A stretch of DNA of 64,000 nucleotides from Hirundichthys speculiger (taxonomy: Eukaryota; Chordata; Actinopteri; Beloniformes; Exocoetidae), in the NCBI GenBank assembly GCA_018398805.1, contig JAGFBZ010002117.1, positions 172,001 through 236,000 of the forward strand. The letters are read 5' to 3'. The notes beneath the pieces were generated by a model. The model was not told where the DNA came from and did not search any database. It saw only the letters and a program-made list of their open reading frames with translations. Below are positions 1 to 64,000 of this stretch, piece after piece; the first letter of the stretch is position 1, and the number at the start of each line of letters is the position of its first letter. A program made the translations under genes and the position numbers.

Positions 1-59
1 TATCAGAAATGACGCATCCTTGCAGGCCTCCCTGCAGCTGGACCTCGGCATGGGTCTGG

Positions 60-540
60 GATAGCCAGCCTGGAGGAGGCCAGGACCCAGCTGCAACGAA
101 GCCCGGCTGCTGAGCTAAGCTTCATCCTTCGACCCGTCCAGGCCGGCCCAACAAAACGTACCGCGGCTCCCAGTCATGAAAGGGTGGTGCGCCCTCTTCG
201 GGTCTGGGTTGAGGCGTCGAGGTCTTGTTGATGTGTGAAGGAAGAACGGAGTGGGAGATCGATAAGGTGGACCGCTGCTCCTTCTGAGTAGCGACGGAAA
301 TGGGTTTCCTCCTCAGGATGGCTGGGCTCGCCCTCTGAGATGGATCTCGGAGTAGAGTTGGCGCTCCTCCACATGGAGAGGAGCCAGTTGAGACGGTTTG
401 GGCATCTGGTTTGCATTCCTTCTGGAGACCTGGAAGGCGTGTTGGGTACGTCTAACCAGACGGAGGCCCGGGGCAGACCCGGGACATGCCAGAGGGATCA
501 GTGGACTCACTGTTGGAGCCAGACTCTAGTGGTCAGTCGA
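60..540 (+). mobile_element. LINE 3'-region relic
   Basis: Around 375-500 the + strand can be translated, with interruptions, as SQLRRFGHLVCIPSGDLEG followed by RGRPGT and RDQW. This resembles the tail of fish non-LTR retrotransposon reverse-transcriptase ORFs (a SQLRWFGHL...RGRPRTRWRD pattern). No intact ORF or element ends are visible. The LINE clade cannot be fixed from this fragment. Confidence 0.5.
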
Positions 541-1232
541 GGAACTCCAACTAAGCTTTCTTCTTTGTTGAATTTGGAAGATGGGATGTGGCCCCTTGCA
601 AACTACGCACGACTTTCAGGGCGGGACTTGTAGAAATAAACATTTCTGACCGGTTTAAAATTTCCATCATCTCTGTCACAAAACGTTTAAATTTATATGA
701 CAGTACTGTAAGTCAATGGATTCTCAGACACACATATAAAAATGCCTACATCCCATATAAAATGTGTGAAATTAACAGAGAATGTGTGCAGAAACTTTTC
801 TGCAGAATCTTTTAGCTCCTCGAAAGTTGTTTTGCTGAAAGATGCTTTGGCTGAAACGGGCTTATTGTTGCTTCGGCTCGTAGACTGGAACACGAAGAGC
901 GAGGGTTTTATTTGAATTCACCAGTGACGCATTTAAAATGCCTTTGAAAAAGAGAAGCACTTACAGCGAGCTGCGGAGTGATAAACCTCTGCAAGCCTCA
1001 CCACACTTACCTTTAACCCACACACCTCTGGCTGCTGAAGTGCATCTTTATCAGGACATCTGGTGAATTTAAAGCAGGCGTGTTATGACTCCTCTTCAAA
1101 TGTTGATACAACTTCCATGCGGCTGGAGTTTCCAAAGTCTGTCTACAACGTGGTCTGGTTAAAAATCCGCAGGGTTGCGTTGCAGAAGCTCATCTTTCAG
1201 TCGTGTCTTCATCGCTCTGATCCGAGCAGGCG
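541..1232. other. Non-coding, nothing recognised
   Basis: No credible exon, RNA gene or repeat boundary was seen. Short open stretches lack family motifs and paired splice sites. Confidence 0.5.
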
Positions 1233-1240
1233 GTGCTAAG

Positions 1241-2258
1241 TAGGGATGCAACGGTACTCAGTAAAATACGGTACGGTTCGGTACGACCTGCACGGGACGC
1301 GTTTATGTCCCGCGGTATTTATGTTCCAATAACTTTGCATTTGACTTGCACGTGAGCGTGCATGCCTTTTAGGCAACAGGCCGCCACTGCATGTCAACGT
1401 CCACTCGCCTCCGCTCACTCACAGTGACCAGCCGATCACACTTTGGCTGGTTGGCTGCAGCTCATAGATGCAGAAAAAAAAAAAAAAAAAAAACAAGCAG
1501 GTATGGCCAGCTGTAGTGGAGAAATTGAGAAAAACTTTTTTTAATCACCAGTGTGGGAGCATTTTGGTTTTGCTGTTGAATCCACCGGCGATGGAGTGAA
1601 AACAGTTAACAGTTAACAGAACGCAATCTTCCACCTCCCTAAACCCGGATCTTACCTGCGTAAGATCCAGTTGTTACCAGCTGTGCGTCTTGGCGCAGCT
1701 GATGTGCTTTTTAAAATACTGCAGAACTAATCATTGGATGTGCATTTAAAGATCACGAACAATTAATGTTCCTGTCCCTCCTCGACCACCAACAGTTTCA
1801 GACATATTGGAAATAAATTTCCACATCCAACCTTTTCCATCTTGACACCAGAGACAAAGATCTCCTTGGTTTCCTCCACAGCAAACATCTGGATGAGATC
1901 ACAGCTGTACAGACTGACGTATCTGGCCGTGACTATTCCCACATCCACCACAACTGCTGACCAGACATCCTCTGACCTCAAGAGAATAAAAACGTATGAC
2001 AGTAATACGGTGATGTGTAATCGAGAGGTAGAGCCGTTTGTGCGTGTACACATGTGACCAGGTGGACGCACGTTTATGCCATTTGGACGCGCTCTTGTAC
2101 GCGCCGACATGCGAGTTGCGCTTTCCGCACTCGGTATCTTGCGATCGCGGGTTTAGGGTAGCGGGTGGTCTGAAACTGTACCGAATCCGTACCGAATCCG
2201 TGGCACAAAAACCGCAGTACGGACCGTACCGTGAGCCACCTGTACCGTTGCACCCCTA
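1241..2258. mobile_element. hAT-type DNA transposon, non-autonomous, 8-bp TSD
   Basis: The left end reads TAGGGATGCAACGGTAC and the right end GTACCGTTGCACCCCTA, so the termini are inverted repeats. The element is flanked by an exact 8-bp direct duplication GTGCTAAG at 1233-1240 and 2259-2266. An 8-bp duplication and TAGGGRTG termini are typical of hAT elements. No transposase frame survives. The interior contains a piece related to the Harbinger-like element at 48.9-50.4 kb. Confidence 0.8.
1790..2165 (-). mobile_element. Fragment related to the 48.9-50.4 kb Harbinger-like element
   Basis: This stretch is the reverse complement of sequence at about 49040-49530, with gaps. Shared landmarks include GGTTTCCTCCACAGCAAACA here against its complement there, the GTGACCAGGTGGACGC-like segment, and the GGGTTTAGGGTAGCGGGT motif. 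It sits wholly inside the hAT copy at 1241-2258, so it was either nested there and truncated, or captured before the hAT moved. Confidence 0.55.
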
Positions 2259-2379
2259 GTGCTAAGGGGGGGTGGAGTCAGGTCATTTTACTCTGATTTG
2301 GGTCTGTGATGTCACATTACCCTGAAAATCTGAATAACAAATTTTCAGATGCAGACCACCCCAACAAACTGACCCGTTA

Positions 2380-2807
2380 TGTTGCAGTCTTTCACCAAAG
2401 CTTGTGTTTTTGGACCTGCTGAAAACGAGGTATTTAATCTCTTTTTCATCGTAGCTTGGTTGACCGTTGTGGCACTAACTGCCGGCGTTATGGTTGTCGG
2501 CTCAGATAATGGAATGAATAAATATTTTAACTGCATCAGAAGAACATCGTTCCGGTCATTCTTCGGTGTCATTTTTCAATGTCCTGTGTGCTATCACCAC
2601 TTTCCGCCCTGCTGACATTACGATACCTATGTTACAAGCTACATATTCACGTGAGACACAGTCGCGAGTCGCTCACAGACTTGAATGAGGCTGATATTAC
2701 ATATGCCGGTAATCGACCGCGATAATGAGATTAAGTCAAACATAAACGGTAACCGTTATCACGTGAAAGTTTACCGCGCTTTAATACCGCTAACCGTTCC
2801 ATCCCTA
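2380..2807. mobile_element. Probable hAT remnant, right end only
   Basis: The stretch ends with AACCGTTCCATCCCTA, the reverse of a TAGGGATGGAACGGTT-type hAT terminus. It is preceded by purine/pyrimidine-balanced GGTAACCGTTATCACG-like sequence common in such elements. No matching left end or target duplication was found, so the limits are approximate. Confidence 0.35.
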
Positions 2808-3301
2808 GTCCAACAACGAGCTGCAGCTGGGCTGGAGATCACCCCTGCATGCTCGTTCAACACCTCAAATACATTTTTCATTTGACAGACATCTTCACTG
2901 AAACGCTCTCGTCTCGTTTATGTAGAACATGACCTGCGTTGCATTTCTTTGTCAGACATAATTCACGCCGGTGAGGGGATTTGACGTTTTTCAGCGGAGG
3001 TGTTTGCTTGTTTTCCAGTTCATTGTGTTTTCTTCTGCGCTGGAAACCGCCGTTCTCAAACAGGAGAGGTGATGTCTTCTCACAGGCCGGAGTAAAATTG
3101 ATAACATTACCAGTGACTGCGTTCCATTCAGGTGCGTGCGCTCCAGGGCGGCGCTATTGCGCCCACCGGCTCATTGTTGATGGCCTGCAGGGACACGGGA
3201 TGGAAGGCAGCCATTGTTCGAGTTCTCTGATGTTGTTGTTGTTGCTTTCCTGCTATGGCTGCTCTGTAAACTCATCTATGTTTTTTAGGGAGTTAATGCA
3301 C

Positions 3302-3332
<31 letters not shown>

Positions 3333-3974
3333 CCTCTCATCAAGGACGATGGCACGTTTTTATTTTCTGCCGTGTGTTTCATTAAGGTTCTGTTCTGCTC
3401 AGGTGCTCCGGTGAGACAAAGACAGACAGTTTGGCTCATCGTAGCAGGAAGAGCACTGTGCAAAAAAATCAGTTTTATTCCATTTAGATAAACCAGCAAA
3501 CATCCTTTTCCTCATTATCATTTTTGTCCATATGTCACCGACAATGTTTATGTTTCTCACTTCCCCTGAAATATGCTTCTTTTTCTTTCCCTTCACTGTT
3601 TTGCCTTCAGCTTCTCTTCTCTTCAACCAAATCCCGCTCCTGTTTTCTTTCCACTTATCCCCCCTACCTCCGTGCTTCTCTCTGAATTCCTTTCGACATG
3701 AATTATTAACAAACGAGATAAATTCGGAATTACCGCGACAAAGACAAACATTTAGCATCTCTCTCTCCCTCTAGGTCTGCCTGAGTCTGGCGGGCCAGGT
3801 GTGCTGTCGTCTGTGGGGTAGTCTTAGGTGGCGGCCAATCCGGTTGCAGGTGGGATTAAACAGGGATTAAGCGTGTTTCTCCGTGAAAGCAGACAGACGG
3901 ACTAGCACTAATCTGACTTTAGCCGTGCACTGAAAAACAGCAGGCTTGAGCAATCCTACTCTTCCGCGAATGCC
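2808..3974. other. Non-coding; poly-T at 3301-3327
   Basis: There is no gene-like signal. A 27-base T run at about 3301-3327 and a pyrimidine-rich stretch at 3580-3680 are the only compositional features. An A-rich tail on the minus strand could mark an old retroposon, but no body was recognised. Confidence 0.45.
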
Positions 3975-4180
3975 CAATGTGCTTGTGTGTTCATGGGTGT
4001 GTGTGTTCTTATGTTTCCACCTTTGTGGGAACCAAATGTCCTGTGAATGCAAAAAACGTGAGAGAATAAAAGTGTTGCGTGGGTCCTGCTGTCTACAGGG
4101 GTTTAGTTGAGGATTAGGGTTTAGGGGTTAAGGCTCAGTGAGGATTAGGGTTCAGGTCAGGTTTTACAGTTATAGCAAAA
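3975..4180. repeat. Degenerate TTAGGGTTTAGGGG-bearing repeat
   Basis: A GTGTGTGTTCTTATG-type segment is followed by loosely repeated GGATTAGGGTTTAGGGGTTA and GGATTAGGGTTCAGG. The arrangement resembles an interspersed repeat common in fish introns rather than a telomeric array, because the TTAGGG units are irregular and few. Confidence 0.3.
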
Positions 4181-4429
4181 CAGCGAAACATGCAGCAGTG
4201 CAAGGGTCCTATAAGCAAGTTGAAGCAGCAACACTTGCTTCCAAAGTAACACGTGGATTACTATTTTGTTATTCTAAAACATGATTATGTATTGAAAAAT
4301 TCTATTACATTATATTATCGTTGTGTGTTAAAGACACTCTATGTAGTAATTTCAGATCTGACCACATGATGGCATATGCACTCACCACCTACTTCATCAG
4401 CTCCACCTCTCTAGTTCTTGGTTGGACGT

Positions 4430-4812
4430 CCTTTTGTCTTCAGAACCACCTTCATTCTTGGTGTCATAGACTCAACCAGATGCTAGAAACTTTCCTCAGA
4501 GGTTCTGGTCCAGTTGACATGACAGCATCTCCAGCTGCTGCTCATCCATGATGAGAACCTTCAGTTCCTCCACATCCCAAAGCTGCTCTACTGGACTCAG
4601 ATCTGATGACTGTGGAGGACACTGGAGGACAGTGGACGCATTGTTCCAGAAACCAGTTTGAGATGATCATGGTGCTGGAAGTATCCATCAGAAGATGGTC
4701 CACTGTGGTCAAAAAGGGATGGAGATGGTCAGCAACAATCCTCAGGTAGGCTGTGGTGTTTCAACCATGATCAGCTGGTACTGACAACATCTCCTCCACA
4801 CCATCACACCAC
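4430..4812 (-). mobile_element. Tc1/mariner-like transposon relic
   Basis: Read on the minus strand, about 4540-4595 gives QLWDVEELKVLIMDEQ, preceded by a degraded SPDLSPVE-like segment. This is the catalytic-Glu region typical of Tc1 transposases. The same family occurs in the opposite orientation at 25381-25617. The relic stops exactly where the 21-bp minisatellite starts. Confidence 0.55.
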
Positions 4813-7800
4813 ATGAGTGGCGATACTGCCGGCATGAGTGGCGATACTACCATCATGAGTGGCGATACTGCCGTCATGAGTGGCGATACTACGGTCATGA
4901 GTGGGGATACAGCGGTCATTAGTGGCGATACTACGGTCATGAGTGGCGATACTACAGTCATGAGTGGCGATACTACGGTCATGAGAGGCGATACTACGGT
5001 CATGAGTGGCGATACTGCGGTCATTAGTGGCGATACTACGGTCATGAGTGGCGATACTACGGTCATGAGTGGCGATACTGCCGTCATGAGAGGCGATACT
5101 ACAGTCATGAGTGGCGATACTACCGTCACGAGTGGCGATACTGCCGTCATGAGTGGCGATACTGCCGTCATGAGTGGCGATACTACGGTCATGAGTGGCG
5201 ATACTGCCGTCATGAGTGGCGATACTACGGTCATGAGTGGCGATACTGCGGTCATTAGTGGTGATACTGCGGTCATGAGTGGCGATACTACCGTCATGAG
5301 TGGCGATACTGCCGTCATGAGTGGCGATACTACGGTCATGAGTGGGGATACTACGGTCATGAGTGGCGATACTACGGTCCTGAGTGGCGATACTACAGTC
5401 ATGAGTGGCGATACTGCGGTCATGAGTGGCGATACTGCCGTTATGAGTGGCGATACTTCGGTCATGAGTGGCGATACTGCCATCATGAGTGGCGATACTG
5501 CTGTCAAGAGTGGTGATACTTCGGTCATGAGTGGCGATACTGCCGTCATGACAGGCGATACTACAGTCATGAGTGGCGATACGGTGGTCATGAGTGGCGA
5601 TACTGCCGTCAAGAGTGGCGATACTTCGGTCATGAGTGGCGATACTACGGTCATGAGTGGCGATACTGCCTTCATGAGAGGCGATACTACAGTCATGAGT
5701 GGCGATACGGTGGTCATGAGTGGCGATACTGCCGTCAAGAGTGGCGATACTTCGGTCATGAGTGGCGATACTGCCGTCATGAGTGGCGATACTTTGGTCA
5801 TGAGTGGCAATACTACGGTCATGAGTGGCGATAATATGATCATGAGTGGCGATACTACGGTCATGAGTGGCGATTCTGCCGTCATGAGTGGCGATACTAC
5901 GGTCATGAGTGGCGATACTGCCGTTATTAGTGGCGATACTGCGGTCATTAGTGACGATACTACGGTCATGAGTGGCGATACTGCCGTCATGAGTGGCGAT
6001 ACTTCGGTCATGAGTGGCGATACGGCCGTCATGAGTGGCGATACTGCCGTCAAGAGTGGCGATACTTCGGTCATGAGTGGCGATACTACCGTCATGAGTG
6101 GTGATACTACGGTCATGAGTGGGGATACTGCCATCATGAGTGGCGATACTTCGGTCATGAGTGGCGATACGGCCGTCATGAGTGGCGATACTGCCGTCAA
6201 GAGTGGCGATACTTCGGTCATGAGTGGCGATACTACCGTCATGAGTGGGGATACTGCTGTCAAGAGTGGTGATACTTCGGTCATGAGTGGCGATACTGCC
6301 GTCATGACAGGCGATACTACAGTCATGAGTGGCGATACGGTGGTCATGAGTGGCGATACTGCCGTCAAGAGTGGCGATACTTCGGTCATGAGTGGCGATA
6401 CTACGGTCATGAGTGGCGATACTGCCTTCATGAGAGGCGATACTACAGTCATGAGTGGCGATACGGTGGTCATGAGTGGCGATACTGCCGTCAAGAGTGG
6501 CGATACTTCGGTCATGAGTGGCGATACTGCCGTCATGAGTGGCGATACTTTGGTCATGAGTGGCAATACTACGGTCATGAGTGGCGATAATATGATCATG
6601 AGTGGCGATACTACGGTCATGAGTGGCGATTCTGCCGTCATGACTGGCGATACTACGGTCATGAGTGGCGATACTGCCGTTATTAGTGGCGATACTGCGG
6701 TCATTAGTGACGATACTACGGTCATGAGTGGCGATACTGCCGTCATGAGTGGCGATACTTCGGTCATGAGTGGCGATACGGCCGTCATGAGTGGCGATAC
6801 TGCCGTCAAGAGTGCCGATACTTCGGTCATGAGTGGCGATACTACCGTCATGAGTGGGGATACTGCTGTCATGAGTGGTGATACCACGGTCATGAGTGGG
6901 GATACTGCCATCATGAGTGGCGATACTACAGTCATGAGTGGCGATACGGTGGTCATGAGTGGCGATACTGCCGTCAAGAGTGGCGATACTTCGGTCATGA
7001 GTGGCGATACTGCCGTCATGAGTGGCGATACTTTGGTCATGAGTGGCAATACTACGGTCATGAGTGGCGATAATATGATCATGAGTGGCGATACTACGGT
7101 CATGAGTGGCGATTCTGCCGTCATGAGTGGCGATACTACGGTCATGAGTGGCGATACTGCCGTTATTAGTGGCGATACTGCGGTCATTAGTGACGATACT
7201 ACGGTCATGAGTGGCGATACTGCCGTCATGAGTGGCGATACTTCGGTCATGAGTGGCGATACGGCCGTCATGAGTGGCGATACTGCCGTCAAGAGTGGCG
7301 ATACTTCGGTCATGAGTGGCGATACTACCGTCATGAGTGGGGATACTGCTGTCATGAGTGGTGATACTACGGTCATGAGTGGGGATACTGCCATCATGAG
7401 TGGCGATACTACAGTCATGAGTGGCGATACTACCGTCATGAGTGGCGATACTGCCGTCATGAGTGGCGATACTGCCGTCATGAGTGGCGATACTACCGTC
7501 ATGAGTGGCGATACTGCCGTCATGAGTGGCGATACTACGGTCATGAGTGGCGAGACTGCGGTCATTAGTGGCGATACTACGGTCATGAGTGGCGATACTA
7601 CGGTCATGAGTGGCGATACTGCCGTCATGAGTGGCGATACTACGGTCATGAGTGGCAATACTACGGTCATGAGTGGCGATACTACGGTCATGAGAAGGGA
7701 TACTGCCATCATGAGTGGCGATACTACAGTCATGAGTGGCGATACTACCGTCATGAGTGGCGATACTGCCGTCATGAGTGGCGATACTACGGTCATGAGT

Positions 7801-10800
7801 GGCGATACTACGGTCATGAGTGGCGATACTACGGTCATGAGTGGCGATACTACAGTCATGAGTGGCGATACTGCGGTCATGAGTGGCGATACTGCCGTTA
7901 TTAGTGGCGATACTTCGGTCATGAGTGGCGATACTGCCATCATGAGTGGCGATACTGCTGTCAAGCGTGGTGATACTTCGGTCATGACAGGCGATACTAC
8001 AGTCATGAGTGGCGATACGGTGGTCATGAGTGGCGATACTGCCGTCATGAGTGGCGATACTTCGGTCATGAGTGGCAATACTGCCGTCATGAGTGGCGAT
8101 ACTGCCGTCAAGAGTGGCGATACTTCGGTCATGAGTGGCGATACTGCCGTCATGAGTGGCGATACTTTGGTCATGAGTGGCAATACTACGGTCATGAGTG
8201 GCGATACTATGATCATGAGTGGCGATACTACGGTCATGAGTGGCGATTCTGCCGTCATGAGTGGCGATACTACGGTCATGAGTGGCGATACTGCCGTTAT
8301 TAGTGGCGATACTGCGGTCATTAGTGACGATACTACGGTCATGAGTGGCGATACTGCCGTCATGAGTGGCGATACTTCGGTCATGAGTGGCGATACGGCC
8401 GTCATGAGTGGCGATACTGCCGTCAAGAGTGGCGATACTTCGGTTATGAGTGGCGATACTGTCGTCATGAGTGGCGATACTTCGGTCATGAGTGGCGATA
8501 CAACCGTCATGAGTGGGGATACTGCTGTCATGAGTGGTGATACTACGGTCATGAGTCGGGATACTGCCATCATGAGTGGCGATACTACAGTCATAAGTGG
8601 CGATACTGCGGTCATGAGTGGCAATACTGCCGTCATGAGTGGCGATACTGCCGTCAAGAGTGGCGATACTTCGGTCATGAGTGGCGATACTGCCGTCAAG
8701 AGTGGCGATACTTCGGTCATGAGTGGCGATACTGCCGTCATGAGTGGCGATACTTTGGTCATGAGTGGCATTATACTACGGTCATGAGTGGCGATACTGC
8801 CGATCATGAGTGGCGATACTGAGTGGTATTAGTGGCGATACTGTGAGTCATGAGTGGCGATGGCGATACTACGGCGATCATGAGTGGCATCTGCCGTCAT
8901 GAGTGGCGATACTACGGTCATGAGTGGCGATACTTATGCCGTTATTAGTGGCGATACTGCGGTCATTAGTGGCGATACTACGGTCATGAGTGGCGATACT
9001 GCCGTCATGAGTGGCGATACTTCGGTCATGAGTGGCGATACGGCCGTCATGAGTGGCGATACTGCCGTCAAGAGTGGCGATACTTCGGTTATGAGTGGCG
9101 ATACTGTCGTCATGAGTGGCGATACTTCGGTCATGAGTGGCGATACAACCGTCATGAGTGGGGATACTGCTGTCATGAGTGGTGATACTACGGTCATGAG
9201 TCGGGATACTGCCATCATGAGTGGCGATACTACAGTCATAAGTGGCGATACTGCGGTCATGAGTGGCGATACTGCCGTCATGAGTGGCGATACTGCCGTC
9301 ATGAGTGGCGATACTTCGGTCATGAGTGGCGACACTGCCGTCATGAGTGGCGATACTGCTGTCAAGAGTGGTGATTCTTCGGTCATGAGTGGCGATACTG
9401 CGGTTATTAGTGGCGATACTACGGTCATGAGTGGTGATACTACGGTCATGAGTGGCGATACTGCCGACATGAGAGGCGATACTACAGTCATGAGTGGCGA
9501 TACTACCGTTATGAGTGGCGATACTGCCGTCATGAGTGGCGATACTGCCGTCATGAGTGGCGATACTACCGTCATGAGTGGCAATACTGCCGTCATGAGT
9601 GGCGATACTACGGTCATGAGTGGCAAAACTGCGGTCATTAGTGGCGATACTACGGTCATGAGTGGGGATACTGCCATCATGAGTGGCGATACTACAGTCA
9701 TAAGTGGCGATACTGCGGTCATGAGTGGCGATACTGCCGCCATGAGTGGCGATACTGCCGTCATGAGTGGCTATACTTCGGTCATGAGTGGCGACACTGC
9801 CGTGCGATACTGCTGTCAAGAGTGGCGATTCTTCGGTCATGAGTGGCGATACTGCGTCATTAGAGTGGCGATACTTCGGTCATGAGTGGCGATACTGCGG
9901 TCATTAGTGGCGATACTACGGTCATGAGTGGCGATACTACGGCCGTCATGAGTGGCGATACTGTCATGACGATACTGTCATGAGTGGCGATACTGCCGTC
10001 ATGAGTGGCGATACTACGTCATGAGTGGCGATACTACCGTATGAGTGGCGATACTGCCGTCATGAGTGGCGATACTACCGTCATGAGTGGCGATACTGCC
10101 GTCATGAGTGGCGATACTACGGTCATGAGTGGCGATACTGCGGTCATTAGTGGCGATACTACGGTCATGAGTGGCGATACTACCGTCATGAGTGGCGATA
10201 CTGCCGTCATGAGTGGCGATACTACGGTCATGAGTGGCAATACTACGGTCATGAGTGGCGATACTACGGTCATGAGTGGTGATACTACGGTCATGAGTGG
10301 CGATACTTCGGTCATGAGTGGCGATACTACGATCATGTGTGGCGATACTGCCGTCATGAGTGGCGATACTTCGGTCATGAGTGGCGATACTGCCGTCATG
10401 AGTGGCGATACTGCTGTCAAGAGTGGTGATTCTTCGGTCATGAGTGGCGATACTGCCATCATGAGTGGCGATACTGCTGTCAAGAGTGGTGATACTTCGG
10501 TCATGAGTGGCAATACTGCCGTCATGAGAGGCGATACTACAGTCATGAGTGGCAATACGGTGGTCATGAGTGGCGATACTGCCTTCATGAGTGGCGATAC
10601 TTCGGTCATGAGTGGCAATACTGCCGTCATGAGTGGCGATACTGCCGTCAAGAGTGGCGATACTTCGGTCAAGAGTGGCGATACTGCTGTCATGAGTGGC
10701 GATACTTCGGTCATGAGTGGCAATACTACGGTCATGAGTGGCGATACTATGATCATGCGTGGCGATACTGCCGTCATGAGTGGCGATACTACGGTCACGA

Positions 10801-13800
10801 GTGGCGATACTGCCATTATTAGTGGCGATACTGCCGTCATTAGTGACGATACTACGGTCATGAGTGGCGATACTGCCTTCATGAGTGGCGATACTACGGT
10901 CACGAGTGGCGATACTGCCATTATTAGTGGCGATACTGCCGTCATTAGTGACGATACTACGGTCATGAGTGGCGATACTGCCGTCATGAGTGGCGATACT
11001 ACGGTCACGAGTGGCGATACTGCCATTATTAGTGGCGATACTGCCGTCAAGAGTGGCGATACTTCGGTCATGAGTGGCGATACTGCCGTCATGAGTGGCG
11101 ATACGTCGGTCATGAGTGGCGATACGTCGGTCATGAGTGGCGATACTACCGTCATGAGTGGGATACTGGTCTGTCATGAGTGGTGATACTACGGTCATGA
11201 GTGGGATACTGCCGTCATGAGTGGCGATACTACGGTCATGAGTGGCGATACTGCGGTCATGAGTGGCGATACTGCCGTCATGAGTGGCGATACTGGTCGA
11301 GTGGCGATCTGCGTCATGAGTGGCGATACTGCTGTCAAGAGTGGTGATTCTTCGGTCATGAGTGGCGATACTGCCATCATGAGAGGCGATACTACAGTCA
11401 TGAGTGACGATACTGCCGTCATGAGTGGCGATACTGCCGTCATGAGTGGCGATGTGGCGATACTTCGGTCATGAGTGGCGATACTGCTGTCATGAGTGGC
11501 GATACTTCGGTCATGAGTGGCGATACTACGATCATGTGTGGCGATACTGCCGTCATGAGTGGCGATACTTCGGTCATGAGTGGCGATACTGCCGTCATAG
11601 TGGCGCGATACTGCTGGTCAAGAGTGGTGATTCTTCGGTCATGAGTGGCGATACTGCCATCATGAGTGGCGATACTGCTGTCAAGAGTGGTGATACTTCG
11701 GTCATGAGTGGCAATACTGCCGTCATGAGAGGCGATACTACAGTCATGAGTGGCAATACGGTGGTCATGAGTGGCGATACTGCCTTCATGAGTGGCGATA
11801 CTTCGGTCATGAGTGGCAATACTGCCGTCATGAGTGGCGATACTGCCGTCAAGAGTGGCGATACTTCGGTCAAGAGTGGCGATACTGCTGTCATGAGTGG
11901 CGATACTTCGGTCATGAGTGGCGATACTACGGTCATGAGTGGCGATACTGGTCATAGGTCGATGGAGTGGCGGATACTACGGTCACGAGTGGCGATACTG
12001 CCATTAGTGGCGATACCGTCTCATGAGTGACGATACTATGGTCATGAGTGGCGATACTGCCTTCATGGTGGCGATACTACGGTCACGAGTGGCGATACTG
12101 CCATTATTAGTGGCGATACTGCCGTCATTAGTGACGATACTACGGTCATGAGTGGCGATACTGCCGTCATGAGTGGCGATACTACGGTCACGAGTGGCGA
12201 TACTGCCATTATTAGTGGCGATACTGCCGTCAAGAGTGGCGATACTTCGGTCATGAGTGGCGATACTGCCGTCATGAGTGGCGATACGTCGGTCATGAGT
12301 GGCGATACGTCGGTCATGAGTGGCGATACTACCGTCATGAGTGGGGATACTGCTGTCATGAGTGGTGATACTACGGTCATGAGTGGGGATACTGCCGTCA
12401 TGAGTGGCGATACTACAGTCATGAGTGGCGATACTGCGGTCATGAGTGGCGATACTGCCGTCATGAGTGGCGATACTTCGGTCATGAGTGGCGATACTGC
12501 CGTCATGAGTGGCGATACTGCTGTCAAGAGTGGTGATTCTTCGGTCATGAGTGGCGATACTGCCATCATGAGAGGCGATACTACAGTCATGAGTGGCGAT
12601 ACTGTGGTCATGAGTGGCGATACTTCGGTCATGAGTGACGATACTGCCGTCATGAGTGGCGATACTGCCGTCAAGAGTGGCGATACTTCGGTCATGAGTG
12701 GCGATACTGCTGTCATGAGTGGCGATACTTCGGTCATGAGTGGCGATACTACGATCATGAGTGGCGATACTGCCGTCATGAGTGGCGATACTTCGGTCAT
12801 GAGTGGCGATACTGCCGTCTTGAGTGGCGATACTGCTGTCAAGAGTGGTGATTCTTCGGTCATGAGTGGCGATACTGCCATCATGAGAGGCGATACTACA
12901 GTCATGAGTGGCGATACTGTGGTCATGAGTGGCGATACTTCGGTCATGAGTGACGATACTGCCGTCATGAGTGGCGATACTGCCGTCAAGAGTGGCAATA
13001 CTTCGGTCATGAGTGGCGATACTGCCGTCATGAGTGGCGATACTTCGGTCATGAGTGGCGATACTACGATCATGAGTGGCGATACTGCCGTTATTAGTGG
13101 CGATACTGCGGTCATTAGTGGCGATACTACGGTCATGAGTGGCGATACTGCCGTCATTAGTGGCGATACTTCGGTCATGAGTGGCGATACGGCCGTCATG
13201 AGTGGCGATACTGCCGTCAAGAGTGGCGATACTTCGGTCATGAGTGGCGAGACTGACGTCATGAGTGGCGATACTTCGGTCATGAGTGGCGATACTACTG
13301 TCAAGAGTGGCGATACTTCGGTCATGAGTGGCAATACTGCCGTCATGAGTGGCGATACTTCGGTCATGAGTGGCGATACTACCGTCATGAGTGGCGATAC
13401 TGCTGTCATGAGTGGTGATACAAAGTCATGAATGGGGATACTACGGTCATGAGTGGTGATACTACAGTCATGAGTGGGGATACTGCTGTCATGAGTGGTG
13501 ATACAAGGTCATGAGTCGGGATACTACGGTCATGAGTGGTGATACTACAGTCATGAGTGGTGATACTACGGTCATGAGTGGTGATACTACAGTCATGAGT
13601 GGCGATACTACGGTCATGAGTGGTGATACTACGGTCATGAGTGGCGGATACTCATGAGTGGGTCACTACGGTCATGAGTGGTGATACTACGGTCATGAGT
13701 GGTGATACTACAGTCATGAGTGGCGATACTACGGTCATGAGTGGTGATACTACGGTCATGAGTGGCGATACTACGGTCATGAGTGGGGATACTACGGTCA

Positions 13801-13866
13801 TAATTGGGGATACTACGGTCATGAGTGGTGATACTACGGTCATGAGTGGCGATACTGCCATCATGA
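4813..13866. repeat. Giant 21-bp minisatellite (~430 unit lengths)
   Basis: The array is built from ATGAGTGGCGATACTACGGTC-type units (20 of the 21 bases: ATGAGTGGCGATACTACGGT). The main variants have ACT-GCC, ACT-TCG, AAGAGT, ATTAGT or GGTGAT. From 4813 to about 8770 no unit is out of register, so one + frame encodes a repeating MSGDTAV-like heptad and a minus frame encodes LMTVVSP-like heptads. After 8770 there are breaks in register near 8771-8886, 9803-10040, 11160-11310, 11605-11620, 11950-12070 and beyond 13425. No splice sites, conserved flanks or gene context support translation, so it is annotated as a satellite-like array and not a gene. Confidence 0.97.
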
Positions 13867-15556
13867 TTGACAACAGACAAGCAGTTGACAGTTTTTATTC
13901 TTACTGATCTGTACACACGAAACAACAATCACTGCCTGGGCTAAGTGTGTTTTTCTTAATGACATGCTGCTCTTCAACTCCTGACCTCCGGGGCTGCTGG
14001 TCTGCTGGTCTGTTTCCCTGCCACAAAGAAATGGGTTGTTAACAGACTTGCACAGACCTGGATGACAAGCTGATGGTCGGGAAACTTCCAGAACCTGCAG
14101 GGCAACGACCCGCGAGGACCGGCGCTGTCTCCTGGCACTTTTCTCACACATTTGAGACCAAACAACAACATAAAGGTCAGAAATATGAGATTTCTTGTCT
14201 GCAGATGAACGTGCCTGTTACACTCATGATACATGAACATGAGAAGAAAAGGAAAAATTCCCTTGTGTGTGTTTTTTTTTTAAATGAATTCTTCTATTTG
14301 AAAAATCCCAACTATTGGAATTTCATGATCAACTCTTGTAACTATGTACTTCAGTTTTTTTTTTTTTGTGGTTTTCTTTTCTCAGTCATATCTTACTTCT
14401 GTCGTAAAGGTTTCTTGTCGTCTTGTCGTCCTTCTTTGAAGTTGTGCTTCAGAATTTCAGTTTTCATTCTTTGCATTTCTCAGAAAGAAATGCAAAGAAT
14501 GAAAGAAAGAAATCCAAATTCTTTATACCCTTTTGGGTTTTTGAACTGTCTTAGATTTTGTCTGATGAATATTCAGAAATATTCAGAGAACGAGTCTCTA
14601 GTCTGCGGGGGACACTTATTTGGAGAAAAGCAAAATTACAAGTGACCACGGGCAGAAAAGGACATTATTACCCATAATCATAGACAAACATTTGCTTCGA
14701 CATTTATTTACGTGCAGCCCTCTCTGATTATCAGCACGCCGGCGGTCTTAACACACGTTCATCCGCTGGTTTCTGCAAGGACGTGCGGCATCTGGTGTTT
14801 GATTTCCGTGCATTTAATGCTCTCCAGTTGTCACGTATCTGACATGTCTGACGGCTTTAGGAGGGTAGCCGATGACAGCAGAGTGAGCGGGGAGCAGAGG
14901 AGGACAAACGGGCTGCTCACTGGAGTGCTCGGAAGGCAAAGGATTTAGGCTGCAGATGGATATCAAAGTAAAACGGCTCTGTCAACATGAATGGGAATCA
15001 AAATTGTACAATACGGGAGCTTTGATCTTTAGCTTTTCAGCACTTCTGATCAAATGTAGATCGCTTCCCCTTTTTATCGGGGAGAAGAGTCGCAACCCTT
15101 TTTTAAAGCACGGGTCTCATTTTGTTCCACTTCACCTGGTGCGAGCACAGTGACCTGTTTGCAGCTGACCTCCATATCAGCTGAACACACACAAGAACAG
15201 ACCCGACGCTGCTGCTGCTGCGTTTACGTGATGCTTTCACTGTCTGTACACGCTAAAAAAATTTACACAGCATACAAACATGTCTAGCATCTGATTAATG
15301 CTGAAGGTAACCTGTAATGACAGAGGTTGCTGTTTGCAGAAGCCTGGAGGCCTCCTGCACTTTGGCTGCGTTTGTGGCGTGACATGTAAGACATATATTT
15401 CTGTTTTTACGTTGATAGATGACATAACTGAAGTGACGCCGCTGTTGAAGAAGCATAATGGCTTTGAGATGCTCAGGAATGTTTCTCACCCAAAAATGTT
15501 GTCTTGAAAAACAGGTGGGGGGGGGGTCCTACAAGTGGAAACATATCATTATGTAT
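13867..15556. other. Non-coding, nothing recognised
   Basis: There are short T-runs near 14270 and 14355, and a small perfect inverted repeat near 14465-14505 (CATTCTTTGCATTTCT with its complement). No exon, RNA gene or element boundary was identified. Confidence 0.45.
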
Positions 15557-16615
15557 TAGGGCGGGGCAAGTTAACGTGTTATTATCGTGTTAACTCATTA
15601 ATTTATTAACGCCGACATTTATTTTATCGCGTCTGTTACTGGCTGCTGCGGAACCGGAAGAGAATTCGCAGGTAAACATGCGAAAAAGCTAAAACAGACA
15701 TGGAGAACGGTAAAAATCAGTGAACTTTACAGTTTAGGTAGTAACTCAGGTAGCAATATTAACAATTCTGTCTGAAAAAATATTCTGGACAACAACAAAA
15801 CTTTGGCTTCATTCCTCCATGTTCCATCAGATCTGCTCCATGTGTTCACTGTCCTGCTGTTCTCTAGCTGGTTACTGCAGTGCAGCTCCATCTAGTGGCA
15901 CAGATGTGTAACGACAATAGAAAGTTCAGTCCTCAATTATAAAACAAATTCAGTTCTGTGGCCCGTTTTTTAATTCCAGATTTTTGATCCAAGTCTAAAA
16001 TTGAAATATTAAAAAAACAGGCATTCCTTTTTTGTGTTAGATTGAAAAACGTAATAAGATGTCACTTTTTATTTATTTTTTTAAATTTTTGATTGACAGT
16101 TGAAAATGAATGATAGACTGATTGGTAAAGTTACTGAACTTTAACATGGACATTTTCATTTTAAAGTTCTCCTAGATGGAGGATTCAGTAGAAACAAGGT
16201 TATTTATAACCACTGCCAAGTTGAACTCCCCGTTAAAAGTTTCTGCTGTTACCTCAGAAATTACCTGTTTTAATGTTCTGATTGTGCTGAGACACAATCA
16301 TTTTGTTGTATTTTGTTTGTAGACTTTTTTTATTTTATAAAAACAGGATGACATTAATGACCTGGCAGTGGCAATAAGCTTTATTTCATTTTACATTTTT
16401 TAAGATGAGATTTACACTAAATATGTGTTACTGACAAGTGCTAATGTTAAAAGTGTTAAGTTATGACACTTTAGTTCATATGGCAGCAGAACATTTTAAT
16501 TAAAGTGCATTTTACACTACTTTTGAATACATTATTTGATTTTGCGTATACAATGCGATTAATCGTGATTAATCAGGGAAATAATGCGATTAATCGCGAT
16601 TAAAAATTTTATTTA
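15557..16615. mobile_element. AT-rich DNA-transposon copy, TTAACGCGTTAA family
   Basis: It begins TAGGGCGGGGCAAGTTAACG with repeated GTTATTATCGTGTTAACTC, and ends with GCGATTAATCGCGATTAAAA. The internal sequence recurs in reverse orientation at 58579-59110 and in direct orientation at 52430-52655. It is a multi-copy interspersed element, probably non-autonomous. The right terminus is eroded, so no target duplication could be read. Confidence 0.55.
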
Positions 16616-17667
16616 GCATTTTTATTTAGCATTTATTTAGCATCTGCAACATCCTTTTTGAAAATTTCACACAAAGACGCTGCTCTCTTTGGGAGAACAG
16701 TTGATATCACATTTTCCTCTGATTCATCAACCTCGGGAGTCACATTTATCAACGCTTCACTTGAACTTTGAACGAAAATGGGTTTGATCCGTTCTGATCT
16801 GTCCACCCCAGATCTAAAAAAGCTGTGCTCATTTTTTTCACCTCTGTGCACCCAGGGGTTCGGTCACTTCGAGGCATCTGAAATATTAAAATGAGATTTG
16901 TCATTCGTGGACGAGAAGAAGAACAAAGAAAGACGTGTCGAAATCCAGAACGATCTGCATCCGAGGACGCGTTCTGTGACGAACGCTTGACATTTGGGTA
17001 AAAACTGTAAATGTGCGCCTCAGGTTACCGCGTGGCTGCACACAGACAGCCTCTCTGCTGCAGCAGCTGTGTGAGGTAACGTCTGTGCTGCAACAACAGC
17101 ACATCCACCTCTTTCCCTCAACCTTCCTCAACCTCATTATCTTCCTTTTCTGTCAATCAGTCTGTCTGACTGTCTGCAGCCACCCACCCCCTGCCCTCCC
17201 CACCTCCACTCACCTCTCTCCTCCATCTTCCCTCATCTTTGGCTGGATGCAGTAGACTATTAAAAATGTCCTCTGTTGAAATGAGAGAGAGCTGTAAACA
17301 CAGAGAACAGAGGAGTGTGAGAGCGTCAAGCTCGGTCACACGGAAAAGGGAGGAAAGACAACAGAGGTGAGACAAAGGGACCTGGAACTGATCTTATTTT
17401 CATCCAGGACCCAACAATAAACAAATACGCTGGAGAAAAGAAAAGTAGGTGAACCCTCGGGATTAATGGCAGGTCCAACCCAGCCTGCTTCGCCAGATGT
17501 TTCCTGAAGTGAGTCAGCTCTTTGGCTGATGTTGGGCTTGTTTGATTACTGCAGGCCACCTGAAACAGCGTCTCTGAGTTTCTGTCAGTATCTGGACCCG
17601 ACTCCCCACGTCCAGCGGACTGAGCGGATTTGCCACCATCCCGTCGGTGAACGTCGCAACTCCTCAG
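16616..17667. other. Non-coding, nothing recognised
   Basis: The region contains ATTTAGCATTTTT-type short repeats at its start and a pyrimidine-rich stretch near 17100-17240. No supported gene or RNA was found. Confidence 0.4.
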
Positions 17668-18432
17668 TAGAGGTCTTCACGGGTCCATGAAAGTGGACCC
17701 GTGAAAATTCTACCCGAAACCGACCCGACCCGAGCTGTTATTATAAGTTCGGGAGTCTGAACCTGAATGGACCAGCAATATTTGGACCCGGAACCGAACC
17801 CGACCCGAGTCTTAAGTTTCCGACCACGAACTGAACCGAGTTACCCGAATAGAACCGAGACAATCCAGCCCATAGTTGCTCATGTTAAAGTTGTCTAGCG
17901 TTGAATAAAACTTGATTTTCTTACCTAAAGTTGTCTTCTTCTACCGGTTCAGTTGCTACATAGGCTACGTGATGTAAACAACAATAAATCCACGTCGTTA
18001 TTTTCTTTGTGGATACAGATGCTATTGGTAGCAACTGCTAACGCTAATAGCCTACACCGGTCAGTACATGTGGTGAATATGTTCTCTCATCCAGCGTTGT
18101 CATGTTGGTGATCCGTTATGCTTTACAGCTGCCGGGAAAACCGCTAATAACACGCTACGGCAACATGATTGTTTCATGACAAATGCGCCACGTTAATTAA
18201 TAACCATTTAACTGCCCCGAGTCCTGACATTAGCTGCCACCACCAATATCTTTACCTCTCTGGAGTAAACGTGGACCCAGCCTGTCAGAGAGCACCGACC
18301 GGACCCGAGACTAACTGTACCGATTCCAACCCGAACCCGGAAGTCACGTCTTTTGAATAGGACCCGAGACCCGATTCGGTTCGGGTCAGAACCTCGGGTT
18401 TTAGGGTTGTCGGGTTGCTCCGAAGGCCTCTA
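17668..18432. mobile_element. hAT-type element with 8-bp TSD
   Basis: The termini are TAGAGGTCTTCACGG on the left and CCGAAGGCCTCTA on the right, an imperfect inverted pair. The flanking octamers are CTCCTCAG (17660-17667) and CTCTTCAG (18433-18440), one mismatch apart. Ends are rich in GGGTCCGGGTCCGAAACCC-like words (ACCCGACCCGA near 17725). No transposase frame remains. Confidence 0.75.
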
Positions 18433-18440
18433 CTCTTCAG

Positions 18441-19794
18441 GCCTTGGGTCATTTCGGCTGAACCTTTACCCTTATCCTGTACGATGTTTGTGCAAACCCC
18501 TTGATGAAGCGATCCAGATCCAAACCCCTTGATGAAGAGATCCAGGCCCGGAGGCAACAGGCCCAGGTCATGACGCTCCCTCTGCCGTGCTTCTGCGCCA
18601 GGCAGAGTGCTGAGGACTCCGCCCAAACAGTTAAACCTTTCTGCTGCGCTGGTTCACAGAACAGTTTCCTTGCAGGCTTGCAGGCAGCCGGCGTGTGGAT
18701 TACCAGGGTGAGACTATAACAGTTTTATTCAGCTTCAGTTTTACTTGATTGTTTACTTCTAAAGTTAGACTTACAACAATCTTTAATAGCCATATGAGAT
18801 CTCTATCTTGGTCCTTCAGTCCACAGAAAGGAAAGTCAGGTTCTCTGAGCTGGTGCGTAGCCCCTCTACAACGTCTGCTAAATCAATCCAGCTCTTCTCG
18901 TCACTATTTCTCTGCAGTTTATTTCAAGGAAGCTAAGTTCGTCTAGGTTCACGTTTCTTGAAGAAGGCAGAATAATCAACTTGATTAATTATCAGGTACG
19001 CAGCCAGATAGCATTAGACGTTGGGCTAACATTAAAAAGCTTCAAAATCAGAAAAACACTGAATGGCTTTCGTCTGGCGTTCGATGTTCAACCTTCATTC
19101 AGATGTTAAAAACAATCTTGTCTTGTTGAGTTTTGTAACTTTTATCGCCTCCTGTTCCTTTTGTCACTGCGGTGTTAAAGCTTTGTATTCATTTCAGACA
19201 ACGCTGCAGCTTTTCTCCATACAGGAGGCCACAGTCGAGGATGTGTGGATGTGTGAGTTCAGAGAATTAAAATGTAAAAACTTTTCATCTGTACGGCCAC
19301 CGTTCTGCAGTGGAATCTCACTTTAACGACACGAAATCAAAGGCAGCACACGGAAAGCTGGCGAGACAAATTAAAGGAGTGAAGAAAAAAAAAAGTTGTC
19401 TCCCGCACACACGCACACAATATGTTTTATATAAATCCTGAAAATTAAAACCAGCAGGCGGGCTGTTAGAATAGACGCCTGCATTTCATTTGTGAGAGGA
19501 AACTTCACATAAGCGTTTTTTGTTTTTTTTAGGAGACATATTACACAATATGTTATCCATGGACACCGTCTGGAGGGCTATTTTGGACTCCGTGTCGGTG
19601 TGTGTGTTTGTGTGTGCGGTGGTAGTTGGGGGGGTGGATTTAATGATGTCATTGTATAATCAGTATAATCTGATTACTGTGTGACAGATTTGATGCTTCT
19701 CAATTTCCTGTCTGTGTTGCCATTTATTCCTTCAGAGAAAACTGAACATTCAGATGGTCTGACTGTCTGTCTACCTGTCCACCTGTCTGTCTGT
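18441..19794. other. Non-coding, nothing recognised
   Basis: An imperfect direct repeat occurs near 18500-18545 (CCAAACCCCTTGATGAAG with GCGATCCAGATCC). No gene or mobile-element boundary was recognised. A (CTGT)n run begins near 19770. Confidence 0.4.
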
Positions 19795-20150
19795 CTGTCT
19801 GTCCTGGAGGTCTGAGGTGTCCAGAGTGAAGATCAGTGGTCAGAGTCCAGTTCCCTGTGGTTCTCCTGAGCTGCTGACCACCTGCTCAGACACTCAACCG
19901 TTCAGTTTCTCCAGCTGTGGTCTGTTAGTCAGATAGTCAGTGGTCCAGGTGATGGTGGAGACATCCAGCTGTGTCTTCTGGAGGTTCTCTGGTAGTAAAG
20001 CTGCTGGATGGAGTTAAACTATCTGGAGAAACTGAAGAACATGATCCTCACAGAGCTGCTGCTTTGTCCAGTTGACTGGGTTCATCGAAGCAGCTGGATG
20101 ATGGCGTCTTCAACTCCAACCCCACGACCATCAGCAGTAGAGGGTGGCAA
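19795..20150 (-). mobile_element. Rex1-like LINE reverse-transcriptase relic
   Basis: On the minus strand, interrupted by stops and frame changes, one can read VRIMFFSFSR*FNSIQ followed further on by PQGTGL*PLIFTLDTSDLQD. These correspond to the VRIMFFDFSSAFNTIQ and PQGTVLSPFLFTLYTSD motifs of the Rex1/Babar reverse-transcriptase palm. It is clearly non-functional. Confidence 0.6.
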
Positions 20151-20177
20151 CATGTTGCTCTGTCTGCCTGTCTTTTT

Positions 20178-20206
20178 GATTTTATTTTATTTTATTTTAT
20201 TTTGTA
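20178..20206. repeat. (TTTTA)n microsatellite
   Basis: About five tandem ATTTT units follow a T-rich lead-in, directly after the LINE relic. Confidence 0.85.
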
Positions 20207-20210
20207 TAAA

Positions 20211-20735
20211 TTGGAAACATAAATGGTACATACTGTTGTGCGACTGAAGTGCAGATGTGCTTCACAGCATCTTTATCTAACACAGAGACAGTGGGGTCAC
20301 CTGTCCCCGCTCTCCTACCTGCTGCAGGTAAATTCTCCTCCAGGAACAAGAACGTGGCCCGAAACTGCTGCTGCACAAATGAAGTGAACCGAACTGAATA
20401 TTTAGATCAAATTTTGCCCCTAAATTAAATTAGAAAAGATAAAAGGATGACGAACGACAGCGGGTTACGGCGGAACAAACATGGGCGTTATCAACAAAAG
20501 ACACGGGAAATGAGGCGGAACGACGCACAAAAGGGCAGCCAATTATTTGAAAATGGGCCGAGAGGGGAAACAAACGGTGCGAGATGTTTGTGCAATGATT
20601 CATTCAGAACACAAATGAGAAAAAGAAGAGATAAAGAACGTGGATAAAGAAGTGGATTAGGACTGCAGACTGTACAAGAAGAAACCTCTGTGATGTCACC
20701 CATTTACTCTCACCATGACCCAACCTGTCCAAACT
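20211..20735. other. Non-coding, nothing recognised
   Basis: No exon, RNA gene or repeat boundary was seen. Confidence 0.4.
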
Positions 20736-21520
20736 ATGGAGCCCCGTTTGGGTCATAATTTCAATGAATTAATGAGTCTATTATTATGAAATACAGGCGT
20801 TTATTATTATGAAATATTTCCCATTATTATGGATAATGGTTTCGATTTTTCATAAGAATGAGCTTTTACATAATAATGGCTTTGTTTTTCATAAGAATGA
20901 TTTGTGTGTCAATCACAGCAGAGAGGGCGGAGCCATTTATGTGATTGGCTGCTCTTTCATTCAGGCATAAGCAACAGAACAGTGAATATCAATAGTGGGC
21001 GAGAGGTGCAATGTATATACTCCAGGCCAGTAGGTGGCAGAATGCACCTCAGTTTACGGTTAAAAGTTAACATCGACTAAGAAACGTCAAGGTTTCCCGT
21101 AGCTCAGTCCAAGCTGCCATAGCTACAATCGGACTAGGAGCGCACCTTGATGACGCCACGGCCCGCTGCTAACGGGACCTCACGGCCCAAACTAGTCGAT
21201 GTCAGAGCGTAAAATGGAGAAGGATGAGCCAATGAGCGTGCAGGTCAACCACTGGTCCCGCCCACTGGCAAAATGTCATTATTATGTAAAAGCTCATTCT
21301 TATTAAAAAGGAAGCCATTATGTAAAAACTCATTCTTAGATTAAAAAAAAAAAAAAGCCATTCTGAAATAAACTATTATGCATTAAACTAAGATTAAATA
21401 ATGATAAAATATAAAAATATATTTCATAATAATTACATTTTTTTTCATAATAATGAGAAATATTTCATAATTAATACACATATATTTCATTATAATGAGA
21501 AACATTTCATAATAATGGAT
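20736..21520. mobile_element. Unclassified MITE, copy 1 (right end lost)
   Basis: The left end TATGGAGCCCCGTTTGGGTC and the interior match the copy at 43069-43869 over most of their length. Shared parts include the GGCGGAGCC segment, the GACTAGGAGCGCACCTTGAT segment, and runs of TTATTATGAAATA and CATAATAATG. The right inverted terminus is missing: it breaks off after ATAATGGATACGTATT. Confidence 0.65.
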
Positions 21521-21672
21521 ACGTATTGCCTACAGACTTCCCACCCACGCAAATTGGGCCTGAAACTGTTTAGTCTGAAGGAACCCAGTTTCTGCCTTTT
21601 GACCAAAGCATTTTTCACATGTTTCGTTTAGAAAGAATCATGTTAACATGTGAAACAAGGACATAACATGTC
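21521..21672. other. Short spacer, nothing recognised
   Basis: Unique-looking sequence between two mobile elements. Confidence 0.4.
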
Positions 21673-22043
21673 TAGGGATGTGAAAAAAAAAATCGATTTG
21701 GCAATATATCGTGATTTTCGGCTGCCCAATATAATATCGATTTTTCAGCTCCTAATATTGATTTTTTTTGAATTTTTAAAAAACACTAATAAACAATAAA
21801 TTGGTTGTTTTGAAGCAAATAGTTTTGACTCAATTTGTCCTCTGAATGATCAATATCAGTGATTCCCAAAGTGTGGGTCGCGGCCCTCTGGTGGGCCGTC
21901 CCAGTACTGCAGGTGGGCCGTGAGAGATCATTAAAATTAAACAAATATTTTTTTTAATCCTCAATCTTTTTTAAATATGTTTTTAATTTCTGTAAAATAT
22001 TAATGACATGATTTAAAAACATTAAGAAGTAACAAACCAGTTA

Positions 22044-22253
22044 CGTGGACAAAATTGTTGGTACCCCTCAGTTAAAGAAGGAAAAACCCACAATTCTCAC
22101 TGAAATCACTTGAAACTTACAAAAGTAACAATAAATAAAAATTTATTGAAAATCAAATAATCAAAATCAGCCATCACTTTTGAATTGTTGATTAACATAA
22201 TTATTTAAAAAAACAAACTAATGAAATAGGGCTGGACAAAAATGATGGTACCC
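22044..22253 (+). repeat. Left ITR of the Tc1 element
   Basis: It reads from CGTGGACAAAATTG to GGACAAAAATGATGGTACCC and pairs with 23451-23660. The two direct repeats of the GGACAAAA core are about 190 bp apart. Confidence 0.9.
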
Positions 22254-22258
22254 ATAAC

Positions 22259-23282
<1,024 letters not shown>

Positions 23283-23450
23283 GTTCAGTGTGGTACACAC
23301 CTTTTCACCAAACAGCAAAGTGACTACTTGTCTGCCTTTTAAATAGGCAGACTGACTGATTATGAGTTTGGAAACACCTGTGATGTCAATTAAAGGACAC
23401 ACCTGAGTTAATCATGTCACTCTGGTCAAATAGTTTTCAATCTTTTATAG

Positions 23451-23660
23451 AGGTACCATCATTTTTGTCCAGGCCTGTTTCATTAGTTTGTTTTTTTAAA
23501 TAATTATGTTAATCAACAATTCAAAAGTGATGGCTGATTTTGATTATTTGATTTTCAATAAATTTTTATTTATTGTTACTTTTGTAAGTTTCAAGTGATT
23601 TCAGTGAGAATTGTGGGTTTTTCCTTCTTTAACTGAGGGGTACCATCAATTTTGTCCACG
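23451..23660 (-). repeat. Right ITR of the Tc1 element
   Basis: Reverse complement of the left ITR with very few differences. It ends CAATTTTGTCCACG. Confidence 0.9.
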
Positions 23661-24020
23661 TGTGTATGTGTTATTCTACTGTCATCTTAACTTAATATGA
23701 CAAGTGTCACCTTATTTGTTGACCCCTTACATTAATGTCAGAACATAGCTTCTAGTCCTGTATGTTGATCACTGTATGTTGTGATTAAAGGTTTCTGTGG
23801 GCTGCGTAGATTTTTCACATTTCAAATTGGGCCTTGGTATTCTGAAGTTTGGGAATGGCTGATCAATATCATCTGATGAACATATACAGCAACTTGATTT
23901 TTCATCTCTACTTTTAATTTTGATATTAACTGGGTAGAATATCACAATATACCGTGATATCGTGATAATATTGTATTGTGACCCAAGTATCATGATACAA
24001 TACTCACCCCTAAACGTGTC

Positions 24021-24901
24021 CATGTTTGAAGCAGAGCACAAAAACAGACAGACTAATTAAAAATCAAACCGTTCAGTCTGCAGTGAACGAGTGTATGTAA
24101 TTTCATCAGTCTGCACTTTTCCAGTTTCATTTGTCTGTCTTTGTGTTATTGCCTCTTCTGCGCTCCCACTTTCTTTCATCTTTCCTCATCCTTTAATCAG
24201 GGTGTTTCTTTTTTCATATCAGACAGCTTTTCTACTCGAGCATTTGGAGGACTTCAGGAGATAAAAAAAAAAAAAAAGAAGGAGAGAAATAAATGTATCA
24301 CCTCCCCCTGCCTCTCCTCTGTCTCATTTCCTCTTTTGTCTCTTTTTTTTCCCTCCATCGCTCAGCTCCCGTGTCCGTTTTCCTCTCAGGTGTGATCTGT
24401 GTGGGGAGTCACTGTCTAGACAGCTGATTATACCGAATAATGAGGGAGAGGGGGTGGCGGGCGTATGACTGAGCATTAAACAGAGAGGAGGAGGGGGAGG
24501 AACGAGAGCGCCAGACAGAGAGGGAGAGGTGTAAAGGGGAGGAAAAAGTAGGAGGAAAAGCAATCTGCAAGGGATTAGTGGAAAGAAAGAGATGAACATG
24601 AGACAGAGAGGAAATAAGGAGGAAAGCAAAGAACAAATCAGAGATGAGACGCCGGGGATGAAAAGGCATGAGGAATATAAACCAAAGAGAGATTCAAGAG
24701 AAGCAAAGAAACAGGGTGAAAACAAAGGGATGACGAGAAGGAAAGATGATCTGCGTCAAAAAATAGAACGTGCCAAATAAAATAAAAAAAAAGAGGCCAA
24801 AAGCGAACAACTCAACGAACGAATGAACTGAAGCAGAACAGAAATGCAGACTGATTTGTTGTGTTAGGCAAACCCCATCAGTCACACAGGCTTTACTCTG
24901 A

Positions 24902-24942
<41 letters not shown>

Positions 24943-25380
24943 TTTGTCTGGTGACGACGAACGACTCCAAAAACCTCCCAGACGCACAACAAACACACAC
25001 GGTGGCCCACACTGTAATAGGCTTATCCAGCGCTGCAGTTTCATCTCTTAAACGGGCCCCTGCTTTCTCCACAGTTGGAGATGAAAAGGAAGCTAAAACA
25101 TCACGGACTTCCAAAGAAACCTTCCTTCACTTGTGAGCTTGTGTGTGTGTGAGGGAACATCTCTATTTTGTCTGCACTCATAAGCATAAGCGAATGAAAA
25201 GACAGTTTTGAGTGAGACGGTCAGCGGTGCAGCGGGTAAAAAACCAAAACACAGCGCCGTCTGTGAAATCAGTCAAACAAGAATGAACTTTTGTCGCAGT
25301 GCAGCACAGATGAATAATGATACAACGACCTGAGCGGTCAGGTGCAACCTGGCGTCTTTTTACTGTAATCACAATCACAG
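24021..25380. other. Non-coding; purine-rich and (TG)n tracts
   Basis: A purine-rich stretch at 24440-24740 makes long meaningless open frames on both strands. The only clear feature is a (TG)n run at about 24905-24941. No gene was found. Confidence 0.5.
24905..24941. repeat. (TG)n microsatellite
   Basis: About 18 uninterrupted TG dinucleotides. Confidence 0.95.
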
Positions 25381-25617
25381 TCTTGAACGAACGACCTCGT
25401 CCATCCCTCCATGACCACAGTGGACTATCTTCCAGCAGGATGATCCACCCTGACCATCTCTAACTGGTTTGTGGATCAATGAGTCCAGTGTCCTCCAGTG
25501 GACTTCGAGGTCACCAGATCTCAGTCCAGTGGAGCAGCTTTGGGATGTTGGAGGAACTGGAGGTTCTCATCATGTTAGTCTCCGATCAGGCAGCACTGCA
25601 TTTGTCAAGTCGTATTC
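25381..25617 (+). mobile_element. Tc1/mariner-like relic
   Basis: On the + strand, around 25510-25575, SPDLSPVEQLWDVGGTGGSH can be read with drift. This is the [11 protein letters not shown] region of a Tc1 transposase. It is the reverse complement of the relic at 4430-4812. Its 3' side is cut by hAT-A copy 2. Confidence 0.55.
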
Positions 25618-25793
25618 ATATGGTCTAGGGGTGTGAAAAAAAAAATCGATTTGGCAATATATCGCGATTTTCGGCCACCCAATATAATATCGATTTTTTT
25701 TTTTTAAGGAAAAAATTTACAGTGGTTACAATGCTGTCAGTATGTTGTAATGGTTACTTAAATGTGCAAAAACACTGATAATAAAGAATAAAT

Positions 25794-27007
25794 AGTAGTG
25801 ATGGGTCCAGCAACACCGATGCGTCGAGCTCAGAGAGCAAAACCCATGTCAGTGTGCGTTTCACTTTAAGAAAGTCACATGACCGATACAGGTACTGTTT
25901 CGAACTGACAGTGATGCGTAAAACTGTTTATAAGGAAGCGCATCTGTCGACGGGATGCATCTGCCAAAAGAATCTCCGATCTTTTGTGACACGTTGTCAC
26001 AACCAGCAATAATTCTGGACCAGCCTCAGGCTAAAAGAAAGGTTTCCACCATAAGGCACCATTTTGATCTCATATCAGAAAATAAGGTATTTGTTTTAGT
26101 GTCCTTGTTATTTCATCCTGTTCCTCTCAAAGTTTCCACTTGATCTATCTGAATACAAATTCATTTCAAAGTGACTCTTAGTTCACTATTCATATTATTT
26201 TCTGCAGGTTAAATGTTGAATTTGCTCGACAGAGTTTTCATATTTGAACAAGTCCTCCTCAGTGCTGAGACGCTACAGGGCCAGGCATGAAAATGAAGTC
26301 CCAGATACACCCAGGATGAACTCAGGTACACAGCCATTCTACAACATATTCACAGTTGCTTTATTGATAATTAACTCCTATGAATTTATTCTTTACTTAT
26401 TTTTAACCTGAAGGACTGCCATCCCCTCACCATTGTGGAGAGTGAGGGGTTCAGGGAACTGGTCCAGGTCCCAGAATCCTTTGAGATACTGGGACAACCA
26501 AGGGCCAAAGTATCCGCACCTCTTCCGGTTTGCTTTGCAGTGTCTTTGCAGACCAGCATCATCTGTGGCTTATGAGCGGGTCTTTTCCAAGGCTGGAGAA
26601 CTTTTGTCCAAAAATCGAAATAGACTGAAGTTCAAAACATTTGAAAAACTTATTTTTTTTAATAGAAATTTGTGAAAAAAAAATCACATTCCACAAGCAT
26701 CTCCATTCACACACGGTCACTTAGATTTTCAAGTTATGATACATGTATCTGTATCTGAAGATATCAGAGATATTTTACATTTAAATGAAGATGTGCAGTG
26801 ATGCCATATACAATGCAATGACTTATATTTTATTATTGTATAGTAGGTCATCAAATTGGTGTAAGTTGGGTCTGACAACTCAGTTGCCTGCAGGGATTTT
26901 TAAGGTCCAGCAGGTGTCAGTATTCAGTGACACAGTATCGACACGTATCAACAAAGTTTGGCAATGTGTTGAAACGTTCCATGACACGTCATTAACCCAT
27001 CACTAAT
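25794..27007 (+). mobile_element. hAT-C nested inside hAT-A copy 2
   Basis: The left end AGTAGTGATGGGTCC and right end AACCCATCACTAAT are inverted. The host sequence is duplicated as GAATAAAT (25786-25793) and GAATAAGT (27008-27015), one mismatch. The 1.2-kb body keeps decayed transposase segments on the + strand. Confidence 0.82.
25955..26690 (+). pseudogene. hAT transposase relic (BED / dimerisation domain)
   Basis: An N-terminal piece at about 25955-26095 reads MHLPKESPIFCDTLSQPAI and on. A C-terminal piece at about 26433-26675 contains YWDNQGPKYPHLFRFALQCL and SSVAYERVFSKAGELLSKNR. The latter is the hAT dimerisation signature (A-x-E-R-x-F-S-x-A-G). The central RNase-H-like catalytic part is missing, so this is an internally deleted copy. 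Confidence 0.75.
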
Positions 27008-27332
27008 GAATAAGTTGTTTTGAAGCAGATATTTTTGACTCAATTTGTCCTCTGAATGATCAATATCATCTGATGAACATATACAGCAACTTGATTTTTC
27101 ATCTCTACTTTTAATCTTGATATTAACTGGGTAGAATATCGCGATATATTGCGATATCGTGATAATATCGCATCGTGACCCAAGTATCATGATACATATC
27201 GTATTGCAAGGTCCTTGCCAATACTCACCCCTAATATGGTCTACCTAAAACTTTATTGTAATAAATAATAAACCCTGTCTAGAGGCAGCGGTGACTCTGA
27301 GCTCAGAGGCATCTGGTTTGGACCGTGACACA

Positions 27333-28546
27333 CAGACCCGTCGCAAGGGGGGGGCGAAGGGGGCGGTCGCCCAGGGCCCCGCGCTGTGACGTGAAGGTGT
27401 ATATATAATACATATATAATACAGTATATATTATTATTTATTTTATTTTCAGTAAATACACTATTTACTGAACCTGTAATAAAAGCAACACGGCGATTGA
27501 AACGCAAACGTGATGAAAATGCAAATGAATATCCTCCAGACTCAGAGCAGGTGTATATAATGGACTATTTTAATGTGATAGTGGACCAGGCCCTCACTGC
27601 TCTCCATACTCGTTTTAAACAAATGCAGGTGTTTGGAAACATGTTTGGATTTCTTTTTGATCTGACCAAACTCCGTGAAATGGATGAGACTGCCTGCAAA
27701 GACAGTGCACAAGACTGAGTGATGCGCTGAGCTCGTCCGAATAAACGCACCGGACCTCTTCACGGAGTTGAGGACTTCGAGAGATAATCCCAGAGGGGAC
27801 AACTACAGCACTTCAAACACTTCGTTACCTTAAAGGGATTCAAGGAATTTTCCCTAACTGTGAGATTGCGCCCAGGATCTTATTGACTTTTCCAGTGACG
27901 GTGGCATCGGGCGAGCGAAGCTTTTCAAAGTTGAAACTAATCAAAAACAATTTGCGCACCTCCATGTCACAGGACAGACTGTGCGGGCTTGCCCTGCTAT
28001 TAATTAAAAAGGACATTGCATCCAAACTGGATTATAAAGATCTTATTGCTGAGTTTGCAGCCAAGAAGGCAAGGAAAGTGACTCTGACATGATCAGCTTC
28101 CGCGCAATTTACGCATGGTGAGTCCATCTGATTTGTTAGAGTTACAGTGCAAGTAAATATGTTGTGTATAGCTGTAATGAAAATGAACGTATATTATGAA
28201 TGAAAAGTGTCCTAATCTACTTGTTTAAAATGTCAAGATGCCAATGTCTTGACATTGACATTGACATTGACATCAAGTCATGACGAGCTGACTTGATGTA
28301 AAGCCTCCTTGCACAGTTGATTTTCCCCATTTGAAATAAATAGCAAAAAGGCTGAGACTGTGTATGTTTAGGATGTATCATTCTACCTAATAAAAACGTA
28401 TTGCAGCATGATTATGCGTGCAGTAGAACTAGAATAGCGGTGTCCGTGTGACTGTTAGTCATGCGCAATTGCGCATCCATGTCAAACTGCAGGGCCTCGC
28501 ATTTCAAGTTTGCACGGGGCCTCGCACCCCCCCTGCGACGGCCCTG
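27333..28546 (+). mobile_element. hAT-D, internally deleted, perfect TSD
   Basis: The left end CAGACCCGTCGCAAGGGGGG is inverted relative to the right end CCCCCCTGCGACGGCCCTG. The target duplication GTGACACA is exact (27325-27332 and 28547-28554). Only the first and last parts of a transposase remain. Confidence 0.92.
27497..28092 (+). pseudogene. hAT transposase remnant (ZMYM1-like type)
   Basis: An internal segment from 27497 includes SEQVYIMDYFNVIVDQALTA and FGFLFDLTKL. The C-terminus at 27883-28092 contains TFPVTVASGERSFSKLKLI and DRLCGLALLLIKKDI, the hAT dimerisation domain found in ZMYM1-like domesticated and mobile hAT proteins. Stops and a large deletion separate the two. Confidence 0.75.
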
Positions 28547-28829
28547 GTGACACATTAGGAACTTGAGCAGTGATCAGACAAACCAGAATCTTCTTTGGGC
28601 ACGGCGGGACCATCCAGACCAGTATCTGGGATGAGTCCAGAAGAAAGGCCTTCTTGGAGGAGCTCACGTACACTGCTGTGATGGCAGCGTTAATGCGGAA
28701 AACTTGCCATTTTGGAGGAACTTGTGCTGTGTTCAAGTTGGTTTTCTTTTCCAGGAGACTCCATGAATATTTCAGCAAGATAGGGAAAAAAAAAACAAAA
28801 GAAAACAAAAAAAACGACAGTCTGCACAC

Positions 28830-28981
28830 GTCACTATGTGGCCCTGTGATGGACTGGAGACCTGTCCCAGGTGGACCCCTGCCATTTGTCCGAAGAGAGA
28901 TGGGATAGAGTCCAGCAGATCTCCGTGACCCTGCAGAGGATGAAACGGGCAAAGATGATGGATGGATGGATGGATGGATGC
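28830..28981 (+). mobile_element. L2-like LINE/SINE 3' tail
   Basis: GGCCCTGTGATGGACTGGAG, then GGGATAGAGTCCAGCAGATC, then a (GATG)n tract at about 28958-28980. This is the layout of the 3' tail shared by fish L2-like LINEs and their SINEs. The body upstream was not recognised. Confidence 0.6.
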
Positions 28982-30235
28982 ACACATCACAAAGAAATGA
29001 CGGAGGAAGAAGAGCGTTTAGATGCCTGTCTGTAGTCCTGACCCGTCCCTTTATGGGGAATGTGTGGAGAATTTCGAAACAAAAAAATGAAACAAGCACG
29101 ACCTTGGACTGTTGCGCACCATAAAACATGTTTGCAGGGGAGAACGAAACGAAACGAAAACGTGGAGAGCTTCACCTCTCGGTCTCCTCTCTGCCGGTGG
29201 GAAAAGGTTTTCTTTCACCCTAAATATGGAACGCTCATCGTCTTTGACGCTTGAGTTGTTACGCAGTCGCTTGTGTACGATGTGAGTCAGAGGGCTGAAT
29301 GTGGATTTTGTTCCTTTCCTTCCCAAATGCAGGCCGTTCTTTCAAATCCAGACACAGATTACAAGCAGAGAAGTAATCTCAGCCAGAGGCGCCGTGCATT
29401 TGTTTGATAGTTAGTAGTCATTAAAAGAAGTTTCCCAGTAAAAAATCCTGAATGTGATCCTTTCTGTGCCATTCTGGAACGGTCTACTCATAGTCCTGAC
29501 CTCAGTCGAATTGAAATATATCAACTATCTGTATTCATGTTCAAGGCCACGGAGGACGACAGCTGCTGAATCTGAACGCCAGTTCACGGCGTTGAGTCTA
29601 CAACGGGAGGAGAGCAACAGAGTCAATGTTTGCAACTATAAAAGCTTGTTTCATTCTTCTTATGAGCACCTGACTGCTGTTCAGGAGCGGCCTTGAAAAG
29701 CTGAGGACCTTTTCTTTAAGCTGATCAGAAGTAAACTTGCATACACATTGACACACGTCCCTCATTGCACAGGATGGAAAATAATTTTTAAGTTATTTTT
29801 ATTTATTTTTTTTATAAACAATACATTCTAGCTTCTGAATGTCGGCTGTACAGTGTTTGTGTTTTTTGCTTTGAGCCTAAAACCATAAAAACATAGTCTG
29901 AACTGAGATGGAAGAAACCGCTGTTGGAGATGCTGACACCCAGTGGCCAAACGGTGGAATTACATGTTTAGGAGTCCACAGCCATGCACAGATATTAATT
30001 TCATCCACTTCTAACTTTTTAATTTAGGATTGCATCTGTTTGTTGTAACTTAGTGACCTAACAGATCTCAAATTTTTAACATAAAATTGTGACTTTATAT
30101 ATGCGTTCATGTCAATGGAAACTGAGATAACTTCTTATTTCAGTGCGGCACCTGCAATGCAAAGCTTGCAGCAGCTTCCAAGAATAAAAAAAAAAACTGC
30201 ACTCCGCTATACCACCACAGCACCTTTCAGTGCAC

Positions 30236-30238
<3 letters not shown>
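28982..30238. other. Intergenic, nothing recognised
   Basis: AT-rich in the second half. No supported gene, RNA or repeat boundary. Confidence 0.4.
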
Positions 30239-30323
<85 letters not shown>

Positions 30324-30371
30324 ATAAATATATATGTATGTATGTATGTATATATATATATATATATATAT
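30239..30371. repeat. (TA)n microsatellite with (TATG)n interruption
   Basis: About 80 bp of pure TA, then TCTATAAATATATATGTATG, (TATG)3 and more TA. It lies about 240 bp upstream of the ccndbp1 start codon. Confidence 0.97.
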
Positions 30372-30479
30372 AATTTTTTTTCCCGAAAGTAATGCAAAGA
30401 TAGTTTAATATATTACAATTAGAAGACAGTATTATTGTAATATAACTTATTACTTACAAAGGAAGTAACTTGTCCGTCT

Positions 30480-30607
30480 GTTTCCGATTTCATGCAGCGT
30501 GGTGTTTCCTTTATTATTGTCCCCGCGTCGAAGGTTCCGCCCTTCTGTAGTTCCACAACACGCGTGTGTCGCGGCGCAGCCGAGAGCTGTCCCCGAAATC
30601 CGGTGAC
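30480..30607 (+). promoter_or_regulatory. ccndbp1: ccndbp1 5' region / 5' UTR
   Basis: A locally GC- and CpG-rich stretch (CCCCGCGTCG, CGCGTGTGTCGCGGCGCAGC) stands directly before the start codon in otherwise AT-rich DNA. That fits a small CpG-type promoter plus 5' UTR. No TATA box was placed and the transcription start is unknown. Confidence 0.45.
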
Positions 30608-30695
30608 ATGAGTGCTGATAACTCCGATGGGAACGTCTCCCTGCCTTTGCGGAATGTACTGAACTCCATCCAGTGTATCCGAGACCGAGTCAGAG
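30608..30695 (+). CDS. ccndbp1: ccndbp1 exon 1 (coding part)
   Basis: Encodes MSADNSDGNVSLPLRNVL and on to RDRVR. Donor GTAAAA follows GTCAGAG. Ends in phase 1. An in-frame GTG lies upstream at 30566 but the ATG at 30608 is preferred. Confidence 0.85.
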
Positions 30696-33600
30696 GTAAA
30701 AGTCTCCCGCTGTTAGTTGCTGTTGGTGTAAACAGTCCGCCGACGCATGCTAGTATCGTAGTTAGCTGTCTCGTTAGCATGGACAGTTTTTTCGTTTTAT
30801 TTTTTAGTCAGACTCGCTTATTTAAACTCGTTTTAGGTGCCTTGTGGATTTGGTTGTGTGGGCTATATTTTTTTTCTTTTTTCTCCAAAACATGTCGGAA
30901 GATAGGTAGGTCTAAATATGCTAAAGTTATTTTGTGGTGCTAAAAATTATGTTAACTGGGATCATGGCGAGCAATTTAGGGTTTTACCTTATTGGTGGTT
31001 ATATTTCAGGTTTCCTGTTCCTTCAAAGGTTTAGAAATTAACTGCTTTAATTGACAGGTTTAGGTGTTAGGTTTCCCAGAAAACACTTATGTTTTATTGG
31101 GGCTCTTTTTTTTTTTTTAAACAAAACTTTGGGTCTCAGTGGTTTAAGAACTGGAAGCACATTTTCTTTTCTTTTTTTAAAATAAACCTCAGATGTAATT
31201 GGCCAGAGCATAAGCATTATTTCAGCTAGAGGAAGGTAAGCATTTATCAGTTTAACGCTGATCTCTGAACATTCTCCTCACTGAATCCTTTGTCCTCTGT
31301 AGATGGAGAATCGAACGAGTCTGACGGTGCATTCAACCTCGCCAACTTCTGGGACACTTTGAGTTGAGTACCATGTTCTCCTTCCCCTGCTACCTTTTCA
31401 GCTTTCCCACTCACGAGGAGCTACGAGTGACAAAAAGATATTTTCCTGTAGGTAGTTAGGTCCTGGAGGAACTTGATTTTGCCTTCATACACCGCCACAA
31501 TGGATTTAAAATAAATCAATCAAGATATGATCAAAGTGTGGGCTTGAAGAGGTTCCACAGAAATGTGGCATTTACCATTTAGGAATTACAATGCCTCAGT
31601 TTTCAGGGGTTTTAGAGTACTTGCACAAAGTGACACAATTTAGCCATAAAGAAGAAAATTCTTTTTCATCCAGCAACAGTCTGAAGTCTGTAGCCCAAGG
31701 ACACCACCGGATTCTGAGTTTCCTCCCAGGAGACACACTGCCTGATCTTCACTGGTTTGTGGGCCTTTCTGCCTTCAGTTTTGTCTCCAGAAGCTGTAAA
31801 GCATCCTCTGTTGGGCTGAGATCAAGCAACTAACTTGGTAACTGTTTTCTACAGTATGTCCAGAGTCATCTGCACCGTGAAGCGCCGTCCTCTCTGTGTT
31901 ATAGCATTTGGCTGAGTCTGAGCAGAGCGTGCGGACCTGTACACCTCCCAGTTCTGTCATCTGTCACATGATCGGAACTGTAACACCGCCTGCACCACGA
32001 TTGACTCATGATGTGGTCTGCTGCGGGTCATGGGCTGCACCTTTCTCTCTCCTTTCTCTTCTCTTCCCATCATTCTGATACAAGTTTCTTGGTTTCATCC
32101 ATCCAAAGAATCTGGTTCCAGAGTTCCACCAGCGGTTTGCAGTCTGTTGTAAACCTTCTGTGTCAGGACTCGTGAAGGCGTCTCTCGATTGTAGACTTCG
32201 ACAGAGATGCGTCTGCCTTCTCCAGAGCATTCATGAGTCTGTTGATGTGAACGGGTTTTTTTCTTCACCAATGAGAGGATTCTCCAGTCATCCGCTTTAG
32301 TTTTGTCCATGGTCTTTCACGTCTTTTAATGTTACTGAGCTCTACGCTCTTCCATCTGTTTAAAAATCTGCCAAACTGTAGATTTTTTCCCTCCAGCTAT
32401 TCTCCAGTTATCAATCAAAACATGTTTTTATTGTTTTTGGTAATGATTTTTCTGTATTTTCTAAATGGTAACATACACACCCACTCATTAAGTTCTTTTT
32501 ATTGCATGCTGTGTGCAATAACAGATTTTTGTCATGTCATTTGTCAACAAAAATGATAAACGGTACTGACTGAGGAGCAAAGGTCAACGTCGTACTAAAA
32601 CCTCATAAGCCATTAGTTGGGTTGTTTGGACTCATTGAAAAGCAGGCTCTTTTAAATGTCAAATGACAGCCCTGTTGTGATTATTTTATGCAGAGTGTCA
32701 TCAATATGATGTAAGTGTTCTTTGTCCTCAGACCAGGCAGTGAAGACGGTCTCCCAGGAAGCCACCAAACTCAGCCTGGCCTTCTCCAGGCCCCCACTGC
32801 CATCACAGCAGGTCAGATCATCGTCCACATTAACGTGATACCATATCAACTACAGGAAAATGCATGAATTAATAGCATCTCATGGTGGGCGCATTAATGC
32901 AGAGCAGAAACATCAGTTAATGCAACAACAAAAGCCTTTCAGTCGTCAAACGTGATCATGCAGCGCTTCCAGATGTTTGAGCTGCATCTTCAACTGGCAC
33001 ATAAATTGTTGCAGGATGCAGAGAAGTTGTCTGAGTCCATCCTGAAGAGCATCCTGACCCTATCAACAGTGTATTACTGGCTACCAAAGAGTCAAGGTAA
33101 CTCCCCAGACCCCACCCCGGCTGTGCCCAGAAAAACCACCTTTTTCCTGATATTTGTTGCTTTTCCATGTTCGGAGAATCATCTTCACTTGTCTTCACTT
33201 GGTTAAATGGGTCGTTTTGCCTCAGACTTCAGTTACTAAACTCCGGGGCCCATCAGGTGTGGAAGCACTGCAGACGTGGCGGGAAGTACGTCTGCAGCGC
33301 TTCTGCTCGTGCCGGGACCCAGACTTCAGAGTGGATGTAAAAGTCCGCCGGCATTACGATCCAAACTTCTGACGCCGTTTGTTCTGCGTGTCCTCGTCGC
33401 GTTTCAGGGGTGACGCTGCGGCGGCAGGTCAGAGACGCCACGGTCGAGGTGCTGGAGGGAGTCGCTCAGCTGCTGGAGGCCATACTGAGCTCGCCGCTGG
33501 AAAGGTGCAAACGCTGAGCTTTAATTAGCGCTCTCATCGACGACCGTGACAGAGTTAAACACAGTAGAAAACACAGACCATCTTTAAATTTGTCTTAGTA

Positions 33601-36600
33601 CTCAAGGTTTTTTTTTTTTTTTTTAGAATATTCTGAATTCAGAAAAACAAAAACTGTTGATTTTCCTTCTCTAACCTCCTCCTCTCTCCTCCTCTGTTTC
33701 ATTTGTCCTTCAGTCTCACGCAGGAGCAGCTCACGTCCACCGGAGGAGTCTGGTCTGCCTGCGACCAGTTCGCCCAGCTGCCGAGAGGTCAGTGGACACA
33801 TCCAGATGTTATCCGGGTCCAAACCGACCCTGTATTCTCGTGCTGAATAAGTGAGTGTGATTCCAAAACTGAGGTTCAGGTTAACTTCCTTTAGTGGAGC
33901 AACTACGCCACCTGCTGATCGTGTTTGATAATGGCCTCGTCTCCTTGGACTTGGAGTAATACTGAAACGTTTTGGCTCACCGGCCGCCACAGTGGGTCAT
34001 CGCAGGTTTCATGGCGCCCCCCCGGTCTTTGGTACCGGATATAATTAAAAATTCAGAGAATCTGGAGGAACATCTGCACATAAATCTCCAGGTTCGGGCA
34101 CAAATGCACGAAGGATCAGAGAGTGATTCTTGAGGTGAAGCCACTGTTACGGGCTCTGAAGCATTTCTGAACACCGACGTGAGTGAAGACGGTTTATCTT
34201 TACGGGTTAAAAAGAAACAGCCTGCACACATTTAAGATGAACTGAGGTGAATAAGATGCAACTGCGACGGACAGTCAGGTTTTTTTTTTTTGTTCAGGGT
34301 ATGTTTTACTTCTTTACTGCGGTGAAATGTCAAACCAGACTGGAACACAGCAGCGAGTCTGAGTGCAGATTCAACCTGTCTGGCTAATGAAGACATAGAA
34401 GACACTCGTGATACCTTTAGGAGGACGCCTCGGACTCAATAAGTCAATTATTTTTGAAACAGGATAAATGATCTCATGCTTCCAAGTCTTGGCGGACCTG
34501 TCACCACCTAAGGTCACATGTGTCAAACACAAGGCCCGCGGGCCAAATGTGGCCTGCCACGTCATTTTATGTGGCCCTTGAGAGCTTGTGCATTATTGGC
34601 TTAAATTTTGAACCAATATTCTAAGACTAAAAATAAGCTTATGGCGCTTTAAAGCGCATGTGGACAATAAACTACATCTCCCATAATGCATTTCGTCCTT
34701 ACCCACAAGATAACAGTATTTAACCATCAAGACGATTTTCAGAACTGACTAACTTAAGAAAAACCTCTACAAACTAACCCCAACATGTCCAAGAAAAGAT
34801 AATTTGATGCACAAGGAAGACAATTTCATGAACGATGAGAAAACGAATATCAGTATGCTAAATGGACTAAGTATGCTAAATTTAGCCTGCAAGAAAAACA
34901 AAGAACCACAACCACAAACCCTGAGTTTAATATAATAATTGTTAAATATTTGACACTTGAATACATAATAAATACAAAATTTAATTTATTTTGATTTATA
35001 TTGCATTTTGTTACATTCATGCTGTCAATCTGGCCCTTCGAGGGCAACCATGATGCTGATGTGGCCCTCAGTAGAAATGAGTCTGACACCCCTGATTAAA
35101 GGCGTTTGTCTTTGTCATGTCGTCGGTCGGCGCGTCTGGATTTATTCATGAAAACCGGCGTGTTTTCCACAGATAACAAGGCAGCTCTGCTGGTGGTTCT
35201 GTCCTCTCAGACCGGAGTCGTGAAAGACGCTCTGGAGGAAATCCAGCAGGTAAACGCACACACTTCCGTCTGAAGCAGGAAAACAGACCTTTTTTATTTT
35301 TGACGAGCTGTCACCAAACCCGTGCGGGACAGTTGTCAGATCTGTATCTTGAACCCCCGCAGGCGTTGTCTGAGGCACAGGACCCGTTCAGCGACGTGCT
35401 CGACGACGAGGACGGGGGCGACAGCCCTCGAAGCAACCTGGACACGTACTGGTCGGAGAAGGACCGGCGTGTGATCGCGCCCTGCCAGGGCCTGATGAAA
35501 GCGGCGGCCGCCTGTTTGAGGAAGCTCGCGTCCGCCGTCAAAGCCAACGGCGACGCCGGCGCGGCTCAGAACGTGGCCCAGCTTGACGACCTGGCTGACA
35601 CCAGCAAGGAAATAAGTCCTGGGTGCATTAATATTAATATTTCAATAAGTTTGGACCATTAAATTCCCTCTTCTTTTCTTCAAATAAATTGTCAGTAAGC
35701 TTAATGAGCTGTCTTTGAACCTTTTAATGGAAATAAAACATCTTTTGCTGTCAGTTTTTAGAGATGTCATCATCATGTTTGATTTTGGTTTGATTTTTGT
35801 TTTTTTTGTCTTTGTCTCCTCAGCGTTGATGATCTGGCCCTATGCCTTTACCCCCCCATGGACTACAGTGGAGTGGAGAGCAGCGTAAGTCTGGTTTTCA
35901 CGCTCCACCATCGTTGATGTTGTTGTGCCCCGCTGCATCGTTGCTGGCTGTGGTTCTGAGGGTTTTATCGGCTGCACCTGTGAAGGTGTGGCTAAAGCCT
36001 GGTGTGACTCACAGGAGGGCTCAGCGTGCTTGCTGCTGCCCGGTTGTCGTTTTTCAACACTAAAACCTTTACTTTCCCAGCTCAGGAGTTCAATCCTAGT
36101 TATGAGCCGGGTCGTACCACATTGTCACATTTGCCCTTTGATGTCATGTCTTTGAAACCCACCTCGCCCCACTGAACCAGGTGCTGCTGCCGTTCCAGCG
36201 TTCCTCCCTGTAGCGTGATCTGGGTTTGTGCTAGTCATTATTTCCTTTCTGACACAGGCACATCTCGGACAGATTAGGAAGAAGCAGTTTCAGAGCTGTA
36301 ACTCTGACCCAGACAACTGTACTGCGACTCCCAAGTGTTCAGTTAAGCAGTAAAAGATGACATTCGATGCCTGAAAGGGGCTGGTCATCCAAGACGTTGA
36401 ATTGTTGCTGCCTCAGGAATATTAGCTAACATGCTGACCAGCAGTCTGACCTTCTGACCACCTCAGTGTTGCTGCCCACATCTGTTTATATAGTCGTCTC
36501 TGTAGTTCACAATGAACCAGTCAGAGTACATGGAATTATTCTTCTCTCATGGATAATTATTATTTATTTATTTTAACTTATATAGTATTGCCAGGGTGTG

Positions 36601-39600
36601 TGTGCACTCCTCTGTCTGTCCTCCATTTTCTCTTTTTCTTTCTTCATCCAGCTGGCCTTCATCAGGAAGCCCCCCCCCCCCATGATCCAGGTCCTGATCA
36701 AGGTTTCTTCCTCTTAAAGTGGAGTTTTTAACTATCGGGCTGATAACAGGAAATTATGACGTCATCTCGATAAGTCCGATATCACGACGAATAGCCCCGA
36801 TAACATATATATTTTTGTCAACACAGCAGTGTCTCGTTCCCGCTGAGCCTTGAATGACTGGGAGTTAATGTTATGTTCAAGTGACGTCGGCATAATCAGA
36901 AAAATGATACCTCAATCAGGAAAATCAAGAATACCCCCTCATGCCAGAAAACAACTTGTTAACACAGTCTTAATTTTAGTAGTTGCTGACTTGAATTGAT
37001 ATTTGCAGTATTTTCCCACATGTTACACATAAAAAAAATAGAAAAAATAGAAAAGGCTGAAAGAACGACGAGCAAACGAGGGAATGGAGGAATTTACGTT
37101 ACACCTTGAATGCAGCATTGTGGAACAGTGCACTGAAAAAAAAAACAACAACAATATAGTAGCGATTGTATAGAACTTCGTTAAAGTTTCAGAGAAAGAT
37201 AGTTTGCTGATTATTTGTTACAAATGCTTCAAGCGAAGGAGGGAAAAATAGCACAAGCTTTAATACGTTAAACCTGATCAGCCACCTGAAACACAACCAT
37301 CGCTTCCATGGAGTTCTGAAATCACGCTAACGTGAGCTAACGTGAGCTAACGTGAGAAAGCCAGCAGCAAGTCTCCTCTCCTCTCCGCGCCATCATCTCT
37401 CTCATCTAAAGCTTCCATGAGATAAAAAAAACCCCCAAAAACTACTGAACCTTAATTAATAGAACCACAAGCCAAAATCCTTTAAACATAATTTTCTGTT
37501 ACTATGGAGTTCACTTTTTCAGTTTATTTACACAGACAAGTCTAACTTGTGTCAGTACATTATGACCTGTGCGTTATTTTTATTGTCATTTAGGAATGCA
37601 TTTTTTCAGTTAGTAATTCTGATGCATGTATTTCCATCAGTTCAAGGAGCCTTTATTTTTTATATCAGTCAGTAATGAACCTTATTTAAGTTGATGTGAG
37701 ATATCAAATAGGTTTGTTTGATAGCTTTACAAAAATGTTTGAGAGGCTTGACAATAGTTTTTCATTGGAAAAAATAAATATCTGTTCATTTAAAAAGTCA
37801 AAACTGTTTTTGGTTTTGTTCATAGTATTGATGTAATGATCTTAGGTATATGTGTGTGTTATCAGTTATCGGTATCGGTTTTAAAAAACAGTTATCGTGC
37901 ATCCCTAGTCTAAAGAAAACTTGCATTGTAATAGACGCAGTTCAAAAACAGTTGAATTGAATTTAGAAGAGCAAACTCCTCTTTCTCTTTCATCTGATGG
38001 CTCCTTGGACGCTTGATGAGCTCACTAATGTTTAATAGTTTAACAGTCTGGAAACCACAGTCTTGCAACAAAGATCATAAAATAACGCCATTATGCAACA
38101 ATTAAATTTCACCTGCCAAGTACAACACTCATCATTCTTGAGTAACAACAACCTTCCAGTGCCTTTGATATTAGTGACACATGCAATTAGTGGTGTCTTT
38201 GTGTATATTTTGTGAAGGGTGAGTATTTATCCTCCATTTTTTTGTACCTACATCCTCCTTTTTGCTCTTCTACGTGTTTGTCTCTTGAGCTTTGCACCAT
38301 TAAACATGATGGTTTCCTGTTTTCCATCTGCAGAAGATCAGGGCTGTTTATATTAGTTGGAAACCATTTCAAAGCAGAACACAGCAGGTTTTTTTCTTGC
38401 GTATTGATTGTTTAAAAGCATTCTTGGCTCTTTTGCTGTGCTGTTGCTCAAGAGAGATTTTAAGCCCTTTTGAAGTTTTCAAACCCTTTACAGACAGTGG
38501 CCAGACCTACCGTGCTCCATCAATTACTCTGACATGTTTCCAGAAGTTGGCTGGAGTTCTTGTGTTGACAGTAGACGAACAGAAAGATTCAGTCCTTTAG
38601 AGTTTTTTTGTTTTTTTTTTTTTTTTGACTTTGAGCTTGAACTTGATGACAGCAGAGAAAGATTTTATAGTTTGTTTATATAAAACAAACTTGGATAGGT
38701 TTTCACCCAGAGAGGGCCATCAAAGATCTGGTAAGAGATGCTCGGTCCATCTATAACACATGTGTCAAACACAAGGCCCGTGGGCCAAATGTGGCCCGCC
38801 ACGTCATTTTATGTGGCCCTCGAGAGCTTGTGCATTATTGGCTTAAATTTTTAACCAATATTTTAAGACTTAAAATAAGCTTATGGCGCTTTAAAGCGCA
38901 GATGGACAATAAACTTCATCTCCCATAATGCATTTCGGCATTACCCACAAGATGACAGTATTTAACCATGAGCAAGACATCAAGATGATTTTCAGAACTG
39001 ATGAGCTTAAGAAAAACCTCTACAAACTAACCCCAACATGCCCAAGAAAAGATGATTTGATGCACAAGGAAGACAGTTTCATGAACGATGAGAAAATGAA
39101 TATCAGTATGCTAAATGGACTAAGTATGCTAAATTTAGCCTGCAACAAAAACAAAGAATCGCTTCTGCTTCTAACCTTTACCTGTGCAAGAGCAGGTTTA
39201 CAACCACAAACCCTGAGTTTAATATTCAAGATTCAAGATCTTTATTTGTTACGTACGCAATTATACATTGTACATTGCGCAGTAAAATTTGTTATTGTAC
39301 CCACAGGGCAAACGCTTTCTTTTAAGAAGAAACAGGAGAAAAAAAGAATTAAGTTTAAATAAGTAATAAATAAATAATAAATAAACACACAGTGCTTGAG
39401 ATGAGAAAAACTATGAAGTCCAAATAAAGCAGAGCAGAGTAACTGTTCAATATTATGCTTAATGGGAGTAGTGGTCACAGTTAAGCAGGCGGATGGCCTG
39501 AGGGAAGAAGCTCTTCCTCATCCGCTCAGTCCTGGTTCTCAGGCAGCGGAGACGCCGGCCTGATGGCAGAGGGGGAAAAAAGATAGTGTCCGGGGTGGCT

Positions 39601-42600
39601 GGGCTGGTTGAGGATCTTCAGGGCCCTGGTCCTGCAGCGTTTAGTATAAATGTCCTGCAGGTTTGGGAGGGTGGTTCTGATGGTCCGCTCTGCTGAACGG
39701 ACCACCCTCTTCAGGGCCAAGAAGTCCTGTTTAGTGCAGCTCCCCATCCATGTGGTGATGCTCCCACACAGGATGCTCTCGATAGTGCAGGTGTAAAAGT
39801 TCTTGAGCACCTTGAGGGGGAGCCTGAAGTCCCTCAGTCTTCTGAGGAGGAACAGACGCTGTCTGGCCTTCTTCACCGTTGTGGTGATGTGTTGAGTCCA
39901 GCACAGGTCCTGCGAGATGGTCACCCCAAAGTATTTGAAGGTGTCCACTCTTTCCACCTCAGAACCACAGATGACAAGGGGGAGGGGGTCCCTCTGCTGC
40001 TTCCTGCTGTAGTCCACAATCAGCTCCTTCGTCTTGTTGACGTTCAGCAGGAGGTGGTTCTCCCAGCACCAGTCCTCCAGGTGTGAGACCTCGCTCCTGT
40101 AGGCTGACTCGTTGTCGTGGGAGATCAGACCCACAACAGAGGTGTCATTAGCAATCTTTATGAGGACGGTGGAGTCTGAAGTGGCTACGCAGTCATGTAC
40201 AGTCATGTACACAAGGAGTACAGCAGAGGGCTGAGCACACAGCCCTGAGGGGTTCCGGTGTTGAGGGTGAGGGGGGATGAGGTGTGGTGTCCCAGCCGAA
40301 CCACTTGTGGTCTGCTGGTCAGGAAGCTGTAGACCCACCTGCACAAGGAGGAGTACAGGCCCAGGTCGTACAGCTTGGATACCAGTCTGGAGGGAACTAT
40401 GGTGTTGAATGCTGAGCTGTAATCAACAAACAGTATTCTCACATAGTTCCCCCTACCAGTATCCACGTGGGAAAGGGTCTTATGGAGGAGGAGGGCTACG
40501 GCATTGTCCACAGATCTGTTTGCCCGGTATGCGAACTGTAGAGGGTCCAGGGTGGGGGGCAGGGTGGAGGTGATGATTGAAAGTGAGGGCTATGGGTCTG
40601 TAGTCCTTTGGGCTGCTGGGGTGAGGTGTTTTGGGGACAGGGACTATAATGGACTTTTTGAAACAGGTGGGGATCACACACTGTTTCAGGGAGAGGTTGA
40701 ATATTTCGGTGAACAGAGGGGCCAGCTGATCAGCACAGGCTTTAAGGACACGTCCACTAATGCCGTCTGGTCCTGCTGCTCTCCTGGTGTTCACACGTCT
40801 GAACTCCCTCCTCACATCCCGCTCAGTCACAGAGAGTGTCCCCCCCCTCCCGCTGGGAGTGCAGCAGAGACTCGGTCTCCTGACTCAAACCTGGCGAAGA
40901 AGGTGTTAAGTTCGTCAGCCAGGAGGGGTTCGGCACTCTGCGGGTGTGAGCGGGGTGCTTTGTAGTCCGTGATGGCTCGTAGTCCCTGCCACAGACCCCT
41001 GGAGTCGGACTGTCCCATCCGCTGCTCCAGTCTCTGTCCGTAGCGGCGCTTGGCGTCTCTCACCGCTCTGCGGACAGAGTAGGAGGCGGCCTTAAACCCG
41101 TCCATGTTCCCGCAGGCCAGTCCGGAGTTGAAGGCAGCAGTCCGGGATCGCAGAGCCTCACGGATGAATGAGTCCATCCACGGCTTCTGGTTGGGAAAAG
41201 TCCGGATGATCCTCCTGGGAACAGTGTCATCCACGACTTTCCCGATGAATCCCATGACTGCTTCCGTGAACTCCTCGATGTCTCCGCCGGCGCTGTCATG
41301 GAACATGTCCCAGTCTGCAGAATCGAGCGCACCCTGCAGAGCGGCCTCTGATTGGTCCGTCCACCGCGTCACCTCTCTCACCGCGGGGGGCTCCTGCCTG
41401 AGCCTCTGCCTGTACCTGGGCATGAGCAGGATGGCGCTGTGGTCGGACCTCCTAAAGGGGGGAAGGAGCTTGGCCTTGTATCCCTCCTTGAACGGAGAGT
41501 AACAGTGGTCCAGTGTCCGTGTTCCTCTGGTGGGACAGTCAATATGTTGGGTAAACTCCGGTATCACCGTCCGCAGGTTTGCACTGTTAAAGTCCCCGGC
41601 TACGGTTAGTGCAGCGTGCGTGTCCGCCTGAGGTGGGATATAAACGGCGCTGATGATGACCGAAGTAAACTCACGGGGCAGGTAGTGAGGGCGGCATTTC
41701 AGGGTCAGGAGCTCCAGGTGAGGCGAGCAGGATCGCTTCAGAGAGACCACGTTTCTGCTGTCGCACCAGTTGTTATTGATCATCAGAGACACTATAATAG
41801 ACAATATAATAATTGTTATAATAATAATTATAATAATTGTTAAATATTTGACACTTGAATACATAATAAATACAGAAACCATTATTTAACAAGGTGTAGT
41901 TTAATTTATTTTGATTTATATTGCATTTTGTTACATTCATGCTGTCAATGCAGGTTCCTGAATAAAAAGAACCCAACATTAAGATGAAAGTGAAGTTACA
42001 AACTGTATGGCGTTTTAAACGTGTGTTTTGAGTATGGATTTGAACTGGGGTGAATCAGTCGCACGGTCATGCTTGCATAATCACCTCCTCTGTGCTGGAA
42101 ATCAGAACTTCCTTGTTATCTTTAAATCTGCTGCCAGGATCGATGTTGCGTGACGCTCCATCGGTCTCACCTGAGCGCTATCATTGCATCCTGCAATCAC
42201 TGCTGGATCGATAATGAAGAACGAAACTCAGGTTTGTTTTACAAGCGTCTGGTTCTGTCAGGACAAGTTACGGTCGTCGGACCTGTTGTTGATTACGCCA
42301 CTGACGCCAACCTGCCCGAGATAAGTGTTTAGAGTTCAAAGGTTTCACATCGTGACCTGCTTTAAATTTGGCCCTTTTGTTGTGCCTTTGCTTCAAAGAG
42401 GACTGAAACCAGTTCACTCCAGGGCTTTTTAAAGCATCCGAAGCGCTCAGTGACCGTGGTCGGACCTGCCCTGCAGCGGCAGCTGCTCTTCTAGAAAACT
42501 GTTGGAGTCTTTATGTTGAGTAACGGAAGATATCAGAAGTACAAAACCTAAAACCGAGCCGTGAAATCCCAACCTCTGCAAATCTTTCCCAGCTGGTTCA

Positions 42601-44097
42601 CTTGTGTACACTTTTAAAAATACGTTACATCTAACGGCCACGCTTCTTTTCTCCACAGATGTCTAAATTGGTGTCAGTTTTAAGGACATTTCTGGGAATC
42701 ATCAGGTAAGATTGATTCAGCTGCAGCCAAAAACTAATTCAGACATGTTTGGATGTTTTAAAAGGGAACTGGGACAAACCTTCTCCTGAATTCATGATGG
42801 TTCTCAGGAAGAGCTGCTGAAAAGCAGCTGGGTGGAGGGACCGTGACGGTGATAGTCAGTCTTTAAAATGTCACGACACGGTTTCTGCCAAAGGGTGTTT
42901 TTCATTTTACCAGAGAAGTGATTCAGCCCTGAGCGCAGAGCCGGTCCCTTCAGGTACCCCACCTGAAGCACCTGAACCCTGCTTTAGGCCAATGTTGGCC
43001 TGGAGCAGTCTTCATAGCATGTTAAAGACGGCAGCGAAGCCGGACTGCAGGACCTCTGGTCCTGGTGGTATGGAGCCCCGTTTGGGTCATAATTCAATGA
43101 ATAAATGAGTCTATTATTATGAAATACAGGCATTTATTATTATGAAATACGTATCCATTATTATGATAATGGTTTTGTTTTTAATAAGAATGATTTGTGT
43201 GTCAATCACAGCAGAGAGGGCGGAGCCTTTTATGTGATTGGCTGCTCTTTCATTCAGGCATAAGCAACAGAACAGTGACTCGTCAAATCGGGTCAAAATA
43301 GTATCGCATGATAAATGATCATTTTTGATATTGTCCGCTAACCTGGTCAAGGTTTCCCGTAGCTCAGTCCAAGCTGCCATAGCTACAATCGGACTAGGAG
43401 CGCACCTTGATGACGCCACGGCCCGCTGCTAACGGGACCACATGGCCAAAACTAGTCGATGTCAGAGCGTAGAATGGAGAAGGATCAGCCAATGAGCGTG
43501 CAGGTCAACCACTGGTCCCGCCCACTGGCAAAATGTCATTATTAAGTAAAAACTCATTCTTATGAAAAAGGAAACAATTATGTAAAAACTTATTCTTATG
43601 AAAAAGGAAACAATTATGTAAAAACTCATTCTTAGATTAAAAAAAAGCCATTCTGAAATAAACTATTATGCATTAAACTAAGATTAAATAATAATAAAAA
43701 TATATTTCATAATATAATTAATAGTTTTTTCATAATAATGGCAAATATTTCATAATAATAAAGATGTATTTCATAATAATGGATACATATTTCATAATAA
43801 TAAACGCCTGTATTTCTTAATAATAGACTCATTTATTCATTGAATTATGACCCTAACGGGGCTTCCATATGGTGGGATCCAGGCTTGAGTTGGACAATAA
43901 CAGAGATGCTCCCTGTTGTTGACTTGCAGATCGGTTGGGATTAACGTCACACCCGTGTCTAAACCTCCCCCTGTGCTCCCTCCTCCAGGTCCAGTCACGT
44001 GTGCGGAGAACCAGAGCTGACCTGGGTTCAGTTCTTAGACGGCGCCGCCGACCACAACCTGCAGAAAGCCAGAGAGATGATCCAGCAGGACGGCTAA
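30608..44097 (+). CDS. ccndbp1: Cyclin D1 binding protein 1 (GCIP/DIP1), 11 exons
   Basis: The spliced exons give a continuous 344-residue protein (human about 360). Diagnostic blocks match CCNDBP1 in order: FWDTLNQAVKTVSQEATKL, VYYWLPKSQGVTLRRQV, DNKAALLVVL, YWSEKDRRVIAPC, QLDDLADTSKEISP, VDDLALCLYPPM and KLVSVLRTFLGI. The family is a nuclear helix-loop-helix protein without a basic region; it binds D-type cyclins and represses CDK4-driven Rb/E2F signalling. The acidic stretch in exon 8 (DVLDDEDGGD) corresponds to the acidic region of human GCIP. All exon phases agree and no stop interrupts the frame. The start ATG at 30608 is the first in the CpG-rich leader. Intron 9 is 6.8 kb and full of mobile elements. 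A poly(A) signal follows at 44181. Downstream is a TGM5-like gene, the same neighbour as in mammals. Confidence 0.96.
31303..31362 (+). CDS. ccndbp1: ccndbp1 exon 2
   Basis: Acceptor CTCTGTAG. Encodes DGESNESDGAFNLANFWDTL. Donor GTTGAGT was chosen because it gives LNQAVKTVS at the next junction, matching the family. Confidence 0.88.
   Translation: MENRTSLTVHSTSPTSGTL
31560..32330 (-). mobile_element. Degenerate Tc1/mariner-like relic in ccndbp1 intron 2
   Basis: The minus strand contains an ILWMDET-like segment (complement of TTTCATCCATCCAAAGAAT at about 32093-32111) and other pieces of a heavily decayed transposase. No ends could be placed. Confidence 0.45.
32732..32811 (+). CDS. ccndbp1: ccndbp1 exon 3
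   Basis: Acceptor TTGTCCTCAG. Encodes NQAVKTVSQEATKLSLAF and on to PLPSQQ. Donor GTCAGA. Ends in phase 0. Confidence 0.92.
33015..33096 (+). CDS. ccndbp1: ccndbp1 exon 4
   Basis: Acceptor TTGTTGCAG. Encodes DAEKLSESILKSILTLSTVY then YWLPKSQ. Donor GTAACT. Ends in phase 1. Confidence 0.92.
33408..33504 (+). CDS. ccndbp1: ccndbp1 exon 5
   Basis: Acceptor GCGTTTCAG. Encodes GVTLRRQVRDATVEVLEGV then AQLLEAILSSPLE. Donor GTGCAA. Ends in phase 2. Confidence 0.92.
33714..33787 (+). CDS. ccndbp1: ccndbp1 exon 6
   Basis: Acceptor GTCCTTCAG. Encodes SLTQEQLTSTGGVWSACDQF then AQLPR. Donor GTCAGT. Ends in phase 1. Confidence 0.9.
34515..35094 (+). mobile_element. hAT relic in ccndbp1 intron 6
   Basis: It starts CACATGTGTCAAACACAAGG with a GGCCCGCGGGCC palindrome and ends GAGTCTGACACCCCTG, the well-known TGTCAAACnCAAGGCCCG type of fish hAT end. 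A decayed N-terminal frame (MSKKR*FDAQGRQFHER) resembles hAT proteins related to GTF2IRD2. The target duplication is not clean. Confidence 0.7.
35173..35249 (+). CDS. ccndbp1: ccndbp1 exon 7
   Basis: Acceptor TTTTCCACAG. Encodes DNKAALLVVLSSQTGVVKDA then LEEIQQ. Donor GTAAAC. Ends in phase 0. Confidence 0.94.
35363..35622 (+). CDS. ccndbp1: ccndbp1 exon 8 (largest exon)
   Basis: Acceptor CCCCCGCAG. Encodes ALSEAQDPFSDVLDDEDGGD, then LDTYWSEKDRRVIAPCQGLM, then VAQLDDLADTSKEISP. The exon is much more GC-rich at third positions than its surroundings. The donor GG/GTGCAT is weak, but it is the only one giving ISPGVDDLAL at the junction. Confidence 0.93.
35824..35884 (+). CDS. ccndbp1: ccndbp1 exon 9
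   Basis: Acceptor GTCTCCTCAG. Encodes VDDLALCLYPPMDYSGVESS. Donor GTAAGT. Ends in phase 0. Confidence 0.93.
36735..37908 (+). mobile_element. hAT relic with BED-finger remains in ccndbp1 intron 9
   Basis: The right end TTATCGTGCATCCCTA is a hAT terminus (TAGGGATGCACGATAA reversed). Near 37210-37310 the + strand has CYKCF, then NLISHLKHNHRFHG-like residues, the C-x2-C and H-x4-H pattern of a BED zinc finger. The left end begins near ATCGGGCTGATAACAGG but is eroded. Confidence 0.6.
38757..41960 (+). mobile_element. hAT relic split by a LINE in ccndbp1 intron 9
   Basis: 38757-39225 matches 34515-34930 closely (ATGTGTCAAACACAAGGCCC, TGATTTGATGCACAAGGAAG). 41830-41960 continues the same element (TTAAATATTTGACACTTGAA, TTACATTCATGCTGTCAAT). 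The middle is replaced by the LINE at 39226-41800. The right terminus is lost. Confidence 0.75.
39226..41800 (-). mobile_element. LINE of the jockey/CR1/L2/Rex1 group, 5'-truncated and dead
   Basis: The 5' end breaks within the endonuclease. Endonuclease motifs remain (VAGDFNSANL, RRSDHSAIL). A linker follows, then reverse-transcriptase blocks: GPDGISGRVLKACADQLAPL, SIIVPVPKT, YRPIALT, VRILFVDYSSAFNTIVPS, NTGTPQGCVLSPLLYSL and KYFGVTISQDL. At least three frame changes occur, near 40800, 40500 and 40200. The catalytic F/YADD box reads IAND, so one metal-binding Asp is replaced by Asn. The 3' end shows the complement of TTCAAGATTCAAGATCTTTA at about 39226-39246. Confidence 0.88.
41965..42658 (+). 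other. Rest of ccndbp1 intron 9, nothing recognised
   Basis: No element or exon was found apart from the polypyrimidine tract and acceptor of exon 10. Confidence 0.5.
42659..42705 (+). CDS. ccndbp1: ccndbp1 exon 10
   Basis: Acceptor TTTTCTCCACAG. Encodes MSKLVSVLRTFLGII. Donor GTAAGA. It lies 6.8 kb after exon 9, across an intron packed with mobile elements. Confidence 0.9.
43069..43869. mobile_element. Unclassified MITE, copy 2, full length
   Basis: The ends form a ~60-bp inverted repeat. The left reads TATGGAGCCCCGTTTGGGTC then ATAATTCAATGAATAAATGA. The right is the complement, closing with AACGGGGCTTCCATA. It is flanked by TGGTGG on both sides (43063-43068 and 43870-43875), a possible 6-bp target duplication. 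The interior is enriched in TTATTATGAAATA and CATAATAATG words on both arms. It sits in ccndbp1 intron 10. Confidence 0.75.
43989..44097 (+). CDS. ccndbp1: ccndbp1 exon 11 with stop
   Basis: Acceptor CCTCCTCCAG. Encodes SSHVCGEPELTWVQFLDGAA then DHNLQKAREMIQQDG and TAA at 44095-44097. It starts only about 120 bp after an inserted MITE. Confidence 0.92.
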
Positions 44098-44180
44098 CTC
44101 GGAGCCACGCAAACGAACGAGCGACCGCCTGCAAATGCGTGTCGCGTCAACTCTCCCTCATTTGAAGTCAGATTTATTCA

Positions 44181-44186
44181 AATAAA
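44181..44186 (+). promoter_or_regulatory. ccndbp1: ccndbp1 poly(A) signal
   Basis: AATAAA, 84 bp past the stop codon. A GT-rich stretch (GACTGTTGTTTGCTTGC) follows from about 44270. Confidence 0.7.
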
Positions 44187-44469
44187 GCACATTTGAACCA
44201 AAGTGCTTCACGGGACAAAAGATCTGACAGTTTGAAAAATTCCCACCATGCCTTTGTGTACAATAAAACGTGACTGTTGTTTGCTTGCTCTCAGTGCGTT
44301 CCATCAGTCGGTCCTGACAGCAGCGCCATTGTTCCCAGTATGTTAAATGCAGTACACACCCCAGGAAAGGCAAACAGGAGTCCGTACCACATTCATAACC
44401 AGTGACAGAAAACGTCAACTCATTTTTCAAGGTGTTCAACGTTGCACTGTGGATGTGAAATGTGATATA

Positions 44470-45736
44470 CAGTGATCCCTTATTTTTCACCATTGTGGGG
44501 TCCGTAGTGGAAAATTATAGCCTCATCTGTAATTTTTTCCTACATTGTTACAACATCCTACCAGCACATATATCTGCTCTCCTCTGTGTTTTTATACACA
44601 TTTAATAACCATAATTATCCGGATCAGCGGAAGACAATGGATGGACGGATTATGAATCCGTATTAAGATGCATATGAGGATATAAAGGGTGGATAGAAGA
44701 GGATTGATTAGATAAATATACACTGGAGTTAAAAAAAAAAAAAAGTTGATATTTTATCGTTTTATCTCCTTTTGTCATTCTGTGAAGTACAGTTAATATA
44801 ATTTAAGGTGAAGAAAAAAGTCCTCCAAGTCCTCCAATAACCTAAGCAATATAAATACTGTGCATAGAAAGTATTAAATGTTAGGCATTTGGAGCATTTG
44901 ATTTGTCCCTCAAACGTATATGCATTAAATACTGTCCATACAAAGTATTAAAAATACAAGAAACTAACCTTTTCTCTTCCGTGATAACGGTCAGGCAGCA
45001 GAATATTATGGCCTCCTGAAGTTGCTGCTGTACGCATGCGCAGTCAACTCAGGAAGATATTTCACAACACCGGTGCCCCCCCGCGAAAATCAAAATCCGC
45101 GAACTGGAGCCGGAGCCCCCCGAGCCCAAATAATGTGTTTAAAATATGTTTAAAAACCGCAAAAAAGTAGCGAGGCACTGCAGGTAAACAAGACAAAGGC
45201 TCAACTGTGGTCTTTCTGTTTCCTTCACAGCCTCTGGTCTCTGAACCGTAGTAAACAAACCGCTGCTATTGTGCTATTTTTGGCTCGTAATTAGCGGCTA
45301 ACATGCTAACAACAAAAGAAAAAGTGGTTTTCTCTGCATGGGAACGAGCAACTTTATTCTGTCACTGCAGGAACTTGTAACATCACACAGGTTGTATTGT
45401 TGGGCTCCTGTCGGTTAACAGAGAATGTAAATCTATACACCCTGGGCTGCTGTTGATGCTCACTACACTTTTCATCTAACCCCATTTTCGTTCTGCCGTC
45501 CCACGACACACACACTACATTACCCATAAGGCCACACCATTACCCATAAGGCTACATTCTTAAAGGGGCCAGGCTGGCTCACAACATTTCTTCACTGTGA
45601 GAGAATGCGCACAACATCCTGTGATGTTAATGAGATATATATATAAAAAAAGAGTCAATTATATTATATATTTCTGAAAAATCCGTGAATAACTAAAACC
45701 GTGGAACTAAAAACACGAATTGGCGAGGGATCACTG
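44470..45736. mobile_element. pogo/Tigger-like MITE, copy 1, TA-flanked
   Basis: The left end CAGTGATCCCTTATTTTTC and right end GGCGAGGGATCACTG are inverted, with TA on both sides. CAGTGATCCCTCG termini with TA duplications are typical of Tigger/mariner elements. The interior (CGCGAAAATCAAAATCCGCG, CCGGAGCCCCCCGAGCC) recurs at 63430-64000 and, reversed, at 53440-53745. No transposase frame. Confidence 0.8.
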
Positions 45737-45738
45737 TA

Positions 45739-46460
45739 TGAATAACTGCAGTCCTGCTGCAGAGATGGAAAACCAGTCAGGAGTCGTGCAGAGATGTATT
45801 ATTTCTCTCCCTGGTGCTCTGTTTCTGCTGCTGAGGACGGGTTGACAGGTTGACGGCCTGACGGGTTGACGGGCGTGGACCTTTTCCCGCTGCTTGAGCG
45901 TGAACAGGGTAATTGAATAAAATGACCTCAGCGATCAAAGCGCACAGGCGGTTTCAACACAGGTCTGCATGCTCCGGTGATTCACGCATGACAACAGTGA
46001 AACCACCGAGTTTAATCATGTCAGGCGTCTTTAGTCTGCACCGTGAGGCAACAAGAGGTGATCCAAGGCTTGTACTCATTTCTGGAAACTGATGGCATTA
46101 TGGTCTGCCCATCCCCAACTGTCAGGAGCCCAACATCCTTGTTGTCACCTTTTTTTTTTTTGAAAACTCCAGCGACTTGTGAGCTCGAGTTGAGGAGTGT
46201 TAAAAGGATTCTGTTCAAATGTGACATTTAGAATAGATGTTGGGCGATTTGAGAGATTTTGCAGTAATCCCTTTAATGACACCGATACAGGCAGGGCCGT
46301 GCACAGGCATTTTTGAGGCTGGCGCTCAAGTCGAGAGAAAAGGGTGAAAGTATTTTTCCGTGTTCTTTTATCTGGTGCCATTGACAAGACTAGAAACAAA
46401 GGTCAATTAAAGAGTTGAATACAATCATGAATACAATGCCATGCAGAATATTTTAATCAG
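45739..46460. other. Intergenic, nothing recognised
   Basis: Short direct repeats (GGTTGACGGCCTGACGGGTT near 45840-45875) and a T-run near 46150. No gene. Confidence 0.4.
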
Positions 46461-46640
46461 TAGGGGTGTGAATCTTTCACTCACAAAACGATCCGATTCA
46501 AATCTCGATTCACAGGCTATAATCTGATTTAGGGACGATTCATAAAAAATAGTAAACGATTCGATTAGGTACGATTAGATACAATTCGATTCAGTTCAAT
46601 TCAATAAAAATTGATAATTTAACCCCAACTACTTATTTTG
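46461..46640 (+). mobile_element. hAT left end, truncated
   Basis: TAGGGGTGTGAATCTTTCAC followed by repeated ACGATTCGATT words. This is the left terminus of a hAT family whose ends contain CGATTCGATT. The right half is absent. Confidence 0.5.
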
Positions 46641-46699
46641 CTTTATTACCGCACACATTAAGTTTTAAATACCGGCTTGAGCGGACAGTGTGGTGATTA

Positions 46700-47490
46700 A
46701 TGACTTAATTCAAAGTCAGAAGTTTCCATGCACTCAGATTACTACGCCTTTAAGCGATTTGAGGAAGTCCAGGTGATGATGTCATGGCTTTGGAAGCGTC
46801 TGATAAATGACAACATTAATTTGAGTTAATTGGAGTCACACCTCAAACACCGTTTCCTTGTGTGACATCGTGGGAAAATCAAAAGATATCAGGAAGAGAG
46901 TTGTGGACCTCCACCAGTCTGGTTCATCGTTGGGTCCAGTTTCCAGATCTCTGAAGGTGCCATGTTCATCTGTTCACGAGCAGAACCACCATGGGAACGT
47001 CCACCATCATTGTCCTCAGGAAGGAGACGGTTCTGAGTCCCAGAGATGAACCTGAACCAACCCCAGAACAGAAGCTGAAACAGCTGGTGAAGATGCTGGT
47101 CAGAGAGGGTCATCATCCACAGAGAAACCAGTCCTGGACCAACATGGACTGAAGGACCACTCAGCCAGGAAGAGGACATTACTCCAGAAGAGACAGGACA
47201 GAGACAGATTACAGTTTGGAGATGCTCACAGGGACAAAGAGCTTCATTTCTGGAGACACGTCCTGGTCTGGTGGAACCGAAACTGAACTGTTTGGACACG
47301 AGGACCATCGTTACATCTGGAGGAGAAAGACCTGAGAACACCATCCAGCTGTGAAGCACGGGGGTGGCAGCATCATGATGTGGGGGTGTCTAGCTGCAGG
47401 AGGGACTGGTGGACTTCACTACATTACATAAAAAATATTGAAGCAACATCTCTAGACATCAGCCAGGAAAAGAAAGCTTGGACACTAACA
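46700..47490 (+). mobile_element. Tc1-like transposon relic, frameshifted
   Basis: Reading across frames gives KSKDIRKRVVDLHQSGSSLG (N-terminal helix-turn-helix of Tc1 transposases), later [16 protein letters not shown] residues at about 47356-47390. TTTGGAGATGCTCACAGGGA-type sequence lies between. Many indels; the ends are lost. Confidence 0.75.
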
Positions 47491-47499
47491 GGTCTTCCA

Positions 47500-47806
47500 G
47501 ACTAATGCTGCGTACCACCTGAGAAACTGTTCAGCTCTCTGAGTACCACCATGATGACCAATTTTAAAATATAGCCATATATGCCTTCTCAATTAGCTTT
47601 AAACACACAGAGATGTTTATTCCTTATTGTAGTTATTTATTGTTACCTGAATTTCGCTTGAAATGTATTTATAATGCATTGTATGTTTCCGATTTAATTT
47701 TTTTTAAAAAAGGGAAAATGTGGAAAGTCCTGACATTCCCCCACGTACCACCAGAGAGCGCTGGCGTACCACCAGTGGTATCTGTGCCACAGTTTGCGCA
47801 CCACTG
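47500..47806. mobile_element. hAT-E relative, 5'-truncated
   Basis: It shares GCGTACCACCTGAGAAACTG-like and TCTCTGAGTACCACCATGAT sequence with 56469-56887, and ends GTTTGCGCACCACTG. The CAGTGGTTCTCAAAC-type left end is missing. Confidence 0.65.
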
Positions 47807-48886
47807 CAATAGAGGATACATTATTCAGTCCTCCGTCGCTACACAACAAGGTATACAAGTAACGTGAAGCCGGCCGGGACCGCCGGTCCGGCAGCAAACA
47901 TCGTAAAGTTAAAAATAAATGTTACATAACAATGAAGTTAATCCATGAAAAAAGTCTCAAACAAACACAATAAGATGGTTTCGTAACATTTATATCTTTA
48001 AGAACTACGGAAATACTTTGTATTTGTTGCTAGCTTTTTTTGGCGCGATCCTTCTCAAAGCTGTCTTGGCTAAATTACCCAGTGCCTTCTGGGTAGCCCT
48101 TACTACCAAAGGTGGTGTCGGAGAATCTCAATTTTGAGGGCGATACAGCACTCAAACTCGTCCCTCAATTTGACGTTCTTAGAATCGGGACAGCACTGGC
48201 ACTTAGCGGTAGCGCGCATTTTTGAGATTGAGGGTTGAGATTGAGGGTTAAGGGAGGAATTGGAATTCACCCTTAGTTCCTGATGCAAAGGGAGTCGTTC
48301 TCGATGCAGCTGCAACATTTTGATGATGAAAAGGTGTGAAGACGAGCCAAGTGGAGGTGGACAGAAGTGAGGGAGCGTCAAACAGCACTGCTCTCCCGTT
48401 TCCTCGTTTTCATGTCATTTCCAAGCATTTCAGTGTCTAAAACTGCCGTACGTTGTTATGAGGAGATAGAAAAGAGAAGCTTTTACGTGGTCAAACAAAC
48501 AAGATTTCCAAAGCTTTGGGGACTGAAATAACGAGAGGCGTCAACATGAAGCCCCAGATGTTCACAAAGATGCCACTGCTGAACTGGGTTCTTCTGGACC
48601 ACTGAGATCATCGGCCAAGAACTCTTCTGCTCACACAGCGGCCCATCAGAACCAGGCTGAAGTTTTTACTGATCTGTCCTTTGATCCGATGAGATCAAGC
48701 TTCACAGAGTTTGGCACATGGATGCAATTTGTTGTTTGGCGTATTGTGAATAATAATGTTCCAAATAATGACTCTTCAGCCAGTTGATACATCTGTTCCA
48801 TAACTTCTGCTGCTAATCAAGTGCGCCTGATAAGCAAAACCTGTCTGCTTTTCTTTTCAAATTGTCTGGAAGCAGTAACGGAGTTA
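47807..48886. other. Intergenic, possible decayed repeats
   Basis: 48110-48260 has GAATCTCAATTTTGAGG with partial complements, which may be an old MITE. 48440-48720 translates in pieces reminiscent of a Tc1 transposase (SKALGTEI, PRTLLLTQR). Neither can be bounded. Confidence 0.35.
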
Positions 48887-50354
48887 GGCCTTGATCGTAC
48901 ACTCCCGCTAGCTGCTTCCCTAAAGCCGCTACCCACTATGCCGACTCCCTTACTCACATTGTAGGTGTGGCAAGGGGCGTGTCTTTTGCCCTTTCCGCAA
49001 ACTTGGTATCTTGCTATCACGGGTTTAGGGTAGCAGGTAGCGGGTAGCGACCACCCGCTACCTGCTACCCTAAACCCATGATCACAAGATACCGAGTTTG
49101 CGGAAAGTGCAACTCACATGTCGGTGCGTAAAAGAGCGCGTCCAAAGGGCATAAATGTGCGTCCACCTGGTCACATGTGGACGTGCACAAACAGCTCTAC
49201 CTCTCAATTACGCATCACAGTATTACTGTCATACGTTTTTATTCTCTTGAGGTCAGAGGATGTCTGGTCAGCAGTTGTGGTGGATGTGGGAATAGTCACA
49301 GCCAGACATGTCAGTCTGCACAGCTGTGGCATGATCTCATCCAGATGTCTGCTGTGGAGGAAACCAAGGAGATCTTTGGGACATTTCCCTTCAAAATCCG
49401 TCGTGGCCTCCATCACAGTCACTTCTGTATTTAAACAGGTCAGATCATCAAACAGAGCTCCGTGGCTCTGGTGTCAAGCTGGAAAAGGTTGGATGAGGGA
49501 ATTTATTTCTGATATGTCTGAAACTGAACATAAACTGTTCCTGATCTTTAAAATGGTTCTGTAACTGGCAGATAAGGTTGTCCAGAACTCTGTTGTGGAG
49601 TTTCTTGTACTGTGAACGTATCCCTTCGTGCACTGGTCCTCTCCTTGCGCTCGGAGCACCAGAGATGTTCTCAGTGGTAGAAGGTAGATGTCATCATACC
49701 TGTTCCTCTGGCTTCCTCTGTCACAAAACTCTTTCACCTCTGACAGACAGAACTGCTCAACAGTGATTCGTTCTGCAGTGTTTTAAAAAGCAAATCAGCT
49801 GTCGTCTCATCCACCATAACGACAAATGGTGTTATATGGTTGACAACCATATAGTTGATATGGCGCACACACACTATAGACGCACAGCTGTCCCAGACTT
49901 CCCTGCTGAGAATATGTTCCAGCGGCTCTGCCTGGCTGTGTTTACTGGGAGGACACCAACTATCTGGGACTTTCAGGTAGCTGATAGGAATTGTCTGTGT
50001 AAAAATATTTATATGTATATGTCAGTGCAGAGGAGGAGGAGGAAGGAAGAGGAGGAAGCTCTACAGCAGAGTCCCAGACGAGCTGTACACCAGAGCTGCT
50101 CTGATCTGGATGAAAAGACGCTCCATAGCGGTTAGCGGGTAGCACAACCCGGTCTTAAAGGCAACGGCTGCTGACGCACTGATTGGTTTAACAGGTGGAA
50201 CGTCCTAACCACTCCTATGATAATGTAGCGGGTAGCACAGGTGGGATAGCAGGTTTAGCAAGGTGGAAGATTACATTCTTTGCAGGGGAACGCCCTCCCG
50301 CTACCCGCTATCCCTAAATAGCGGCTTTAGGAGATCTGGCGGAAGATGGGGCCC
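48887..50354. mobile_element. PIF/Harbinger-like element, TTA flanks
   Basis: The left end GGCCTTGATCGTACACTCCC and right end GCGGAAGATGGGGCCC are imperfectly inverted. TTA stands on both sides (48884-48886 and 50355-50357), the 3-bp TWA duplication typical of PIF/Harbinger. Subterminal words such as GCTACCCGCTA repeat many times. Internal frames are degraded and give no secure transposase. A 437-bp relative is at 54129-54565. Confidence 0.7.
48991..49107. repeat. Long near-perfect palindrome (~117 bp)
   Basis: The left arm starts CTTTCCGCAAACTTGGTATC and contains GGGTTTAGGGTAGCAGGTAG. The right arm is its complement, ending GATACCGAGTTTGCGGAAAG. Arms are about 55 bp with almost no loop, centred near 49049. 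Confidence 0.9.
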
Positions 50355-50357
50355 TTA

Positions 50358-50987
50358 ATTTCTTAAATGAAGATCTTTCCTCCTTTCTCTCCTTCCTATT
50401 CTGTTCTTCCTGATTCACTGTAGAAACAGAAAAGCTTTATTTTTTCATATCGTGGATTCAAGTGCATGAAGATGTCTGATTTTGCACTTAAGGCGTCTGT
50501 TTGGTTTTCGACCAAAGATCTTGCAAAACACACAGTGAGTGAAGTTTCACCACAAATGTTTTAACCCAGATGTTTTAATCCAAACATTTCAAACCAGATG
50601 TTTCAACCCAGATGTTTAAACGTAGATGTTTTAATCCAGACATTTCTAACCAGTTCATTTCAGTCAGCATGCCAAGTCATGAAGCAATCAGTTGTGCTGA
50701 AATGACGCTGCAGGAATTTTGTCCTTTATAGAGTCCTCCAGAGTCCAGGTGTTTACAGAGTAAAACATTCATGTCTCTTTCTGTGACAGACGTCACCGGT
50801 GCAGCTAGCAGCCTCCAAGCTACACTCTGGTTGGGGTTACAACATTCCTCTGATGTCAATCAGGGTTGGGTCCGACAGGTGCTTTAAAATGCACCTGAGC
50901 CGAGTTACCTGTCAGTGTGCAGCCAGAGAGCCTCCCCCGAGCACGTTTGTCTGTCTTCTAGCTGTTTGAGAGAAAAATCCTGAAGAG
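50358..50987 (+). other. Region upstream of the transglutaminase start
   Basis: Apart from the short tandem repeat no element was recognised. A TTTAAAAT stretch at 50883-50890 is about 100 bp upstream of the start codon and could serve as a TATA-like box; this is a guess from position only. Confidence 0.35.
50548..50655. repeat. Degenerate short tandem repeat (CAGATGTTTTAAYCC-like)
   Basis: About six loose copies of a CCAGATGTTTTAACCCA-like word of 15-18 bp with variable spacing. Confidence 0.6.
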
Positions 50988-51012
50988 ATGCCTGCAGAGA
51001 TGCGCCAGTCTG
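50988..51012 (+). CDS. tgm5l: tgm5l exon 1
   Basis: Encodes MPAEMRQS plus one base. Donor GTGAGT. The phase joins exon 2 as [10 protein letters not shown]. Short first exons with a few codons are usual for this family. The second in-frame ATG (residue 5) is an alternative start. Confidence 0.7.
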
Positions 51013-54000
51013 GTGAGTTCAGCAGCTTTTTATTCCTTTATTTCTTTTTGATCTTGTCATGTCTTGTTCTGCTCTGAAACTGGAGTGTATGTAACTTAAA
51101 GCATTTTAAACAGTACATTGATATAAATATAAATATAGGTGAAGGTCTACCTTCCTCCTAACGGCTCAGAGTAATTCATGCCTTCATAACCTGTCGACTG
51201 CATGGCTGCAGCTCTACTTGGGGAGCGGCCAGTCGTTACTCCGTTGTTCAGAAAGCAGCAGCTCGCCCTCTAACAGGGAACAAACGCCATCACCACATCA
51301 CTGCTGAGCCGCCTTCACTGGTTTTCTGTCCAGTTCAGGATCCAGTTTCAGATTCCACTGCTGGTTTTTAAGAGTCTCAACAGCAGGGCAGCACCTTACC
51401 AGTCAGAAGCTTTAAAGCAGTCAGAGCTCTGAGATCAACCAACCAGATGCTCCTGACAGATCCAAACTAAAAAGCAGAGCTTTTTCTGTCGTTGCTCCTA
51501 AAATGTGGACCAGTTTACCTTCTAACGTCAGGTCTGACGGCTGATCCTTTTAAATGATAAAATAAATCACTGGCCTTTCCTCCTCACACACATTCCTTGT
51601 TTGCATATTTACATAAATCTGATGTTCTTATATTAGATGGTCCGAGTCACCTTTCTGGTTTTCTGTGAGCGGTCTAGCGGCCACAGAGGGGATGATAAAC
51701 GCCTGCATCTGTGCAGAAGAGGGTGATGTGAGCTGCGATTGATCACGGATTAGATAAAGAAACAGGCCAATCTGATCAATCTGTTCAGACTCTGATCCAA
51801 CCATCAGCCGTGACGGGTGGCTGATGGCAGACATGGAACACTGAGTCCCTTATAACAAAAAGATAAAAAAAAAAAAAAAAGATGTGGTCAGATTTAATTT
51901 CACTCTCTGTTTCCTGGTGATGCTTAAAAGCTGTCAGAAAACATTCAGATAACGTGCTTGGCTGAAGGAAAATAACTAATTTACAACCCGGGAATTCAAA
52001 ACAGTTGAGCTGGAGCCTGTTGAGATCTTCTTCAAAGCTGGATGGAAAAGTGAAACGTCAGGGTGTGATTGTCTTTGGGGCTCTGACGAGCAGCAGGTCT
52101 TCAGTTCCTCACTGGTCCAAGGTTCCATGGTGGATCTGAGTTCCCTGCTCTGTCCTTTACCAAACTCCTTCATTTAATTCAGTGTTCTGCAGCACCTTCA
52201 CTAAGACGTTCCTTATCTGTTCTAAACTTTGTTTTATTCCTTTTATAGTCTATTTATGGTTATTTATTCTGTTTTTTTCTGTTTTTTGTTTTGCATCTTA
52301 ATGCCTTTATAAAGCACTTTCACTTGGCTCTCTGCGCGATATGCTCTGCAAATAACCTCACCTCGGCTCAACCACGTGGGTATGAATGTGATGATAATAT
52401 AATATAATATAATATAATATAATATAATTAATGAGTCAACGCGTTATTATCGCGTTAACTCATTAATTTATTAACACCCACATTTATTTTATCGCATTAA
52501 CGCATGTTGCTCACATGCTTTTATTTTGAAAAGCCTGTTACTGAAACTAAAGCAGAAAAGCTAAAACAGACATGGAGAACGGTAAAAAGCCGTGAACTTT
52601 ACAGTTCAGGTAGCAACTCAGGTAGCAATATTAACAATTCTGTCTGAAAAAAAAATTCTGTCTAAGCCTATGGTTTAAAGCCTTAACAGTCGATAGTTTG
52701 GCCATGCTTTCATATAATTTACCTTGTGCATCTCACAACCTGAACATCTATCTCTTCTTGGCCGTGATGCGCCACTAGCGGTTTCACGCTCGCTCTCGAG
52801 GATCTGCACTTTCACCAGCCGCCATTGTTCTGCAACTCCGAGCAGACGAGCGTCCTGTTGGGACATGCCCCATCATCACACGCTCCCCTCCCTGCAGCGC
52901 TCGTGACATTTAACCTGGACGAGTGCGGTTTAGTGTTTTAGTCACTGTCACCGTTTCTGCCGCCGCAGTACGTCACGCTGACTCGTGGCGGGTTGCTGGA
53001 GCGAATCCAGGATACTCCGCTCCCTCCTCTGACACCGTGAAGCTGCTCGGCCTTTGAAGCCAGCAGGTTTTTCTGAAGCGTAACGAGAAGGTCTCGTTTA
53101 GGCGTTGAATGAAAGTTGCAACACTGTTGTTTGGTGACGTCATTGAATGTGATGTTGGGGATCTGAATCACCTTTTTTTTCTCTTCAACCATAATAAATC
53201 TGTGATCTTCAGAAGCCAAAAGTAAAGAAAATATTATCTGAACATGGATGACTGTCAAATGAAAATGAATAATAATTTGAATTTACTAGGATTTTCACTT
53301 TTTTTAGTTTTTGTTGTTTTAGCAGTATTTATTTATTTAATAATATCCATGACAGCTTATTTGCCAGAGATCTCTCAGCGATGACATCTGTACCATCTGT
53401 TCAGTCTTCATTAACTCGACGGATGAAGACGGTTGTACAGTGATCCCTCGCCAATTCGCGCTTTAAGTACCGAGGTTTTAGTGCTTTTAATTATAATATA
53501 ATTTAAAAAAAAAATTTTAATCGTGGAAACATCACAGGATGTTGTGCGCGTTCTCTCGCAGTGAAGAAATGTTGTGAGCCAGCCTGGCCCCTTTAAGAAG
53601 GTGGCCTCATGGGTAATGGTGTGGCCTTATGGGTAATGTAGTGTGTGTGTCAGAATGAAAACGAGGTTAGATGAAAGAGCGGTTTCTTTACTACGGTTCA
53701 GAGACCAGAGGCTTTGAAGGTAACAGAAAGACCACAGTTGAGAATTTGTCTTGTTTCAAGCACAATTTAGAGCATATACTCATAAATAAGATGTACCCAA
53801 ATTTACAAACAACAACGGTATAGATAAACGATGGGCGGATTTGACGATCTTTATCTGTTTCTTTTGCCCTTCAGTTTTCAGCGACGTGGACCTCCACTGT
53901 CGGTCCAACAACCAGGAACACCACACCCATGAGATCTCAGTGGACCAGCTGGTCGTGAGGCGAGGCCAGCCCTTCACCGTGACCATCAAACTGACGCAGC

Positions 54001-57000
54001 CCTTCAACTCTGACCTCCACCCCCTCGCCATCACCGCAGAGACGGGTAGGACTCCCTGTTCCGGATGAAGAAATGCTTGGTTGACCTAACAGCCGGTTCA
54101 ACGCGAGAAAAACAAACCAAAACACTAAGGGCCCGATCTTCCGCCAGACCTGCTAAAGCCGCTATTAATGGATAGCGGGTAGCGGGAGGGGCGTTCCTCC
54201 GCAAAGAACCTTGCTTAACCCGCTATCCCACCTGCGCTACCCGCTACATTATGCATGGGAGTGTTTAGGGCGTTCCACCTGGTGGATGCGCATTGATGCT
54301 ATTTGGACGCGCTTTTGTACGCGCCGACATGCGGGTTGTAGGTGGTCTGACCACCTGCTACCCACAACCCGCGATCGCAAGATACCGAGTTTGCAGAAAG
54401 GGTAAAGGACACGCCCATTGCAAAGTGAGTAAGGGAGTCGGCATAACGGGTAGCGGCTTTAGCGAGCAGAAGATTGCATTAGCGGTTAGCCTTAGGTTCC
54501 TAAACCCGCAATTTGCGAGTAGAGGCTAGTGGGTAGCGGCTAGCGGGAAGTGTACGATCGGGGCCTAAATTCTGGGTGAAAAACGTCTCGGTGTCAGTGA
54601 GATTATCCGTCTACACGGCAAGATTTTATTATCTGGTTTAGATCCGGTGAACATTCAGGGGTTGGAAACAAGTGAATTTTAGATCAAATTATTACAGTAG
54701 AGAGACTTGTGACAGACACAGAAAATTTACAAATTATTCATGGTTCTAGCTCAGACCCAGGAAAAAAAATATATATATTTTTATGTATAAAAATAAATAA
54801 ATTCAATAAATACATTCAAAAAACAAAATAAATAAAAATTAAAGAAAATAAATAAATAAAACAAATGAAAAAAATATTACTGCATGGAAGGATATTTCAC
54901 TAAAATCAAAAAAGACACCTTGTTTTTATTTATTTTATTTTAGCTCAGTTTTTTTTTTTTTGCTGTGCAGTAACAGGACGATGAACTCATAAATAAAAGT
55001 GGATATTACTCAATTCTATCAGAACATGTTTACGTGGTTACTTGAAACAAAATTTTTACAGTGAAAGAGGAAGATAAAAGCTTGTCAAGGCAAGTTAAGG
55101 CATGAAAGTCATATTTATAATAAGTGTGTTGTTTAATTGTTGTATAACTGTCTCACTAGAAACTCACCCAAGTACAGGTAAAATACAACATTCAACAATT
55201 ATTTTTTCCATTACTAGAGTAGACGTGGACGGTACGGTACGGTTAAAATAAGGTAAAGATTTCAAATCTTGGCGAGAACAAAACAGCTTGCAGTGTCGTT
55301 GCAGTTGTCGCAGGTAGTGACGTGTCCATTCGTAGCAGCGTCGAAACGAAAGAGAATCAAAAACTATCGGGCGAGGAACGTCCGGAGAGCAGCAGTGGAT
55401 GCATTTATAGCTAAAGTGTTGTTGCCTGACTCCATCAGTGGCTCCTCCTCCTCTCCACAGGTGAGAAACCGTCCGAAGACCTGGGGACAATGTCACGTTT
55501 CGGCGTCCCGGACCCACCGCGGCGTCCGCTGTCTGCAAAGGCGGTTTGGAAGGGCGCAGCTTGACGTGAAGTCTTCCCTCCACACGGGCGTCTTGACTCT
55601 GATCATCACCCCCCCGGCTGACGCCCCCATAGGAGAGTACAAGCTCTCTGCGAAACACAGGAATGAGGAGAAGGTTCTGGCAAAACTGGAGGTGCTCTTC
55701 AACCCCTGGTGTCCCGGTAGGTGTAGTCGCTTATCTCTCCGCCCAACAAGTCACTTTAAATAATGGAGGGGTGTGGTTTCTGCCCAGCCGTAGAGGTGGA
55801 TGTGGGGTTGTGGGTCAGGGAACCGGGACGGCCTGATTATCACAGCTGCAGCAGATCATTAATTAGTTCATTCCTACCGTCTGAAATCACAGTGCTTGTA
55901 GCTGGTCGATGCGGCGGCAGCTTTGTGCTTGAACTTGCAGGACGTTTACATCCCTGATTCCCTTTCTCCGTAGACGACTGGGTGTTTCTGTCCGACGGGG
56001 CGCAAAGACAAGAGTATGTGATGAACGAGCAAGGAATAATCTACAGAGGAAGTGGAAAGTACATCTCCCCAATGAACTGGGACTATGGGCAGGTACGTGA
56101 GCACACACATCTTCCTTTTATTCTGCCGATATCCCACTCTAATTCTTGTAAAGTTTAGATTTTAAAACCATTGTCATGGCTAGGGGTGTGAAAAAAAATC
56201 GATTTGGCAATATATCGCGATTTTCGGCCGCCCAATATGAATATCGATTTCTCAGCTCCTAATATCGATTTTTTTTTATTGCTGTCAAGTATGTTGTAAT
56301 GGTTACTTAAATGTGCAAAAACACTAATAATAAACAATAAATAGGTTGTTTTGAAGCAAATAGTTTTGACTCAGTGTGTCCTCTGAATGATCAATATTAT
56401 CTGATGAACATATACAGCAACTTGATTTTTATATCTCTACTTTTAATTTTGATATTAACTGGGTAGAACAGAGGTTCTCAAACTTTTATTTACTGCGTAC
56501 CACTGAGAAACTGTTCAGCTCTCTGAGTACCACCATGATGACCAATTTTAAAATATAGCCATATATGCCTTCTCAATTAGCTTTAAACACACAGGAGAGA
56601 TGTTTATTCCTTATTGTAGTTATTTATTGTTACCTGAATTGTTACTTTACTGAATCAGACATTTACAACTGTTGCACTGCAACTGAATATGCAACAAATA
56701 TTTGTTTTAAAGACACAATTTAAATTATCTCAAGTTACACGTTCGTTTGAAACGTATTTATAATGCATTGTATGTTTCTGAAGTGAAAATGTGGAAAAAA
56801 TGTGGAAAGTCATGACATTCCCCGCGTACCGCCAAAGAGCGCTCGCGTACCACTGATGGTACACGTACCACAGTTTGCGCACCACTGGGGTAGAATATCG
56901 CAATATATCATGATATCACGATATCATGATAATATTGTATCATGATACATATCGTATTGCGAGGTAGCGTAGCGTTATCAAAAGTTAGCACGTTTAGGGT

Positions 57001-57015
57001 TTGAGAGCCACATCA

Positions 57016-57090
<75 letters not shown>

Positions 57091-60000
57091 CAGTTTGAGG
57101 ACAACATGGTGAAAATTTGCCTGAAGATGCTGGACCTCAACAACAAGCACCTGCGTGACCCAGCCAATGACGTTTCTGCTCGCTGCAACCCCATCTACGT
57201 CGGCCGCGTGGTCAGCGCCATGGTAGGACGCGCTCCCGCACGCGCCATCGCACGTCCGACTGTCGTCAAACAGGAAGGCAAAGTTCTTATTTTTGTTTTT
57301 GTTTTTTTAGATCAACAGCTTAGACGACCACGGCGTCGTGCAGGGAAACTGGGGAAGTCATTTTTGGGGCGGGGTCCCGCCCACCCACTGGAGCGGCAGC
57401 TATCCCATCCTGAAGCAGTGGTTTGACTCCAACTGCCGTCCGGTCAAGTACGGGCAGTGCTGGGTGTTCGCCGGCGTCATGTGTTCAGGTGACGTCTCCT
57501 CCTCACAGACCTTTAAGAGCATCAACTCTGGGGATTATTCTTCAAAACTAACATTACACAACTTTAGATTAAAAAAAAAAAAGTCAGTATAAAAAGAACC
57601 GGTCAAACCTCCAGTGACATCACGCACAGGTTTCTTTTGAAAAGCACTTTTTGGAAACGTGACTAAGTGAGCCAAGCGAGGAGGACTGAAGGCTGATTAA
57701 AGCCTGATTAATTGGTTTCAAAGCCACTCCCCAGAAACCTGCAGGGTGTCACAGGAGGGTTTGTCCAGTTCTCTTTATACGTCGAGGATTAAAATACATT
57801 GACTCACACTTTCAGGAGCAGCATTTAGGAGTTCAATAAGTCCACTGGGATTCATTTGTTTCTCTTCCACACCTGCTTTAGAAATAGATGTCAGACACTC
57901 ACTTTGTCTTAAAACATTCATAACGACGAGGACAAAGTTTCCGTTGGGAGCTGAAGGTTCAACCTCTCATGTTTCTAGTCGCTTTTAGTCTCTTTCGCTT
58001 TTACACCAATAAGAAATTGCTGAACACAGACTCAACTGAAGCTGCTGAGTACTGACGAGGTATCGACTCTCGTGTTTGGTTCCAGTGATGCGTCTGCTTG
58101 GCATCCCCTGCCGCGTGGTCTCCAACTACCAGTCCGCCCACGACACCAACAGCAACCTGACCATCGACGTTTACTACGCCGACTACGGAGTCAGAGAGAA
58201 GGAGTCCAGGGACAGCATCTGGTGAGACGCAGAGGCTGGATTTTAGTTTCCTCCAGCAGCTGCAGCCCAGTGGATCAGCGTAGACAGTCCTCGTAGACTC
58301 TCTGCATCGGTTCAAACACAGTCATCCAAACCATTTGACATGTTCGTCTCTCTAAAAACAGTCCATGTACGGAGGTACAGAGGCTGAGCATTTGACCGTG
58401 CACTCCTGAAGTCACCATCTGTAACTACCTTTGATGCTGTTACCTTAATGATGAGATGCTATCAAATGGGCTTTTAGCCTGTTTATGAAGAGACGCGCAC
58501 TCTTGGCTCAGTCACATGCATGAAAATAGCAGCCCTGCATCAAAAAGTTACGATTTTACAAAATGGGAGATATATTTATTAGAGCTGGGCAACGATTAAA
58601 ATTTTTAATCACGATTAATTGCATTATTTCCCTGATTAATCACAATTAATCGCATTGAATACGCAAAATCAAATAATGAATTCAAAAGTAGTGTAAAGGT
58701 CACTTTTATTTAAATGTTCTGTCATATGAACTAATGTGTCATAACATTTGTTGTTCAAACACATTTAACATCAGCACTTGTCAGTAACACATATTTAGTT
58801 TAAATCTCATGGGAAAACTTTAGTCATTTTTATTAAGAAGTAACAATCTCTCAACAGCTTTTCAGCAATTCCTTGCCGCACAAAGCCACTTCCGGGTCAC
58901 GTAAACCAGACAAATTAAATATTAAAAATAAATTCAGTCCTGTGGCCCGTTTTTTAATTTCATATTTTTGATCCAAGTCTGAAATTGAAATACGATAAAC
59001 CAGGCATTTTTTTGTTTTTTGTGTTGGATTCAAAAACAAAAAATGAAATAAAACGCCCTTTTTCCTTTTTCAATTTTTGATTGACAGTTGAAAATGGAAA
59101 GAACGAATGATACACGGATTGACATTTAATCCTATTTAAATATGATAAATATTTGCGATTTTTACAATTTTACAGCCAAAAGTTGGAATTTTTCAGTGCA
59201 AAAGTTGTGGTTTCGTAACTTAAAAAAAATTGACACCAAATAATAATTTGCTGTCAAAAAGTTGATTTTTTTTTTATTTTAGATTTTATGACAAAGATTC
59301 ACTTTCTTTACCACAGCTGTGATGTTGTGAAATTAGCAAATTTTACCTGAAACTTTTCTGATTTTTAAGACATAAAGTCATAATTTTATATGAAAAAGTT
59401 TTGATTTTGCAAAAATTGATGTTATGACAAAAAAGTTGAAACATTAAACCATGATTAAAGGACATAAAACTGCAGTCACAAGACATTTACAAATTTAGAT
59501 CAAATTGTAAATTATATATCGAAAAGTCACAATTTTGCAAAATTTTTGACAAAAACTTTCCAACAAAAAGTTGCCATTTTGTAAAATGTCTGATTTTACA
59601 GAAAAAATTTTTGATTTTAGGACAAAGTTGATAATTATAGGAAATTCACAATCTTACCAGAGTCATCATTTTATGTTAGAAAGTTTAACATTTCACAAGA
59701 AAAAGTTGCAATATTGAGTTAAAAAAAATTTATGGTAAAATGTCTCAATTATACTAAAAAAGCTTTGATTTTTCCATCAAAAGTTACAATCTTGTAGACT
59801 TCACAATTTTACGACAGAAGGTTTCTCCCTTTTTTTTTCCATCTGATGAGCATTTCTGTGATTGTCTTGTTGCAGATTTAAGTAACTGTAATTAAAAGTT
59901 GAGTGCAGTCGTGTGTGCTTTGTTTCAATCAGGGAACGCTCCAGAACGTTCCTGGAAAGGGACTTTTGCTCCACAAACCCCTGATCTTTCTGAATCTGAA

Positions 60001-63000
60001 CGTTCTCGTCTGTTTTAAGGAACTTCCACGTCTGGGTGGAGGGCTGGATGAGGCGGCCCGACTTGGCTACAGATGGCAGATATGACGGCTGGCAGGTTCT
60101 GGATCCGACGCCTCAGGAGAAAAGTAACGGTATGGAACTAAAGCATGTGCCCCCCACCTCCTCACACCTGACCGCTGGGTTAGGCCCCTCCCCCTGCAGC
60201 GCTGTGACGTTATCCAGCCGCCATAAAGCGTGTTGATAACTGGGTATAAAAGAGGCGTAAGCGCCTGCCAACATATCAGAACACTGCCCCCACAGGCTGG
60301 TACAGTAGGCACTAGGCATGATGGGAGCATCACTTCATCTGCCTCTCTTCTTACCCTGATGCTCCCATCACTCTGGAACAGGGTCAATCTGGACCCATCA
60401 GACCACATGACCTTCTTCCATTGATCCAGAGTCCAGAGCTAATTGAAGCCTTTTTTTCCAGCTAGCCTCACTGGTTAGTGTTTTTTTTAAGGCTACACAG
60501 CTGTTCAGTCCCAATCCCTGGAGTTCCCTTAGCATTGTCTGTGTGGAAATGCTCTTACTGTCACTATTAAACAGCCCTGAGTTCTACTGTTGTTTTCTTC
60601 CATTTGATCTCACCAAACGTTTCAGTGATAGCCGATCACGATCACTGAGGATTTTTTTCCACCTGGAAGACGATGGGTCCCCACTATCCCTCCAGTTTTT
60701 TTTAAATAATGTGTTGGACCAGTAGTGGAACATGTCACTGCCGGGCCGGGGGCGGGGCACATGACCGGGCCCTTTAAACCCAATAAAGCTTGTGATTACA
60801 TCGTTTTACAACATACGTATGCCCGCAATAGCGGGACTTACAAGCATTACTACATTTTTGACACATAGCTTAAAGCATTTGAGGAAGAGATCAACACCAC
60901 GATGAGCAACCATGTCATTCTGAAATCAATCAAACCGTCATGAAGTCTAACATAACATATTATTAGGGGCCAGAAATAGTCTGGCCCCTAATAATATAAC
61001 AATACAAAGTCAAAGCAGTTCAGCACCACGGGTAACTACATCATCATTCTGACACCCACTTTAACGAGCAACTTCAACTAATAAGAGCACAGTTACTGTA
61101 TCAATAGCTGGAACGTTTTGTAAAATTGGCACAGCGGCCCACACGTTCACATACAAACATAGATTCAATATAAAATAGCAGAACTACTCACCACTATTGA
61201 AAGGGTACACGACGAGCTCATCATCTTCTGCTTGCTGACGTAACCCGACAAAACCGGACATGAAGTCTAACAAACCATGAGAACAAAAACATTAGGCTAC
61301 CTGGTCCCTAATAATAACGTTAGGCTACCTGGCCCCTAATAATAACGTTAGGCTACCTGGCCCCTAATAATAACGTTAGGCTACCTGGTCCCTAACAATA
61401 ACGTTAGGCTACCTGGCCCCTAATAATAATGCTAGATGGCCGGGCTACTCCGATAACAACCACATTAGCAGTTTCAACTAACTCGCGTATTGTTTTCTGT
61501 GTCAGTGATTGTGAGAATTTGTACCTGTGAATCTGGCTCCCTGACCGTGGTGCCACATTTTGCGGGCTTGACTCGATGCCAACAATGACAGCTTCATCTC
61601 CAGGATTGGGACAAACAAAATACGTGTCCAGCTTTTTAAGTTTCCTTTTCTCCTGCGCGCTTTTTTCACCTTTCTTTGTGTTTTGTCGCTCCACTTTTAT
61701 GTTTATATGAACTGCCACTCATAATTACATTAGTCTTTGATCCACCAGCCTCCACCGCATTGACTCTGTTGACTAGTGATTGATGATGACGGTGATGGAC
61801 GGCTGTTGATGACGATTTTACCCAAAATACATTTGGAGATCTTGTAACTGCACATTGTAAAGTTAATTGTGAGAGTGAACATGAAGCCAGCCATGCAGCA
61901 CAACATTTAATTTACTGTGTTGAATAAAACTACATGACCAAAGTTAGTCTTAAATTTTTTGACCAACCATGATTTATTCTGGCTGGGGAAACCTATATAT
62001 TACCTCAGACGGAGCACGACTTGTTTTGCGCAGAAATGGTTGAATCCACGGATGTGCAAAGTGTAACCGATATTTAGGGAAAGGCCTGTTTCGTCTTTCT
62101 CCGGGCCCCCCAGGGCCCGGGCCGGGGGAGTACCGCCCCCCCAGTCCCCCCTGACGCTCCGCCGCTGTGTTGGACAGTTCTGAACCCAGTTCTGGTAGTT
62201 TCTGACATCTCTTTAGATGTTTTCTCTGCTTGATGCGTGCCGATGCCAGTGGAAAAGAATATTAAACGCTGGATCACGACTACGACGGATGACTTTAAGC
62301 TGCTTCACCCTGTCGAAGCAGGTCTCTAACCTCATTTCACGTGCGCCCTGTCGCAGGCGTGTACTGCTGCGGTCCAGCCCCGGTCAAGGCCATCCTGAAC
62401 GGCGAAACCCACCTGAAGTACGACATCCCGTTCGTCTTCGCCGAGGTCAACGCGGACTGCGTCTACTGGCTGGTCAGTGAGCGGAGCCGCAGCTTCGCTG
62501 ACCGGGTGCGTCCGTTGTGCCGTTTTTGCTCATTTCTGTCGTCCGCGTGTCCCGCCAGGTGAAAGCCGACGGCTCGCAGGTGAACATCTTCTCCGAGACC
62601 GCGAAAGTCGGACAGAGCATCTCCACCAAGTCGGTCGGCTCCATGAAGAGGGTGGACATCACGGACACGTACAAGCACAAGGAAGGTGGGCGCGCCACTC
62701 GTAAATCAGACGCAAACCGAACCGCGGTGTCTGCAGGGATTCCTTCACTTTAATGATTTCATGACTTAACGTTAATATGAGCGGCATTCTCGCAGGGTCA
62801 GAGAAGGAGAGGGCAGTGTTCAAGCAGGCCCAAAGCAGACTGGAGAACGGATGCTCGGACTCGCACGCACATGAAGTAACAGTCTGCATACCGTCGTTGC
62901 CCAAACTGTCCTTACGGTTTGAACAGGTACGTCTTTCCTTCTGCTTTCTAAAGAAAAAACAAAAAAAAAGGTTATCACCCACCCTTAAAGCTGAACAAAT

Positions 63001-63237
63001 GCCACTCGTGTGTTGTGCCTTTTAAACACGCCGTCCATCCTGCCCCACTGTGGTGCTTCCAGGTGTCTGAGCCCGTGAACGGTCAGGACGTGAGCCTGAT
63101 GCTGCTGGTGTCCGGCGACACCAGTGTTGCCAGGCAACTGTCCGTCAACATCAGCGTCCAGGCCATGAGGCACAACGGCACGCCGTCTGCAAATATCCAG
63201 GCCGAGGCGACGGAGCGGACCCTGCTGCCGGGAAAAG
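50988..63237 (+). CDS. tgm5l: Transglutaminase, TGM5-like, 12 exons, 3' end outside window, frameshift in exon 3
   Basis: Spliced exons cover about 557 of an expected ~700 residues. In order: N-terminal beta-sandwich ([28 protein letters not shown]), catalytic core ([28 protein letters not shown]), active-site [23 protein letters not shown] and [12 protein letters not shown], then the first C-terminal barrel. The triad is Cys283, His341 and Asp366 in frame-corrected numbering; EPB42, a non-catalytic paralogue, lacks the Cys. The enzyme would crosslink glutamine to lysine side chains in a Ca2+-dependent way. [16 protein letters not shown] and the ccndbp1 neighbour favour TGM5. One extra G in exon 3 (55552-55554) shifts the frame to a stop; all other exons and splice phases are intact. 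Exons are GC-rich against AT-rich introns. The second C-terminal barrel must lie past 64000. Confidence 0.93.
51200..51560 (+). mobile_element. L2/CR1-like LINE reverse-transcriptase C-terminal relic
   Basis: In tgm5l intron 1 the + strand gives, with frame changes, [20 protein letters not shown] then [12 protein letters not shown], later [20 protein letters not shown]. This is the C-terminal region of fish L2/CR1-type reverse transcriptases. Confidence 0.7.
52398..52428. repeat. (TAATA)n microsatellite
   Basis: Six to seven tandem pentamers, directly before the MITE copy. Confidence 0.9.
52430..52655. mobile_element. TTAACGCGTTAA family MITE, partial copy
   Basis: AACGCGTTATTATCGCGTTAACTC then AATTTATTAACAC-type sequence, matching 15570-15780 including AGACATGGAGAACGGTAAAA. 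It breaks off after TCTGTCTGAAAAAAAA. Confidence 0.65.
53440..53745. mobile_element. pogo/Tigger-like MITE, copy 2, truncated and inverted
   Basis: Begins TA then CAGTGATCCCTCGCCAATTC and is the reverse complement of the right part of the 44470-45736 copy (GAACATCACAGGATGTTGTG-like segment, GGCCCCTTTAAGAAGG). The other end is missing. It lies just upstream of exon 2. Confidence 0.7.
53875..54045 (+). CDS. tgm5l: tgm5l exon 2
   Basis: Acceptor TTTGCCCTTCAG. Encodes [20 protein letters not shown], then [20 protein letters not shown]. Donor GTAGGA. This is the start of the N-terminal beta-sandwich. Confidence 0.94.
54129..54565. mobile_element. PIF/Harbinger-like MITE, 437 bp, TAA flanks
   Basis: The left end GGGCCCGATCTTCCGCCAG and right end GTGTACGATCGGGGCC are inverted. 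TAA flanks both sides (54126-54128 and 54566-54568). The interior holds the GCGGGTAGCGGG words and a small palindrome near 54336-54372. It lies in tgm5l intron 2. Confidence 0.78.
54566..55460 (+). other. tgm5l intron 2 remainder, AT-rich
   Basis: A-rich simple sequence at 54760-54870. Nothing else recognised. Confidence 0.45.
55461..55716 (+). CDS. tgm5l: tgm5l exon 3, with a 1-bp insertion
   Basis: Acceptor CTCCTCTCCACAG. The frame entering from exon 2 reads [18 protein letters not shown] and on to AKAVWK, then stops. The frame leaving into exon 4 reads [20 protein letters not shown] and on to EVLFNPWCP. Both match the family, so one base is surplus, most simply one G in GGG at 55552-55554. 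The exon is 256 nt where its flanking phases require a multiple of three. Donor GTAGGT. Confidence 0.92.
55974..56092 (+). CDS. tgm5l: tgm5l exon 4
   Basis: Acceptor CCTTTCTCCGTAG. Encodes [20 protein letters not shown] then [20 protein letters not shown]. Donor GTACGT. Ends in phase 0. Confidence 0.95.
56181..56967. mobile_element. hAT-A copy 3, right end lost
   Basis: Starts TAGGGGTGTGAAAAAAAATC with the GATTTGGCAATATATCGCGA block, and continues to ATCATGATACATATCGTATT. The terminal CTCACCCCTA is missing. Interrupted by hAT-E. It lies in tgm5l intron 4. Confidence 0.82.
56469..56887. mobile_element. hAT-E nested in hAT-A copy 3, perfect TSD
   Basis: The left end CAGAGGTTCTCAAACTTTTA and right end GTTTGCGCACCACTG are inverted. 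GGGTAGAA is duplicated exactly (56461-56468 and 56888-56895). It is a 419-bp non-autonomous element. Confidence 0.9.
57017..57087. repeat. (CT)n microsatellite
   Basis: About 35 CT dinucleotides ending seven bases before the exon 5 boundary. Confidence 0.98.
57094..57222 (+). CDS. tgm5l: tgm5l exon 5
   Basis: The acceptor CTGTCCAG is preceded by a (CT)n microsatellite that forms the whole polypyrimidine tract. Encodes [20 protein letters not shown] then [20 protein letters not shown] and SAM. Donor GTAGGA. Confidence 0.95.
57311..57488 (+). CDS. tgm5l: tgm5l exon 6, active-site cysteine
   Basis: Acceptor TTGTTTTTTTAG. Encodes [20 protein letters not shown], then [16 protein letters not shown]. 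The Cys of YGQCW is the nucleophile. Donor GTGACG. Ends in phase 1. Confidence 0.96.
57489..58085 (+). other. tgm5l intron 6, nothing recognised
   Basis: No repeat boundary or RNA gene was seen. Confidence 0.45.
58086..58221 (+). CDS. tgm5l: tgm5l exon 7
   Basis: Acceptor TTTGGTTCCAG. Encodes [20 protein letters not shown] then [16 protein letters not shown] and on to DSI. The SAHDTNxNLTID motif is strongly conserved in the family. Donor GTGAGA. Confidence 0.96.
58579..59110. mobile_element. TTAACGCGTTAA family MITE, reversed copy
   Basis: Starts TAGAGCTGGGCAACGATTAA then TTTTTAATCACGATTAATTG, the reverse complement of 16550-16610. It continues to TTTGATTGACAGTTGAAAAT. This copy shows a terminus missing from the one at 15557. 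Confidence 0.7.
59150..59830. repeat. Degenerate AT-rich tandem-like region
   Basis: Variants of AAAAAGTTGATTTTxCAAAA and TTTTACAAAAxTT recur every 20-35 bp with poor register. It looks like an old, decayed minisatellite or a low-complexity expansion in tgm5l intron 7. Confidence 0.5.
60020..60129 (+). CDS. tgm5l: tgm5l exon 8, catalytic His and Asp
   Basis: Acceptor TCTGTTTTAAG. Encodes [20 protein letters not shown] then [17 protein letters not shown]. His of NFHVW and Asp of LDPTPQ complete the triad. Two extra residues lie between them compared with mammalian TGM2. Donor GTATGG. Confidence 0.95.
60720..62167. mobile_element. hAT-F, 1.45 kb, perfect TSD
   Basis: The left end is CAGTAGTGGAACATGTCACT. 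The right end is the complement of CAGCGGCGGAGCGTCAGGG. The two differ mainly by C/T and G/A transitions. TGTTGGAC is duplicated exactly (60712-60719 and 62168-62175). A minus-strand frame (61404-61718, [15 protein letters not shown]) could be the first exon of a hAT transposase, but this is weak. Confidence 0.85.
61291..61430. repeat. 28-bp minisatellite, 5 copies
   Basis: GTTAGGCTACCTGGCCCCTA plus ATAATAAC, starting at 61291, 61319, 61347, 61375 and 61403, exactly 28 bp apart. It lies inside hAT-F. Confidence 0.95.
62357..62472 (+). CDS. tgm5l: tgm5l exon 9
   Basis: Acceptor CCCTGTCGCAG. Encodes [20 protein letters not shown] then [19 protein letters not shown]. Donor GTCAGT. Ends in phase 0. 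Confidence 0.95.
62559..62685 (+). CDS. tgm5l: tgm5l exon 10
   Basis: Acceptor TCCCGCCAG. Encodes [20 protein letters not shown] then [20 protein letters not shown]. This is the ISTKSVG...DIT-x-TYK segment at the end of the core, which holds calcium ligands in relatives. Donor GTGGGC. Confidence 0.95.
62796..62926 (+). CDS. tgm5l: tgm5l exon 11
   Basis: Acceptor TTCTCGCAG. Encodes [20 protein letters not shown] then a linker ending [18 protein letters not shown] is the usual E-G-S-x-x-E-R linkage into barrel 1. Donor GTACGT. Ends in phase 0. Confidence 0.92.
63063..63237 (+). CDS. tgm5l: tgm5l exon 12 (last in window)
   Basis: Acceptor GGTGCTTCCAG. Encodes [20 protein letters not shown] then [20 protein letters not shown] and on to TLLPGK. 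First C-terminal beta-barrel. Donor GTGACT. Ends in phase 1, so at least one more exon is required beyond 64000. Confidence 0.93.
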
Positions 63238-63429
63238 GTGACTCTTCTCCTCCCCCGCTGTTTTTTTTTGTTAGCAGATGTCTCAGGTGTCTCAGGTGCA
63301 GTCATGTGACTGAAGGTAAACCCTCCCTACTTCTGTAGGAAACCTGAGTGAAGTGAGGTTAGTGGACATTGATCTGTGGGCTGAAATCACTTTTGTTAAC
63401 TTCTATGAGCAGTTGAGTCATGGGGCGTA

Positions 63430-64000
63430 CAGTGATCCTTTATTTTTAGCGGTTAATGGGGACCTGCGCCCCCCCCCCCCCCCCCCCCCCCGCGATAATC
63501 AAAATCTGCGAACTGGAGCCGGAGCCCCCCGAGCCGCAATAATGTGTTTAAAATATGTTTAAAAACCGCTAAAAAGTGGCGAAGCACTGCAGCGAAACAA
63601 GACAAAGGCTCAACTGTGGTCTTTCTGTTACCTTCACAGCCTCTGGTCTCTGAACCGTAGTAAAGAAACTGCTGCTATTGTGCTATTTTTGGCTCGTAAT
63701 TAGCGACTAACACGCTAACAACAACAAAAGAAAAAGTTTGGTTTTCTCTGCATGGAACGGGCACTTTATTCTGGTACTGCAGGAACTTGTTACACGCTGG
63801 GCTGCTGTTGATGCTCACTCCACTTTTCATCTAACCCCATTTTCTTCTGCCGTCCCATGACACACACACTCCATTACCCATAAGGCCACACCATTACCCA
63901 TAAGGCCACCTTCTTAAAGGGGCCAGACTGGCTCACATTTCTTTGCTGTGAGAGAACGCGCACAACATCCTGTGATGTTCCGTGATTTTTATTTATTTTA
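63430..64000. mobile_element. pogo/Tigger-like MITE, copy 3, runs off window
   Basis: TA then CAGTGATCCTTTATTTTTAG, a 23-base C run at 63469-63491, then the GGAGCCGGAGCCCCCCGAGC segment shared with 45090-45130. The right end lies past 64000. It is in the intron after exon 12. Confidence 0.8.
63469..63491. repeat. (C)23 homopolymer
   Basis: An uninterrupted C run where the 44470 copy has only about eight C. Confidence 0.97.

Follow-up and report, generated by a model that had tools for sequence, protein, structure and literature searches.

A 21-bp minisatellite in Hirundichthys speculiger has extended open reading frames on each strand and is probably noncoding

The array of 21-bp repeats in the Hirundichthys speculiger DNA analyzed here (assembly GCA_018398805.1, contig JAGFBZ010002117.1, positions 172,001 to 236,000; this whole stretch of 64,000 nucleotides is the window, and its own numbering is used) is best read, from its sequence, as a noncoding, locus-specific minisatellite of the VNTR type in a ray-finned fish, probably grown by block duplication; we put the probability of this reading at roughly 0.87. 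Minisatellites are head-to-tail repeats with a unit of tens of bases in kilobase-scale arrays, and in VNTRs the copy number varies between individuals, as the length of the present array probably does. TRF called a period of 21 with 431.2 copies at 4812-13866 (9055 bp; 82% matches, 2% indels), a kilobase-scale head-to-tail array of 431 copies of 21 bp on the plus strand with the consensus CATGAGTGGCGATACTGCGGT. The register is perfect, by unit alignment, in an indel-free stretch of 188 clean units (4812-8769, plus strand). These figures agree with a preliminary description of the same DNA, which had reported about 430 copies and about 4 kb in perfect register. The whole array has 399 clean units of 76 types, 33 of which occur only once, and variant units are common to several copies through local duplication. 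The array itself was not found in the literature searched on minisatellites, which does not prove that it is unpublished.

All 391 matches to the unit pattern in the window (at most 2 mismatches) lie within the array, and the genome as a whole has 394 + 6 such matches, these 391 included; the 9 scattered matches outside the array compare with 32 for a reversed-pattern control. A second array of the unit, as looked for in a dispersed satellite, was not found in the genome at this threshold. At its left edge the array abuts a dispersed repeat (4398-4812, minus strand), which is cut off there and which, from its sequence, we take to be Tc1-like; Pfam recognized no family in this element or in two other copies. 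The best match of the unit to eight longer copies of the repeat is 14-16 of 21, close to the 13-14 in three shuffles, and the repeat was therefore rejected as the source of the unit. No Pfam family scored above cut-off in the six frames of the 4.8 kb to the left and about 8.3 kb to the right of the array. The nearest downstream gene found, 17 kb from the array end, is ccndbp1 (cyclin-D1-binding protein 1), with exons at 30608-44091 on the plus strand; among 179 matches to one exon, the best are Xenentodon cancila (80% identical) and Cololabis saira (78%).

Exact unit identity averages 4.9% over lags 1-199, and against this level several blocks of units recur. The block at 5505-6092 (plus strand) has a copy at +756 bp (lag 36) in which 25 of 26 units are exact, and partial copies at +1239 bp (lag 59, 19 of 19) and +2373 bp (16 of 17); further exact blocks occur at lag 30 (13 of 13 units) and lag 56 (12 of 12). 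A 21-bp seed next to the broken end of the dispersed repeat may have multiplied, and the array would then have grown as blocks of about 12-26 units were duplicated through unequal exchange, slippage or break repair. Point changes, many of them at CpG sites, would have accumulated and been copied along with the blocks. CpG transitions make up 14 of the 69 inferred substitution steps, and the CpG observed/expected ratio is 1.22 in the array versus 0.67 elsewhere in the window; the CpG sites were probably methylated in the germline.

The first part of the array is open on both strands, as the preliminary description had stated. A plus-strand ORF of 1324 codons (4813-8787) encodes the heptad MSGD(T/S)(A/T/S)V and overlaps a minus-strand ORF of 1348 codons (4761-8807) with the heptad PLMTxVS. 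A frame scan adds a second minus-strand frame, with the heptad ATHDxSI (4812-8769), that is open through the first 3958 bp. The frames are kept because the 21-bp unit is 3 × 7, which upholds the earlier explanation that a unit length divisible by three accounts for frame retention. Among 380 adjacent clean-unit pairs across the whole array, no stop occurs in the plus MSGDTAV frame, none in the minus ATHDxSI frame and one in the minus PLMTxVS frame. With the expectation conditioned on the codons present in the units, the 69 steps should have produced 0.31, 1.29 and 0.85 new stops in the three frames, and 0, 1 and 0 were observed. When unit columns were permuted, both strands stayed open in 23% of 3000 trials for the first 188 units and in 7.5% of 2000 trials for all 399 clean units; the view that double-strand openness is remarkable is thus not supported. 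We read the long ORFs of either strand as side effects of a 3 × 7 unit whose codons are seldom one change from a stop. Somewhat at odds with a noncoding array, at least three frames were open in only 4.7% of the permutations of the first 188 units.

Tests of selection on the same steps give no support for coding. Synonymous steps in the plus MSGDTAV frame number 22 of 69 versus 18.4 expected (P = 0.19), and P ranges from 0.26 to 0.79 in the other frames; in this test of limited power, which itself weakens the noncoding reading, none of the six frames has a significant synonymous excess, nor was the purifying selection on one frame looked for in an exonic repeat detected. Coding selection is thus not supported by the synonymous-step and stop-opportunity tests, in line with the earlier argument against selection for a protein, and we judged both long ORFs to be non-genes, for the minus ORF also on the homology search described below; the array as a whole probably lacks a function. 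Residues do not change freely throughout, as had been proposed: in the plus heptad the A/T/S place is the most variable, followed by the M/K/I place (M in 156 of 188 heptads), but S (178), G (181), D (180), T (181) and V (172) are mostly retained, and the uniformity of this five-residue core speaks against a noncoding array. Indel-free arrays also arise where no frame can be held: a 20-bp minisatellite about 31 kb away has 46 units of 11 types and no indels, although its unit length cannot maintain a reading frame. It is, however, shorter and less varied (11 versus 76 types) and offers fewer chances for indels. A TRF scan of another 200 kb of sequence (unit of at least 9 bp, at least 5 copies, more than 150 bp) yielded six distinct control arrays, a small and mixed set in which two lack indels (20 bp × 46 and 59 bp × 15) and the other four are low-complexity with 5-15% indels.

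Alternatively, a heptad-repeat protein (a beta-solenoid, ice-binding-like or a linker) could be encoded by the plus frame as a gene of recent and perhaps de novo origin, which we regard as very improbable. Its translation matches PF21300, the grass antifreeze beta roll, with 494 bits over 1324 aa, and the absence of stops in the 380 clean pairs along 9 kb would fit a gene; but 4 of 9 heptad-scrambled controls reach E = 0.001 with PF21300 too, and 3 of the 9 exceed the cut-off; the real piece, the highest of ten at 75.2 bits, barely exceeds the best scramble at 72.7. The beta-roll profile match was accordingly rejected as non-specific. The best AlphaFold2 model of the first 210 aa has regular strands (pLDDT 87.6, pTM 0.80), whereas the remaining four models score 66.6, 64.4, 31.5 and 25.4, and a Foldseek search of the PDB gave no match at E = 0.001 (best E = 0.015, TM 0.20). 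For repeats, AlphaFold2 reportedly produces unrealistic beta-solenoids with high confidence (PMC11795689). Similar heptads make up about 100 residues of a SET-like protein of the clam Mya arenaria (E = 5e-21, 59% identity, 31% of the 350-aa plus-frame query); this protein is one of three matches in all among 7997 scored candidates, none of them a fish protein. None of the 7999 candidates scored for a 350-aa piece of the minus frame was a homolog at E = 0.001, and no phage relatives of an 801-base piece were found. Against a gene also stand the non-significant synonymous-step test and a frame that extends only 14 codons upstream of the array before a stop. It is highly improbable that the raw, in-frame 9-kb heptad repeat is being exapted by the fish, or could be, into a de novo protein of the SGDT type (a beta-solenoid or a linker), with a similar heptad taken independently into the clam SET-like protein.

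A role at the nucleic acid level, through dsRNA or small RNA from bidirectional transcription or through a two-helical-turn unit that sets the rotational phase of nucleosomes, is likewise very unlikely. The earlier suggestion of helical phasing finds slight support in S/S dinucleotides, whose 10.5-bp peak has P = 0.02 in 500 permutations (among three tests, uncorrected), with W/W nearly in antiphase (0.83 pi apart), and the CpG enrichment of the array might also suit such a role; the 10.5-bp signal is, however, not significant for W/W (P = 0.15) or TA/AA/TT (P = 0.46). Structured RNA and G-quadruplexes gave no signal: two 126-nt pieces fold no better than shuffles on either strand (z = -0.32, -0.55, -0.87, -1.18), no G-quadruplex motif was found, and the window has no Rfam match at the gathering score. 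A further possibility, which we hold to be rather doubtful and which supplements the noncoding minisatellite rather than replacing it, is that the array is real while its length and second half are products of assembly, through collapse, expansion or poor polishing. The 62 indel runs (93 gap letters) are all confined to 8770 and beyond, clustered at about 8770-8938, 9794-10041, 11162-11313, 11442-11453 and 11599-11615, and again at about 11949-12068, 13255-13258, 13422, 13505 and 13647-13662. The 33 indel-bearing units have 32 distinct forms, whereas 366 of the 399 clean units are in recurrent forms. Because the indels in 8770-13662 are nearly all private and adjoin blocks identical to their twin blocks, most of them look like assembly noise, and the exact block duplications might also be assembly joins; a similar one-base deletion near 13422 and 13505 may nevertheless be real. 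The concern that the array is an assembly artefact thus applies mainly to the patches past 8770, and the clean first 4 kb is probably real sequence. An array of several kilobases is likely, since the first 3.96 kb is indel-free and its commonest unit forms recur in later parts.

The array serves as a worked caution: in a 3n tandem repeat the two strands can carry overlapping ORFs that exceed 1,300 codons, and a domain profile can score very strongly and a repeat-protein model look confident, even where no sign of a gene is detectable. Such cases are revealed by scrambled-heptad and stop-opportunity controls, which could become routine in screens for ORFs and de novo genes.

A human survey (PMC3389668) describes minisatellites that come from transposable elements. 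Like those described there, the present array has one edge at a broken dispersed-repeat end, but, judged by eight longer copies, its unit does not come from the adjoining repeat. It resembles the PF21300 beta roll in heptad periodicity and profile score, yet the best scrambled heptad scores nearly as high and no PDB fold matches at E = 0.001. Exonic minisatellites reportedly exist, for example in MUC2, and the present array likewise has a frame open across it, but an exon, a leader and selection were not found for it. Vertebrate minisatellites and VNTRs have hundreds of copies at a single locus, shared variants and block duplications. The present array is like the noncoding ones in its unit of tens of bases, its hundreds of head-to-tail copies at a single locus, its point variants common to copies and its duplicated blocks, and differs from them in a 3n unit with three stop-free frames in the first 4 kb.

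The 21-bp minisatellite occupies positions 4812–13866 with a period of 21 and 431 copies, in agreement with the roughly 430 copies of the preliminary description, and a wraparound alignment to the unit divides it into 432 units, the last of them partial. All 93 gap letters of this alignment, which fall in 62 runs, lie at or past 8770, so the perfect register claimed up to about that position holds. The two long ORFs reported there are present to the base, one on the plus strand (4813–8787, 1324 aa) and one on the minus strand (4761–8807, 1348 aa). Counting stops in each frame of the first 3958 bp shows that three frames, named here by their heptads, are stop-free (+MSGDTAV, -PLMTxVS and -ATHDxSI); the remaining three carry 28, 163 and 264 stops. 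The array is judged a genuine, locus-specific minisatellite that is most likely noncoding.

As 21 is a multiple of three, 99.5% of 20,000 shuffles of the consensus have one or more open frames on each strand; the actual unit variation matters more for openness. In 3000 joint permutations of the 21 unit columns over the first 188 copies, which keep the variation and destroy the codons, both strands were open in 23% of cases and three or more frames in 4.7%; for all 399 clean (indel-free) units, both strands were open in 7.5% of 2000. The array is open because of the codons present, as few stops are expected from its substitution steps. These are the 69 single-step changes taken from a minimum spanning tree that joins 76 unit types (6 of the 75 edges, with more than one change, and 33 indel-bearing units were excluded). 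The numbers of stops expected from class-matched random changes in the open frames are 0.31, 1.29 and 0.85, and those observed are 0, 1 and 0; in +HEWRYCG, a closing frame, 5 are seen versus 8.1 expected (59 steps). ORFs on both strands thus follow from the arithmetic of the array.

Over the 69 tree steps, the excess of synonymous changes is not significant in any frame (+MSGDTAV, 22 vs. 18.4 expected, P = 0.19; -PLMTxVS, 24 vs. 21.6, P = 0.30; -ATHDxSI, 17 vs. 16.2, P = 0.46), in line with the earlier argument against selection for a protein. The indel-free register could itself point to a maintained frame. As a control, we examined the tandem repeats in a further 200 kb of the genome, of which 60 kb came from the contig of the array. 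A 20-bp minisatellite about 31 kb to the left (contig ~144.7–145.6 kb; 46 copies of the unit CTCGTTCCTCCATCTGTGGA, 11 types) has no indels, although units of 20 bp cannot maintain any reading frame. Because this repeat is shorter and less varied than the array studied here, it is a modest control. Indels are also absent from a 59-bp array (15 units) and present in four low-complexity arrays.

Past 8770, the 33 indel units comprise 32 different forms; among the clean units, 366 of 399 belong to forms occurring more than once. True mutations would travel with duplicated blocks, and most of these indels therefore probably stem from errors in assembly or polishing. The stretch at ~8770–8890 is garbled relative to its twin block at ~8100–8592, and past ~8890 the sequence differs from that twin solely by a single base and an insertion near 8936. 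Similarly, 11489–11891 repeats 10292–10691 exactly, bar one patch of a few bases. A deletion seen in similar form near both 13422 and 13505 is possibly genuine. The earlier concern about an assembly artefact probably applies to most of the indel patches, and the indel-free 4 kb is likely to be real.

Blocks of 12–26 units are repeated at lags of 23, 30, 36, 54, 56, 57, 59, 77 and 113 units, with an exact identity of 0.87–1.00 versus a mean of 0.049. CpG transitions account for 14 of the 69 steps, and CpG density is 7.9 per 100 bp in the array versus 3.2 in the remainder of the window. A genome-wide search for the unit pattern, allowing up to two mismatches, gave 394 matches in forward and 6 in reverse orientation. 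Of these, 391 lie inside the array, more diverged arrays being outside the reach of the search; the reversed-pattern control gave 13 and 19 matches.

At its left edge the array abuts a dispersed repeat (4398–4812), the last 113 bases of which have at least 39 other matches. In all eight copies compared (two align over 417 bases, the others over 140–416), the sequence continues beyond the break and there bears no relation to the 21-bp unit. Their best unit match, from up to 400 bases before to 1100 after the break, is 14–16 of 21 versus 13–14 in shuffles of three copies, and the repeat was rejected as the source of the unit. The right flank matches none of the eight copies, and its first hundred bases match solely their own locus among the 40 of 1078 candidates that were scored.

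No left-hand gene was found by Pfam in 1–4802 (six frames, no domain at E up to 0.05) or on the plus strand of the ten kb further left (one BED-finger match, below cut-off). To the right, a six-frame scan of 13867–22208 gives NapB alone, below cut-off, and the plus strand of 22.2–30.5 kb contains hAT transposase remains. On the minus strand at 22259–23411, two overlapping ORFs, the first with a DDE_3 domain, together resemble a Tc1-type transposase spread over two frames. Exons of ccndbp1 begin at 30608 on the plus strand (span 30608–44091), and minus-strand ORFs at 39526–41885 within this span resemble by eye pieces of a LINE-type reverse transcriptase, the one ORF scanned having no significant Pfam match. 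Transglutaminase-type matches follow at 55257–63338, namely Transglut_N (55257–55760; below cut-off, 18.8 of 27 bits) and Transglut_C (62952–63335; above cut-off, with no PDB counterpart by sequence), an order that resembles human CCNDBP1-EPB42-TGM5. Between the two lies a 28-bp tandem repeat (61288–61429; 5.1 copies, 94% matches).

The proposed helical phasing is weakly supported: the 10.5-bp peak of S/S dinucleotides exceeds that in 98% of 500 permutations, but no such peak is seen for W/W or TA/AA/TT, the other two sets. RNA folds of two array pieces are ordinary on both strands.

PF21300, the grass antifreeze beta roll, matches the plus frame at 494 bits. However, when the seven heptad columns were permuted, four of nine scrambles matched this family at E 0.001, three of the nine above the cut-off, and the best reached 72.7 bits; the real 140-aa piece, at 75.2 bits, still scored above all nine. 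Real and scrambled pieces match assorted unrelated families as well. The minus frame matches DUF948. AlphaFold2 without an alignment predicts five-residue strands every seven residues in its best model of the N-terminal 210 aa of the plus frame (pLDDT 87.6, pTM 0.80), which may be read as a beta-solenoid; the other four models score 66.6 to 25.4. AlphaFold2 reportedly models repeats as unrealistic beta-solenoids with high confidence (PMC11795689). A minus-frame piece gives one long helix (pTM 0.29). Foldseek found no PDB match at E up to 0.001 and 216 at E up to 10. A 350-aa query found three proteins among the 7997 candidates scored (those sharing most words): two from Mya arenaria and one unnamed, in which SGDT words are scattered. 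The N-terminal part of the one clam protein examined, which is SET-like, repeats a similar heptad at residues ~25–125, and its SGDT heptads alternate M and K, like parts of the plus frame of the fish array. This likeness is taken as probable convergence of a simple heptad.
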